Made by a program: the position numbers and the translations under genes
Notes under the pieces: generated by a model
What the model was told of the DNA's origin: nothing
The model's database searches: none
The model's input: only the letters and a program-made list of their open reading frames with translations
Shown here: positions 1-64,000 of the stretch, one piece after another
How the letters are laid out: every line of letters begins with the position of its first letter
Position numbering within the stretch: the stretch's first letter is position 1
Assembly: GCA_032622095.1 (NCBI GenBank)
Contig: CP136063.1
Coordinates: 92,605,980 to 92,669,979 of the forward strand
Direction: 5' to 3'
Length of the DNA: 64,000 nt
Origin: Siphonodentalium dalli
Taxonomy: Eukaryota; Mollusca; Scaphopoda; Gadilida; Siphonodentaliidae

Positions 1-170
1 GCCATAAAAAGAACAAAGCCACATGTTTCACAGTTAAAACTCAAATTTATGTACATGTAAAAGTTAAATATTTTAATGGCATACTTGTTGGTAACATGTA
101 AGGCGTGAAATTGTCCAGTCACTTGTAAACACAGTTTTTGTTTTAACAGGTGAATCCGACATCATGACAT
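1..170. other. no gene seen
   Basis: AT-rich sequence without an open reading frame or repeat that I can identify. Confidence 0.5.
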
Positions 171-660
171 TACAGTACCAGCCAAAGGAAGTGGTAGTTT
201 TAGGCACACCTTTATTGCGATATTGATTTAGAAAAAGGCGTGATTATAGCACACTACCAAAAATCTGTCGCGCTTATTATTGCAATATTGAACGCAAAAT
301 ATTGCGATACTAAGCGTACTAAATTTCATACAGACCCGATAGTGTTATATTTATATTAGATAAATACTGTGCATATAGTGTACATATAGTATACATATAG
401 CATTTACAACTATAATTTTATACATATCTAAAACATTGTCTCTATTTATACAATAAACAATATAGAAGAAGCTATAATTTGATTTAAATGTCACAATTTT
501 GAGCGCAATATTAAGCGCAAAATATTGAGATATTAAGCGCAAAATATTGCAATAATATCACAAGCGACATGCTTATAAGCGTTTCCACTTGCAATATTAT
601 TGCGATATTGGGCGCGAAAATAGCGCGCTTAATATACCACTTCTTTTGACTGGTACTGTA
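171..660. mobile_element. Tc1/mariner-type MITE
   Basis: Terminal inverted repeats of about 25 bp begin CAGTACCAGCCAAAGGAAG on the left; the right end reads CAGTACCAGTCAAAAGAAG on the other strand. The inner element is 173-658 and is flanked by TA on both sides (171-172, 659-660), as expected for a TA target-site duplication. The interior holds many short copies of the motif GCGCAAAATATTGCGATA in both orientations. It has no transposase ORF, so it is non-autonomous. The superfamily call rests on the TA duplication and the CAGT-type end. Confidence 0.75.
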
Positions 661-829
661 TATCAATAATAGCTAGATGGGTTTGGAACATTCAAGACAA
701 CAGCAGATCCAATACTAACTGTGCGCAATGACTTGGCGACAATGTTCTCCTGTAGTCGCACATTTTCCATGAACTTTTAAAGCATGATCCATCAAACTGT
801 ATACTGGTATCACGACACTGACTTATGGT

Positions 830-2465
830 CTAGGGTGGGCTGTATATGTATATCGAGTGGTTATATGACTATGTCTGTCGATATAGGTATACAGGTAGTG
901 AATGCATGGTCAATGGTGAGATGAGTACATGTTGGTATACAAGTAGTGAATGTATGGTCATAAATATAATGGACATCTATACAGGAGGTGACTATTAAAA
1001 TGGTCATGTGTCAGGCGTATGAGTATACCTGGTGTTCCTGTTTGGTGACTCGTGGCGGTATGGTCATGTGTAGGTTATACCAGTATACACATGTGTTGCT
1101 TTATTGTCATGGGCAAGGGATATGTGTATATAGCAAGTGGCTATATGGCCATGGATAAAGTGCATATGCATACACGGAGTGACTATACTGACATGGCTAG
1201 GGTGTATTAGTATATCTTGAGTGGCTATGGTGTGACAAACAGGGACACAGGGAGTGACATTGCCAATGTTGAGGTAAATATGTATGCAAGAATTGACCAT
1301 GGTCGTGTATGAATGTTTTGAATAGGTACACACGGTGTGACTATATGGGCATAGGTCAGGCACCATTGGTGAAGGTATGTGTATGAAGCGAGTGGCTATA
1401 TGACCATTGGTGAGGTGCATATACCCAGAGTGACTTTATGGTCATTGTTGATGTATATATTGATTGTCTATTTGACCACGTGTTTGGAGAATATGTATAC
1501 AGGGGATGACCTTATGGCCAATGGTGAGCTGAATGGGTATACAAGGAATGACTATAAGGTTATCGGTCATGTTTATGAGTATCCCCGGTGTGCCTGTATC
1601 GTGACGCGTGGCTGTAAGGTCACCCGTGGTCATGGGTCAGGTGTACATGTATACAGTGGGTCACTATATTGTTATGTCTGTGGTGTTTATGTATATATGT
1701 AATGACTGTGTGGTAATAGGTGGCCATCGTTTGCCGTGTTTTACCCCCCCCCATGTATATAAACACCATCAAGATAGAGAACTCTCTGACATGACCTCTC
1801 CATTGATTAACATATCCTTGAGTTATTGTGCCACCCAAGGTACACATGTACAACCAACCCATTACCTCAGTCACTCCATATGCACATAACACAACACAAA
1901 TGACAACATAGTCACACACTTTATACACGTACACCTGATCATACAGCCATACTTGGTTATACCCGTACATACTACAAATGACGATACAGCCACGATTCAC
2001 CATGTATGGACACCAGGTATACACATACACCCGACACATGGCCATATAGTCACTCTAAATATACATATTCACTACATTCACGATCATACGGTCACGCGTT
2101 GTATTCCTATTCACCTCACCATGGACTATACAGCCACTACATGTATACATATTCGCCATATCCATTACCATAGAGTCAATCCAGGTATACATATGCACTT
2201 CACCAATGGTGAGCCCTTCCAGATATACCAATACCCGCACATACGGCCTCTCATAAGTTCCACACTTGCCATACTCATGATCATGCATCTATTCCCATAC
2301 ACCATCAATGATAACAAATCCACAACATATATAAATATACAACCCACCGTTGCCAACAGGGCACTCCCCATATACCCACACATCATCCATGACCATACAA
2401 TAACTCGCTGTATACCTATTATCCTCATCTACGATCATAGAGTAACTCCCTGGCTGTCATCTTGG
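830..2465. repeat. inverted 42-bp minisatellite (foldback array)
   Basis: Degenerate 42-bp units run from about 830 to 1740, with sense units resembling GTGACTATATGGCCATGGGT followed by a GTGCATATGTATACACGGA-like half. From about 1790 to 2465 the same unit continues in reverse complement (GTCACTCTAAATATACATAT type). The two arms flank a short centre with a C-run near 1744-1752. Because 42 is a multiple of three, long repeat-encoded frames rich in His, Ile and Thr occur on both strands, for example 1953-2639 plus and 1064-1420 minus. They are by-products of the array rather than genes. Confidence 0.85.
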
Positions 2466-3812
2466 CTTCCACCCTGTATCCAGTTGATAAATTTTTATCA
2501 TAATGGGCCAGACTACAAACATCTCATGGTTCATCTCAGTTCCGTCTCAAATTTCTGCCCATTTCCTTTCAATAATATGGCCATAATCACAAAAGAGGTT
2601 ATCCGCAAAATTCCATACTGCAACTTTAAAATGAATTAGTCATGCCCCATACGGATCTAGGATAAACATAATAGAACATAGTTGTCAGTTAATTAACTAA
2701 CAGGTGAGTCACAATTTGAGTCACAATTTGCTACCTTTTCGGATAACGCAGAGAATAATTTTCTGGATATGTGTAAAACATTTACTTTTTTACAAATTTG
2801 GTTGCCATTTTGGAAGTCATCTTGAGCAATTTAGTCTATAAACACCATAGTGTGACACATTTAAGATAGGTCAAAACAATAAACACATTTGATACCAAAT
2901 GTAGTTGCATTTTATTTGAAAAAATGGTCGAACCCTGAAAAGTTATTTTTTGCCGATATTTATGTCAAGTTTGTGAGAGAAAAATCCAATATATCTGGTG
3001 ATGTCAGTGACAATGACACATGGTGTATCAGACATGTTAGTATTCAATGTATAGAATACAGATTAGCCAATTTTGAACATCAACCACAACTTGTAAGCAA
3101 TTGCATGACACCCTGGTGCAATATTTACAATTTTCCTTATTTTGGCGGCCATTTTGGCAGCCATTTTGAGCCAAGGTAAGATTTTTGGTTCCAGAGAGTT
3201 GGAATATTCATAGGTAATGATCTGCCTCACTTGCATTACAATGTTATTTTCATTTCTAGTTGAAATATGACTAGAATCCCAACTGTGATTTTTTTGTAAA
3301 ATTTTGTACCGCGTTCTGTAAAATCGAATTCTTGAGGGATTGGAAGGTATTAGGACCCCAATAATTGCATATTTAATTGCTCCAATGATCAGTTAATATA
3401 CAAAACACAAAATAAAGTTGCATTACTCAACCAATTCCAAACAGCATGAATTGAACTAGGAGATATTTGTGAAAAAATGTCATATTTTCAACTTCCGGCG
3501 GCCATATTGTTTAGTTACGTTTTGGCCCAAATGAACCGTGGTCACCTCCCAACTATAACTGTATTGAGAAAGCTGTGGGAAGATGCGATTTTCACAAGAA
3601 AAGGATGGCATAAACCACCCAACCCAAAAACTGAGATTTTCAAAAAGGTCAAGGTCAAATTGAAGGTCAAGGTGACCTCCAAAATCTGGAACCAGCCAGT
3701 TTAGTGATACTCACCAACCACTTAACAAATTCTGAAAGTTTGGCGCTTCTATCACAAAGTGAACGATTTTTATGTTTTCCTGTAATTATCCCCCCCCCCC
3801 CCCCCCCCACTA
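2466..3812. other. no gene; dispersed-repeat debris
   Basis: Contains repeated phrases such as GCCATTTTGG (2798-2812, 3145-3170, 3499-3507) and a cluster of AGGTCA half-sites at 3648-3680. These look like parts of an old interspersed repeat. A run of about 20 C lies at 3790-3809. The short open frames at 2889-3179 and 3477-3704 match nothing I recognise. Confidence 0.45.
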
Positions 3813-5394
3813 TTAGGGGTTGTTTATACATTACCCGGCGAAGATCGCATTCGCTTTAGCCGGCAGCGATAACAATAGAGTGTTTATACTTCGCCGGATA
3901 AGAATTACGGCTATCCGGATACTCAGCTATACGGTTTTCAACTTTTGGATAAAATGATTTAGTACAAGCACCTGATTGTCGTATGGATTCTAATTCGCTC
4001 TGCGGTTAAGTTAGATGTGTATCTGGGGTCATGCCGTCATGGGTGATTTCCTTTCAACAATTAACTCGAACAATATTATTGTGCAATCGCTGATAGACCA
4101 GCCCGCTTTTCACCTGTGCATATATTGGTCAGTGTGCCAGTTTGATTGTTTCTAATCAGCTGTCCGTCGGTGGTCACGTACCTTGGTTATAAGCTATTAT
4201 TATAAATACTAACCGATGATGGTACACGTACTCTGCATGTGCATGGTACATTTGTTGCGCATTCGAGGGAATTAATTCATGTACATGTATGTCCATATAT
4301 ATATATATGGAAGAAATGGGATGGCACGTTTCTGTGGATTCAAACTTAATGGACAATTAGTTCAATAATCTAAATCTGAGTGCGCCGTGGACATATTTAC
4401 ACAGGGACGGGTCTAGAGGGCCTGATTTGGAGGTGTGGGACTGTTCATCTTTGGAATTTATCGACCGACCGTGGTTATGGTCAGGTGTGAGAATTTTTTT
4501 TAATCTGAAAATTGCAATATCCTAGCATCCAGCCTTAAGATTTCCAATTGTTGGACATTTTCCAAACTTGACGCACCTCTAATAAAGTTGGATCATTTCC
4601 AACTGATGGTCATTTCAGTCCAACAATTTGGTAAAAAAATAAGCAAATGTTGCCTAAAGAAATCACCAATAACAAATTGTTGAAAATAAAACTACGAGAA
4701 CAATTTCAACATATTGCTGATGTCAAATGTCCAACTATTGCCGTGTCAGGTATGAAATTTCCAGCTTTTGAATATTTTGATTAAAGTTGGGATGAGACAC
4801 CCCCATCGCCACGGCCCTATATACATGGTGAACGCCCGAGTAAATTGAAAAACATATTTTATTGTATAATGTGCAAACGGAAAATGTGTCACATTTGATT
4901 CGCGATGTTGAAACTTATATATATAATATAAAATCCAATCCGAATGATTAGACACCAATTTGTAGATGTATGCGACGAAAAGATCTCAAAACTGACAATG
5001 GCCATGCTTTTGGTGCGAAACTCACTTCACAGGCTGTATGTGAACCCAAACAAACCATTAACAATGTTTTTTAAATATCTATAAAATTACCAATAGCAAT
5101 ACCTGAAAGTTTGAGTTGGATATTAATAATATCGGCATTTCCATTTCTAAAAAGTTTCATTTCACTATACTGCCCAACCATATCTCTAACAGGAAGCGGC
5201 TAGATGTTTACAGGTGTACAGCAATATCATATTGCAGTTCAGTGAGAACTAAAACGAAAACTATTAACAAGTAAAGGAGACACATGAATATATGCGTATC
5301 TTCGCCGGCGATGTGTAAACACTCTGCCCAACCTTCGCCGGCTAACGGGTTCGCCGGGTAACGGCTTCACCGGCTATGTGTAAACGTCACCTTA
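3813..5394. mobile_element. PIF/Harbinger-like non-autonomous element
   Basis: The inner ends are GGGGTTGTTTATACAT on the left and, read on the other strand, GGTGACGTTTACACAT on the right, matching at 12 of 16 positions. The trinucleotide TTA stands directly outside both ends (3813-3815, 5392-5394). Subterminal GCCGG and GGCGAAG motifs recur at both ends (3835-3900 and 5300-5375). A 3-bp TTA duplication with GG-starting ends is the usual pattern of PIF/Harbinger. At about 1.58 kb it has no recognisable transposase or Myb-like ORF, so it is a deleted derivative. Confidence 0.6.
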
Positions 5395-7433
5395 GTATCA
5401 ATATCAGTGAGTCAGCCAAAGATAGTTTGTAAAGAACATCCAACCAATCGTGTACTCCCGGTAAACGATAACATGGCGAATGATGACAATGTCTCATATC
5501 CACACGTTTCATTGAATATTGATGAATACGGGATGAATTTGTCCGTGTAATTGTAAAGTTGGAATTGTAGATATGTGATCATCCGTCACTGCGCGGCGTC
5601 AGTTCATTGTTTACGGTGTTGTTGTTGACACTGAAGCTCTTGTGAATTACACTGGTGCATACAGTACATGTATATCCTCTCTTGTAAATGTACGTGCATG
5701 TGCTTTGAAACAATCAGATTCATAAAACTGTCAACTGGATTGTCAACATTCTAATAGTAATAGCTGCTCGTTGAGTCGTTGTTGTTATTATTGTCACTAT
5801 TGGTTGACACCGAAGCTTGTGTTAATTGTACCTGTATCCTCTTGTGTCAGTAAATGTGCCAGTGTTTTGATACTAAGTCACAACACTGCAATTTCAACAT
5901 CAGCAATGCGTCGAATGAAGTCAGACCCCGGGCGGCGGATCATGCCATGATTGACATGAATCTCGACTCTCGAATTTAGTGGAAATTGTCAATGATTAAG
6001 CCGCTATTCGCTGAATTGCAACTTGTCCGGTTATCAAAGGAACCGAAATCAGACCGTCTTAACAACTGTCCACAACCGAAAAGGCCCGCATAACACAGAA
6101 TGAATGCCGCATTAATAATACATATTAAATATCAGCAGAGTAAGATTCAGTCATACTGTATGGAGTCATTGCCGTATATAATATGGTCGCCGAAAAATAT
6201 ACTATTGACTTTTGACGGCATGACTTTGAATCACGAAAATATTTAATTTAGACAATTTTCATGGAAACATAAAATAACGGTATGGGACCGTCAAACTGAT
6301 GAAACGGTATGGGACCGTCGATTATGACGGCCCGAAACCGTCGAACCGACTGTAATTTCTAACAGTGCACTGTATTGATGTTGATATATATGTCATGAAT
6401 GTGAATGTGTCATGATTGGGGTCTTGGCAATATAGTGATAATAATTATATAGTCTTTGGCATTGATAAAGCATATATATACATGTATAAAACTATATTAG
6501 TCAATTATTATGTATAGGTTATTATTATGTATAACTAAATTTGGTACTGCCATAAAGCATATAAAAATACATGCTATAACTCTCACGGACAATGCCGGAT
6601 AGCCCAGTTTGTTAATATATATGAACATTCTCAAGTATTTTCATAACCCCGTTTCAATCAAGGCAATACTTTACCACCAGTACTTTACCAATACTTTACC
6701 ACCACTTACCGTCAGGAGTGGACCCCCAAAATACAACACTTTGACATTTCATTAGTTGGAAATTCCCGACCAAAATAGTTTGAGTGTTGTGCTGATAATT
6801 TGATATACCGAACATTATTAAGTGCACTTATGATAATTGTTTTTTTTGGACTGAAATGTAGCACAGTTGAACATTGTCAACCATAGTGGGTGTTACGATG
6901 AGAATTTCCAATAATTGGAATGTTTGATAATACAGATTTAGATTAAATAATGTATGTATGTTACACGGGGGACTTTACATTCATGCAGTGTTAATTGTTT
7001 TTAGTAAATTGTTAGGTTAGGAATTTCCACCGACAATTTGAAAGCATGTGGTACCAGTTGAAAAAATAGCAATATACAAGGCGGTGGGTACTAATGGGAT
7101 TTCTCGAAAGTCGTCGGTTTTCTTTGTTGATCCAAGTGCGGACCCATGCACCATCTCCTCTCTAGGTGACGTTTATGGTATTAATATATCAGCATTCCAT
7201 CGCTTGCGATATCACATTCCAACAACATATCAAGTGACATTACTTTGACCAGCCTAAGAATACCAACAGACACTGTGCTCTGAATATATTGTAAACAACT
7301 CAGCGATATCAGCAATCACGTAAAAAACCACTGCCCAACATTGATCACTACTAATGATGATTTGTTGACAACTTAAATTAATCCGTTTTGGCAATTTTGC
7401 AGCTGTAATTTTTGCAGTTTTGAGTGCAATATT
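5395..7433. other. intergenic, no gene recognised
   Basis: A diverged direct duplication of about 95 bp occurs at 5619-5715 and 5775-5870; both copies pair a GTTGTT start with a GACAC-GAAGCT core and a TGTATCCTCT segment. At 6280-6350 the phrase GGTATGGGACCGTC is repeated. A 66-codon open frame at 7048-7248 has a fairly balanced composition but no recognisable domain or good splice sites, and I do not call it. Confidence 0.45.
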
Positions 7434-7589
7434 GCCAGCACCCTTAGTGTGCGTTCACACACTGTAAACTTTGCAGCACCCTTAGTGTGCGTTCACACAC
7501 TGTCAACTTTGCAGCACCCTTAGTGTGCGTTCACACACTGTCAACTTTGCAGCACCCTTAGTGTGCGTTCACACACTGTCAACTTTGCA
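7434..7589. repeat. 38-bp tandem repeat, four copies
   Basis: Near-identical units start at 7436, 7474, 7512 and 7550, each carrying CAGCACCCTTAGTGTGCG followed by TTCACACACTGT and CAACTTTG. The period is exactly 38 bp and only one base differs between units, so the expansion is recent. Confidence 0.95.
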
Positions 7590-8700
7590 CGGCATTCTTT
7601 TGCAGGCATTTCATTATAGAAAGCTATAATGTCCCAGAAACCGAATGTAAAATGCTTATACAATGCACCCGTACTACAGCTAACTTCATGAAAAGTAAAA
7701 AAAAACTGTGCAGTTCCACTAATAGCGATGTTATCGACATTTGCCTGTAAAGATCGCAATAATCTATCATACATGTATTTGAAGGCAAATATAATGCCAG
7801 GCGACAAGCGATGAGATTAATAGAACGTATGCTTGGCTGCGAAACGGAATGTAGCTGATTTGCACAAATCGCATTACAGCTATATCATGGTGTGAAATTT
7901 GTTTCAAAATGGTTTTCAAAGCTCGTACACAATTTGACACAGAGATTTGCTTGTTAAAATTAATAAAAACCTGAATATCTTCTTTTATTACAGTGACCCG
8001 AACATATGATTGTTCTTGGTAAGTTGCGCTAGGTATGTTTGTGCAGTTCGTTGAGTACATATTTACCGCCTACATCTCGATTTTTACTGTAACGATGTTA
8101 TCAAGTAATTAGTTGACAAATTCCGATGGTTTCCTTTCAAATCAAATCGATTGGATCGACAAACTTGTCGGAGATAGAATTAAATGCAATAACAAAAATA
8201 AAGAATCATTGTAATGTGGTATTAGTCTGGTCGTTGAAGCTCAATTGTTTGTTGGGGAAACCACGTGCATGATTTGGGAAACTCTTTGGGTGATATATGG
8301 CAATCGTTGGATGGTTGCAAGTTTAGTACGGGAGCCAGGTCGCGGGTCAACGTGCACCCCCATGATTAATCCTCATCCATTTTTGTGCGTATTGTACTTG
8401 TTGCCATGGCACATGCCTGTCAATCCATGCATAATTTGACTGTAAAAATCCAAAATGGCAACCGGAAGTAGTAAAATGAGAATTTTACGTTAATGTTCAC
8501 CATATGCGTGAATGAGACTGGTTGCTCCACCATACATGATGTCTAATACTAATCCGATAATAGTAAGCGAAAATGGCAATCCGAAGTCATCTATTTCAGT
8601 GCCTTTTGTTGATTATTAACTAAATCTCCAAATATCGAATAAATAATACATACGAATGCCATCATACGAATTTCAAAAGCCGCCAACTAGTTTCAGAATA
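7590..8700. other. no gene; isolated minisatellite copy
   Basis: At 8248-8316 there is a copy of the sequence found again at 9492-9558 (GGGAAACCACGTGCATGA, then GGCAATCGTTGGATGG). It is an outlying piece of the 21-bp array described at 8701-9850. No protein domain was recognised on either strand. Confidence 0.5.
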
Positions 8701-9850
8701 CATCAAATGCATGAGTGTCCCAAACCACATAAGGGGTGTACCAAACCATATACTGAGTTAAAGGTACCCAATCCGATTATACACCACTAAATTACTATTT
8801 CTTTGGCTTCTGGTGTAAAACATATTTGATTTGAGTCGAGGAACCTACCCATCAAAGCTCAGAGTGATCAGATATTCATTTTTTAAGTTTGTTATTTCAA
8901 TTGTTTGTGGCCCAGAATACGTCGTAAAATGGACGGTCTCGGTCAAAATTGCGGATGAAGATGGATAGCTCTAAAAACAAGTGATAATACGGTCATATTT
9001 CGTTGAACAAAATGCTGATAATTAACACGTTTTTGGGGAAATTTGATACCATAGTTGACAGTGGTTAGCATTATTTTGTTGCAATTAATCGATTCTTGTA
9101 ACTAAAGGGTATTTTGAAGAAATGTTATTGTTGTTGTATCTTGATGATATGGGGACCCTCGGATATGATTGAGTACCTTTAAGTCCACCAAATGAGTGTT
9201 CCAAACTATCGAATGGGTTTACCAAACCACGAGGCACTCGTTGGGTGGTTTGAGATATTCCATGGATGGTTTTGTACTCTATAGTTGGAACACTCATTAG
9301 ATGGTGTGGGACATTCTGCATGGGGTGGTTTTAGACACTAGTTTTAGACACTGCTGGTCCTGGTGGTTTGAGGGAATCGTCGTGTTGCGTGGGACGCACA
9401 TTGGATGGTTATGGACACTCATTGATTGATTTATGATACCCATTGGATGGTTTGGGGGTTATCAATTGATGGTTTGAGACGCTCACTGTGCGGGTTGGGA
9501 AACCACGTGCATGACTATCTCTGGGTGATATATATATATGGCAATCGTTGGATGGTTTGGAACACTCATTTGGGCGGGTTTGGACAACGTTTGGTTGGTT
9601 TGCGACACTAGTTCGGTTGATTGGGATGTGTATGGGGTGGTTCGAGACACTGGTTAGCGGATTTGGGATACCCGTTCCATGGAATTGGTTGGTTTGGTAT
9701 ACTGTATAAAATAAGTTGGCGGTTTGAGACACCCGCTGCGTGGATTTACGCGCTCCTTAGATGGTTTGAGACACTCGTTAAGTGGTTTTGGACACTCATT
9801 GGATATATTTGGATACAAGTTTGGTTGCTTTGGACACTCATCTGATAGCA
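8701..9850. repeat. 21-22-bp minisatellite with an orientation switch
   Basis: From about 9235 to 9845 degenerate units of the type ATTGGATGGTTTGAGACACT run on the plus strand. From 8701 to 8757 and again from 9184 to 9235 the units are reverse complement (CAAATGAGTGTTCCAAAC type). The orientation flips near 9225-9240. A MITE (8757-9183) interrupts the reverse arm. The open frames on both strands in this stretch are encoded by the repeat and rich in Trp/Gly or Pro/Asn. Confidence 0.8.
8757..9183. mobile_element. MITE, TTAAAGGTAC family, copy A
   Basis: The ends are TTAAAGGTACCCAATCCGAT on the left and, on the other strand, TTAAAGGTACTCAATCATAT on the right. Internal markers shared by the family are GAAGCCAAAGAAATAGT, CTCAGAGTGATCAGATAT and the phrase GGACGGTCTCGGTC. 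It splits a minisatellite, so it inserted after that array formed. The TTAA at both edges could be part of the TIR or a target-site duplication. Confidence 0.75.
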
Positions 9851-10589
9851 TATATGACTATTGGCTATAAATTAAAATCAATATGAGTAGATTTAATTAC
9901 AATTTAAATCAATGTAAATATTTAAATTTTTGATTTTCTTTCGCCAATGTTTTCGACGCCATTTTGGGACACAGAAGTGACAAATTCAGATATATATGAC
10001 ATCATTTACGGTGGTTTTTTCGACTAGACATTTACACCAATAATTTTGGGGCATCTAAATGGAATTAAACCGGTAAAATTTAGCGAAAATTGTCTAATTT
10101 TACTAGTTCCGTTCGCCATTTTGGAAATTGATGCCCTCATTTCTGCTAAAATCGGCACTAGTGCATGGTTCATATCTGACATCTAATTAGTATTCACCAC
10201 ACTGGTGTGTTCGATTCCGGATATTCTGGGCATTAAAATAATAATTGATTTTTCTTCAAAATTTTGTTTTAAATCTATTTTAATTTGAGGGACACTATCC
10301 TTTGTGGGAATCAACGACACGTTCCATAGATTAACATCATTGTGGTCCGGGGTCATGGAAAGCTACATAAGACAGAGTTCAGTCCCTTGATACGCTGGTC
10401 TGATCGCTGCCAACATGTATATTTTCGTAATTAAATCTAACATTTTTTATTTAAGTGTTTTGTATGTTATAATTAATTCCGGCTTGATTGAGCCATGCAA
10501 TTTCAAATGAATATGGATGGGCGAACACAGACTACCAAAAACAGCAACGCACTCGGTAGTCCGGGATGTGCAAATAGCAAGAGCAGGGA
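9851..10589. other. no gene seen
   Basis: AT-rich sequence with GCCATTTTGG-type phrases (9958-9967, 10114-10121) like those at 2.8-3.5 kb. No open frame or structured repeat that I can support. Confidence 0.45.
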
Positions 10590-10915
10590 AGTGCGACAGG
10601 GTTTTCTCTTGTCGGGTGGGGGGGGGGGGGCATTTTCAACAGTAGGAATTTCATGCCTCCACAACATTTGTGTGAAACTTTACGCCAAGTATACATTGGT
10701 TGAAATTGTTCTCATCGTTTGATTTTGTAACAAATAAGGCGGGTGGGGGGGGGGGGTGCAAAATGGAAAGCTTGGGGCACCAGTTGGAGGGTTCCAACTC
10801 CAGGGGGTGTTCAAATGGATCGTTCTGGTCCAATGGGGGGGGGGGTGCAGTTGGAAATTTTCAAGATGATTAAATACCTCAACGGAAACCCTCTAGCCAC
10901 GTCCCTGGGTCAACA
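10590..10915. repeat. dispersed repeat with G-tracts, copy 1
   Basis: This copy shares a series of blocks with 18745-19020 and in part 52455-52600: a GGAATTTCATGC block, ACAACAT, TTGAAATTGTTCTCATCG, a G-run followed by TGCAGTTGG, and a CTCTAGCCACGTCCCT end. Three long G-runs sit at 10617-10630, 10747-10757 and 10836-10846. The family is unclassified; it has no ORF and no clear terminal repeats. Confidence 0.55.
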
Positions 10916-11506
10916 ATTTCCACACGAGAGACTGTAATATTGGCGAATCGATTAGCGATGTGTCTTGTCGGACGTGTATTGTTTGCATTGATATGTAGCC
11001 ATTGGATACCCAAGCGCGTAAAATTGTTGAAAATTTAAAGCTTCTTTATTCCAAATATTGTTTTAAACAAGAATAACAAACATCACCAACAATAGATATC
11101 AGCGAGTAGCCAACATGGATGCACGCATATTCGTGTATGCATCAGTTAATGCATGAGCATTCAGTACTTATTCCTGGTTCGACCAATGGACACATTTTGC
11201 ACAATAAACTATTACTGATAAGAATTACGAACAGCTAATTGTAGTTGTAAACTTTTAGGACGGTCCTAAATCATTTTCGCAGAATAGGCGACGGTATGAA
11301 TCCGTTTTTAAGAAATTATGTGATGTTCAAACTTCTTGCCACTCGCTGTAATGTGATATGGTTCTGTTTGTCGTGATTATTAATTATGTTGTTATCAGAC
11401 CATAGCTTAGTGCTTTGTCTTTTGCAAGATTCTCGTGTTTTACGGCGGCGAATGATTTGATTGGAACTATAAGCGATAGGAATTATGTCCACATGCCAAT
11501 TACAAT

Positions 11507-11722
11507 TTAACCCTTTCAGTGCCAAGTCCGATTTTTGTATCAAACCATATTTCCTTGATCATTTTTCAAATTGATTGATTATAATAATGTGATACATCGA
11601 TGGAAAGAGCTCTAAGAGCTCTTTCCATCAATGTATCACATTATTATAATCAATAAATTTGATAAAATGATCAAGGAAATATGGGTTGATACAAAAATCG
11701 GTCTTGGCACTGAAAGGGTTAA
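11507..11722. mobile_element. TTAA-flanked hairpin MITE, family 2 (full copy)
   Basis: The element is a foldback along its whole length. The ends are TTAACCCTTTCAGTGCCAAG on the left and, on the other strand, TTAACCCTTTCAGTGCCAAG on the right. The centre is a palindrome around AAGAGCTCTAAGAGCTCTT at 11606-11624. TTAA followed by CCC resembles piggyBac-type ends. A shortened relative lies at 63634-63761. Confidence 0.8.
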
Positions 11723-11960
11723 GGACACAATCTCAGAGTCAACTCCCACAATGAGGACCAGAGAAACGATCTCGAACTTATTACTGTATATGATGTATTT
11801 GTGAGTTTTGTTGAAAACCCGAAACTACGCGGATCGACAAAACACAAATTCTACTAACGTAGTACCCTATCCGTAATTATTATCAGTAGCAAGTTCATTG
11901 TGCGAAAATTGTCTACTATTCTTTATCGATAAAAATATTACAACAGGCTAATTTCACCCA

Positions 11961-12415
11961 TTAAAGTACTCAATCCAATCAGACGGTCCCCTGCCATCAA
12001 GATACAACAAAAGCAACATTTCTTCAAACTACGCTTTAGTTATCAGAATCGATTTATTGCAACAAAATAATGCTAACCACTGTCAACTATGATAACAACA
12101 TAATGCTAACCACTGTCAACTATGGTATCAAATTTGCCAAAACTTGTTTTTTTATCAACATGTTTGAAGTTTGCTATTTCTATTGTTTGTGAATCAGAAG
12201 CACGTTGTCAAACGGACGAAGATGCGGATGAAGATGGATAACTCTAAAATCAAGTGGTAATAATAACTTGATTTTAGAGTTATCTTTAAAAATCGATATC
12301 TAATCATCCTGAGCTTTGATGAGTGGGTTCCTCGACTCGAATTATTATATTTTTTACCCCCGAAGCCAAAGAAATAGTAAATTAGGAGCGTCTTATCCGA
12401 TTGAGTACCTTTAAG
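11961..12415. mobile_element. MITE, TTAAAGGTAC family, copy B
   Basis: It starts TTAAAGTACTCAATCCAATC at 11961 and ends with GATTGAGTACCTTTAA near 12413. It contains the family markers GTTCCTCGACTCGAAT and GAAGCCAAAGAAATAGTA. At 12239-12286 an internal hairpin has arms of GATAACTCTAAAATCAAG. A 25-bp piece (AACATAATGCTAACCACTGT region) is tandemly doubled at 12066-12122. Confidence 0.7.
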
Positions 12416-12535
12416 GATAATATTATTTCTGGGTGGGTATTTTCGGTGAGTTATATACCTAGCTATATATATCGAGATAGTTTTGCTGAAATTCTAACCG
12501 GTCATGAAAATGATTCACATGCTAATTCTCAACCT

Positions 12536-13004
12536 TCAAAGGCCCACTTAATTTTCGAGTCACCGATTTTTTTTATAGTGCCTTGATATACGGTTTTAAT
12601 AATAATCCATGCCATAAAATATGATTAAAATACTATAATTCATCACCATTTGAAACGTCTGTGTTTTAGGAGATGACCATAGACCCGTCATGGCTCCCAG
12701 AATGCAACAAAATTCAAACTAATAATGTACTTTCAATGGAACGGGAATAACTATATCTTTAAAATATAGAGGTATTCCCCCTCCATTTAAAATAATACAC
12801 TTTGCACAACAAAACCAGATGAAACTTAAGCACACACAAAAAAAAACACGTCAGTAACTCAACAAAAACAACATGTTCACAGTTTATTACAGGCTGTTAA
12901 TAATACAATGTTTTGGAGCTTCCTCTTTCAAATGGTATATAACATGCATGGCATGTAATTTATATATGTGATCTGGGGGTTCGAAAATGAAGTGGCCTTA
13001 AAGA
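12536..13004. mobile_element. MITE, TTAAAGGCCCACTT family, copy 1
   Basis: The left end reads AAAGGCCCACTTAATTTTCG and the right end, near 13000, reads back as CTTTAAGGCCACTTCATTTT. Shared internal blocks are CACCGATTTTTTTTATAGTG, TATAATTCATCACCATTTG, a Cys-free GGAGGGGGAATA palindrome around 12735-12790, and GTTTTGGAGCTTCCTCTTTC. It lies just downstream of the 3' end of the GPCR gene (minus strand) and may form part of its 3' UTR. Confidence 0.75.
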
Positions 13005-13094
13005 GCGCTCTTCACGATGATCAGGCCTGATATTTCTAAGGGGTAATTTGGTGGGCCTCAAAGTCATGAGGTTGGTTTTGCTAAAATTACCCAT

Positions 13095-13325
13095 TTTTAA
13101 TACTCATTGAAGAGTACTTGCCTTAGGGAATGTTAAGATAGGTTCTACAAACTTATTGAACTTATTATCTGAACGTTTCCCATCAATGAGTAACTATGAT
13201 TCATCCACTTGTATTATATGTATTATATTTCCCTTCAGATGAACTATAGACCATATCAGTGTATAACTTTCATAATTGAATGGGAGAATCCATTCAGTTA
13301 AGAAAGAGTCAATATTTTTGGACAA
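13095..13325. repeat. foldback family, half copy
   Basis: This is a one-armed relative of the foldback at 15034-16080. It shares a TTATCTGAACGTTTCCC block, the CCACTTGTATTATATG block and an end GGGAGAATCCATTCAGTTAA. It lies immediately 3' of the GPCR stop codon and so is probably transcribed as 3' UTR. Confidence 0.6.
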
Positions 13326-13466
13326 TGAACTGGGAATATTTATCAAATAGCCACTGTTGCCATAACCCTATAATACACATGTATACATGGCCACAAGTTG
13401 CCACAATATCAAACATGCAATTCCTGCTTCAAAATGTCACACTTCCTAGCTGCACCTTCCACCATT

Positions 13467-14510
13467 TTATTTCTGACGACACAATGTATCTTTCATGCTT
13501 CTTCTGAAATTGTCTGATAATAGCGCGTATAATATTGGATTGAAACCACTGTTCATGTACATAACGAGATAGCTAATAGGTGGAAAATATAGTGATGAAA
13601 TAAGACCAAAGTTATGGATTGTCTGAAATCTGTTCAGATGATACGGCAGTGCACACATGGCAAAGGTTCCAACGACAACTATCAACAGACGTATCACCTT
13701 GCGTCTAGATTTCATCACATTCCGGTTACTACCACTCATTCGGCATTTCTTCTTTGTCGAAATCTTCGCTTTCGCGTTGGATTTCCCATTTGACAACGAG
13801 GTGGTCAATGTATAGTTCCGTCCCATCCGAACCGCTATAGACTTCTTCTCACTCTTCCCTTTTTGTTTCGAGGACGACCCAAGATCATTATCGTCATTAT
13901 CCGACAAGCAATCGGCATCGGTCTCTGTCGAGTACGTTTTCTGCAACTTGCGCTTGTCACGTGACTTCGTGGTTGTTCGCGGGTTTTCTTGATTATATAT
14001 CTCAGTCATTGAAATTCCCTTTTCGACATCAGAATCAACAGTCCGTTCATCTGTATATTCTTTCTTTTTCTTGGATTCGAAACTAACGACAACTCTGGCC
14101 TTACGTGTAGAGCCAGCCGATATTTCAACACCACTAGCTTTGCTCGCGTGCCACAAAACGACGCCGATTTTACAATAGAGGATGAGCATTACTCCGAGTG
14201 GCACAATGTACCACACCAGGAAGTTGAACGATACGTACACGTTGTGTTCTAGAACCCCGTCCTTTGCGTGACACGAAGAGAATGTCATGTAAACAAACAC
14301 ATCAAACGTGATGAGGTTTGGGATGTTGTAAGCGGCCGCAAGAATCCATATTACCGTCTGCGTTATTATTAGCCTCCTTTTGGAGAACAATCTGCGCGAT
14401 TTGAGAGGGTGCATGATGGCTATGTACCGCTCCACAGATATCGCCGTCAGGATCAATACGGACGCAGCATAGCTCATACTGTCCACGAAGAAATACAGCT
14501 TACACAGCGC
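13467..14510 (-). CDS. GPCR exon 3 (TM3 to C-terminus), terminal coding exon
   Basis: This exon encodes 347 residues of a rhodopsin-class G-protein-coupled receptor in the plasma membrane, probably for a neuropeptide. It opens with ALCK, holding the conserved TM3 cysteine. TM3 follows and ends in ERY (residues 27-29, the DRY box), then MHPLKSRR in loop 2. TM4 is about 47-69, and the loop-2 cysteine of the extracellular disulfide is residue 80. TM5 is about 91-120. The third intracellular loop is very long (about 121-270), lysine-, serine- and acid-rich. TM6 carries CALPYH (286-291), and TM7 carries NPILY (324-328), followed by helix-8-like SDNFRRSMKD. The stop is at 13467-13469. The acceptor TCTTTTGCAG precedes the exon at 14511-14520, in phase 0. 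The open frame continues to 14636, but those 42 codons are intron and MITE. From memory of family motifs it looks closest to trissin-receptor-like GPCRs; the subtype is uncertain. Confidence 0.94.
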   Translation of the reverse strand, partial: ALCKLYFFVDSMSYAASVLILTAISVERYIAIMHPLKSRRLFSKRRLIITQTVIWILAAAYNIPNLITFDVFVYMTFSSCHAKDGVLEHNVYVSFNFLVWYIVPLGVMLILYCKIGVVLWHASKASGVEISAGSTRKARVVVSFESKKKKEYTDERTVDSDVEKGISMTEIYNQENPRTTTKSRDKRKLQKTYSTETDADCLSDNDDNDLGSSSKQKGKSEKKSIAVRMGRNYTLTTSLSNGKSNAKAKISTKKKCRMSGSNRNVMKSRRKVIRLLIVVVGTFAMCALPYHLNRFQTIHNFGLISSLYFPPISYLVMYMNSGFNPILYALLSDNFRRSMKDTLCRQK

Positions 14511-14530
14511 CTGCAAAAGACAAACGTGGG

Positions 14531-14929
14531 TTAACCCTTTACCCAACAGAAGGGCCCTGTGCCAATGCATTCTCTTATATATGCGAGTCGACCATAGGTC
14601 GCCTCGCATATATAAGAGAATGCATTGGCTTAACACATTACAAATTATAAAATTGTTAAAGAATGTAAGAAAAAATGGTAAAAAGTGTTAAAAAAAGATT
14701 TTTTATAGGCCAATGCATTCTCTTATATATGCGAGGCGACCTATGGTCGACTCGCATATATAAGAGAATGCATTGGCACAGGGCTAACTGTAACTATCAC
14801 AATGTGGTCAAGGAGCCGGTTCCAATGATATCCATATTTGTATGGTTCTATTGAGACAGACCTAAGTTATTTTAGGCTGTTGAAGCTTTATTTGGCCGGT
14901 TTTGGCCGTTTTGTTGGGTAAAGGGTTAA
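14531..14929. mobile_element. TTAA-flanked double-hairpin MITE, family 1, copy 1
   Basis: The ends are TTAACCCTTTACCCAACA and, on the other strand, the same TTAACCCTTTACCCAACA. Inside are two large hairpins, at 14563-14627 and 14711-14776, that are reverse complements of each other. Each stem pairs CCAATGCATTCTCTTATATA with its complement. The second copy at 58315-58712 is about 97% similar, so the family was active recently. The TTAA flanks and CCC starts suggest mobilisation by a piggyBac-type transposase (inference). It stops 20 nt upstream of the acceptor AG boundary of GPCR exon 3. Confidence 0.88.
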
Positions 14930-15033
14930 GCCGAATCCACTCCCATACACAAGGAACATGGTAACATGAATTATCAATATATTATATTGTAACAATTATT
15001 ATTGGGAATAAATATTATTAAACCAACCATTTC

Positions 15034-16080
15034 TATACTAAATGGACTCTTCCATTCAGTTATAACAATATACATTGGAACGGTATATTATTCATTTCGA
15101 GGGATGTTAAGGATAGAGTAGCACACGACAGCCTGACGAAAAGATAACACAAGTGCAGCATAAATGATATTCATTGGTGGGAAATTAATATTTAGATAAT
15201 AAGTTTAACTAAATTTATCAACGTATATATCGTTTATTGAACTTAATATCTAAACATTTCCTAAGGGAACTACTACAAATTGCTTGTTTCAGCTATTATG
15301 CATGTCACCGTGGCAATGTTTTTTTCTTCTAAAAATTAAATATTGTTCAAACAAAGCTACATCTTAATTCGTACAATAGTGGATTCACCGAAAAGCGGCA
15401 TAACGCATGTTGTCCACGAAGAGTTCTGTTTCAGATTCAATCTACTCGAAGACTAGATTGGTTCTGCTAAAAGGCTCTGTGCACGCTCTGATCAACTTAG
15501 AGTACTATTGACCTCACACAATAACATCAATTGGAAATAGCCGCTGATCGCGTGTCGACCACGACAAACAACCCGTGTGCTAACTGACGTTGAAGGGCCT
15601 TGGGTTTGGTAAAAAACAGGAGAACAATAATTATTGCAGTAATGGGATTGTGCTCTAAAACTGAGAATGGATCACAGAATGGATTTTCCGATTCAGTTTT
15701 AAAAGAACACATTTGAATGGCACATTATTATAAAGGAATGTTAGATAACAAAGTAGGGACATACTTAATATATAGTAGGCGTTCAACAAATAACTACAGC
15801 AGACATAAAAAGACTGTCTGTTAACCCTTGAAATACTTAATACACATTGTCGAGTAGTTCCCTTAGGAAATTTTCAGATAATAAGTAAAACATAGGTCGT
15901 TTGTTGACGTTATTATCTGAACATTTCACACCAAAGAATATGAATCCTTCTGCATGCACTTGTATTATTATTTTTATCATACTGTCGTCTGCTCATTTTC
16001 CGGAAAACCGCTCCAGATGAATAATAGACAATTCCAATGTATACTTTTATAACCGAATTGGAGAATCCATTTAGTCAACA
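15034..16080. mobile_element. foldback element, about 1.05 kb
   Basis: The left arm begins TATACTAAATGGACTCTTCC and passes through ATACATTGGAACGG and ATTATTCATTTCGAGGG. The right arm, read in reverse complement from 16080, gives GACTAAATGGATTCTCCAAT, ATACATTGGAATTG and ATTATTCATCTGGAGCG. Inner blocks (CCTAAGGGAACTACT near 15258; AGTTCCCTTAGGAAATTTTC near 15850) are inverted too. Related single arms occur at 13095-13325, 57020-57250, 60975-61035 and 61850-61970. There is no transposase ORF. Confidence 0.7.
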
Positions 16081-17916
16081 CATGGTTACATCTAAAAGCT
16101 AAACATCCTCATCAATGAATCTACACGAACCAAGTAACTACTCATTAGCGAGATTTCAGTCATCGAACTAGAAATTAATAAATAGTTTCTGTTTAACTCA
16201 AATGCTGTAATTCGTGCTCGGGACAGTCCGCTAATTTGTTGAAGAAGATGTGTTGGGACAATATTACCCATGAATAGTCTCAAACAATTACCAGTTGCAA
16301 TATAGGTTTTCGTATCAAACTATATGGTAGTCGTTAACTCTAAACACCAATTACATTTGTATTATGATAGAAGCTATAGGAGCTCCAACTTCATCAAATC
16401 GTCTGCAGGATTGCGACCTATTGCGAATGAGATATTGGGAACTCACTAAAAAAAATTACCCCTGGCTATATAACCCCACATACTCACCGCCTAATACCTC
16501 CCTCCCATACTGTACCTCAAATCGATATATCCCTTTCCCTATAATATAAATCAGTTTTCCTAACCATGCAGATAACATCACAGATAGCCTTATATACACG
16601 CGCGATAGCAGAACTTTAAATGATTTTATACATGCTATACACTATAAATCACACCAAAGCATGTTTGTTTCTAACTGTTTATATTATGTTTCCATACATG
16701 TATATATACCTATATTTTGTAGGGAAACGGATATTTATATAAGTTTGAGCACTTTTCCTCCAGCATCTTAAATGTACAATGTTTAACCATAATATCCAAT
16801 ATTTAAAAATAAAATGTTTTAAATCAAAATCAAATTGAAAGCATGTGATTATTAACCGCGATATGTGCGTGTTCCCGATGCGATATGCCTATATAGTGTC
16901 ATGCGAATCGGATATTTTGCCTCGAATCGATTCCCGGCACCAAAACGCCGTTGTGGACATTAATTCCGTTTTCTTTCTAATTGTGCACACTTTGGTCTAT
17001 GCCGAGTCTTCGTTCATATGTCATCAGTTGTGGTTTTTCAGATGTGAAACAACGAATTTTTACATCTTTCTTGAAACCCATGCATCTAAGTCATATGTTG
17101 TCACCTTTATGCATACGTTATTTGTGACTGTCTAATGGGTCTATATATATATGGGTCTATATATATAGGATATATTCTTCACTTTCCTTTACCATTGTTC
17201 AGATCTACATATATCACCACAGGCTCAAAAACGTTCAAACCACAAATTACTTGCTATCTATCACACAAAACGATGCGTGGTGTCGAATCATGCACATGGA
17301 ATCGAAAACAACTGCATCAGAGGGCCAATTCAGTGTCGATATCGAGTAGATCGATCGATATCGACATCGACGTTTGATCTGAGCCACTATTCATATTACG
17401 CTTATATGGAATTAGAATACATGTATACCTCATGCAGTTGGTTGACCTTTATGTGAGAACCAGAGTATTTAACTTCGTGGCTAATCGATACACCATAATT
17501 GTCTCAAACATAATGTATAAAAGCTAAACAATGGGATACCACAGAGAAGCGGCATCATCACAGCGGGTGACCTTCCTGTGAACACCTTGATACGAAACAC
17601 ACAGAGTCTCTTTCCGTAGCGTTCGATCGTGCCCCACGAGAGCAACAGCTGGACAACTTAAAATTCACATACGCGTCTTCCAACTATAATGACAAAATCG
17701 GAACATATGTACATACGCCATGATATTAACTGTTTTGCGACGAGAAACTGACAGACTGTTTATTCTATACACGCGTGTATTCGAAAAATATAACCGTACA
17801 AAAACAGGCGCATGTATCCTTCGGGTATTAAGCCATTGTGTGTGTGCCGGTGACATAGGTCGTAACCTGTTGCACGCGCGGTGTTATTGTGTGGAAGGGT
17901 AATCATATACTATACT
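16081..17916. other. intronic, nothing recognised
   Basis: AT-rich GPCR intron sequence. Short open frames at 16845-17135 and 17135-17377 have no recognisable domain. A tight cluster of TCGAT/ATCGA words sits at 17337-17371, forming small overlapping palindromes. Confidence 0.45.
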
Positions 17917-19956
17917 GAGTCGTTATCTCGTGGGAATCCGGATTCAGAATCCAAAGCCGATTACGGGGGCGGGGCTAATTCCCGATTCTAGGTCAGATTT
18001 TGAAATCCACATGGTCTCCGAAACTATGTTTAATGTTCTCCCAGCGTCAAACATGGCTCATGTATTTGACAAAAGTATCATTTGTATCTTATATTTATAA
18101 AGTTCACGTTTATTGTGAATGTCATGATTTTCTTCTATGCGTATATACACGGCACATAATTTGCTGCCAATCCGACTTAATCGCATATTTTTTTCAAGTT
18201 AAAGTGTGTTTATTGATGAGGGCAAGCATTTAATTCTAACAGCTCTAGGCATCCTGAATCAAATTCCGAAGATTTTGTGAAGAACACACGAAACTTGTCA
18301 GTTGCACAGGGACGTGACGACAGGGGTTGTTTGGGTGACTCGACCCCCCCCCGAACTTTGGTACAATTTGCTTAGCTGTGCAGTCATTCATACGTGAGGA
18401 AAAATCAGATTCTTTTGACTAACTGTTCCAAATAATGATACGTACAAGCCAGCAAACGCAACAAACAAACCCGATTTTAAATAAATACATATACAAACTT
18501 ATGACTAACTCGGGAGAGGGGTGACCGGTGATCTGTATATATGTTCAACTTGTTTTGGTAGTCATGTTGCTTTGCCATTACTAATTATTTATTTCTTCAG
18601 TGTAATAACATATGGGAGATGGGGTACCCTTCAGTGAGTCAGCACTTGTCCTCCAATCCCATTGTATGTATAAACAAATGTATGTGTTATATATCATGTG
18701 TTATCTAAATTTTACAAATATTTGAAATAAATATGTTTAAACTAAACTTTGGTACATTTCCAGCAGTTGGAAATTTCATGCATGACACAACATTAGTTGG
18801 ACATTAATTTAACACCATATATAGGTTGGAATTGTTCTCATTGTTTGATTTTTTCAACCAGTAAACGTTGGTAATTTTCCAATCTTAGTGTGTGTCAGTT
18901 TGGCTATTTCCAAGGGGTGCAAATGGAATTATGCGAACCTGCGAGATTGGTATTTGGTTCAATGGGGGGGGGAGGGGGTGCAGTTGGCTGGAAATTTGAG
19001 GAAACCTCTAGCCACGTCCCTAGAACTTGTAGGTGTGGGTGCTTAATCAATAAATTGACTGACATTTCCACTATATAGTCATGAGATCCTAGAATAAGCT
19101 TTACATTTTTGTTTGTGCGATTGGGAGATGCAGTTCACCTGCAATCACAAGACCACAAGATTAGCTTTATTTTCCAACTAATGTACAGTACGTTGGCCAA
19201 AAAATGCCTGTGTTTGTGCACTATACAGAGACTATTGTGAAAAACGACTGCATTTAACGAAACAAAACATTTTAAACATGAAATTGCTATAAGACTAGGT
19301 AGTACATACGTGTATCTGATAATCCATCGATATCATATAATCCTACTATTTCTTGAATAAGAAGAAACATTATAATAATGAACACAGCAGAAGACATATC
19401 CATGCAGGTTCACATGAATTCGGTCAATGGTGACGTATCCGCCGAATTCGAAATCGACATGCGTTCGGGCGGTATTTTATGGATGGAATTATGAAATGGA
19501 CATATGAAAGTGACAATAAAATCGACAATGATTTGCTTCGCCATCAACCGAAGTGCTCCCTCAGCGTTACTATCAATAGCGTTATTATTTGGCTAATTTC
19601 AGTAATATTCTCCCAGTTTACATTCGATAAAACAAATTTGTCTCCGCATTTAAAATTCTTTGATATAGATCGTTTATATTCTGCAATAATTTGTACACAA
19701 GAGACGGATTCTTATGTTTTATTGTGTTTTTAAACTCCGAGGTGGCGAAATCTCGGTTTGTTTACATTACGAACATTTGAGTCCGTAATCGGAATCGGAA
19801 TCCGAATCTGTATTACCACGAGATTGAGATTACGGTCTGTTCGGTTACTGATTCTGCCAATTTCTGGTCTGTTCGTTTACCGAACCAAGTCGTACGGGGT
19901 CTAATCTGTAATCTGAATCCAGATTCTGAATCCGGATTCCCACGAGATAACGACTC
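17917..19956. mobile_element. 2.04-kb element with perfect 35-bp inverted termini
   Basis: The first 35 bp, starting GAGTCGTTATCTCGTGGGAA, are repeated perfectly in reverse complement at 19922-19956. Subterminal GGATTC/GAATCC words are dense at the right (19785-19945) and sparser at the left. Flanks do not show a clear target-site duplication, so the superfamily is undetermined. No transposase was recognised; the open frames at 18000-18233 and 19479-19733 are not convincing. A G-tract dispersed repeat (18745-19020) is nested inside. It lies in GPCR intron 2. Confidence 0.75.
18745..19020. repeat. dispersed repeat with G-tracts, copy 2
   Basis: Shares with 10590-10915 the blocks GAAATTTCATGCATGA-like, GGAATTGTTCTCATTG, a G-run then TGCAGTTGG, and CCTCTAGCCACGTCCCT. 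It lies inside the 2.04-kb inverted-repeat element. Confidence 0.55.
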
Positions 19957-21185
19957 TGGGGTTCTTGGATTGGCAATGCATGGGATTAGTGTTTTTATGT
20001 CCTTTCGGGTCGATATTGCTGTTAGTAATATATTTAGCTTTTATATTTGAACTATATATGTCTGAAATAGACGCACTCTTTTTATACTAGAATTTGCGCA
20101 ACAGGATAATAAAGTGATCATTTCACCGGCATCTATATGCACATTATATCAAATAGAAACCCTCGGTGTCGATCGCATGTTAACGTCGTGCAACCCTAAA
20201 ATGCAATAATTGTGTTGTCGAACTTATACGGACACCCGATCGTGCAAAAAAAAATAAAAAATAGTACAAACAGACAATCACCGCTCAGTATTAGAATTGA
20301 GATCAGGTCATAATGAATATTAAAATGAGGCGCTGCGTGATTCGTAAACAAAAAATGAAAAAAAGTTGGAATTATCGACATATTTCTCCTCTATAGAAAT
20401 TGTTACTGACGATGTGTTGATTTGTATGAGTAAATAAATTATTAGCCGACAAGAAATCCCTGAGTGCTAGATGTTTAGTTGATCGTTTGACCGATTTTTA
20501 ATTATAGTAAGCCGTGCGGGGTGAAGTTAGAGGAACATATCGTCCATTGTTTTTTGAGCCGGATCAATCCGAAAATCTACGCTCTTCGGAGACAATATTC
20601 GGTGGTTAAAAATTTATCAAATGCTATGTATATGAATGTTTCTGATGGGAGTTTGTGGTATTGATTGAAAGATGAATCCTTCGCCGATACATCCGTGGCT
20701 ATATCGTTAGCATTACTGGTGTGAATGGGCTAAATTTGTCCGATTGCCGAGCGATGGTAAAAGGTGAATTTCCACAGTTCCCCTTGTCTCTATAATACTA
20801 CCATTAACGTGAAGCAGGCGCGTATATAGAAACGGCGTATATGGGCAGCGCAAGGGGGGGGGGGGGGGCAGCGGAGCGCGTTACAGGCCCGTGTGGCGTG
20901 TCCCGGAGGAGAAGTATATATATATATATATATATATAGAATAAGTCGCACCTTCCATATCAATAACATTTCATGACCTATTGTATCAATTGTTTAAACA
21001 AATCAATGAATACAACGTGCATTTTAACGCAGGAAGTTCCAAACATAATTATATAGAGATATATCTATGATATACCGTCATAACATTATTTAAGTACAGA
21101 TAAAATAGAATTCTAAACATGCAATTCACCATACTCTCACGGGATCGATTCGAGTCCACGGAGATACAACACAAAAGTACTGATT
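19957..21185. other. intronic, nothing recognised
   Basis: No gene recognised. A G-run at 20856-20868 and a (TA)n microsatellite at 20914-20938 are present. Confidence 0.45.
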
Positions 21186-21456
21186 TTATCCCTTTAATGA
21201 TGGTAGATGTGCTGGTGCAGCATTAAATATCATGTGCCAGTACATTCTCTTATAAATGTGGGTCTCCCACAGGGAGCTTCGCATATATAAGAGATATATA
21301 GCAATGGCGTACAAGTTCAGGGTACATGTTGTTAGGTCAATGCATTTTCTTATATTATATGCGAGGCTCCCTATGATAGACTCGCGTATAGAAAGAGAAT
21401 GCATTGGCATAGAGTTTTCGCAAAGTTGCACGAAGCTGCAGTCATGGAAGGGATAA
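21186..21456. mobile_element. diverged double-hairpin MITE (family 1 relative)
   Basis: The ends are TTATCCCTTTAATGATGG and, on the other strand, TTATCCCTTCCATGACTG. It carries two imperfect hairpins (21238-21300 and 21338-21410) using the same CATTCTCTTATA/TATAAGAGAATG stem words as the copies at 14.5 and 58.3 kb. Divergence is much higher, so this is an older relative. A one-ended relative starts at 55684. Confidence 0.65.
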
Positions 21457-21658
21457 CCCTGCTATTATAAGCACAGGCGACAGGCAGAGAAAATAATTGG
21501 GATGTTCAGACATAATTATGTTTGTTGAACTTATATGGTTGAACACATGAATCACCAGCCAATTAATGTTCTTTTGACTGCCCGAGCCATTCGACAAAGT
21601 CTGTATCAACAGATTGCCATTTACGTGTTGTCAAACGTCACTAATATATAATAACCCA

Positions 21659-22260
21659 CAGGGTCCGCGCTGGACCGAAATTTACTTTTGCCAAATAATT
21701 TGCCAAATGAAAATATTTTTTGCAAAATTATATTAGCATTTGCCAAATTTTATCTTTGATAGTATATTCTTCTGCAACCTTAATTATTATGTTTCGACAC
21801 TCGCGGGTTGAACGACTTTTGATATCGATAGAAAAGCAGTTGATAATTAATTATACTAGCATCTCTATTGTGGTTTATCATACACCAATAAGCCAATCAC
21901 CGGACAATAATATGGTAGAAGAGTTGCTTCAACAGAAGGCACATCACAGGAGGATTAGCTATGTAAACACTACCACCACACTAAATACTAGTAATCCCTC
22001 CAACCATCGGTACTAATGCTATGAGATTAACTGTATCTTACTAGAGGTGGTAACTTTTTCTAAACCTTATACAACACAACTAATATAATTATGTTGTAAG
22101 AGTTTCCTGAAATGAATGATATTGATTGACAAATATTTTTCAACTTTTTTGAGGAATTAAAAAGTTACTTGCCAAAACGTTTGCCAAATGAAAATATTTT
22201 TTGCCAAATGTGAATTATTTTTGCCATTGGCAAATTTGGCAAGTGGCAGCGCAAACCCTG
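21659..22260. mobile_element. hAT-like MITE
   Basis: The left end is CAGGGTCCGCGCTGG and the right end, read in reverse, is CAGGGTTTGCGCTGCCAC. CAGGG starts of this kind are typical of hAT elements. TAACCCA occurs just outside both ends, directly on the left and after 3 extra bases on the right, so the expected 8-bp duplication is imperfect. The word TTTGCCAAATGAAAATATTT is repeated near both ends in the same orientation. The 98-codon frame at 21720-22016 is not a recognisable transposase. Confidence 0.55.
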
Positions 22261-22637
22261 AATTAACCCACCCTCAATATTCACATAATTAGCTAATGGA
22301 GGAATCAGTACATTTCGCCATACCGCTAACATGAACGTTTCCGATGTTCACAAACCAATAACTAAAGTCGACAGGGCACATACTTATTGGCCGATGAACG
22401 AAACAACTAGGTCACTTTAAGCCGATCGTGTGCACCCGCTCGCTGCGTGTTGTTATTCAGAAACTGTATTGGAAATTAACAGTATGGTACTAACAATTGT
22501 TTTGGTAGTTTTAAAAAGTTCAAATGATTAATGTTCCATTAAAATATACTGGCATATCATTATAAGGAATGACTTGCAGATCGATTGGGGTAAATAGTTT
22601 TGACTGGCAGAGTAATTAAATAAAGTTCGTGTGAATC

Positions 22638-24560
22638 GTATTGACTAATATCAGGGGGTATATTATATGTGTTAATTAACCCTTTGAACCCGTAACACCG
22701 ATATTTAGGTGCAAACGAACCGTGACTATATCCCGTAACACCGATATTTCGGTGCAGCGACGACATGATTCGGTAGCAAATTTATATATAGTATAACGAG
22801 CGTCTGACCCACTGATTTATATTTAAATTGCCCCCACATATGTCAGCGGCGCCCATGGTGCGTATGGAATGGTTGACCGCTAGTATCGGGTAGAAATATA
22901 TGCGCATGCGCATAGCATATAATCTACAAAAACATACGATATTTTAAGCGAACTATGCCGCTATATTTACGGCATATAATTTCGTGTTCCCCGTGTGTGT
23001 ACAGAACAGACGTAATTTAGACACACAATTTCAGTTTAAATTACCCTCGTGTATATTAACCAGTGTTCTGCTAATACATATGGGGAAGGGTCTATCGCAT
23101 ATGAAGTTGATTTATTCGCGCATGCGCAGACTAGCGCAATGACAAATAAATGGTTTATAACGTACTTATACACGACATACCCACTAATATATATATTTAA
23201 ATTGGCCTATTGAAGTCAGCGCTGGCAAAGGTGTCTATATGGATTGGCTGTCCGCTAGAAATGGCTAGGAAAATATGCGCATGGGCGCAGACTATAATTC
23301 ATTTTTTAAAATGCGTTTAAGTTAAATGTGGCGCTATATATGACATTTTGTTGCATGTTTCACATGTTAGTATAGTAGACACAATCTAGACAGCTTACTT
23401 GAACAATGGGGCCACGATATGTTACGGGAAATTACGTTGTTTCTGGTCTCTGTAATATCAGTCTCTGTTGTGCCACATGCAGCAAAAAGTCTATCGCATA
23501 TCAAGTTGACTTACTCGCACATGGTCAGGTATATCTTAATTTCACATTAGGATATTGGTTGCATCGAAACGCAATTCGCTGATGTATAATTACAACGTTA
23601 TAAGCCAGAATTCGTTTATCCTGCAAATTTCGGGTAGTTGCCTAGTAACCGTTTCTAAGGCGAGATCGGGTGGCAAAGTCTCCCGATCTTACAATGATCA
23701 GTGGTCCGTGCATGCATATATCATGCCTGCACAGTTTCAGGTAGGTGTTCCCTTTCAACATAACCAACACCATGCGACTAGACACTGTCTAAATTAAGGC
23801 AAAACATACCACTGAATGGCTAGTGCAATTATGTCATTCGATCAGTTGTGGTATTTGCTTAGCAACCGTTGCTACCCTTAAATGGGATATTTGGTTCACT
23901 ATTCTGGTCGGGTATATCTCAAATTTCACGTCAGGGTAGTACCTGCATCAAAAAACGCAATCACTGAGGTTGAATTACGACGCTATAAGCTATATTTACA
24001 TTTTCCAGTCAATTCCGGGTAGTTGCCTAGCAACCGTTACCAAGGAGTTGCCGCGAGGCAAAGTCTCGCGATCTTATAATGATCGCTGATCCATGGGGGA
24101 CAAACCTGTAAAGTTTCAGACCGGTGTCGCAATTTGAACATAATCAACACCATGCTACTAGAAACTATCTAATTTAAGCGGACATACCACTGGGAGCCCC
24201 GGGTCAGGGTGTCGATCACTGTGGGGCGCCAGGGTTCAAAGGGTTAAGCTGAATTGGTCATTGTCGCCTGGCATCGTGCAAAAAGACTCACATGATCTCT
24301 CAAACGTGTAAAAAAGACACACAGGATCTCCCAAATATGACAACAGGTCACAAAGCATTTCAAATTCTTGTTCGTCTGCGACAGTCAAACTCAACACTAG
24401 TGCAATACCCATGCATGCATTCAAATTCCGTTGAAATTTCACTCGAAATTCACAAAACAAATACTTATTGTATTAATAATAATAATTAGCATGCGACTAA
24501 TTTATAATCGAGTTTTATATGAGACATTTGGGATGCTGTGTAACATTTTGCACATTTGAG
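22638..24560. repeat. minisatellite-bearing element X, copy 1 (interrupted)
   Basis: Starts GTATTGACTAATATCAGGGG at 22638. It is interrupted at 22676-24247 by a TTAA element and resumes with AATTGGTCATTGTCGCCTGG, a few GATCTCTCAAACGTG units, then CTTGTTCGTCTGCGACAGTC and an end at about 24560. The same order of blocks recurs at 26667-27975, where the internal minisatellite is greatly expanded. Confidence 0.75.
22676..24247. mobile_element. 1.56-kb TTAA element, family 3 (piggyBac-type ends)
   Basis: The inner element is 22680-24243, with ends CCCTTTGAACCC and, on the other strand, CCCTTTGAACCC, flanked by TTAA at 22676-22679 and 24244-24247. The paralogous locus at 26667-26730 has the same flanks with a single TTAA (26706-26709) and no insert, which directly shows the TTAA duplication. 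The left end has a doubled phrase CGTAACACCGATATTT; the interior has repeated blocks around CTAGCAACCG and CCCGATCTTACAATGATC-like motifs. No transposase ORF was seen. piggyBac affinity is inferred from the TTAA target and CCC termini. Confidence 0.88.
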
Positions 24561-25310
24561 ATACTTACACCCCCTATATGTACTATTCTACCTGTCTATA
24601 CGGTGCATTCCATCGGATACCTACACGCCCTATATGTACTATACTATTCTACCTGTCCATACGGTGTATTCCATTCGGATACTTACACGTCCTATAATGC
24701 ACCGATCTACCTGTCTATACGAAGTATTCCATTCGGATACTTACACGTCCTATAATGCATCGATTTATCTGTCTATACTTACACGTCCTATAATGCACCA
24801 TTCTACCTGTCTATACGGTGTATTTCATTCGGATCCTTACACGTCCTATAATGCACCGATCTACCTGTCTATACGGTGTATTTCATTCGGATACTTACAC
24901 GTCCTATAATGCACCGATCTACCTGTCTATACGGTGTATTTCATTCGGATACTTAAAAGTCCTATAATGCACCGATCTACCTGTATATACGATGTATTAC
25001 ATTCGGATACTTACACGTCCTAAAATGCCCGATCTACCTGTCTATACGGTGTATTATATTCGGATACTTACACGTCCCGTAATGAACCATTCTACTTGTC
25101 TATACGGTGTATTCCATTCGGATACTTATACACCCCTATATGTACTATTATACCTGTATATATGGTGTATTACATTCGGATACTTACACGTCCTGTAAAG
25201 CACCAATCTACCTGTCATTACGGTGTATTACATTAGGGTACTTACACGTCCTATAATGCACCGATCTACCTCTCTATACGATGTATACCATTCGGAATAC
25301 TTACACGTCC
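24560..25310 (-). repeat. minisatellite of duplicated GPCR splice donors
   Basis: About 13 intronic units of roughly 57-59 bp follow the end of GPCR exon 2. On the minus strand the real exon end reads GGACGT followed by GTAAGTAT. The 12-mer GGACGTGTAAGT occurs nine times: at the true junction (25299-25310 in plus coordinates) and at plus starts 25240, 25182, 25066, 25009, 24893, 24777, 24739 and 24681. Other units are mutated (for example 24951, 25126). The spacers (TATACGGTGTATTCCATTCG on plus) are also shared with the true intron start. Plus-strand open frames here are repeat-encoded. Confidence 0.92.
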
Positions 25311-25468
25311 TAGGTACCACTCGAACTCCCACACATACATAGAGAGTCTCTCTAGAACGCAGAATATTCCGACGCAGAAATCCGCCACTGCCAAGTTAGC
25401 CAAGAAAAAGTTGGTCCGCGTTCGCATCCGATCGCTCTTTAAGATCACCAACAACACCAGCAGGTTAC
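25305..25468 (-). CDS. GPCR exon 2 (end of TM1 to extracellular loop 1)
   Basis: This 164-nt internal exon completes one split codon and then encodes 54 residues. The split codon plus first residue give GN, the conserved TM1 motif; NLLVLLVIL ends TM1, KSDRMRTRTN is loop 1, and TM2 contains NLAVAD (LxxxD type) and FCVGIFCV. The exon ends in WYLGR, just before the TM3 ALCK of exon 3. The acceptor ATTGTTTCCAG sits at 25469 upward and the donor GTAAGTAT at 25304 downward. Both phases match, with 54 + 347 residues of the receptor continuous across the junction. The preceding exon must end in one base of the Gly codon; I did not find it. The open frame upstream to 25502 is intron. Confidence 0.93.
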
Positions 25469-25565
25469 CTGGAAACAATAACATAAATTGTAAAAAGGAC
25501 ACAGAAACAACACCAGCAGGTTACTTGAAAATAAGTTAAATTGTATAACAGACCCAGAAACATTA
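25469..25565 (-). repeat. duplicated acceptor junction of GPCR exon 2
   Basis: The first bases of exon 2 and the intron end before them are repeated once, 56 bp upstream in the gene. AACAACACCAGCAGGTTAC occurs at 25450-25468 (true exon start) and at 25506-25524. The extra copy, on the minus strand, reads TTATTTTCAAG followed by TAACCTGCTGGTGTTG, so it keeps an AG but has lost the GT after it. Similarity continues for the rest of the 56-bp unit (AAATTGTA, ACCCAGAAAC). Confidence 0.85.
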
Positions 25566-25698
25566 ATTTGTTCTTGTACTGGTGTTTCTATAAAAGATGC
25601 CCTGTCAGATTTGACCATTATATACGATGTCTATACCAGAAAATAATTAGGTCCGACCCATGGTCACATTGAGATTTTGGTGGACACATATCGAGGAA

Positions 25699-26178
25699 GT
25701 TTAAAGCCCACTTAATTTTCGAACCCCCAGATTACATTATATAAAATAAATGCCATATTATATACCATTTGAAAGAGGAAGCTCCAAAACAATGTATTAT
25801 AAACTTATCCGGTGTAATAAACTGTGGACATGTTGTTTTTGTTGAGTTGCCAACGCGTTTTGTCATCTAGATTGCAGTAAAAAGCAGTATTGTTTCAATG
25901 CAGGGGGAATAACTCTATATATTAAAGATGGAGTTCTTCCCCTTTCATTGAAAAAGTTTGAATTATGTTGCATTCTGGAGGGAAGAGGGGGGAAGTCATT
26001 CTATGATTTCAGCAGTTTTCTGTTTCTCTTTGAGCATCTTCTGAGACACAGATGGTTCAAATTGTGATGAATTATAGTATTTTAATCATATTTTATGGCA
26101 TATATTGTTATTAAAACTATATATCAAGTCACTATAAAAAAAATAATCGGCGACTCGAAAATTAAGTGGGCCTTTAAA
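25699..26178. mobile_element. MITE, TTAAAGGCCCACTT family, copy 2
   Basis: Starts TTTAAAGCCCACTTAATTTT at 25699 and ends with AAAATTAAGTGGGCCTTTAA at 26178. Internal blocks match the copies at 12.5 and 58.8 kb (GAAAGAGGAAGCTCCAAAAC, a GGGGGAATAACTCTATAT palindrome, and the 3' CTATAAAAAAAATAATCG block). Confidence 0.8.
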
Positions 26179-26626
26179 GGCCCATTTAATTTTCGAGTCA
26201 CCGATTATTTCTTTTTTTATAGTGCTTTGGTCTACGGTTTTAATAACAACATGTGACATAAAATATGATTAAAATACTATAATTCATCACCACTTGGAAC
26301 GTCTGTGTCTCAGAATGTGCCCATAGTGTAATAGAAAATAGCTGAAATCATAGAAATATTCCCTCCGTCTCGCTCCCAGAATGCAACAGAATTCTAAAAA
26401 TATAGACACACAGTAATTCCCCTTCCTTTGAAAACAATAGACTTTGTGAAACTATGCACAGAAAACACGTCGGCACTTCGACAAAAACACCATGTTCACA
26501 GTTTATTACACAGGATAAGTTGACAATGCAATGTTTTGGAGCTTCCTCTTTCAAATGGTATATAATATGGCATATATTTTATATAATGTAATCTGGGGGT
26601 TAAACAATTAATTGGGCCTTTAACAT
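26172..26626. mobile_element. MITE, TTAAAGGCCCACTT family, copy 3 (opposite orientation)
   Basis: It begins at the shared TTTAAAGG centre with CCCATTTAATTTTCGAGTCA and ends AATTGGGCCTTTAA near 26622. It is oriented against copy 2, so the two meet head to head at a palindromic junction at 26155-26195. Confidence 0.78.
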
Positions 26627-26666
26627 GTTCTGAAATTTACCAAAAGGTTTCGAGAAATTCTCTGGA

Positions 26667-27975
26667 CGTATTGACTAATATCAGGGGGTATATTATATGA
26701 GTTAATTAAGCATAATTGGTCAATTGTCGCCTGGTATCGGGCAAAAAGACTCCCGGTATCTCTCAAATGTGCAAAACAGACTCCAGGGAAAATCTCAAAC
26801 GTGTAAAAAGACACCAAGCTAGGATTTATCAAACGTGTACACAAGACACCAAGCTAGGATCTCTCAAACGTGTAAAAAAAACACCACGCTAGGATCTCTC
26901 AAACGTGTAAAAATAAAGAAGAAAAAACACCCAGCTTAGATCTCTCAAATTTGCAAAAAAGACAGGATGTCTCAAACGTGTGAAAAAGACATCCAGCTAG
27001 GATCTCTTGAAGCGTGCAAAACAGACACACGGCTAGGATCTCTCAAACGTGCAAAACTGACACACGGCTAGGATCTCTCAAACGTGCAAAACAGACACAC
27101 GGCTAGGATCTCTCAAACGTGCAACAACGACTTACATGCAGGATCTCTCAAACGTGTTTGCACAAAATATACCTAGGATATCTTTCAGACGTGCAAAAAA
27201 GACACCCAGCTAGGATCTCTCAAACGTGTGAAAAAGACATCCAGCTAGGATCTATCAAACGTGCAAAACAGACACACGGCGAGGATCTCTCAAACGTGCA
27301 AAAAAAGACTTACATGATGTCTCAAACGTGTGAAAAAGACACACAGATAGGACCCCTCAAACGTGCAAAACAGACACACAGGATCTCTCAAACGTGTGAA
27401 AAATACACCCAGCTAGGATCTATCAAAAGTGCAAAAAAACCCACCGAGCTAGGACCTCTCAAACGTGCAAAAAAGGCACACAGCTAGGATCTGTCTAACG
27501 TGCAAAAAAGACACCCAGGATCTCTCAAACATGTAAACAAGACACCAGCTTGAATCTGTTAAACGTGCAAAAAAGACACACATGCAGCTATAGGATCTCT
27601 CAAACATGCAAAAATACACCCAGATAGGATCTCTCAAACGTGCCAAAAAGACACACAACTAGGATCTCTCAAACGTTCAAGAACACACACAGGATCTCCC
27701 AAATATGACAACAGGTCACACAGCATCTCAATTTCTTGTTCGTCTGCGACAGTCAAACTCAACGCTGGTGAAATAGCAATACATCCGTTGAAATTTCACT
27801 CGAAAATCACAAAACAAATACTTATTGTATTGATAATATTAATATGCGACTAATTTACTATCGAATTTTATATGAGACATTTTGAGATGATGTGTGACTT
27901 TTTGGAGATCCTGTGTGTTTTTTTGCACGTTTGGGAGATAATATGTGTCCTTTTGAACGTTTGATAGATCCGCGC
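26667..27975. repeat. element X, copy 2, with expanded 35-bp minisatellite
   Basis: It has the same left boundary (GTATTGACTAATATCAGGGG) and uninterrupted TTAA site as copy 1. About 27 units of GATCTCTCAAACGTGCAAAA plus AAGACACCCAGCTAG run from 26735 to 27690, with lengths from about 26 to 37 bp. The right part (CTTGTTCGTCTGCGACAGTC) matches copy 1. At 27870-27970 a few units appear in reverse orientation. Open frames here (27119-27487 plus, 27449-27658 minus) are repeat-encoded. Confidence 0.85.
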
Positions 27976-28029
27976 AACAGTTACCAATTCAGCGTAAATT
28001 ATAGAACGTTTGAGACAATTAAGTGTGGG

Positions 28030-28338
28030 CTAGTACTGGGTCAACTGTGCGACATATATAGTGACATTTGTCACGGTATGTCCGGATGGCCTGACGTGAA
28101 TGAAACAAATTATATGGCTTCTCTGTCTGAACTAAACCCATTTTCTCTCTGCCATCACGTTCATTCCACCGATTACTTCCGATATGAAGCCAGCGAAATA
28201 TCCTCTGGCGGAATCTTCCCAGATATATCCAATGAGAAAAATGTGAAATATCACGTAAACAATGCTATTAGAGATATGGTATATATATCCTCAGGGAATT
28301 TCAAAACGAATACGCGCGAATTTCAATATCTCGATTGA
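28030..28338 (+). other. unrecognised exon-like open stretch 1
   Basis: The frame stays open from the minisatellite edge to a stop at 28336-28338. From about 28030 its composition is protein-like rather than repeat-like: the residues include LCDIYSDICHGMSGWPDV, NETNYMASL, CHHVHSTDYFRY and FPDISNEKNVKYHV. It shares short motifs with the stretches at 30.2 and 63.5 kb (NETNY, HH..TD..Y, NEK.V). There are no convincing splice sites; an ATGGTATATA near 28276 is a weak donor candidate. Function unknown; it may be a decayed exon or part of an unknown element. Confidence 0.25.
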
Positions 28339-28879
28339 AATTCGTTCGTTGATTGATCTGACTTCAAAGCTTCCAACTAAGTCAACCTAAACATTCATTT
28401 TGTGAAATTATATTAATTAAAATATATATATATTTAGAACTGCCCCGATGGGACTAATCAGGTATATACCCCTTGGACTATAAATGGGTGACCATGGATA
28501 ATTTTGCACATAAGACTATATAAGGTCACAACTATCAGAGAGGGTCATCGTTGTGCGACGTTTACAACAAAAACGATAAATTACTGAATAGGATTTCGAA
28601 CAAAAATAGTTCCGTATAGGTCAGAATATTGTTTCAAATCGAAATGGGCAATAACTGCACTAAAATCGGTCTATGCAACGATCGTATAAAAGCTCAAGTG
28701 GGCGTTATATACGAACCATACACAACACACAATGATAAACTAATCAAACTAATAAATGTATATGTACATATGTATACATCATGCAGATATGTTGATATAT
28801 AGAGAATAGTCTTGTCTTGAATGCATTTGCAGTGCAGACACAGGGTCGAAAACAATTTCTGCTACCTGCACTGCCAAAA

Positions 28880-29447
28880 AGGATTTTCTTATTTTGAGAC
28901 AAGAAACAAGAAATATTATCTTGGGAGTATACCTAGACAATTTACTTACATCAAATTTTCTAATATATAGAAAATTTATTTCTTATAGAAATCTAAATTA
29001 TAATTATGAGAATATTGTTCTTATTGTTTTCTAAGAAAGGATAAATTATTTTTCTCATATTTTCTTAAAGTAATAAATAATTTCTTAAATCGTAGAAAGT
29101 CCTTTTCTCAATATATATAAAAATGTAAGAAATATTTCCTCAAAGGTCAATAAAAAGTTTTCTAGGCTAGAACATTTGGGAGTATGCTTAGAATATTTTC
29201 TTGATCTTATATCTAGAAAATAAATTTTTTAAATCTAGAATTTATTTCTAATATGTTAAGAAAGCACTTTCTTACTTTCTAGTCAAAATTAAGAAAAATA
29301 ATCTCAAATTTCTAGTAATATAAAAAAATGTGTTTCTAGTCAACTTAGAAAATAAATTTTCTCAAAACAAGAAACTTGTTTTCTTACCAGGTAATATTAG
29401 TTCTCATAATTAGAAAATTATTCTCAAATGTAAATTTGTTTTATATA
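28880..29447. repeat. AT-rich TTTCTTA/TAAGAAA repeat region
   Basis: About 570 bp are packed with variants of AGAAAATAAATTTTCT and TTTCTTA in both orientations, giving many overlapping weak hairpins. No ORF. Origin unknown; it could be an old foldback or a matrix-attachment-like AT tract. Confidence 0.55.
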
Positions 29448-29520
29448 AAATCTGCACAGAGCTTGAGGGTGGGGATGGGTGGTCATGACCACCCACCCCC
29501 ATCCTCTGTGCAGATTTTTT
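29447..29520. repeat. strong hairpin
   Basis: The outer arms are AAAATCTGCACAGAG and CTCTGTGCAGATTTT; the inner arms are GGGTGGTCATGACCACCC, with a 5-bp bulge on the left. Probably a small MITE or its centre. Confidence 0.8.
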
Positions 29521-30200
29521 ATTTTTTTTCCTGGCCAACATTTTGTAACCCACCACCCAAAAATTAGTAAATAAATTGTATCAGCCTGACTATTACTATT
29601 TAGCATATTCCAGCATATTAATACTATCTAAAACAGTGGAATGGTAGTAGCATGATCGGAAGCATGGACATAAAAACAGTTCCCATGCATATATGTATAT
29701 AGGTATCTGCTTCCCATCTTTTGACAACATTTAAATACTTCTGAGTAGCTTAACAAATCAGCAAACTCAATAGCTATATACACATGGGCTATACGCGTAC
29801 CGGTATAATATAATCACGAGTGTCCAACCTGGTGATGCATACAATGTTATCTAGTCGCCAATAGGGGCTTACCATACTCAGAAATGATGCAACAGGTCAG
29901 CACATGCAGTACAAAACTAAGTGATATAATTCCAATATCTAAATGTGTCCTAATTAATCTTTGATAAATATACGTTGATTGGAAATAATTTGCGTCTCAC
30001 ATTTTTTCCGACCTCAAATCATACACCGTTCCAGGTTGTGTACGAATTTTTTTTTGATAATCGGAATATTGGCTGAGGAAATTCTGAAATAGTTGGAGTC
30101 AAATAATGTGTCGTGACCAATGTCATCAGGTACATTGGTTTATGTCCCTCACCACACGCAGCATAACTTAATAGCCGAGGAATAAAAAATGTCCACAAAA
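29521..30200. other. no gene recognised
   Basis: AT-rich sequence. A minus-strand frame at 30019-30252 is not convincing. Confidence 0.4.
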
Positions 30201-30238
30201 ACCTTTTCAAACACTGCCAGTACGATAAGGTTATATGT

Positions 30239-30481
30239 GTGACATCTGACATTGAATCTGTGTGTTTCGAGACGAATGAGACAAATTACCACGAGCCTTA
30301 TCATTTATTACCACAGACATGGTGTTATGACAGTATAAACAACGAAAAGTCAGTGCATATGATCGATTTAATGGACGCATCTTCCTGTAAATCGCGCTCC
30401 ATCGTGATGAGACCTGTTTCTGACATCGCGTGTCCGGATATCAATATCCTGCATGCAAATATTACGATTCCTGGGCGATAA
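30239..30481 (+). other. unrecognised exon-like open stretch 2
   Basis: An open frame of about 80 codons, extending upstream without ATG, contains CFETNETNYHEPYHLLPQ, NNEKSVHMIDLMDASS and several cysteines, and ends at 30479-30481. It shares NETNY and NEK.V with the stretch at 28.0 kb and FET plus an H-L-x(n)-W/Y pattern with the one at 63.5 kb. No start codon or splice sites are clear. It is not recognisable as a known domain. Confidence 0.22.
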
Positions 30482-30489
30482 TTGCTCAA

Positions 30490-31134
30490 CGCTCCAGCGT
30501 ATGGGCAATACACCACGGGTGATATTTACTGACTGGGTTTGTATATAGGCCAGGTGGTTAAAACATGTACCACGGACACTAAAGTTTTTATAATGTATAA
30601 ATATACTCAAAACCACACATACAGAAGAAAAGTATTGTGTACAAGTGTGAACTTCGAAGCGAAAGTGATAATGTTTTGCAGAACAAATTGCTTATGTGTA
30701 TCCGCAAACAACCCATCGTTACTTTAAAAATACAGTTGATCAAAATACGCGATTTTAGCCTGAAATAATGCATTCAAAGAAACACTACCAAAAGTTCCGA
30801 TTCTGTTTTCGGAGTGTTCCGATTCAAGACACGCACATTCTCAGCGTTCCAATTCCTGACATGGATAAATGTTACCGCAATCAAGTTAATTGCTTCATTT
30901 TGATGGCTCCACTACTACATGACGGTAAATTGTCCTATAATGATTGACTAATTACAACGAATTAGTATCTTATACTACAACAGATCTACAACGTCACTGC
31001 ATGGTGTTGATTTGACGCGATAATTATATATCTTTTTATTTTCCTATAATATCTTGAGGTACTTTACTAAAGAGACCAAACATACATGTACATGTATATG
31101 GGAAGCCAATTTGACTTTTAATAAATAATTGAGC
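30490..31134. other. no gene recognised
   Basis: No structured repeat or domain found. Confidence 0.4.
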
Positions 31135-31567
31135 TTAAGGTAGTCAATCCGATTCGATGGTCCCCATATCATCAGATTCCAACAACAATTTTTTTTTAAA
31201 TGGTGTTTCAGTTTTTTTTAACAGAATCAAGTAATTGCCAAAAAAAAATGTCAACCACAATCAACTATAGTATAAAACTGCCCAAACCTGTTATTTATCA
31301 ACATTTTGTTCAACGAAATTTTGCCGGTCTGTCAAATATCTGACACAAAAAAGCCACTTGATTTTAGAGTTCATCTTCGTCCGCAATTTGGTCCGAGACC
31401 ATGTTCTCGTCGACTGTTTATTGGCCCACTTAAATTATCGGTGGTGAAAAATAATAGATTTCAAACATCGATATCTAGTCACTCTCAGCTTTTATTGGTG
31501 GGTTCCTCGACTCGAATAAAAAAACATTTAACCCCCGAAGCCAAGGAACGAGTAATTTGCGAGCGTT
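31135..31567. mobile_element. MITE, TTAAAGGTAC family, copy C
   Basis: Starts CTTAAGGTAGTCAATCCGAT; contains GGTCCCCATATCATCAGA, GACTCGAATAAAAAAACAT and GAAGCCAAGGAACGAGTAAT; ends with GCGAGCGTTAAT. The right TIR is eroded. Confidence 0.7.
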
Positions 31568-32320
31568 AATTCAGACATTTAAGACAAAGAATGGCCGCCC
31601 TGGTTTGTGACATCATAATTGGTTGTGATTTTTATAAGCGGTGTTGAATATTCAAACCGGAATTGTCCGTTTCTCAGTTTGTCCCCAAGCTCCCCGCGCG
31701 TCACTATATCTTCGTCGGTCGGTGATAAGACGATTCTGATTGATTTTAATTTGTCCCTGTGGGAGAATTGTTTCTGTTGACAAGAACTGAATGATAGCAC
31801 GATTCTCCAGTTAATTACAGAATGTAAACGTGAATTTGAGTACATTACATCGATCCACGGAACACATTTGCCGAATATAATTATACTTTAGTCTAATCGC
31901 AATGTTATACTCAGTTCAGTTACAGTAATGCCCTAAGTAATCGACTCCTTAACCACGGCAGAATTATGGGTAACTTTTCAGGATTTAGTCGGAAACATGG
32001 CTTGTTGCCATTCATCGGAAAGCTCTCCCATCTAATAGAATAGGGTTGTACCGCGTTGTAGTGTGTCTGTTGTGTTCATGGCAAAATTCACGTGCGTAAT
32101 TTTGCTAAGAACTATTTTCCCCAGCAAAACGTTCGTAATCGTCTCATTTAGCGAGATTTATCAGAATTTTTCATCTGTTTTAATGTAACTTCTCCTTGTA
32201 CGTTATAAACTGTGTTTTAAGTCGGTAATTGAATCTCGACTGGATTAGTAAACAAACATTTCTAAATGGTCTCGACCATCTAATTTCCGAATGTTCAATG
32301 ACTCGTCAATTGACCCTGAC
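31568..32320. other. no gene recognised
   Basis: No structured repeat; the minus-strand frame at 31579-31845 matches nothing I recognise. Confidence 0.4.
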
Positions 32321-32504
32321 TTAAGATGCTTGATGGAGTCCAAAACGCGTTTAATTTATGTTGCCATCACAGTGTATTTAAAGTTATTCGGGGACGAACC
32401 TCGGCGATAAGAACACGCTGGACCGGAGGAGGGGGGGGGGGGCTTACAGAAAGGACACACCTTATAATCAAAGGTAAATACAGAAAAGAAAAATTATACT
32501 ACTC

Positions 32505-34105
32505 AAGCAACATTTTATTACTATTTTGCACGCTTGGTAATCTTCCAGTTCACAACATTTGGCTGTGCTATAAAAACGTAAAGCGGAACTTCCGGTTGTG
32601 ATCTTCATTTCGAAAGTTGAGTGTTCCCGATAAAAAAAAGTGTGTTTTAGTGGTCAATTCGTATATTCGGTGGTTATGCATTTACCCCAGTTCGACGTAA
32701 AAATAAAAACTGCGTCTATATATATACATATGTGCGTGTGTGTGTTTACTTGCCAGACAAAATTTAATGCCAGTAAACCGATGTAAACGTGTGTTTCAGT
32801 GGTTATTCAAATATTTGCTACGACTTTCGCATTCAAACGCAGTTATTTTGCGAGAATGTTATCAACCAGCAAAAAAGAAATTCGGCACACGTATACGTAG
32901 GCGTTCTATTGTCAGCCATACATTTATAACTAAGTCCATACAAATGCAACCGGATCAACTATAGCGCGATCAAGAAATAATTTAATCATAAGCTGTCAAT
33001 CCGCGGAATACTGTAAAACAATTGGCTGCCACACACTTTGCCATTTAGGTTATTTCTCGATAACCTAAATTTCTTGATTACTTTCCCCGCTACAGAAATG
33101 ACAGCAGCACCGATTGACCACGCCTAAACCACGTGCCTAAAAAATGTATATATACATGGAAACAGTTCGATGCTTCCTACCATTTAACATGAAATTTCAG
33201 TGCTGCATCATAATTCCTTCTGGTATGACTGTATCGACAATAACCGTACTAGATGCTTATATTCAGTGCACAAGTAACCAGACAAATCAACAAGATGGAA
33301 CATTTGCAAAGAAATGAAACACGGGAATTATATCTAACACGGGTTTGTGCCATGCACGGTGGTCGAATATAATGGGAACACGTGCCACGAAGTTGTCCGG
33401 TGCCTGGCGATGCGTGATCAGTTGCGACAAGCCAATCAAAACGCAGAATTGCTGACGCGACGTGATCAACGATAAGCGCAAGTTTTGAGTGACAGGTGTC
33501 TCTTTCAACTTCAGGTGCATATAATTTATCTTCAAACTTTTCGGTTATAACTGCATAACCTTAATCGAAACAAGAGTTATTTCTTAAATCACTTTGCTAT
33601 TATTCCTCCACACCATAACGTGGACCTCTTGATATATACCCTATAGCCACGAGAAGCACTCGGAAATCGTCAAGAAAATTTCGAATTGTGCTAACAAACT
33701 TCACCCCGACATGTCACAATGAGTGTCAAACTGTTGTAGTGTTTGTAGTACATGGACACGACAAAAATATATGGTTTCTTCGATCTTTTTTTTTGGTGCA
33801 AAAATAAGTATTTTTACACCCACTTTTCGTTCACAAATTACATCGATTTGCTGGAATTTGGTTGGCAAGTATACACATAGAAGACGCAGTATTTATTTTT
33901 TACGTCGAATTTGAGTAATGTAAAACACCGAATAAATGAAATGACCACTAAACACACAGTTTTTGCCGAGACCACTCACCTTTTGAAGCGAAGAAATAAA
34001 TCATCCAGCTCACAACAGGAAGGTCGGCTTTTCTGTTTTTATTGAAGATAGCCAAATGTTGTGAAATGGAAGATTAGCAGGCGTGTGGTGGATTGAGCTC
34101 ATGAT
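32505..34105. mobile_element. foldback element, about 1.6 kb
   Basis: The left arm (32520-32710) carries AATCTTCCAGTTCACAACAT, TTGGCTGTGCTATAAAAAC, GTGTTTTAGTGGTCAATTCG and TTCGACGTAAAAATAAA. The right arm (33890-34095) carries the same blocks in reverse complement (AAATGTTGTGAAATGGAAGA, TTTTTACGTCGAATTTGAG, AAATGACCACTAAACACAC). The spacer of about 1.2 kb has no recognised gene. An open frame crosses each arm at the same place. Confidence 0.6.
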
Positions 34106-34549
34106 AAGTAATGTGGTCATGTTTGAGATTCTGGTTTCATAACATATTTCAGGTTTTCCTGTTATTCTTAGTTCTCTGTGAATAAAACAGAACACTTTCG
34201 ATTTACTGTGCGCCCCCTCGATGACGACCGACTCCGGGGTGAGATGAGAAACTAACATTCCATGCACCCTTCTGATTTAGCCCTGCTCATAGGTGCTTCT
34301 TGGTCGCAAATATCCCAATATTTTTGTAGTGCACAACCTATCGTTAACGATGATGGCATCAAGTATATACTTATAACATGCATGTGTTATGACAACCAGA
34401 TATAGGTTCCTGCCATATATTAATTTATTATCAGTCTGTGGGTATACTAGAGAGTAATCATGCAACCCTGTTTGAGAGTTAGGGTATGTGCAATTAGCTG
34501 ATGTTGAACTCTCACTGAGAAAAAATGCGGGTCAATCCACACCTTTCAG

Positions 34550-35150
34550 TAAGTCACTATGACTAACTCTGGTCTTAGTCAAAGTGACTAAGTTATACGA
34601 AAAATAACTCTAATTAAAACACTGCCTTAAATGGTGCTTATCAGTATGCTTATCATAAGTTCAATTTCCATTGCATCGCAATTCTTTTATAGATCTATAT
34701 TTAAACGAAGGAAATGGGAGGATATAATGGCATATGTATCAGAACTTCACAAATTGTGTTACAACTCTCAACAGACCAGTATTGGAATCTGTGTTTAGAG
34801 AATTGATTGAAAGTTTGTCCTGCTTTTAACTCGGTCACTCATTCCGGATAATATATCACCTGGTTGAGTATTGAAATTATTTGTACAAAATTTTCACAAA
34901 ATTAAATCCCCCCTTCCAAGTGACTAAGAAAGGTTAGTCATTATGACTCAATCCTGGTTATTTTGACAAACACAATTGTAGTTTAATGAAAAAATTAGTC
35001 GTTTTGACTAACATTTCTTAGCCTTTATGACTAACATCACCCTAGTAATTATGACCAATATTATGCCTAAGTCATTTTGACTAAGCTAAGTTAGTCATCC
35101 CGGAGGGACAAGCGGTTGACTAACCTCAGTTAGTCATATTGATAAACTGT
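34550..35150. mobile_element. AGTCA/TGACT-rich element, copy 1
   Basis: Dense TTAGTCA/TGACTAA words in both orientations mark both edges: AGTCACTATGACTAACTCTG on the left, and CTAAGTTAGTCATCCCGG plus CCTCAGTTAGTCATATTG on the right. A diverged copy lies at 61128-61755. No ORF of note. Unclassified, probably a foldback-type MITE. Confidence 0.7.
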
Positions 35151-35477
35151 TTTTTTTCCAATGCCCCTGTCTGCTTAACATATTGTTTCTCGATTTCCTG
35201 GATTCATATATATTATTTTATACTCTGTATGGAAGCTATACAACTTGCTGGGAATCGTTCTATCATTCAGTTCCTGTCAACACAAAAACTTCTTCCACAG
35301 ACTGAGTTAACATCCACCAGAATCGTCCGTTTGAATGTGTAATCTTCCTTATTAGTAGCAAATGGGGTATGATCTCTGGAAACATACATTGACAATACAC
35401 CGCCTACGTTTCGTGATTGCTCAAATGGAATCAATCATTCATTAGATTGGTCAACAGACAGAACTTCCGGTCACACG

Positions 35478-35687
35478 TCAACTAATTGAGACTATCGGTT
35501 GGTCCGTTACCGGTGGAGTTAATATGTAGATTCTTACCATGGCAACCATCTTACAGTGAGATACCGCTCTCACTGGGTCTTGGAAAACAGCTTGATTGTA
35601 TAAATTAGCTATACATGCTTCTGGAGAACAAAATGCAGAAATTATACTGAATACTCCATCATCTAGTCCAGTTTTCGTCCATTCCAC
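35478..35687 (-). other. candidate small exon (uncertain)
   Basis: On the minus strand a pyrimidine-rich ATTTTGTTCTCCAG is followed by an open stretch including ANLYNQAVFQDPVRAVSHC and then two donor-like sites (ACTGTAAGATGG and ATGGTAAGAATC). The identical arrangement is present in unit 2 at 43291-43500. I recognise no domain and see no neighbouring exons, so this may be chance. Confidence 0.2.
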
Positions 35688-35714
35688 CAGTCAGTGCCAC
35701 ATTGGCAGCGTTTT

Positions 35715-36086
35715 ATATTGACTTGATATACGGTTATAATAAAAATCTATGCCATAAACTATGATTAAAATAGTATAATTCATCACCAATTGGAACGTCA
35801 GTGTCGAGAAACCCACCCATCAAAGCTCAGAGTGATCAGACATCGATTTTTGAAATTTGTTAATTTCTCGAGATGTGGCCCAGAAAACACGTGATCAAAC
35901 GGACAAATTGCGGATAAAGATGGATAACTATAAAATCAAGTGGTTATTATTACGCGATTTGTCCGTTCAAAAATCGATATCTGATCACTCTGAAATTTGA
36001 TTTGTGGGTTTCTCGACTCGAATCAAATATTTTTACACCGAAGCCAAGGAATTTAGGAGCGTCTGATCGGATTGAGTACATTTAAC
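35715..36086. mobile_element. chimeric MITE remnant (two families joined)
   Basis: 35715-35811 is a fragment of the TTAAAGGCCCACTT family (GATATACGGTTATAATAAAA, TATAATTCATCACC). It joins directly to a TTAAAGGTAC-family body (CATCAAAGCTCAGAGTGATC, GAAGCCAAGGAATTTAGG, GGATTGAGTACATTTAA). The same chimera is at 43528-43899 in unit 2. Confidence 0.65.
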
Positions 36087-36564
36087 AGAACGAGACCCTA
36101 AAACAAATAAAAAGGGCTAAAATGGCTCATTCTAGCCACCAAATACAACTATTTTTCGACATCAAACTCTGATCAAAGTCGCGCAATACTATTTAAAACT
36201 GGGATATAATACCGAATACCGTCTATCTGTCAGGGTTAATGTACGAGCTGAACTAGATGATCGAGGGCATGCATATGTAGTGATTCCCAAAGTTCAAATT
36301 GGAATTCCCGAACGCGCGTTAACACTAATGTAAACACATAGTATTCCCACATGTAACCAGTATGTTACCATACAATATGACATGTCTATTTGCGGGGATA
36401 AACATGATTACCGATTCATAAATTAGTATGTGCTTATATGTATCCGCACGTCAACTATCACAACATACCGTATTTCTTTGTTAGCCAAAGAAATAATAAT
36501 TTAGGGGCGTTAAATCTGATTATGTACATGTACTGACAAAACTGATTCGAATCCCAAATACACT

Positions 36565-37860
36565 TATAGTTTTTTTGTTTAAACATATTTTATCGTAATA
36601 TAATATTACACAAGGGATCGGGGCACAAGTTTTAACAACTTAAATCCGCCCCTCTCCCATATACATTTTAACAAATACAAAGTAGATGACGAACATAACA
36701 TATATACAAGATGATGTATGGTGTGGTTGTGATTGCTGTCAGTCCTATCCTGCTTTTGAAATTTCATCTGAGGTAGTCAACATTTGTAACGCAAAGGAGG
36801 ATCTCGCCTATATTTGTTAGCGGAGGGGGCCTAATTAAAGCGTTTCGTTGATGAAATGTATGAATAAACAAAATGGAAAAGAATTTCATTGCGTCGATTC
36901 GATTCTGATGATATCCCTGTGAGTAAGGAGGAAATGTTAGATATTATAAATTGGTGGGCCGCAATCTTATTGAAGAGTTCGCATCTTTCGGTAGCATACA
37001 GGGGGCACTCAAAGAAATAATGAAAGGCATCTTCGACTTCGTATCCACATGTGCATTTAGAGGTATCAGAGATAAAATTGTTGCACATATCTGATTTTAA
37101 TTCACTACAATAGTTGCGAATTCTGCAGTATAAAATGCTTAATTTTCTTGGACCATTAATAAAGAATTGGGGAGGTTTCGTGGGCGGGTCAATTAATTTC
37201 AAATTCATCTTAAATTCAGGAAGAGTACTTACATTTGTAATAGGCTTTGGTAGTTTATTCCAAGATAGCGTACTTTTAGGTAAATAAGAGTTTCTGAAAT
37301 GTTCTGTATGCGAACGGTATGAATAGAATTTGTCAGGTTCGCGCATATCATATCGATTACTGGCAACTTAAATTGTCTTGATCGGGGTGGCAACATGAGC
37401 GTGAGGTAATTGGGGACTTGGTTGTTTATTATTTTAAACATGGTGTGCAACTCGTGGAGTTCTCGTCGAATTTCAAGCCTTGACCATCCTACTTCGTCAA
37501 ACAAGCGATTTATATCTACGGAACGCGTTAATCCTGTTACTATATTCTTGCAGCATCCTTGTGTATGTCATCGAACCTTTTTAATAAGTAATCTGTTGCT
37601 GTGCCCCACATTACATCGGCATAGTCTATAATTGGTAATATATATGCTGTGTATATTTTTTCAAGCGACTTTCGGTCTAGGTCGTACTTCAGTCTTCTTA
37701 ATTGTGAGAGACGAGATGTTGCTTTGTTTGCTATTGTATTTATATGAGTGTTCCAGTTTAGATTCGATTGTATTTCAAGTCCAAGATGTTTGTGTGAGTT
37801 TGTAAATAATACATTTTCTTGTTCGAATTTTAAATTCGGGGTGTTCACGCAGGCAAAGAT
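36565..37860 (-). pseudogene. 5'-truncated LINE reverse transcriptase tail, copy 1
   Basis: On the minus strand three frames read as the C-terminal part of a non-LTR retrotransposon polymerase: 37540-37848 (HKHLGLEIQSNLNW; ILPIIDYADVMWG, the thumb region), 37229-37504 and 36831-37346. The last holds a zinc-knuckle-like CTCGYEVEDAFHYFFECP motif typical of Jockey/I-like elements. Two frameshifts separate the pieces, near 37538 and near 37335, so it is dead. The upstream polymerase core and endonuclease are missing, as expected for 5' truncation. The 3' region ends in an A-rich stretch near 36570. The clade call is tentative. Confidence 0.85.
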
Positions 37861-39948
37861 ATAGTATGCGATATCTGTATATGGGCAAGTTCAGCGGCTA
37901 GTTAAATTTTCAAGGAAATTGCTCTCATGTGTGGTCCCGAAGCAACGAAATACTCAAAGTAACCAACTTTATACCCCATGGAATCCCAATAGTGCTGGTG
38001 ACATAAGTTCCCAAAATCGCACGAAATACCACCACGTGACCAGGTATGGCTATAACTTCCATAGCATACAACTCAAGGTCACGAAAATCCAATAGAATTT
38101 TGGAATTCTTTGACGGCCTCGCGATTTAGAATAACTGTGGGGAAAACTAAAAAATCTGATAACGAGGCTACCTACGATCGATCAGAGATCAGAGTGCAAT
38201 ACAAATATTCCATTAAAATCGTGCATATATTAGTCAGAGTGGTTTGATTACAAGACACTTCCGGCCGTAACAGTTTTAGAACCAGGAAGTAACTGGCTTT
38301 ATGAATTTCAAAAGATTTAAACATAATGGTTTTGTATATATGATAGCTATTTGGCACAGCTTGTCCCCGAGACATACGGACGTTGGCCTTTGTACATGCG
38401 TGGGACTATATAACACACAGGGCGCCGGTTTTAGAGATGCATGGGTTTTTGAGACCGTGCTATTTAGTTTTAGGGTGACCGTTTTTGGTAAAACAGAAAT
38501 ATATAAAATGACAATCAATAAGTGTCAAACTAAAATCAATATTTTAGTATAAATTAATAAACATTAATTGTTTTAAAATTAGCTCTTATATCTCTATTAT
38601 GACTAAATTGTCATACACATATACAATGTATATTAAGTGGAAAGAATCACAAATTATTTAAATCATAGTCTCGGGTCCCGTATATACTCTGTATATATAT
38701 ACAGTATGTGAACAAATTATAGAGCGTTCGGCTCACTGTTGTGCGTAAAATTGAAAGCAGTTAACTATAAATTTGTATCACTTATATATGTATCACTTCA
38801 TAGTATATGAAACGTGTATAAGTGTTCAGTGTACATTCGTATGCCTATTTAAATCGCACTTGGATATAATAAACTAATATCCCAGACACTAAATCAGTTA
38901 CAATTTCCTAAGCCAGTTTTCAGCTAATATCAGGCGAACAAAACATGGAAATTGCAATAAGTGACGTTCGTAACACACGGTCATCACATACTCCATATAC
39001 GAATATCCAAGATATGGTGGATCTCCGACGAGTTATATGTTGGCATATAGGATTTTATGAAGCTAGTTTGATAAATTTGATTCGAACGAGTGCCATAAGA
39101 CATGTATCTTATATCCCAACATAACGAGTTGAAGATATTGTATATCACATGAGAAAACTAGAGCTTTATGACTTTTTAACAAATCAAAATCCTTAAAAGA
39201 AGCTTCAAAAACGCATACATTTCCAGCGTTAGCTGAGACGCTCCACAACATTTCACGACAGTATTGCGCGCTCTGGGGCTGGCGACGGAAAATATAGTCC
39301 CCCAATTTTCCTCTTTGTTTTTGTGTCTCTTTTCGTTAGTGCAATGAAGTTGGACAAGAACATAACTTTAATGAACAAAACAGTCATTTTGCATTGTCTG
39401 GTGTATTGCAATGTGAGGCTTTTTGAAATAGTACTAATCCGTCTGAATCAATGTAAAGACGCGCGGTCATTATGTTGGCGCGATGCAAAGTGATATGTAA
39501 CTGGAAATGATATAATAGGCGTTTCATGTTTCACGCTCTGTACAATATGTGATATTTTGGATTTTGTTATCTCCAGAACAATTAAAACACTGATAAAACT
39601 GCCTCTTTTGAACTTCGAATTGTGATCACCGAAACCTCTTACGAATTGACCTATAAATTTTCGATCTCATTATTACTGGCATAGAACATGTACAAATAAT
39701 AGTCTAATCAGACGATTCTTCGGAGGCAAAATCCATATAACATAAATATAGGTGTGAGATGAATTGCTGGATACACCCATACACTACACATGACCGCTAA
39801 GGGGAATGCCCATCGAATATAGTATAGCTTTGTTCGATTCGTCGAAGATAACTAAACACGAAAATATAGGACAAATGTAGGTTCTTGTGCTTTTGTAAAT
39901 TTTAAAGGGACACAAGGCACTCGCATTGGGTAATTGTGAAAAAAAAAT
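37861..39948. other. non-coding part of unit 1
   Basis: No domain recognised. At 39040-39190 a block (GATTCGAACGAGT, ATCCCAACATAACGAGTTGA, ATATTGTATATCACATGAG) is related to the repeat at 55445-55640. A (TA)-rich palindrome GTATATACTCTGTATATATA lies at 38682-38704. Confidence 0.5.
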
Positions 39949-40009
39949 CAGCGAACTATAGCGTTAATAGTGTGGTAGACTACCACACTATTAACGCTAT
40001 AGTTCGCTG
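39949..40009. repeat. perfect palindrome, 30-bp arms
   Basis: The left arm starts CAGCGAACTATAGCGTTAAT and the right arm is its exact reverse complement with one central base. Repeated unchanged in unit 2 (47714-47774). Confidence 0.97.
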
Positions 40010-41712
40010 GTAGTTATGGAGTAACACCTGGAACAAATTGGTTAATTATCGAATCTGGTATCTTTCGAAAGAGGAGACCTTTGTCAACAGAAATATGAAA
40101 AGTCCGCAAAAATCCGCTTTGTGGAAAGTTTGTTATCCAAGATGGCGTCCAACATGGTTGTCTATATTACACTAGTTCTCGAAATCAGTCATGATATGAT
40201 ATATGTGGCGTAAGTGACCAGTTTGTGTGAACTAAGAGTACTTAGGGTTACTGGTCGGAGCTGACACACGACTTGTTACTGGTCGGACTTCCTAATGTAG
40301 CTGCAAATGCCCCCCCCCCCAAAAAATAGGGCGCACATGTAACCCAGTAACGTATTGGTTACAAATTAATGTGTCGTATTTTTTTTCTGCACCAAAATCT
40401 ACCATATATGAGAGTACATGAGCGAATGAAGTGCCACAGAAATCGTGTCCATGAGATGGCTGTTAAAATGGCCGCAACCCCAAGACATGCCACGACGAAA
40501 GCAACATATTAGATAACCACATGGGAGTGACAATACGTAAGGGCAATGTACAAGTATGTATTATCTTTAAAGGTACACATATCACTAAACACAGCCATCT
40601 TAATGATGTATCGGTCACTGCAACCCAAGACAAACCAAATTATTTACGTCTTTAATGTTAGGGGTTTCTGCTTAGAATTCCACAACAGTCGGGCCAAAAC
40701 ATATAATTTCGGACATGCAACACACGAAGAAATGTTCCGAAACAAGATGGTAGTTCTCGTTGGGCATAATGATTAATTTCGAATGTTACGCAGAATTTGA
40801 ATTTGCGGCACAAATACTAGTTACAGTTTCGCTATGTTCAACACTTTCCGTGATAACAAACCACACACGTATGCTTCGATGCGTATTATACTGTCATTTC
40901 TCACACGAATTAGCACCTAATCTCAGAAGATCGTGCATTTTATATAAAACATATTATTTTCATGCTGCTATCAAACCGGGTTCTGGGTGTGCCATTTTGT
41001 TCAAATTTCTTCAGTCGGCATTTTACAACTCGAATATGCTACCACGCAATGCACAATATTCGTTGACAGTATCTTTTGTTTAGAACTATATTATAATACC
41101 ACCCATGTATTTGTGTGCTTATCAGGTGATCGGCGTTTAAATCTGTTATTTCAGCGATGCCTATTCACTCAATCTTGCTATTCATGGCTGTGTGTACAGC
41201 CTTTATATGTAACATTATGGAGAAGGGGTAAACACGTTGTGATGCGGTTATGGAAAACATAGTGCCGGTCGCCTATATGTGGCCTTTGTGATTATAAGTA
41301 AATATGATTTTTTTTCTTCAGATATAAACACAGTCTCTGCCACAGAGTATACAGGCAATTGTGGTCCAGTTTAGAATTTATTGAAAATAGTCTGTTATTC
41401 ATTTGTGTTTTGATAAATTGCCTTCATAGTATACCACCATGCATTTCTGTGATAAAAACGAAATATTCGTGTTTCAACAATTGATCAGATGCAACTATGA
41501 CTAATATTGTGAGACACGGATAATAGGAACAACACATTTTATCCAATAATCTATGCATATCTTTCATATTGTCCCATAGCAGTGAATTTTGAACACTTTG
41601 GTGTTGTGGTTGTCAAAATAAAAAATTCGTGATACTGTTCTGAGTACATATGCTTCTGCTTCTAGAAAAGGCAACAGGATCAATGTATCCCTGGTAAATC
41701 CAATGTAACTGT

Positions 41713-41962
41713 TTAAAGATGCATAATCCAAATTAACGGTCGCAAATTACCATTTCCTTGGTTTCGGAGGTAAACAATATTTGAATCGAGTCGAGAACCC
41801 CACCCGTCAAAGCTCAGAGTGATCAGATATCGATGTTTGAAATCTATTATTTTTACCACCGATAATTCTAAGTGGCCCAGTAAACAGTCGACGAGAAGAA
41901 TTTCTCTGACCAAATTGTGGATGAAGATGGATAATTCTAAATCAAGTGGCTTTTTTGTTTCA
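41713..41962. mobile_element. MITE, TTAAAGGTAC family, copy D truncated by the duplication
   Basis: Identical to the first 250 bp of the complete copy at 49476-49942 and cut exactly at the duplication junction (41962). Confidence 0.85.
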
Positions 41963-42361
41963 TGGTTTTCCTGTTATTCTCAGTTCTCTGTGAATAAAAC
42001 AGAACACTTTCGATTTACTGTGCGCCCCCTCGATGACGACCGACTCCGGGGTGAGATGAGAAACTAACATGCCATGCACCCTTCTGATTTAGCCCTGCTC
42101 ATAGGTCCTTCTTGGTCGCGAATATCCCAATATTTTTGTAGTGCACAACCTATCGTTAACGATGCTGGCGTCAAGTATATACTTATAACATGCATGTGTT
42201 ATGACAACCAGATATAGGTTCCTGCCATATATTAATTTATTATCAGTCTGTGGGTATACTAGAGAGTAATCATGCAACCCTGTTTGAGAGTTAGGGTATG
42301 TGCAATTAGCTGATGTTGAACTCTCACTGAGAAAAAATGCGGGTCAATCCACACCTTTCAG

Positions 42362-42965
42362 TGAGTCACTATGACTAACTCTGGTCTTACTCAAATTGAC
42401 TAAGTTATACGAAAAATAACTATAATTGAAACACTGCCTTAAATGGTGCTTATCATTATGCTTATCATAAGTTCAATTTCCATTGCATCGCAATTCTTTT
42501 ATAGATCTATATTTAAACGAAGGAAATGGGAGGATATAATGGCATATGTATCAGAACTTCACAAATTGTGTTACAACTCTCAACAGACCAGTATTGGAAT
42601 CTGTGTTTAGAGAATTGATTGAAAGTTTGTCCTGCTTTTAACTCGGTCACTCATTCCGGATAATATATCACCTGGTTGAGTATTGAAATTATTTGTACAA
42701 AATTTTCACAAAATTAAATCCCCCCTTCCAAGTGACTAAGAAAGGTTAGTCATTATGACTCAATCCTGGTTATTTTGACAAACACAATTGTAGTTTAATG
42801 AAAAAATTAGTCGTTTTGACTAACATTTCTTAGCCTTTATGACTAATATCACCCTAGTAATTATGACCAATATTATGCCTAAGTCATTTTGACTAAGCTA
42901 AGTTAGTCATCCCGGAGGGACAAGCGGTTGACTAACCTCAGTTAGTCATATTGATAAACTGTTTT
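42362..42965. mobile_element. AGTCA/TGACT-rich element, copy 2
   Basis: Duplicate of 34550-35150, with several substitutions in the left terminal region (GGTCTTACTCAAATTGAC instead of GGTCTTAGTCAAAGTGAC). Confidence 0.7.
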
Positions 42966-43527
42966 TTTTTCAATGCCCCTGTCTGCTTAACATATTGTTT
43001 CTCGATTTCCTGGATTCATATATATTATTTTATACTCTGTATGGTAGCTATACAACTTGCTGGGAATCGTTCTATCATTCAGTTCCTGTCAACACAAAAA
43101 CTTCTTCCACAGACTGAGTTAACATCCACCAGAATCGTCCGTTTGAATGTGTAATCTTCCTTATTAGTAGCAAATGGGGTATGATCTCTGGAAACATACA
43201 TTGACAATACACCGCCTACGTTTTCGTGATTGCTCAAATGGAATCAATCATTCATTAGATTGGTCAACAGACAGAACTTCCGGTCACACGTCAACTAATT
43301 GAGACTATCGGTTGGTCCGTTACCGGTGGAGTTAATATGTAGATTCTTACCATGGCAACCATCTTACAGTGAGATACCGCTCTCACTGGGTCTTGGAAAA
43401 CAGCTTGATTGTATAAATTAGCTATACATGCTTCTGGAGAACAAAATGCAGAAATTATACTGAATACTCCATCATCTAGTCCAGTTTTCGTCCATTCCAC
43501 CAGTCAGTGCCACATTGGCAGCGTTTT

Positions 43528-43899
43528 ATATTGACTTGATATACGGTTATAATAAAAATCTATGCCATAAACTATGATTAAAATAGTATAATTCATCACC
43601 AATTAGAACGTCAGTGTCGAGAAACCCACCCATCAAAGCTCAGAGTGATCAGACATCGATTTTTGAAGTTTGTTAATTTCTCGAGATGTGGCCCAGAAAA
43701 CACGTGATCAAACGGACAAATTGCGGATAAAGATGGATAACTATAAAATCAAGTGGTTATTATTACGCGATTTGTCCGTTCAAAAATCGATATCTGATCA
43801 CTCTGAAATTTGATTTGTGGGTTTCTCGACTCGAATCAAATATTTTTACCCCGAAGCCAAGGAATTTAGGAGCGTCTGATCGGATTGAGTACATTTAAC
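43528..43899. mobile_element. chimeric MITE remnant, duplicate
   Basis: Copy of 35715-36086 in unit 2, with only single-base differences. Confidence 0.65.
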
Positions 43900-44381
43900 A
43901 GAACGAGACCCTAAAACAAATAAAAGGGGCTAAAATGGCTCATTCTAGCCACCAAATACAACTATTTTTCGACATCAAACTCTGATCAAAGTCGCGCAAT
44001 ACTATTTAAAACTGGGATATAATACCGAATACCGTCTATCTGTCAGGGTTAATGTACGAGCTGAACTAGATGATCGAGGGCATGCATATATAGTGATTCC
44101 CAAAGTTCAAATTGGAATTTCCGAACGCGTGTTAACACGAATGTAAACACATAGTATTCCCATGCACATGTAACCAGTATGTTACCATACAATATGACAT
44201 GTCTATTTGCGGGGATAAACATGATTACCGATTCATAAATTAGTATGTGCTTATATGTATCCGCACGTCAACTATCACAACATACCGTATTTCTTTGTTA
44301 GCCAAAGAAATAATAATTTAGGGGCGTTAAATCTGATTATGTACATGTACTGACAAAACTGATTCGAATCCCAAATACACT

Positions 44382-45626
44382 TATAGTTTTTTTGTTTAAA
44401 CATATTTTATCGTAATATAATATTACACAAGGGATCGGGGCACAAGTTTTAACAACTTAAATCCGCCCCTCTCCCATATACATTTTAACAAATACAAAGT
44501 AGATGACGAACATAACATATATACAGGATGATGTATGGTGTGGTTGTGATTGCTGTCAGTCCTATCCTGCTTTTGAAATTTCAAAGCGGAGGGGGCCTAA
44601 TTAAAGCGTTTCGTTGATGAAATGTATGAATAAACAAAATGGAAAAGAATTTCATTGCGTCGATTCGATTCTGATGATATCCCTGTGAGTAAGGAGGAAA
44701 TGTTAGATATTATAAATTGGTGGGCTGCAATCTTATTGAAGAGTTCGCATCTTTCGGTAGCATACAGGGGGCACTCAAAGAAATAATGAAAGGCATCTTC
44801 GACTTCGTATCCACATGTGCATTTAGAGGTATCAGAGATAAAATTGTTGCACATATCTGATTTTAATTCACTACAATAGTTGCGAATTCTGCAGTATAAA
44901 ATGCTTAATTTTCTTGGACCATTAATAAAGAATTGGGGAGGTTTCGTGGGCGGGTCAATTAATTTCAAATTCATCTTAAATTCAGGAAGAGTACTTACAT
45001 TTGTAATAGGCTTTGGTAGTTTATTCCAAGATAGCGTACTTTTAGGTAAATAAGAGTTTCTGAAATGTTCTGTATGCGAACGGTATGAATAGAATTTGTC
45101 AGGTTCGCGCATATCATATCGATTACTGGCAACTTAAATTGTCTTGATCGGGGTGGCAACATGAGCGTGAGGTAATTGGGGACTTGGTTGTTTATTATTT
45201 TAAACATGGTGTGCAACTCGTGGAGTTCTCGTCGAATTTCAAGCCTTGACCATCCTACTTCGTCAAACAAGCGATTTATATCTACGGAACGCGTTAATCC
45301 TGTTACTATATTCTTGCAGCATCCTTGTGTATGTCATCGAACCTTTTTAATAAGTAATCTGTTGCTGTGCCCCACACTACATCGGCATAGTCTATAATTG
45401 GTAATATATATGCTGTGTATATTTTTTCAAGCGACTTTCGGTCTAGGTCGTACTTCAGTCTTCTTAATTGTGAGAGACGAGATGTTGCTTTGTTTGCTAT
45501 TGTATTTATATGAGTGTTCCAGTTTAGATTCGATTGTATTTCAAGTCCAAGATGTTTGTGTGAGTTTGTAAATAATACATTTTCTTGTTCGAATTTTAAA
45601 TTCGGGGTGTTCACGCAGGCAAAGAT
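44382..45626 (-). pseudogene. 5'-truncated LINE reverse transcriptase tail, copy 2
   Basis: Duplicate of 36565-37860 and about 51 bp shorter just 3' of the stop codon. It has both frameshifts of copy 1, so the element was already broken when the segment duplicated. The only amino-acid change I see is IDYADVVWG instead of IDYADVMWG. Confidence 0.85.
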
Positions 45627-47713
45627 ATAGTATGCGATATCTGTATATGGGCAAGTTCAGCGGCTAGTTAAATTTTCAAGGAAATTGCTCTCATGTGTGG
45701 TCCCGAAGCAACGAAATACTCAAAGTAACCAACTTTATACCCCATGGAATCCCAATAGTGCTGGTGACATAAGTTCCCAAAATCGCACGAAATGCCACCA
45801 CGTGACCAGGTATGGCTATAACTTCCATAGCATACAACTCAAGGTCACGAAAATCCAATAGAATTTTGGAATTCTTTGACGGCCTCGCGATTTAGAATAA
45901 CTGTGGGGAAAACTAAAAAATCTGATAACGAGGCTACCTACGATCGATCAGAGATCAGAGTGCAATACAAATATTCCATTAAAATCGTGCATATATTAGT
46001 CAGAGTGGTTTGATTACAAGACACTTCCGGCCGTAACAGTTTTAGAACCAGGAAGTAACTGGCTTTATGAATTTCAAAAGATTTAAACATAATGGTTTTG
46101 TATATATGATAGCTATTTGGCACAGCTTGCCCCGAGACATACGGACGTTGGCCTTTGTACATGCGTGGGACTATATAACACACAGGGCGCCGGTTTTAGA
46201 GATGCATGGGTTTTTGAGACCGTGCTATTTAGTTTTAGGGTGACCGTTTTTGGTAAAACAGAAATATATAAAATGACAATCAATAAGTGTCAAACTAAAA
46301 TCAATATTTTAGTATAAATTAATAAACATTAATTGTTTTAAAATTAGCTCTTATATCTCTATTATGACTAAATTGTCATACACATATACAATGTATATTA
46401 AGTGGAAAGAATCACAAATTATTTAAATCATAGTCTCGGGTCCCGTATATACTCTGTATATATATACAGTATGTGAACAAATTATAGAGCGTTCGGCTCA
46501 CTGTTGTGCGTAAAATTGAAAGCAGTTAACTATAAATTTGTATCACTTATATATGTATCACTTCATAGTATATGAAACGTGTATAAGTGTTCAGTGTACA
46601 TTCGTATGCCTATTTAAATCGCACTTGGATATAATAAACTAATATCCCAGACACTAAATCAGTTACAATTTCCTAAGCCAGTTTTCAGCTAATATCAGGC
46701 GAACAAAACATGGAAATTGCAATAAGTGACGTTCGTAACACACGGTCATCACATACTCCATATACGAATATCCAAGATATGGTGGATCTCCGACGAGTTA
46801 TATGTTGGCATATAGGATTTTATGAAGCTAGTTTGATAAATTTGATTCGAACGAGTGCCATAAGACATGTATCTTATATCCCAACATAACGAGTTGAAGA
46901 TATTGTATATCACATGAGAAAACTAGAGCTTTATGACTTTTTAACAAATCAAAATCCTTAAAAGAAGCTTCAAAAACGCATACATTTCCAGCGTTAGCTG
47001 AGACGCTCCACAACATTTCACGACAGTATTGCGCGCTCTGGGGCTGGCGACGGAAAATATAGTCCCCCAATTTTCCTCTTTGTTTTTGTGTCTCTTTTCG
47101 TTAGTGCAATGAAGTTGGACAAGAACATAACTTTAATGAACAAAACAGTCATTTTGCATTGTCTGGTGTATTGCAATGTGAGGCTTTTTGAAATAGTACT
47201 AATCCGTCTGAATCAATGTAAAGACGCGCGGTCATTATGTTGGCGCGATGCAAAGTGATATGTAACTGGAAATGATATAATAGGCGTTTCATGTTTCACG
47301 CTCTGTACAATATGTGATATTTTGGATTTTGTTATCTCCAGAACAATTAAAACACTGATAAAACTGCCTCTTTTGAACTTCGAATTGTGATCACCGAAAC
47401 CTCTTACGAATTGACCTATAAATTTTCGATCTCATTATTACTGGCATAGAACATGTACAAATAATAGTCTAATCAGACGATTCTTCGGAGGCAAAATCCA
47501 TATAACATAAATATAGGTGTGAGATGAATTGCTGGATACACCCATACACTACACATGACCGCTAAGGGGAATGCCCATCGAATATAGTATAGCTTTGTTC
47601 GATTCGTCGAAGATAACTAAACACGAAAATATAGGACAAATGTAGGTTCTTGTGCTTTTGTAAATTTTAAAGGGACACAAGGCACTCGCATTGGGTAATT
47701 GTGAAAAAAAAAT

Positions 47714-47774
47714 CAGCGAACTATAGCGTTAATAGTGTGGTAGACTACCACACTATTAACGCTATAGTTCGCTG
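47714..47774. repeat. perfect palindrome, duplicate
   Basis: Identical to 39949-40009, including the single central base. Confidence 0.97.
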
Positions 47775-49475
47775 GTAGTTATGGAGTAACACCTGGAACA
47801 AATTGGTTAATTATCGAATCTGGTATCTTTCGAAAGAGGAGACCTTTGTCAACAGAAATATGAAAAGTCCGCAAAAATCCGCTTTGTGGAAAGTTTGTTA
47901 TCCAAGATGGCGTCCAACATGGTTGTCTATATTACACTAGTTCTCGAAATCAGTCATGATATGATATATGTGGCGTAAGTGACCAGTTTGTGTGAACTAA
48001 GAGTACTTAGGGTTACTGGTCGGAGCTGACACACGACTTGTTACTGGTCGGACTTCCTAATGTAGCTGCAAATGCCCCCCCCCCAAAAATAGGGCGCACA
48101 TGTAACCCAGTAACGTATTGGTTACAAATTAATGTGTCGTATTTTTTTTCTGCACCAAAATCTACCATATATGAGAGTACATGAGCGAATGAAGTGCCAC
48201 AGAAATCGTGTCCATGAGATGGCTGTTAAAATGGCCGCAACCCCAAGACATGCCACGACGAAAGCAACATATTAGATAACCACATGGGAGTGACAATACG
48301 TAAGGGCAATGTACAAGTATGTATTATCTTTAAAGGTACACATATCACTAAACACAGCCATCTTAATGATGTATCGGTCACTGCAACCCAAGACAAACCA
48401 AATTATTTACGTCTTTAATGTTAGGGGTTTCTGCTTAGAATTCCACAACAGTCGGGCCAAAACATATAATTTCGGACATGCAACACACGAAGAAATGTTC
48501 CGAAACAAGATGGTAGTTCTCGTTGGGCATAATGATTAATTTCGAATGTTACGCAGAATTTGAATTTGCGGCACAAATACTAGTTACAGTTTCGCTATGT
48601 TCAACACTTTCCGTGATAACAAACCACACACGTATGCTTCGATGCGTATTATACTGTCATTTCTCACACGAATTAGCACCTAATCTCAGAAGATCGTGCA
48701 TTTTATATAAAACATATTATTTTCATGCTGCTATCAAACCGGGTTCTGGGTGTGCCATTTTGTTCAAATTTCTTCAGTCGGCATTTTACAACTCGAATAT
48801 GCTACCACGCAATGCACAATATTCGTTGACAGTATCTTTTGTTTAGAACTATATTATAATACCACCCATGTATTTGTGTGCTTATCAGGTGATCGGCGTT
48901 TAAATCTGTTATTTCAGCGATGCCTATTCACTCAATCTTGCTATTCATGGCTGTGTGTACAGCCTTTATATGTAACATTATGGAGAAGGGGTAAACACGT
49001 TGTGATGCGGTTATGGAAAACATAGTGCCGGTCGCCTATATGTGGCCTTTGTGATTATAAGTAAATATGATTTTTTTTCTTCAGATATAAACACAGTCTC
49101 TGCCACAGAGTATACAGGCAATTGTGGTCCAGTTTAGAATTTATTGAAAATAGTCTGTTATTCATTTGTGTTTTGATAAATTGCCTTCATAGTATACCAC
49201 CATGCATTTCTGTGATAAAAACGAAATATTCGTGTTTCAACAATTGATCAGATGCAACTATGACTAATATTGTGAGACACGGATAATAGGAACAACACAT
49301 TTTATCCAATAATCTATGCATATCTTTCATATTGTCCCATAGCAGTGAATTTTGAACACTTTGGTGTTGTGGTTGTCAAAATAAAAAATTCGTGATACTG
49401 TTCTGAGTACATATGCTTCTGCTTCTAGAAAAGGCAACAGGATCAATGTATCCCTGGTAAATCCAATGTAACTGT

Positions 49476-49942
49476 TTAAAGATGCATAATCCAAATTAAC
49501 GGTCGCAAATTACCATTTCCTTGGTTTCGGAGGTAAACAATATTTGAATCGAGTCGAGAACCCCACCCGTCAAAGCTCAGAGTGATCAGATATCGATGTT
49601 TGAAATCTATTATTTTTACCACCGATAATTCTAAGTGGCCCAGTAAACAGTCGACGAGAAGAATTTCTCTGACCAAATTGTGGATGAAGATGGATAATTC
49701 TAAATCAAGTGGCTTTTTTGTTTCAGATATTTGACAAACCGGCAAAATTTCGTTGAACCAAATGTTGACAAATAACAGGTTTTGGACAATTTTATACTAT
49801 AGTTGACCGTGCATGGTTAGCATTATTTTTTGGCAATTACTCGATTCTGATAACTGAAGCGGCATTTCAAAAACAAATGTTGTTGTTGTTGTTGTTGGGA
49901 TCTGATGATATGGGGACCATCGAATCGGATTGAGTACCTTTA
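49476..49942. mobile_element. MITE, TTAAAGGTAC family, copy D (complete)
   Basis: Starts TTAAAGATGCATAATCCAAA and ends GGATTGAGTACCTTTAA. A (GTT)n tract lies at 49879-49898. The right edge of the tandem duplication (49725) falls inside it. Confidence 0.78.
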
Positions 49943-51575
49943 ATTACACATCTATTACACGATTCAATACGAAGCAGCATACACCAATTAAGCCGTGTTG
50001 TTTATCCGCTTCTGGGCGCCCAATAGTCCACATTTAATCATTTTATGAGTCCCTGCTTTCACTTGCTCTGGCATGAGATATATACATCAGATATATTTTG
50101 TATGTATGTGATCATAAGTTTCTTTAATACTCTGAAATAATTATTTCTTATAAAATTTGAGCGTTCGTGTGCTCTTAAAGTACTATCAAATAATTTTTCT
50201 CGTTTTGCCGGCCATTTTTCATGGTGTATGCATTCTATAAAGATGTGATTTACAGGTATTCATTGTTTGTGTATATTTCAATGTATTACTAATTTGCCGT
50301 TAATTTGTGCATCTGCCGCAGATATTCAGCATTTTCCGATACCGACAGCCATCATAGACGTCGTGATGAATTGGGAATTTTCCCCAAAAGCTGACTTATT
50401 TTCATTCTGTTCCATGGAATCTCCTGCGTCGAATGATACCAATTGCAAAAAATACCTATTTTTATTATTTTTTGTTCCCGGTTCGGACATGTTTATTGCT
50501 AGAACGACCACATTATAGGACAGGATGGGCGGTCGAATATCAATACTCCGGAATCAGATCGAGGTGAATCCCCCTCTTCAATTGTTGATAAGAAGGATAC
50601 TGTTCTGCATGATTATAAAAAAACCCAATTAATTTAATGGTTAGTCATGGTGAATTAGAGAGCCCTGATTACGCATAGGTTATATCTTAGAAAAATATAC
50701 GCGAAATATCCTCGAGTCTTTGACGAGTGGCTATTTCGAGTTTTCAATGCGATCATAGCTTCAAAGAATGGTGTGAATAAGGAAATATTCGCACGCGGTT
50801 TTAACAATAGAGGTGTGCTATATCAAAATGTACTACACGTATCGCTTCACGTGGTCAAATCCAGGATGTTGGGTCTATATACAGGATATCCTATCAGAAG
50901 GTTGCCAAGTCACTCGCTGAGTTCCCTTATATAAGGAAGCGAATAAAAGACATTGAGGCAGATCGACTTCTATGTTAAATTCAGAAGATTCAGAAGATTC
51001 AACAGTTAACATTTTTGTTTTGTTTAAATCATGGTGTGCTTGGAAATATATTGGAGGTAAAATTAATTTTATTTACAATATCCAATATATATGCGGAGTC
51101 CAATTGTACCAATCGAATTAGACATAACTTTTAAATTTCAAACGATATGCACTTTTTAACAAACAACATAATATATCTAACACAAAACAAAACAACCAAA
51201 AAGTTACATTTTTGAGAATTAATACAAATTAACACAAGAGCTAGAACTTACAAAATGAAAAGTTAAATTGAAATAAAAAAAAGAAGAATTAAAACGTTGT
51301 ACTAGACTTTTATATACCCTTTTAATTCTCGGAACTAATTGCTTACTCTATTTATCACACTTCTGCATCAATTTGGTTTGGCATATCGGATTTAAACACC
51401 AACAATTTAATGCATGAAAGTCCCGATATGGCGATTTCAATATCAACCATCGAAAATTCAGTCTATAGATCAGTAAGCGACGTAACGTCAATGAAATTAC
51501 ACACACATATATATATAACTCACTTGCGATATATACTATTTTTAAATAACGACGTTTTCATTTGAAATCGAGCAT
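49943..51575. other. no gene recognised
   Basis: An open frame at 50267-50518 (with MNWEFSPKADLFSF and MESPASNDTNCKKY) follows a possible acceptor CATCTGCCGCAG, but it has no known domain and I do not call it. 51000-51330 is very A-rich. Confidence 0.4.
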
Positions 51576-52115
51576 AGGTGTGTAATAAATAGAGGTTCTA
51601 CAACGAGTCCCCAGTTTATAGCCGAATTTACAAAAACGAGTCCAGTAAATTATGTCTGTACCGAGCCTTTGGACTTCCGCTATAAACTGGGGACGAGTTG
51701 TAGATTCTATTTAATATGACCCAAAAACCTCGATAAAACACTCTTAAACCAACAAATGGCAGGTGAAACTAACATCGGCTTCTATAAGGCATGCGATGAC
51801 GTTTAACATAACTATGCGTTGTTTTCCCGCATAACGAAATAGTCCTAGATCAATAAAGTCTCTTTGACGTATTTAATGGCGTAATTTTAATGAAATAACA
51901 TTTCAAACTCTACATTCATTAGAGTTTGTTGTAAAAATATTGAAAGCCATATCATTTTTAGACGTAACGTACGAAATATAAACAGACGACAAACCGGAAG
52001 TCAAATGTCACCTGACACTATTTCCTGTTATGCAACGAACATTTCATGTCACAATTTATAGAACGGGTTTATTGAATGAAATAAGGGTGGGATCGTGTAA
52101 TAAAACGTTATACAA
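51576..52115. mobile_element. MITE, TAATAAATAGA...CGAGTCC family, copy 1
   Basis: It begins GTAATAAATAGAGGTTCTAC, has an inverted pair of CGAGTCCCCAGTTTATAG and CTATAAACTGGGGACGAGTT near one end, continues through AACATCGGCTTCTATAAGGC and CAAACCGGAAGTCAAATGTC, and ends TTGAATGAAATAAGGGTGGG. Copies at 56025-56590 and (reverse) 57775-58276. Confidence 0.72.
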
Positions 52116-52454
52116 GACTTTTTACCCTGTCAATGAGTTTCTCATTTGTGTTAATTGTGACGACAGGTGGAGCTGAGATCGTCGACACTCTAAAAACGTG
52201 CGTAACTATCGTAATTAAAAACGTAACCAAACCATGGGAATGAAATTATCAACCGCATAGCATAATGGAATGTAACATAAGAAACTCTTTGGCGACAAAA
52301 TAGTTGAATAATGTGATATTTTAACGCTTTCTAGGTAAGATCAAATAGGTCTTTCAAGAATATTGGTACAGGATACGTTTACACACTGGCAAATCAGATG
52401 GTCGATTATATGTATATAGGTGGCAATTTTGCGCGCTGTCGACCATCGACCAAC

Positions 52455-52600
52455 ACGTGTTATGTCCAGGGACATGGCCACTGTGTCGTCGCGGGGTGTC
52501 TATATATACCCCCTAACTTTGGACAGTTGGAAATCTCATGCCTGATGCAATATTAGTTGGAAATTTCAGACTATATGTTGTCCTATCACTATCAATATTT
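52455..52600. repeat. dispersed repeat fragment, copy 3 of G-tract family
   Basis: CAGTTGGAAATCTCATGCCT, GCAATATTAGTTGGAAATTT and an outer GTCCAGGGACATGGCC block match parts of 10590-10915 and 18745-19020. It lies about 360 bp upstream of the IL-17 exon. Confidence 0.45.
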
Positions 52601-52956
52601 ATATATAAAATATAACCAGAATGAGACTCCCTGGAAGTTACATATAATACATCAGACATGACTTTGTTCATCAAACTGAATATCACTGATCTTCAGAATC
52701 GCGGCTGTATATCAAGGCATATAGAAATATGAGTCTATTTCTTTCTGGAAATTTTTCTAATGATCCACTCGTGACTGTTCCAGTGAGAAATTACACCGTA
52801 TTTTATTTTTAATATTTCCGGACATCCTTTTTGAATTGTGTTTGAGTTCATGTCCTCTGGTCCGTGTGTAGTCAGCGAATACAAAGTAATTACATGGATC
52901 CGTGTTATGCAAAACTATATGCGAACTGACGCAAGAAAACATTCTTCTAATTTCAG

Positions 52957-53437
52957 AAACCAATTCAGAGTTTCGATAATAGTTACTCTGTTACACGTCG
53001 TAGTTGGGCGAGGTTGTCAACATCCTTCAATGTTCACAGAGAGAATGTTCAATGGGTCTTCCTATTTAATTCCTGGAAAGTTCACCATGGATCGAAATCT
53101 AACATTTCTTAGACCGTCTAGTTCGCATTCTTGCCATGGCAATGGTAGGATTAGCTGTGAAACCGAGCTCCACGAAAATGTGGATCCAAACAGATTTCCA
53201 AGTCGTATTTTGGAGGAGAGGTGTGTTGTTGGTGCATGCTGTGGGTGTCGACACAGAGGACACGATCACGTGTATCGATGTAGTCCGATATATACCGAGA
53301 TTAGTGTCTGGGTGCGTTCCAGTCTGGACTGCCCGGGAGACTTGTATAAATACATGGAACGCACGGCGAGACTGTCTGTCGGATGCCAATGCAAGAACGT
53401 ACCAGTTATACAGCAAAGCGTGGTAAGAATGAGCTAG
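52957..53437 (+). CDS. IL-17-like cytokine, main (terminal) exon
   Basis: Encodes 159 residues, starting with one base of a split codon after the acceptor TTCTTCTAATTTCAG and ending with TAG at 53435-53437. A hydrophobic stretch (VSIIVTLLHVVVG, residues 5-17) is the core of a signal peptide whose start should lie in a short upstream exon that I could not place. The mature part shows the IL-17 signature: CETELHENVDPNRFPSRILE at 67-86, then C89, a CC at 94-95, C97, C108, C125, and VGCQC at 141-145. IL-17s are secreted cystine-knot dimers that signal through IL-17 receptors in innate immunity. Possible N-glycosylation sites: NGS (42), NLT (47). Poly(A) signals AATAAA lie at 53745 and 53804. An alternative is an unspliced frame from ATG at 52838, less likely because of the acceptor and signal peptide position. 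Confidence 0.9.
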
Positions 53438-53744
53438 TATCTACAAGAAACCTGTAAATAATCCACTCTCCGGAAATCGACTGTCTCACTTGTGATGCCC
53501 TCATGTCATATATAATGTTATTTGGAATGTGCCTTATTATTTTTATTGCACACCGATGGCTTAATAGTGCGAAATACAGCAAGATACAGATGAATTCAAA
53601 ACGTTCAATACAAAATTGTGTTTTGTTCTTGAACAATACAGCCCGATTACGCCAACAACGTCATTGGCGACGTTAACTTTAACAGAAAATTTCTTCACTA
53701 AACTATGACCTATAGACTATACTAAGCACACGTTTGTTCAATTA

Positions 53745-53809
53745 AATAAATCAATATCAACCTAAATATTAGTATATTATAATCCACAATCTTCAAAGTG
53801 TGCAATAAA
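53745..53809 (+). promoter_or_regulatory. poly(A) signals of the IL-17-like gene
   Basis: AATAAA occurs at 53745-53750 and 53804-53809, 310-370 bp after the stop codon. They are the first on the plus strand at a sensible distance; the cleavage site is not determined. Confidence 0.5.
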
Positions 53810-53990
53810 CATAGAACAACACAACTTTGTGAACATGTTAACGTTATTGCACTCGTTTGTCGTCCCGCGAGGTAAAACTCTAACCTCGGGTTCTCGTTTT
53901 ACCATCTCGTCAACTCGTGCAATAACGTTAACCAGTTCACACACTTGTGTCGTTCTATCTGAGTATTGTCAGAAACCAATGGTGGAATTC

Positions 53991-54830
53991 TTAAAGGCAC
54001 GGATGGCCTTCGCGGTGGTTATGTTGTTAAAAAAGTCACACCCGTTAAAACTGCCATTAACTAAAAAAAATAGACATATTTTGTTCTTATACCAATCATC
54101 AATATTTGGTAGATAGTTTGTTATTGTCAAGTTTGTACGCTGTGTTGTGTAAACAAAAGCCATATTCTGTAACATTTTTGGCTTTTGTTTACATAACAAA
54201 GCATACGAACTTGACAATTGGTATAAGAACAAAAGCTGTCTATATTTTAATATTCTTTTTGTTATGGCGGTTTTAACGGAAGTGATTATTTTAAAGACAC
54301 GGTTGGCCTTGGCTGTGGGTATCATGTGAAAATATCTCCACCCGTCAAAAACCGCCACAAACAGAAAGAACATCAAAATGTAGATAGACTTTGTCCGTAT
54401 ACAAATAAGAAATATCGCATAAACAGTATGTTATGGTCATTTGTTTGACCATTATTATGTAAACAAAAGCATAAAAAGTTACTTTTCTTGTGTTTGTTTA
54501 TATTATGATGGTAAACATAAAGAGCGTTCTTTGTTGATGAATACCTGATATGGAACTAATAAAGTGCGTTTATGACATTTGTGTGTGATTAGCCAGTAGC
54601 ATTGTGCTGTCTTCTGTAACACAATCAGGCTCTTGCTTATGTAAAATATAGTAGGTCTTTATGATAACATGCTGTTTACGCGATGGTCATGGTATATATG
54701 AACGGAACTGTATGCGTTTTAATGTTTTTTCTGTTTACGGTGTTTGGAACAAATATGAATATTTTCGACAATTAAGGCCGCACGTGCCTTTAACAGCAAT
54801 ACCCACGGCGAAGGCCATCCGTGGGTTAAA
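53991..54830. mobile_element. TTAAAGGCACGGATGGCC element, copy 1
   Basis: The left end is TTAAAGGCACGGATGGCCTT; the right end, read in reverse, gives TTTAACCCACGGATGGCC and a further TTAAAGGCACGTGCGGCC. Internally, 54073-54235 is a foldback: TTCTTATACCAATCATCAAT with GACAATTGGTATAAGAACAA, and CAAAAGCCATATTCTG with its inverted counterpart. A repeat of the left end (TTAAAGACACGGTTGGCC) is at 54290. Copy 2 at 59292-59863. Confidence 0.6.
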
Positions 54831-55105
54831 GAGTTACTGAATAGTCATAAATTCATTTTCATTATAATTACCAAGTTGTTTGCATCGTTCATAGAGCACA
54901 TGAGTGTATTTTGCACATATCCATGGCTCCATTCATTCATATGTTGCATATATTCTGTTGAGTATAACAGGAGATGTCCCATAACTGGCCGGATTTAGTG
55001 TACAGTACCCTTTAAAGATATGTTCAGTGTTCATGAATTTCATTTTGTTATTGAAAACTGAACAAAATTATTATTGGTGTCCCTCTACTACATTGAAATG
55101 ATATG
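54831..55105. other. no gene seen
   Basis: Nothing recognised. Confidence 0.4.
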
Positions 55106-55106
55106 A

Positions 55107-55226
55107 AATACATACCGGTATTCATAGACAATTATATATGTCAAACAATACATACCGGTATACATAGACAATTATACATGTCAAACAATACATACCGGTA
55201 TACATAGACAATTATATATGTCAAAC
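55107..55226. repeat. 40-bp tandem repeat, three copies
   Basis: Three units of AATACATACCGGTATACATA plus GACAATTATATATGTCAAAC, with one or two substitutions between units. Confidence 0.95.
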
Positions 55227-55444
55227 AAAAATAGAGTCTTTCGATTAGTACCATGCCGTTTGTTATACACTAGAATCAAAATCAGGCCGATTAATACTAT
55301 TTCGTAAAGCCGCACATGACAACAACACAAAACAATGCAAAATGATTGCTTTGTCAACTAGAGTTAAATCATTGTTCAACTTCGTTGCGCTTCTCAGCCA
55401 ACAGTATAAATGTGTGAATTTTAAAGCTTCTGTTAAATTTGTTA

Positions 55445-55640
55445 AAAAGGCATATAGCTCTATTTGTTCATGTGATATACAAGATCTTCAACTCGTTATG
55501 TTGGGATATGAGATTTTTTGAAACTCGTTTGATAAATTTGATTCACAACTCGTCCACGACTCGTTGTGAATCAAATTGATCAAACTCGTTTCATAAAATC
55601 TTATATCCCAACATAACTCATTGGATATCCTCTATATTTC
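55445..55640. repeat. inverted-repeat element related to 39040-39190
   Basis: CATGTGATATACAAGATCTT, CAACTCGTTATGTTGGGATA and TGATAAATTTGATTCACAAC on the left pair with GTGAATCAAATTGATCAAAC and TATCCCAACATAACTCATTG on the right around a centre at 55551. It shares these words with the block at 39040-39190 and its duplicate. Confidence 0.6.
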
Positions 55641-55683
55641 TATTCGTATAGATTTTCCAAGGATCGCGAAATCATATACGTTG

Positions 55684-55790
55684 TTAACCCCTTCACGACG
55701 GGAGCTGCGATGGTGCAGCATTAAAGACCATACATGCGTCAGTGTATTCTCTTGTATATTCTGTGTATTCTGTATATATATAAATGATCA
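55684..55790. mobile_element. one-ended relative of double-hairpin MITE
   Basis: Starts TTAACCCCTTCACGACGGGA and continues GATGGTGCAGCATTAAAGAC and GTGTATTCTCTTGTATATT, matching the left part of the element at 21186-21456. The right end is missing. Confidence 0.5.
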
Positions 55791-56024
55791 ACTATTGGAA
55801 ATTGCATGGTATGTAACACAACATCAGTTTGAAATTTCAGACCATGCAGATGCAAATTCCAAAGCTTATCAATTTGATTCTTGTTCCACGTTGAGGATGC
55901 ATGTGGGAATTCTGAATTGAACTCCCCCCGTGGATATCCTATATAGACACGTCACTGTGTTAGACACCTGACGTTTATATATGAATGCACCTAGCTTCAT
56001 ATCAAATTATATCGATTGCATTTT

Positions 56025-56590
56025 AACAGATGGTAAATAGAGGATCTACAAACGAGTCCCCAGTTTATATCGGAATTTATAACACGAGTCCAGTAAATTA
56101 TGTCTGGACCGAGCCTTTGGCGAGGTCCAGACCTAATTTACTGGACGAGCTTGTAAATTCCGCTAGGGGACGAGTTGTATAATCTATTTATTACATGATC
56201 CAAAACCTCGATAAAACATATACTTAAATCAATAAATGAGACGTGAAAACTAACATCGGTTTCTATAAGGCCTGCGATGACGTTTCGCGTAATTATGCAT
56301 TGTTTGCCCTCGTAAAGAAATAGTCACAGATAAATAAAGACTCACACTTTTAATGACGTTTAATTAATGGAACAACATTTCAAACTCTTTATTCCTTAGA
56401 GTTTTGTTGGAAAAGTAATGGAAGCATTTTGAGACATAGAGTATGGAATGTAAACAGACGACAAACCGGAAGTCAAAGGTCACATATCACTATTTCCTGT
56501 TATGAAACGAACGTTTAACAATATCACAATTTATAGAATAGGTTTATTGAATGGAATTAGGGTAGGACCATGTAATAAATTGCGGTGTAT
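56025..56590. mobile_element. MITE, TAATAAATAGA...CGAGTCC family, copy 2
   Basis: GGTAAATAGAGGATCTACAA on the left, AACTAACATCGGTTTCTATA and CAAACCGGAAGTCAAAGGTC inside, TTGAATGGAATTAGGGTAGG on the right. The inverted block near 56060-56180 is partly deleted. Confidence 0.72.
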
Positions 56591-57019
56591 AACATCATCC
56601 ACAAGTTATAAGGAATATTTCATGTTTTATAAACCACAGGTTCACATTGTATATCAGTATTAAATAAAACACTATCATATCACTTGTCTATATAACGTCA
56701 CTTTATACCAAAACCCAATTGTTATGCTGTATATGTGTAATAGAGTTATTCCCCTTGTTATAACCGTGCTTAGTGTATTACAGTGGACTTGGTGTGGTTT
56801 AACTTTTGAGTAAACGGTATATTTTATGTTATCATTGGCTGGAATTTGACACAAATGTGGATACAAATGTGCGAACATCGCATTAAAGGACTCACATATG
56901 TACCCATGCAGGGATCCCATGTGTCACGTGTGCTAGCTCTGTATGTTTGTACGGTGGGTTTTGGGGTCTGGGTGGATGTTGACCCCAATGCCAGCGTCAG
57001 TTAGTCGGCACGTCAGTTA

Positions 57020-57250
57020 ACCTTTTCTATACTAAATGGATACATTGAAATGATATATTATTCATTTGGAGGGATGTTCAGATAATAAAAGCAGACGATA
57101 GGCAAGGAAAAAGATAATTACAGTCTAGAATGATACATATTCATTGGAGGGAAATATTCAGATAGTAACGACGTTTCTTGAACTCATAATCTGAACATTT
57201 CCTAAAAGGAACTACTCGTCAATGAATATTTAGTATAGCAAATGTTAATC
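57020..57250. repeat. foldback family, half copy
   Basis: TATACTAAATGGATACATTG, ATTATTCATTTGGAGGGATG and a right edge CCTAAAAGGAACTACTCG match the left arm of 15034-16080. Confidence 0.6.
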
Positions 57251-57348
57251 AAGCAGTCGATTTAGTCAGTCAATATGGCCGTTGGTATGTCTGTATGAGT
57301 CGCAAAAACGAATACAACCTATTGAGGCGTGTTTAACGTTTCTTCTGC

Positions 57349-57525
57349 ATGGATCGGTACCACATGCTGAGCACTGAATTATTGATGCGAAAACATGTTG
57401 ATGTCGGAAGTCCTATATTTTGTAAACACGCCACTTTCATTCCATTCGATTTACTCGCCCATTATGCGACCTACCGATTTCTTAACGATCTAAATGATCA
57501 GCTTACAGAAGAACTGACATATCAG
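57349..57525 (+). other. candidate exon, unrecognised
   Basis: Fifty-nine codons of balanced composition (MDRYHMLSTELLMRKHVDVG; FIPFDLLAHYATYRFLND; LTEELTYQ) end at a donor-like CAGGTATCA. No upstream acceptor is obvious, no domain is recognised and no downstream exon was found. It might start a gene at the ATG. Confidence 0.25.
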
Positions 57526-57774
57526 GTATCATCTAATACTGCGTATTACAGCTAGGTCCAAGCCCAGTATTGATATCACAAGAACAACTGATTAGCTAAC
57601 TGTTTTCTTCATTGAATATACCCTGTCCGACGTGACACCACACAGGCAGCACCTCATCTGTGTTTCTATATATATCAGGAAACAATATGATCGGACCCAC
57701 GTAATGAGACCATTAATAGGAAGTTTTTATTACCAGATATCGACTTTCAAAAGTGGAAGTTGGGTCAAGTTCCT

Positions 57775-58276
57775 AACCTATATTTATTACATGAACATAC
57801 CCTTATCCCATTCAATAAACCCATTCTACAAATTGTGATATTAAAAGTTCGTTTAATAACAGGAAATAGTGCCAGGTGACCTTTGACTTCCGGTTTGTCG
57901 TCTGTTAACATTCCGTACGCTACGTCTCAAAATACTATGGCTTCCAATATTTTCCAACAAGCTTTAATGAATGAAGAGTTTGAAAAGTTATATCATTAAA
58001 TATACGCCATTAAATACGCCAAAGAGTCTTTATTTATCTGGGACTATTCCTTTACGCGGGCAAACTACGCATAAATTATGTTGATTTAAGTATGTTTTGC
58101 CGAGGTTTTGGATCATGTAATAAATAGAATCTACAACTCGTCCAAGTTTATAGCGGAATTTACAAAACTCGTCCAGTAAATTAGGTCTGGACATCACCAA
58201 AGGTTCGGTCCAGACCTAATTTACTGGACGAGTTTTGTAAATTCCGCTATAAACTGGGGACTCGTTGTAGAGCATA
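57775..58276. mobile_element. MITE, TAATAAATAGA...CGAGTCC family, copy 3 (reverse)
   Basis: Reverse orientation: CCCTTATCCCATTCAATAAA at the left, GACTTCCGGTTTGTCGTCTG inside, then an inverted pair at 58136-58274 (ACTCGTCCAGTAAATTAGG and CCTAATTTACTGGACGAGTT). Confidence 0.72.
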
Positions 58277-58314
58277 CATGTATATATAGCAAAAAGTCCA
58301 ACGATCGCCGCTTA

Positions 58315-58712
58315 TTAACCCTTTACCCAACAGAAGGGCCCTGTGCCAATGCATTCTCTTATATATGCGAGTCGACCATAGGTCGCCTCGCATATATAAG
58401 AGAATGCATTGGCTTAACACATTAAAAATTATAAAATTGTTAAAGAATGTAAGAAAAAATGGTAAAAAGTGTTAAAAAAGATTTTTTTTAGGCCAATGCA
58501 TTCTCTTATATATGCGAGGCGACCTATGGTCGACTCGCATATATAAGAGAATGCATTGGCACAGGGCATAACTGTACTATCACAATGTGGTCAAGGAGCC
58601 GGTTCCAATGATACTCATATTTGTATGGTTCTATTGAGACAGACCGAAGATATTTTAGGCTGTTGAAGCTTTATTTGGCCGGTTTTGGCCGGTTTGTTGG
58701 GTAAAGGGTTAA
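58315..58712. mobile_element. TTAA-flanked double-hairpin MITE, family 1, copy 2
   Basis: Same ends as copy 1 (TTAACCCTTTACCCAACA both ways) and the same two hairpins at 58347-58412 and 58493-58560. TTAA sits at 58315-58318 and 58709-58712. Confidence 0.88.
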
Positions 58713-58800
58713 AAGCGCCCATGCTTCCGTCGCTCAGATAATACATGGCAGAGCGTTCTCAATTATCATAATTTATGATCGTTTTCGACGTATTGCTTAC

Positions 58801-59296
58801 TTAAAGGCCAACTTAATGTTCGAATCCCCAGATCACATATATAAAATGTATGCCATATAATATACCATTTGAAAGAGGAAGCTCCAAAATATTGTATTAT
58901 CAACTTATCCGGTGTAATAAACTCTGAACTTGTTGTTTTTGTTGAGTAACCGACGTGTTTTTGTGCTTAAGTTTCATCTGGTTTTGTTGTGCAAAGTGTA
59001 TTATTTTCAATGGAGGGGGAATAACTCTTTATCTTAAAGATAGTGTTATTCCCCTTCCATTGAAAATACATTTTAGTTCGAATTCTGGGAGCCATAACGG
59101 GGGGGGGGGGGAATCTTTCTATGATTTCAGCTGTTTTCTATTTCTTTATGGGCATCTTCTGAGATACAGACGTTTCAAATGGTGATGAATTATAGTATTT
59201 TAATAATATTTTATGGCATAGATTGTTATTAAAACCGTATATCAAGGCACTATACAAAAATAATCAGTGACTCGAAAATTATGTGGGCCTTTAAAG
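58801..59296. mobile_element. MITE, TTAAAGGCCCACTT family, copy 4
   Basis: TTAAAGGCCAACTTAATGTT at the left; GAAAATTATGTGGGCCTTTA at the right. It contains a palindrome around GGGGGAATAACTCTTTATCT with AAAGATAGTGTTATTCCCC and a G-run at 59100-59111. It abuts the next element, sharing TTTAAAGG. Confidence 0.78.
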
Positions 59297-59863
59297 GCAC
59301 GTATGGCCTTCGTTATAAGTTATAATTTAGAATTAACAGTTACCTAATGATGAAATTTCCTCAAGAATTTACTAATATTACAGTATAATGATAGTATGAA
59401 TGTGATATTATCCACAAAACACACGTTGTGTGAGCCGAGCGTTTCTTTATATACAGCACCTAAACAGTGAGCGACAAGCAACCTTTTTTAGGAGAGTGAT
59501 TCATAGTGACCTACCCAACATCGAAATAATGAGATTCGATGATCAGTAAACGATATACCGATATGTTGTAAACAACTTGGTGGCATTTCTAACCAAATGT
59601 CACTATAGTGGGGTATCCCCGGTGGTGAGTGTTTTGCTTATCGCATGCTCTTTACGTACTGTTTGTTTACATAACATGTCGTTTGTTTGCATAACACAGA
59701 GGACTAACATGACAATAACATGCAATTTACGCGATATTTATGATTGGTATAAGAACAAAATTTGTCTATTAATATAATATTCTTTCTGTTTATGGCGGTT
59801 TTAAGAATGTGACTATTTTATCAGCAATACCCACCGCCAACGCTTACCGTATATATCTTTAAG
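59292..59863. mobile_element. TTAAAGGCACG element, copy 2
   Basis: TTAAAGGCACGTATGGCCTT at the left; AGCAATACCCACCGCCAACG near the right. Shares TTGGTATAAGAACAAAA and TGTTTACATAACA with copy 1 at 53991-54830, but the foldback arm is incomplete. Confidence 0.55.
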
Positions 59864-60035
59864 GATGATTTGTGTGGATTTGTATTATACCTGTGTGATA
59901 CGAATGGTTTGCATGGTAAGCGGAAATTGGCATCTATACTATAACAGGAGAACTCTTATATGGCCGTCATTAATGTAATGTGAAACATCTGATTGTGGTA
60001 TCAGATTTTGCGGTATAAATTAAAGAGCGTTCTTA

Positions 60036-60470
60036 GAGGTACTCAAACAACAACAACAACAACAACAACACCATTTAAAAAAAAAACATCAGTTATCAGA
60101 ATCGATTAATTGCCAAAACATAATGCTAATCAGTCACAACTATAGTATAAAACTGTCCAAAACGTGTTATTTATCTACATTTTGTTCCACGAAATCTGGC
60201 CGGATTGTCAAAATATCTAACACAAAAATCTACTTGATTTTAGAGTTATCCTTCTTCATCCGACTTTGGTCCGAGAACGTCGGCTTGGTGAATATTTACC
60301 AGACCGCCAAAATTATATATCTCGGGAAATAACAAATTTCAAAAATCGATATCTGATTACTCTGAGCTTTGATGGGTGAGTTCCTCGACTCGAATACAAT
60401 ATTTTTTACCCCTGAAGCCAAAGAAATAGTAATTTTGGAGCGTAAATTCGGATTATGCATCTTTAAAGAC
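60036..60470. mobile_element. MITE, TTAAAGGTAC family, copy E
   Basis: AGAGGTACTCAAACAACAAC with a (CAA)n tract at the left; GTTCCTCGACTCGAATACAA and GAAGCCAAAGAAATAGTAAT inside; GGATTATGCATCTTTAAAG at the right. Confidence 0.72.
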
Positions 60471-60974
60471 ATATTATGGACTTGTTCGGGTGCTTTGAAC
60501 TGATAAGTTAGTACTCAGGCGCTGTGCCAACTGGGGGATGTAAAATTCTACTAACATCAGCGAAAATCTCAACGAAATCGACCACACCACTCCATAGAAA
60601 ACATCGCACGAACAACGCGCAATTGTAAATATTTACATCTTAAAAATAACGCAACAAACGGCGATAAACGAACGCAAATTATTTAGCCACCGAGAGTCAT
60701 TGAATTTAATTGATATATAAGACTGACGGCGTGTGTTGTAAATTTTAATTTATATGCGTAAAAATAACTACTTTGAGCAAGATTATTCTATATTTCTATT
60801 TAACCCACCCTACCTGAGTGTTACATATCACTTTAATCATAGGTGTATTTTGCCTTGCTTATTCTCATCATGACGCCTATGTGCTATACGAATGACCTTC
60901 AATATAAGTAGATATTCATTTGTCTGATGAGCGGGAACAATTTTAAAGTCGAGAATGTTCAGCTGTCAGTTAAC
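60471..60974. other. no gene seen
   Basis: Nothing recognised. Confidence 0.4.
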
Positions 60975-61970
60975 CATTTATTTACTAAATACTTATTGAT
61001 GAGTAGTCCCCTTAGAAAATGTTCAGATAACAAGTTCAACAAACGCATTGATAAAAAAAGTAGGGCCAATAAGACTATATAACGTAGGATTAGTCACAAG
61101 CATTTGGAGTCATTTAACTAACCCATACCTTTCCGCAAGTCACTATGACTAACTCTGGTTTTAGTCATAGCGACTGTAAGTTGCGCGAAGAATAACTCTA
61201 TTTACAACACTGTCTTTAATGATGTTTAATATTCATAGCTAAATGTTTAATATCCATTACATCGCAATTCTTCTGGAACTATAATTGAACGAATGTGATG
61301 CGATGAGATAATGGCATATCTATCAATACCCCACCCGCGCCGAAGGCCACCAGACATCTCGGAGATGAATCAACTGAACAAACATATACCACAAGTCCAC
61401 AACCTATTGCCATATCTCTCAACATATTAGTATTGGAATCTATGTTTTTGGAGATTTTATTGAAAGATTAGGCTGCTTTCAACTCAGTCTCTGATTCTGG
61501 ATATATCATCTGATTGAGTCTTGGAATTATTTGAACAAAATTTCCACCAAATGACATTTTAACCTTCACGGAGACTAATATAAGTTAGTCACTATGACTC
61601 AGTCCTAGTAATTTTAACTAATCTGATCTTAGTCGTTACGACTAACAACATCATAGTAATGCATTATGGCTTATTATGACTAAACCAAGTTAGTCATTAT
61701 GTTGACAAACATTTGACTAACCTAAGTTAATCATATTGAGTAACCTCCTTTTTTCTCTCAGGGAGGTCATATAGGCCATTAGCTGAGTTATACATGTATA
61801 CCCGGAAATGTCCCACACACCAAAAGGAATCATTCTTTTCACTTGTATTACCTGTCGGTCGTCTGCTTATATTTCCAGAACACCCCTCCAAATGAATAAT
61901 TGACTATTCAAATGAATACTTTTATAGCCGAACGGGAAAATATATTTAGCAAAGGAATGGTTATTATCGA
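60975..61970. mobile_element. foldback element with nested AGTCA element
   Basis: The outer edges carry the 15-kb foldback family blocks (TACTTATTGATGAGTAGTCC, CCTTAGAAAATGTTCAGATA on the left; TGTCGGTCGTCTGC-like core and TCCAAATGAATAATTGAC, ACTTTTATAGCCGAACGGG on the right). The interval 61128-61755 is a copy of the AGTCA element. Confidence 0.55.
61128..61755. mobile_element. AGTCA/TGACT-rich element, copy 3
   Basis: AGTCACTATGACTAACTCTG at the left and GACTAACCTAAGTTAATCAT at the right, with the same internal order (ATCGCAATTCTTCT, AGTATTGGAATCTATG) as 34550-35150, at lower similarity. Confidence 0.68.
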
Positions 61971-62900
61971 ATCTATATAATGCGAAACGATTATCTAACT
62001 GCGCACGAACATGACTATATATGGGCCAATAAGCTATTATACAGTGTTATAGTCACTTGTCATCCTCGAATCAATTACATTGTGTGTTCGATTTTGGATC
62101 GTACGTGTTGTGAAAATTAAGATAAATCAGATTACACCGGCTATATCGCACGGCAATTTTGAATACCGCTGACATTTGGCGACATCAGATGTTACACAGA
62201 CCAAGGGAAGTAATCGATGACATTTGAACATACGATTATTCTCACATAAAGTCTAATCTTCTTGCAATTTACGGAGAGAAACTAATCGCGTGTCAGACAC
62301 ATTGCCCTGTTTGTTGATCCCTGGCCCGGTTTTGCCACTAATAGTGGATTATGTGGGAAGCATTTCCTATGTATAATGGAGGGGAATTATTCCGCGTACC
62401 AGCCGACCGCTTCTATAAGGAGCGACTTTCGTTATCAAGTAACAATATGACCAGGAAATCACATTCAAGATTCACGGATAATAACTAGGGAGGATTGACT
62501 TTATTTGATTTGGTGCTACGTGATTGTCATTGGGCCAGACTTAAAGACCGTTACCATTGCTTTGATCTCAAAGTTGCCCAACCTAATAACCCACAATATA
62601 AGACAAACAATCACACATTAAAGGGTCGAAAGGTCTTCGCAGGTTTTTGTGACCATATATGCAAAAATTATAAAAGTCTGTAAAAATACATTCACCAAGA
62701 ACTTGGATAAATAAATAAACTTTGTTCTTATATTAATTAGTCATATAGCTCTGTATTAAATAATGAAAGTTCACGTGTTGAAACCAGTGTTATGTAAACA
62801 AAACTGTTGCAGTGATTTTGTCAACAACCACCGCTAATCGTTTAAAGGCCACAGAATGTGGACATTTTTCCATTTAGTTGTTAGTTTGCAAGAAAAAATT
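61971..62900. other. no gene recognised
   Basis: A 62-codon frame at 62495-62683 matches nothing I recognise. Confidence 0.4.
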
Positions 62901-62902
62901 GC

Positions 62903-63215
62903 AATCAACATTTGTATGGCATATGAATCGTGAAAATCCGCAAAGCAGCTTAGCAGAAAATACATGCAATCAACATCTGTATGGCGTATGAATCGTGAAA
63001 ATCCGCAAACCAGCTTACCAGAAAATACTTGCAATCAACATTATTTTGTATGGCATACGAATCGTGAAAATCCACACACCAGCTTACCAGAAAATACTTG
63101 CAATCAACATTTGTATGGTATATGAATCGTGAAATTCCGCAAACCAGCTTACCAGAATATACTTGCAATCAACATTTGTATGGCATATGAATCGTGAAAA
63201 TCCGCAAACCATCCA
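62903..63215. repeat. 65-bp tandem repeat, about five copies
   Basis: Units of AATCAACATTTGTATGGCAT, ATGAATCGTGAAAATCCGCA and AACCAGCTTACCAGAAAATA start near 62903, 62968, 63033, 63101 and 63166; the third has a 3-bp insertion. The minus-strand frames are repeat-encoded. Confidence 0.92.
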
Positions 63216-63469
63216 TCAGTTTTATATAGAAAACGAGTACAGAGAATCATAAAATTAATGACTAATAGCGAGGTATATAAACCCCGCTTTCCGCTTGAAA
63301 ATAATCTGAATGCCGCGTACAAAATAAATGTGGCCTGGGGGGGGGGGGGGTGACAACCACCGATGGGGTGTCTTGATTGTGTTGTCTTTGGTGCATATAT
63401 AAATTGAGTTATCGGACCTGATTGATTCTAATTGAGACATATACCATGATATCAAAAGGCCACTTACGC

Positions 63470-63633
63470 CACTAATAGACAGACATAACCTTACCGAGAG
63501 TCTTGACATTTCTTCTGATATGTTTGAGACAATTAATGTGGATGATGCTCACGTGGCAGCGGAATGCCTAGAGCCGGTTGTCGCGGGCGCTGACCACCAC
63601 CTTCAAGATACTGATTGGTCATATCTTCCCCAA
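63470..63633 (+). other. unrecognised exon-like open stretch 3
   Basis: An open frame of GC-richer composition than its surroundings encodes NLTESLDISSDMFETINVDD, AHVAAECLEPVVAGAD and HHLQDTDWSYLPQ, and runs into a MITE at 63634. FET and the HH..TDW..L pattern resemble the stretches at 28.0 and 30.2 kb. No certain start or splice sites. It could be an exon broken by the MITE or an exon end close to it. Confidence 0.28.
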
Positions 63634-63761
63634 TTAACCCTTTCAGTGCCAAGTCCGATTTTTGTATCAACCCATATTTCCTTGATCATTTTTCAAATTT
63701 ATTGATTATAATAATGTGATACATTGATGGAAAGAGCTCTAATTGGCACTGAAAGGGTTAA
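63634..63761. mobile_element. TTAA-flanked MITE, family 2 (deleted copy)
   Basis: The left half matches 11507-11617 up to GGAAAGAGCTCTAA, and it then jumps to TTGGCACTGAAAGGGTTAA, so most of the right hairpin arm is missing. TTAA at 63634-63637 and 63758-63761. Confidence 0.82.
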
Positions 63762-64000
63762 AACAGTACTGTAAAAATGTGGATATGACTAAACCGTCTA
63801 GCTTGATTAGATAACAGATTCTGGATTCAACCAGGCACCTATACATGTACATACAAGGCAGCACTGTGCCCATGATTAAAGACGTTAGTGTAAACATATT
63901 TTATTCCAATCCTAATACATGTAACATATATGAGCATTTAACAAAGGTTTTGACAATATAGTACACAGATAGGTGAATTTGAAAGGGAATTGAAGATGCT
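63762..64000. other. no gene seen
   Basis: Nothing recognised up to the window edge. Confidence 0.4.

Follow-up and report, generated by a model that had tools for sequence, protein, structure and literature searches.

A splice donor repeated in a minisatellite at the edge of a receptor exon in Siphonodentalium dalli, probably a tolerated local tandem duplication

In the scaphopod Siphonodentalium dalli, exon 2 of a receptor gene ends inside a minisatellite that repeats the splice donor of the exon, which raises the questions of where the array came from and whether it matters for splicing. At this locus eight donors with an equal core come after a single exon end, and it would show directly how the splicing machinery picks among equals. 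The window analyzed is a stretch of 64,000 nucleotides (C3:92605980-92669979) from a genome of 2.23 Gb in nine contigs. Exon 2 (25468-25305, minus strand, 164 nt), recognized by GNLLVLLVILKSDRMRTRTNFFLANLAVADFCVGIFCVLERLSMYVWEFEWYLGR and by the Pfam match of the spliced product, joins in frame with exon 3 (14510-13467, minus strand), which by frame and Pfam match holds the remainder, TM3 through the stop codon; together they encode a class A receptor, with coverage beginning at the end of TM1 and extending to the C-terminus. The acceptor of exon 2 is CAG|GTAACC at 25468, and the exon ends at 25305 with the phase-0 donor CGT|GTAAGT. The predicted donor, GGACGT|GTAAGT, occupies 25299..25310 on the minus strand, with the intron beginning at 25304. 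Intron 2 covers 14511..25304 (minus strand, 10,794 nt), and the reading frame continues across the exon 2/exon 3 junction as EWYLGR-ALCK. The spliced product matches Pfam 7tm_1 (E 1.4e-54), and its nearest solved structures are peptide receptors, e.g., NK3, SSTR5, galanin 2, and QRFP; judged by its sequence, the gene is a predicted neuropeptide-type class A G protein-coupled receptor (GPCR) gene. A search for exon 1 in the remaining window yielded no convincing candidate for a TM1 exon ending in a phase-1 donor.

The donor-side minisatellite (24560..25312, minus strand; TRF score, 764) consists of 14 units with a period of about 58 bp. The first-pass annotation had reported that the donor 12-mer recurs eight more times with a period of about 57 to 59 bp, and both observations were reproduced. 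The exact GGACGTGTAAGT occurs nine times on the minus strand of the window, first as the exon 2 donor (low coordinate 25299) and then as eight identical decoy donors within 24681..25251 (25240, 25182, 25066, 25009, 24893, 24777, 24739, and 24681). Spacings between units are 59, 58, 58, 58, 57, 58, 58, 58, 58, 38, 58, 62, and 56 bp. The same annotation correctly placed the donor in the first unit but let the array start at the junction, whereas it begins 8 nt within exon 2. Unit 1 comprises the last 8 bases of the exon and the donor (TAGGACGT followed by GTAAGT...), and the minisatellite spans the exon-intron boundary, with exonic sequence, intronic sequence, and the splice site all inside the array. 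When up to two mismatches are allowed, GGACGTGTAAGT occurs 13 times in the window, compared with a mean of 3.75 and a maximum of 9 in shuffled sequences. Degenerate decoy donors on the minus strand lie at 24835 and 24563, where GT is kept (GTAAGG and GGTGTAAGT, respectively), and at 24619 (GTAGGT), while GT is lost in the units at 25135, the diverged 14th unit, and 24962. The units differ mutually by 5 to 30%, one is 20 bp shorter, and the window contains no N. Tandem arrays are error-prone in assemblies, and the exact copy number could be wrong here; however, units diverged by 5 to 30% do not result from an assembler duplication, and an assembly artefact is hardly credible as an explanation of the array.

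Use of any decoy would run exon 2 into a stop codon. The read-through peptide is VSIPNGIHRIER followed by a stop, and the in-frame TAG (25266..25268, minus strand) lies 37 to 39 nt into the intron, consistent with the earlier estimate of about 40 nt. Every decoy-extended exon would therefore carry the same premature stop, and the truncation of the receptor predicted previously would be common to all of them. The exon 2 donor itself appears to have no intrinsic advantage over the decoys. Scoring of the 5' splice sites, as proposed in the first-pass annotation, gave equal values for all nine GGACGTGTAAGT sites with a weight matrix of vertebrate type, and it separated one site from the rest by pairing with the 5' end of U1 (ViennaRNA): eight of the nine reach -7.4 kcal/mol and unit 2 reaches -6.9 kcal/mol, slightly weaker because of GTAAGTAC. 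Given the equal donor scores, any advantage of the exon 2 donor would have to be one of position or exonic context, and a positional advantage may exist for the first donor after a 164-nt exon.

Other ways in which the units might act in splicing were considered. Masking of the decoys by a hidden RNA structure was rejected, with the fold of the first three array units no better than that of shuffled sequences (z +1.27). In-frame micro-exons of 24 nt inside the units (VDRCIIGR, from ACAG to the next donor) have an open frame in five of seven matched units; they were rejected for want of a pyrimidine tract, the pyrimidine content before ACAG|GTAGA being 35 to 45% in the units versus 65% at the real exon 2 acceptor. 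Likewise, the AG|GT in the units has no pyrimidine tract that would make it a recursive splice site or the start of a new intron within the array.

Leaky or regulated use of the decoys would extend exon 2 into the TAG and expose the transcript to nonsense-mediated decay, with the array length setting receptor output. The decoys do share the CGTGTAAGT core with the exon 2 donor, most of them also match its predicted U1 pairing energy (-7.4 kcal/mol), all would lead to the same truncation, and two of the downstream repeats in human IFI6 serve as donors (PMC4526556). However, the donor part of the units shows no constraint. Mismatches counted against the unit consensus in 13 units, with the first unit excluded, amount to 10/156 (6.4%) in the donor 12-mer versus 57/537 (10.6%) in the rest of the unit (p=0.13), with 4/78 in the GTAAGT core, and, ordered by conservation, the donor window comes 11th among 47. 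Selection for or against the decoys was rejected as giving no signal at the low power that 13 units afford, the decoys being neither visibly maintained nor visibly purged. The background duplication rate (see below) also accounts for the coincidence of array and donor, and leaky or regulated use of this kind is unlikely. Quite unlikely, too, is a length-dependent dial, in which additional units would raise both the number of competing U1 sites and the extent of decoy splicing into the stop; if it were true, length variation of the minisatellite would set the amount of functional receptor. The array might also serve the long intron as a cluster of U1 sites, for instance if it guarded the intron against premature polyadenylation or held U1 close to the exon. 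Within 630 nt of the start of the 10.8-kb intron there are indeed nine identical strong matches to U1, with GTAAGTAT in eight of the nine, but the donor part is no more conserved than its surroundings and only 1 of 21 GPCR exons viewed has such an array, which makes this role very improbable.

The immediate surroundings of the array suggest a further source. A copy of a dispersed inverted-repeat element (24244..24556, minus strand) adjoins it in intron 2 with the left end missing at the array junction, where GTAAGTATC/TCAAATG shows a short ATC overlap. A second copy (26700..28005, minus strand) lies in intron 1 and holds a different minisatellite of its own, an expanded 35-bp repeat (26758-27695); the two copies flank exon 2 in the same orientation. 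The element has inverted ends near GCTGAATTGGTCATTGTCGC, with 40 of 1263 first-look candidates scored. In principle, such a mobile element could have inserted at the edge of the exon and brought the splice donor with it, the array being its cargo or a part of it, and both neighbors would agree with that. However, 8 bases of exon 2 belong to the array, the 58-bp unit is present in 0 of 28 element copies elsewhere (30 matches were fetched, 28 of them outside the locus), and a genome search, which may skip very common words, found the donor-side array at a single locus. A mobile-element origin of the unit was ruled out on the single locus and the 28 copies, and we regard it as extremely unlikely. 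An introner or a transposon-borne splice site was also rejected, as the sequence carrying the splice site is confined to one locus and not dispersed. The single locus and the element copies without the unit indicate that the array was seeded locally, from the exon 2/intron 2 boundary itself.

Tandem duplication is common in this genome. In 120 kb sampled from 20 places across it, tandem duplications with 1.9 or more copies account for 7.4% of the bases, and arrays with 2.8 or more copies account for 3.3%. Since tandem duplications make up about 7% of the genome, the array is ordinary as a genome feature. Among 20 other GPCR donors, with duplicate loci counted once, 1 lies within a tandem duplication versus 1.5 expected, although 12 of the 20 were viewed over about 350 nt of intron, where longer duplications could be missed. 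Donor-spanning duplications in the GPCR sample are as frequent as chance predicts, and their enrichment in GPCR exons was rejected (P for at least 2 of 21, 0.46). The one case is a class A receptor exon (L016; C2:115212283) at which 115 bp are perfectly duplicated in tandem, from 14 nt within the exon onward and with the donor GCAT|GTGAGT included (1659-1882 of L016; G000:C2, about 115212441-115212664). It is a second, independent donor-spanning case in the genome, unrelated to the 58-bp array.

The best reading is, with good confidence, a local tandem duplication that was tolerated and is neutral as long as the first donor is used. Its breakpoints would lie in exon 2, 8 nt from the exon end, and in intron 2, about 50 nt from the intron start, and the duplication would then have expanded to about 14 units. 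With every copy placed downstream of where the exon originally ended, the normal exon would still end at the first donor, the change would be close to neutral, and the 10.8-kb intron would absorb the extra copies. The first-pass annotation had offered buffering, regulation, or disturbance of splicing next to mere slippage from the junction. Its slippage alternative is favored here as plain tandem duplication by the single locus, the donor motif being neither conserved nor purged, the background rate, and L016 at chance frequency; a regulatory role found no support from locus count, donor conservation, background rate, or GPCR comparison. Use of the first donor and neutrality are presumed, and the persistence within 630 nt of eight decoys sharing the 9-mer core of the exon 2 donor counts against strict neutrality. 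Real donors of human genes seldom have decoys of similar strength within 150 nt (PMC8964760), and in combination with the equal-core decoys this means that strict neutrality is not a given. Some decoys could be used leakily.

The acceptor side of exon 2 carries a separate tandem repeat of two copies at a distance of 56 bp (TRF, 25450-25562). The first-pass annotation had described this single repeat properly but counted 18 bases of the exon in it, whereas the duplication shares 19 nt of exon 2, the first G included, together with the acceptor region. The upstream copy (25506..25562, minus strand) contains the decoy CAAG|TAACC, in which the AG is shifted by one: the decoy junction reads CAA|G versus CAG|G at the real acceptor, and the nearest AG is one base shifted and 55 nt away. 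This duplication would be tolerated in mirror image, with the last acceptor used and the upstream copy lacking CAG|G. In general, a donor-crossing duplication would keep the exon as long as splicing uses the first donor, and an acceptor-crossing one as long as it uses the last acceptor; exon 2 conforms to this scheme on both sides. Exon edges can absorb tandem duplications in this way, with donor copies falling downstream and acceptor copies upstream, and the exon can stay intact.

The closest known case appears to be the minisatellite of human IFI6 (6-16, G1P3), reportedly described with its multiple splice donors by Turri, Cuin, and Porter in 1995. The IFI6 repeat unit is 12 bp, and therefore downstream donors there add codons in frame. 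In both genes the minisatellite stands at an exon end and its unit carries a splice donor, the identical 12-mer being present here in 9 of the 14 units. Unlike in IFI6, the unit here is about 58 bp, the decoys would lead to a stop (TAG at intron codon 13) and not to a longer protein, and the donors are predicted from sequence. The IFI6 minisatellite provides multiple splice donors (PMC4526556; PMC2572611), and two downstream units are reported to be used, giving three mRNAs (PMC4526556). Human duplicated genes also have internal tandem repeats at their exon-intron boundaries, and these alter splicing (PMC2812944). Like the present array, they cross the boundary; there, paralogs differed in the number of repeat copies and their transcripts had altered introns, whereas the present array is known from the sequence of one genome. 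Tandem duplication across an exon-intron boundary can also create introns (PMC4974935). The boundary-crossing duplication multiplies splice signals in the same manner here, but no new intron is indicated. The locus is useful as a test case of equal donors, though its kind is already known.

Other repeats were observed in the window. A long palindromic repeat element (25699-26624) with arms about 77% identical lies about 230 bp upstream of exon 2, and relatives of it are found at 12533-13002 and 58801-59298. A tandem segmental duplication of about 7.8 kb (34189-41962 and 42001-49725; 98.9 to 99.9% identical) contains non-LTR reverse-transcriptase-like ORF fragments, recognized by eye. A further minisatellite at 62891-63211 comprises about 5 copies of a 65-bp unit.
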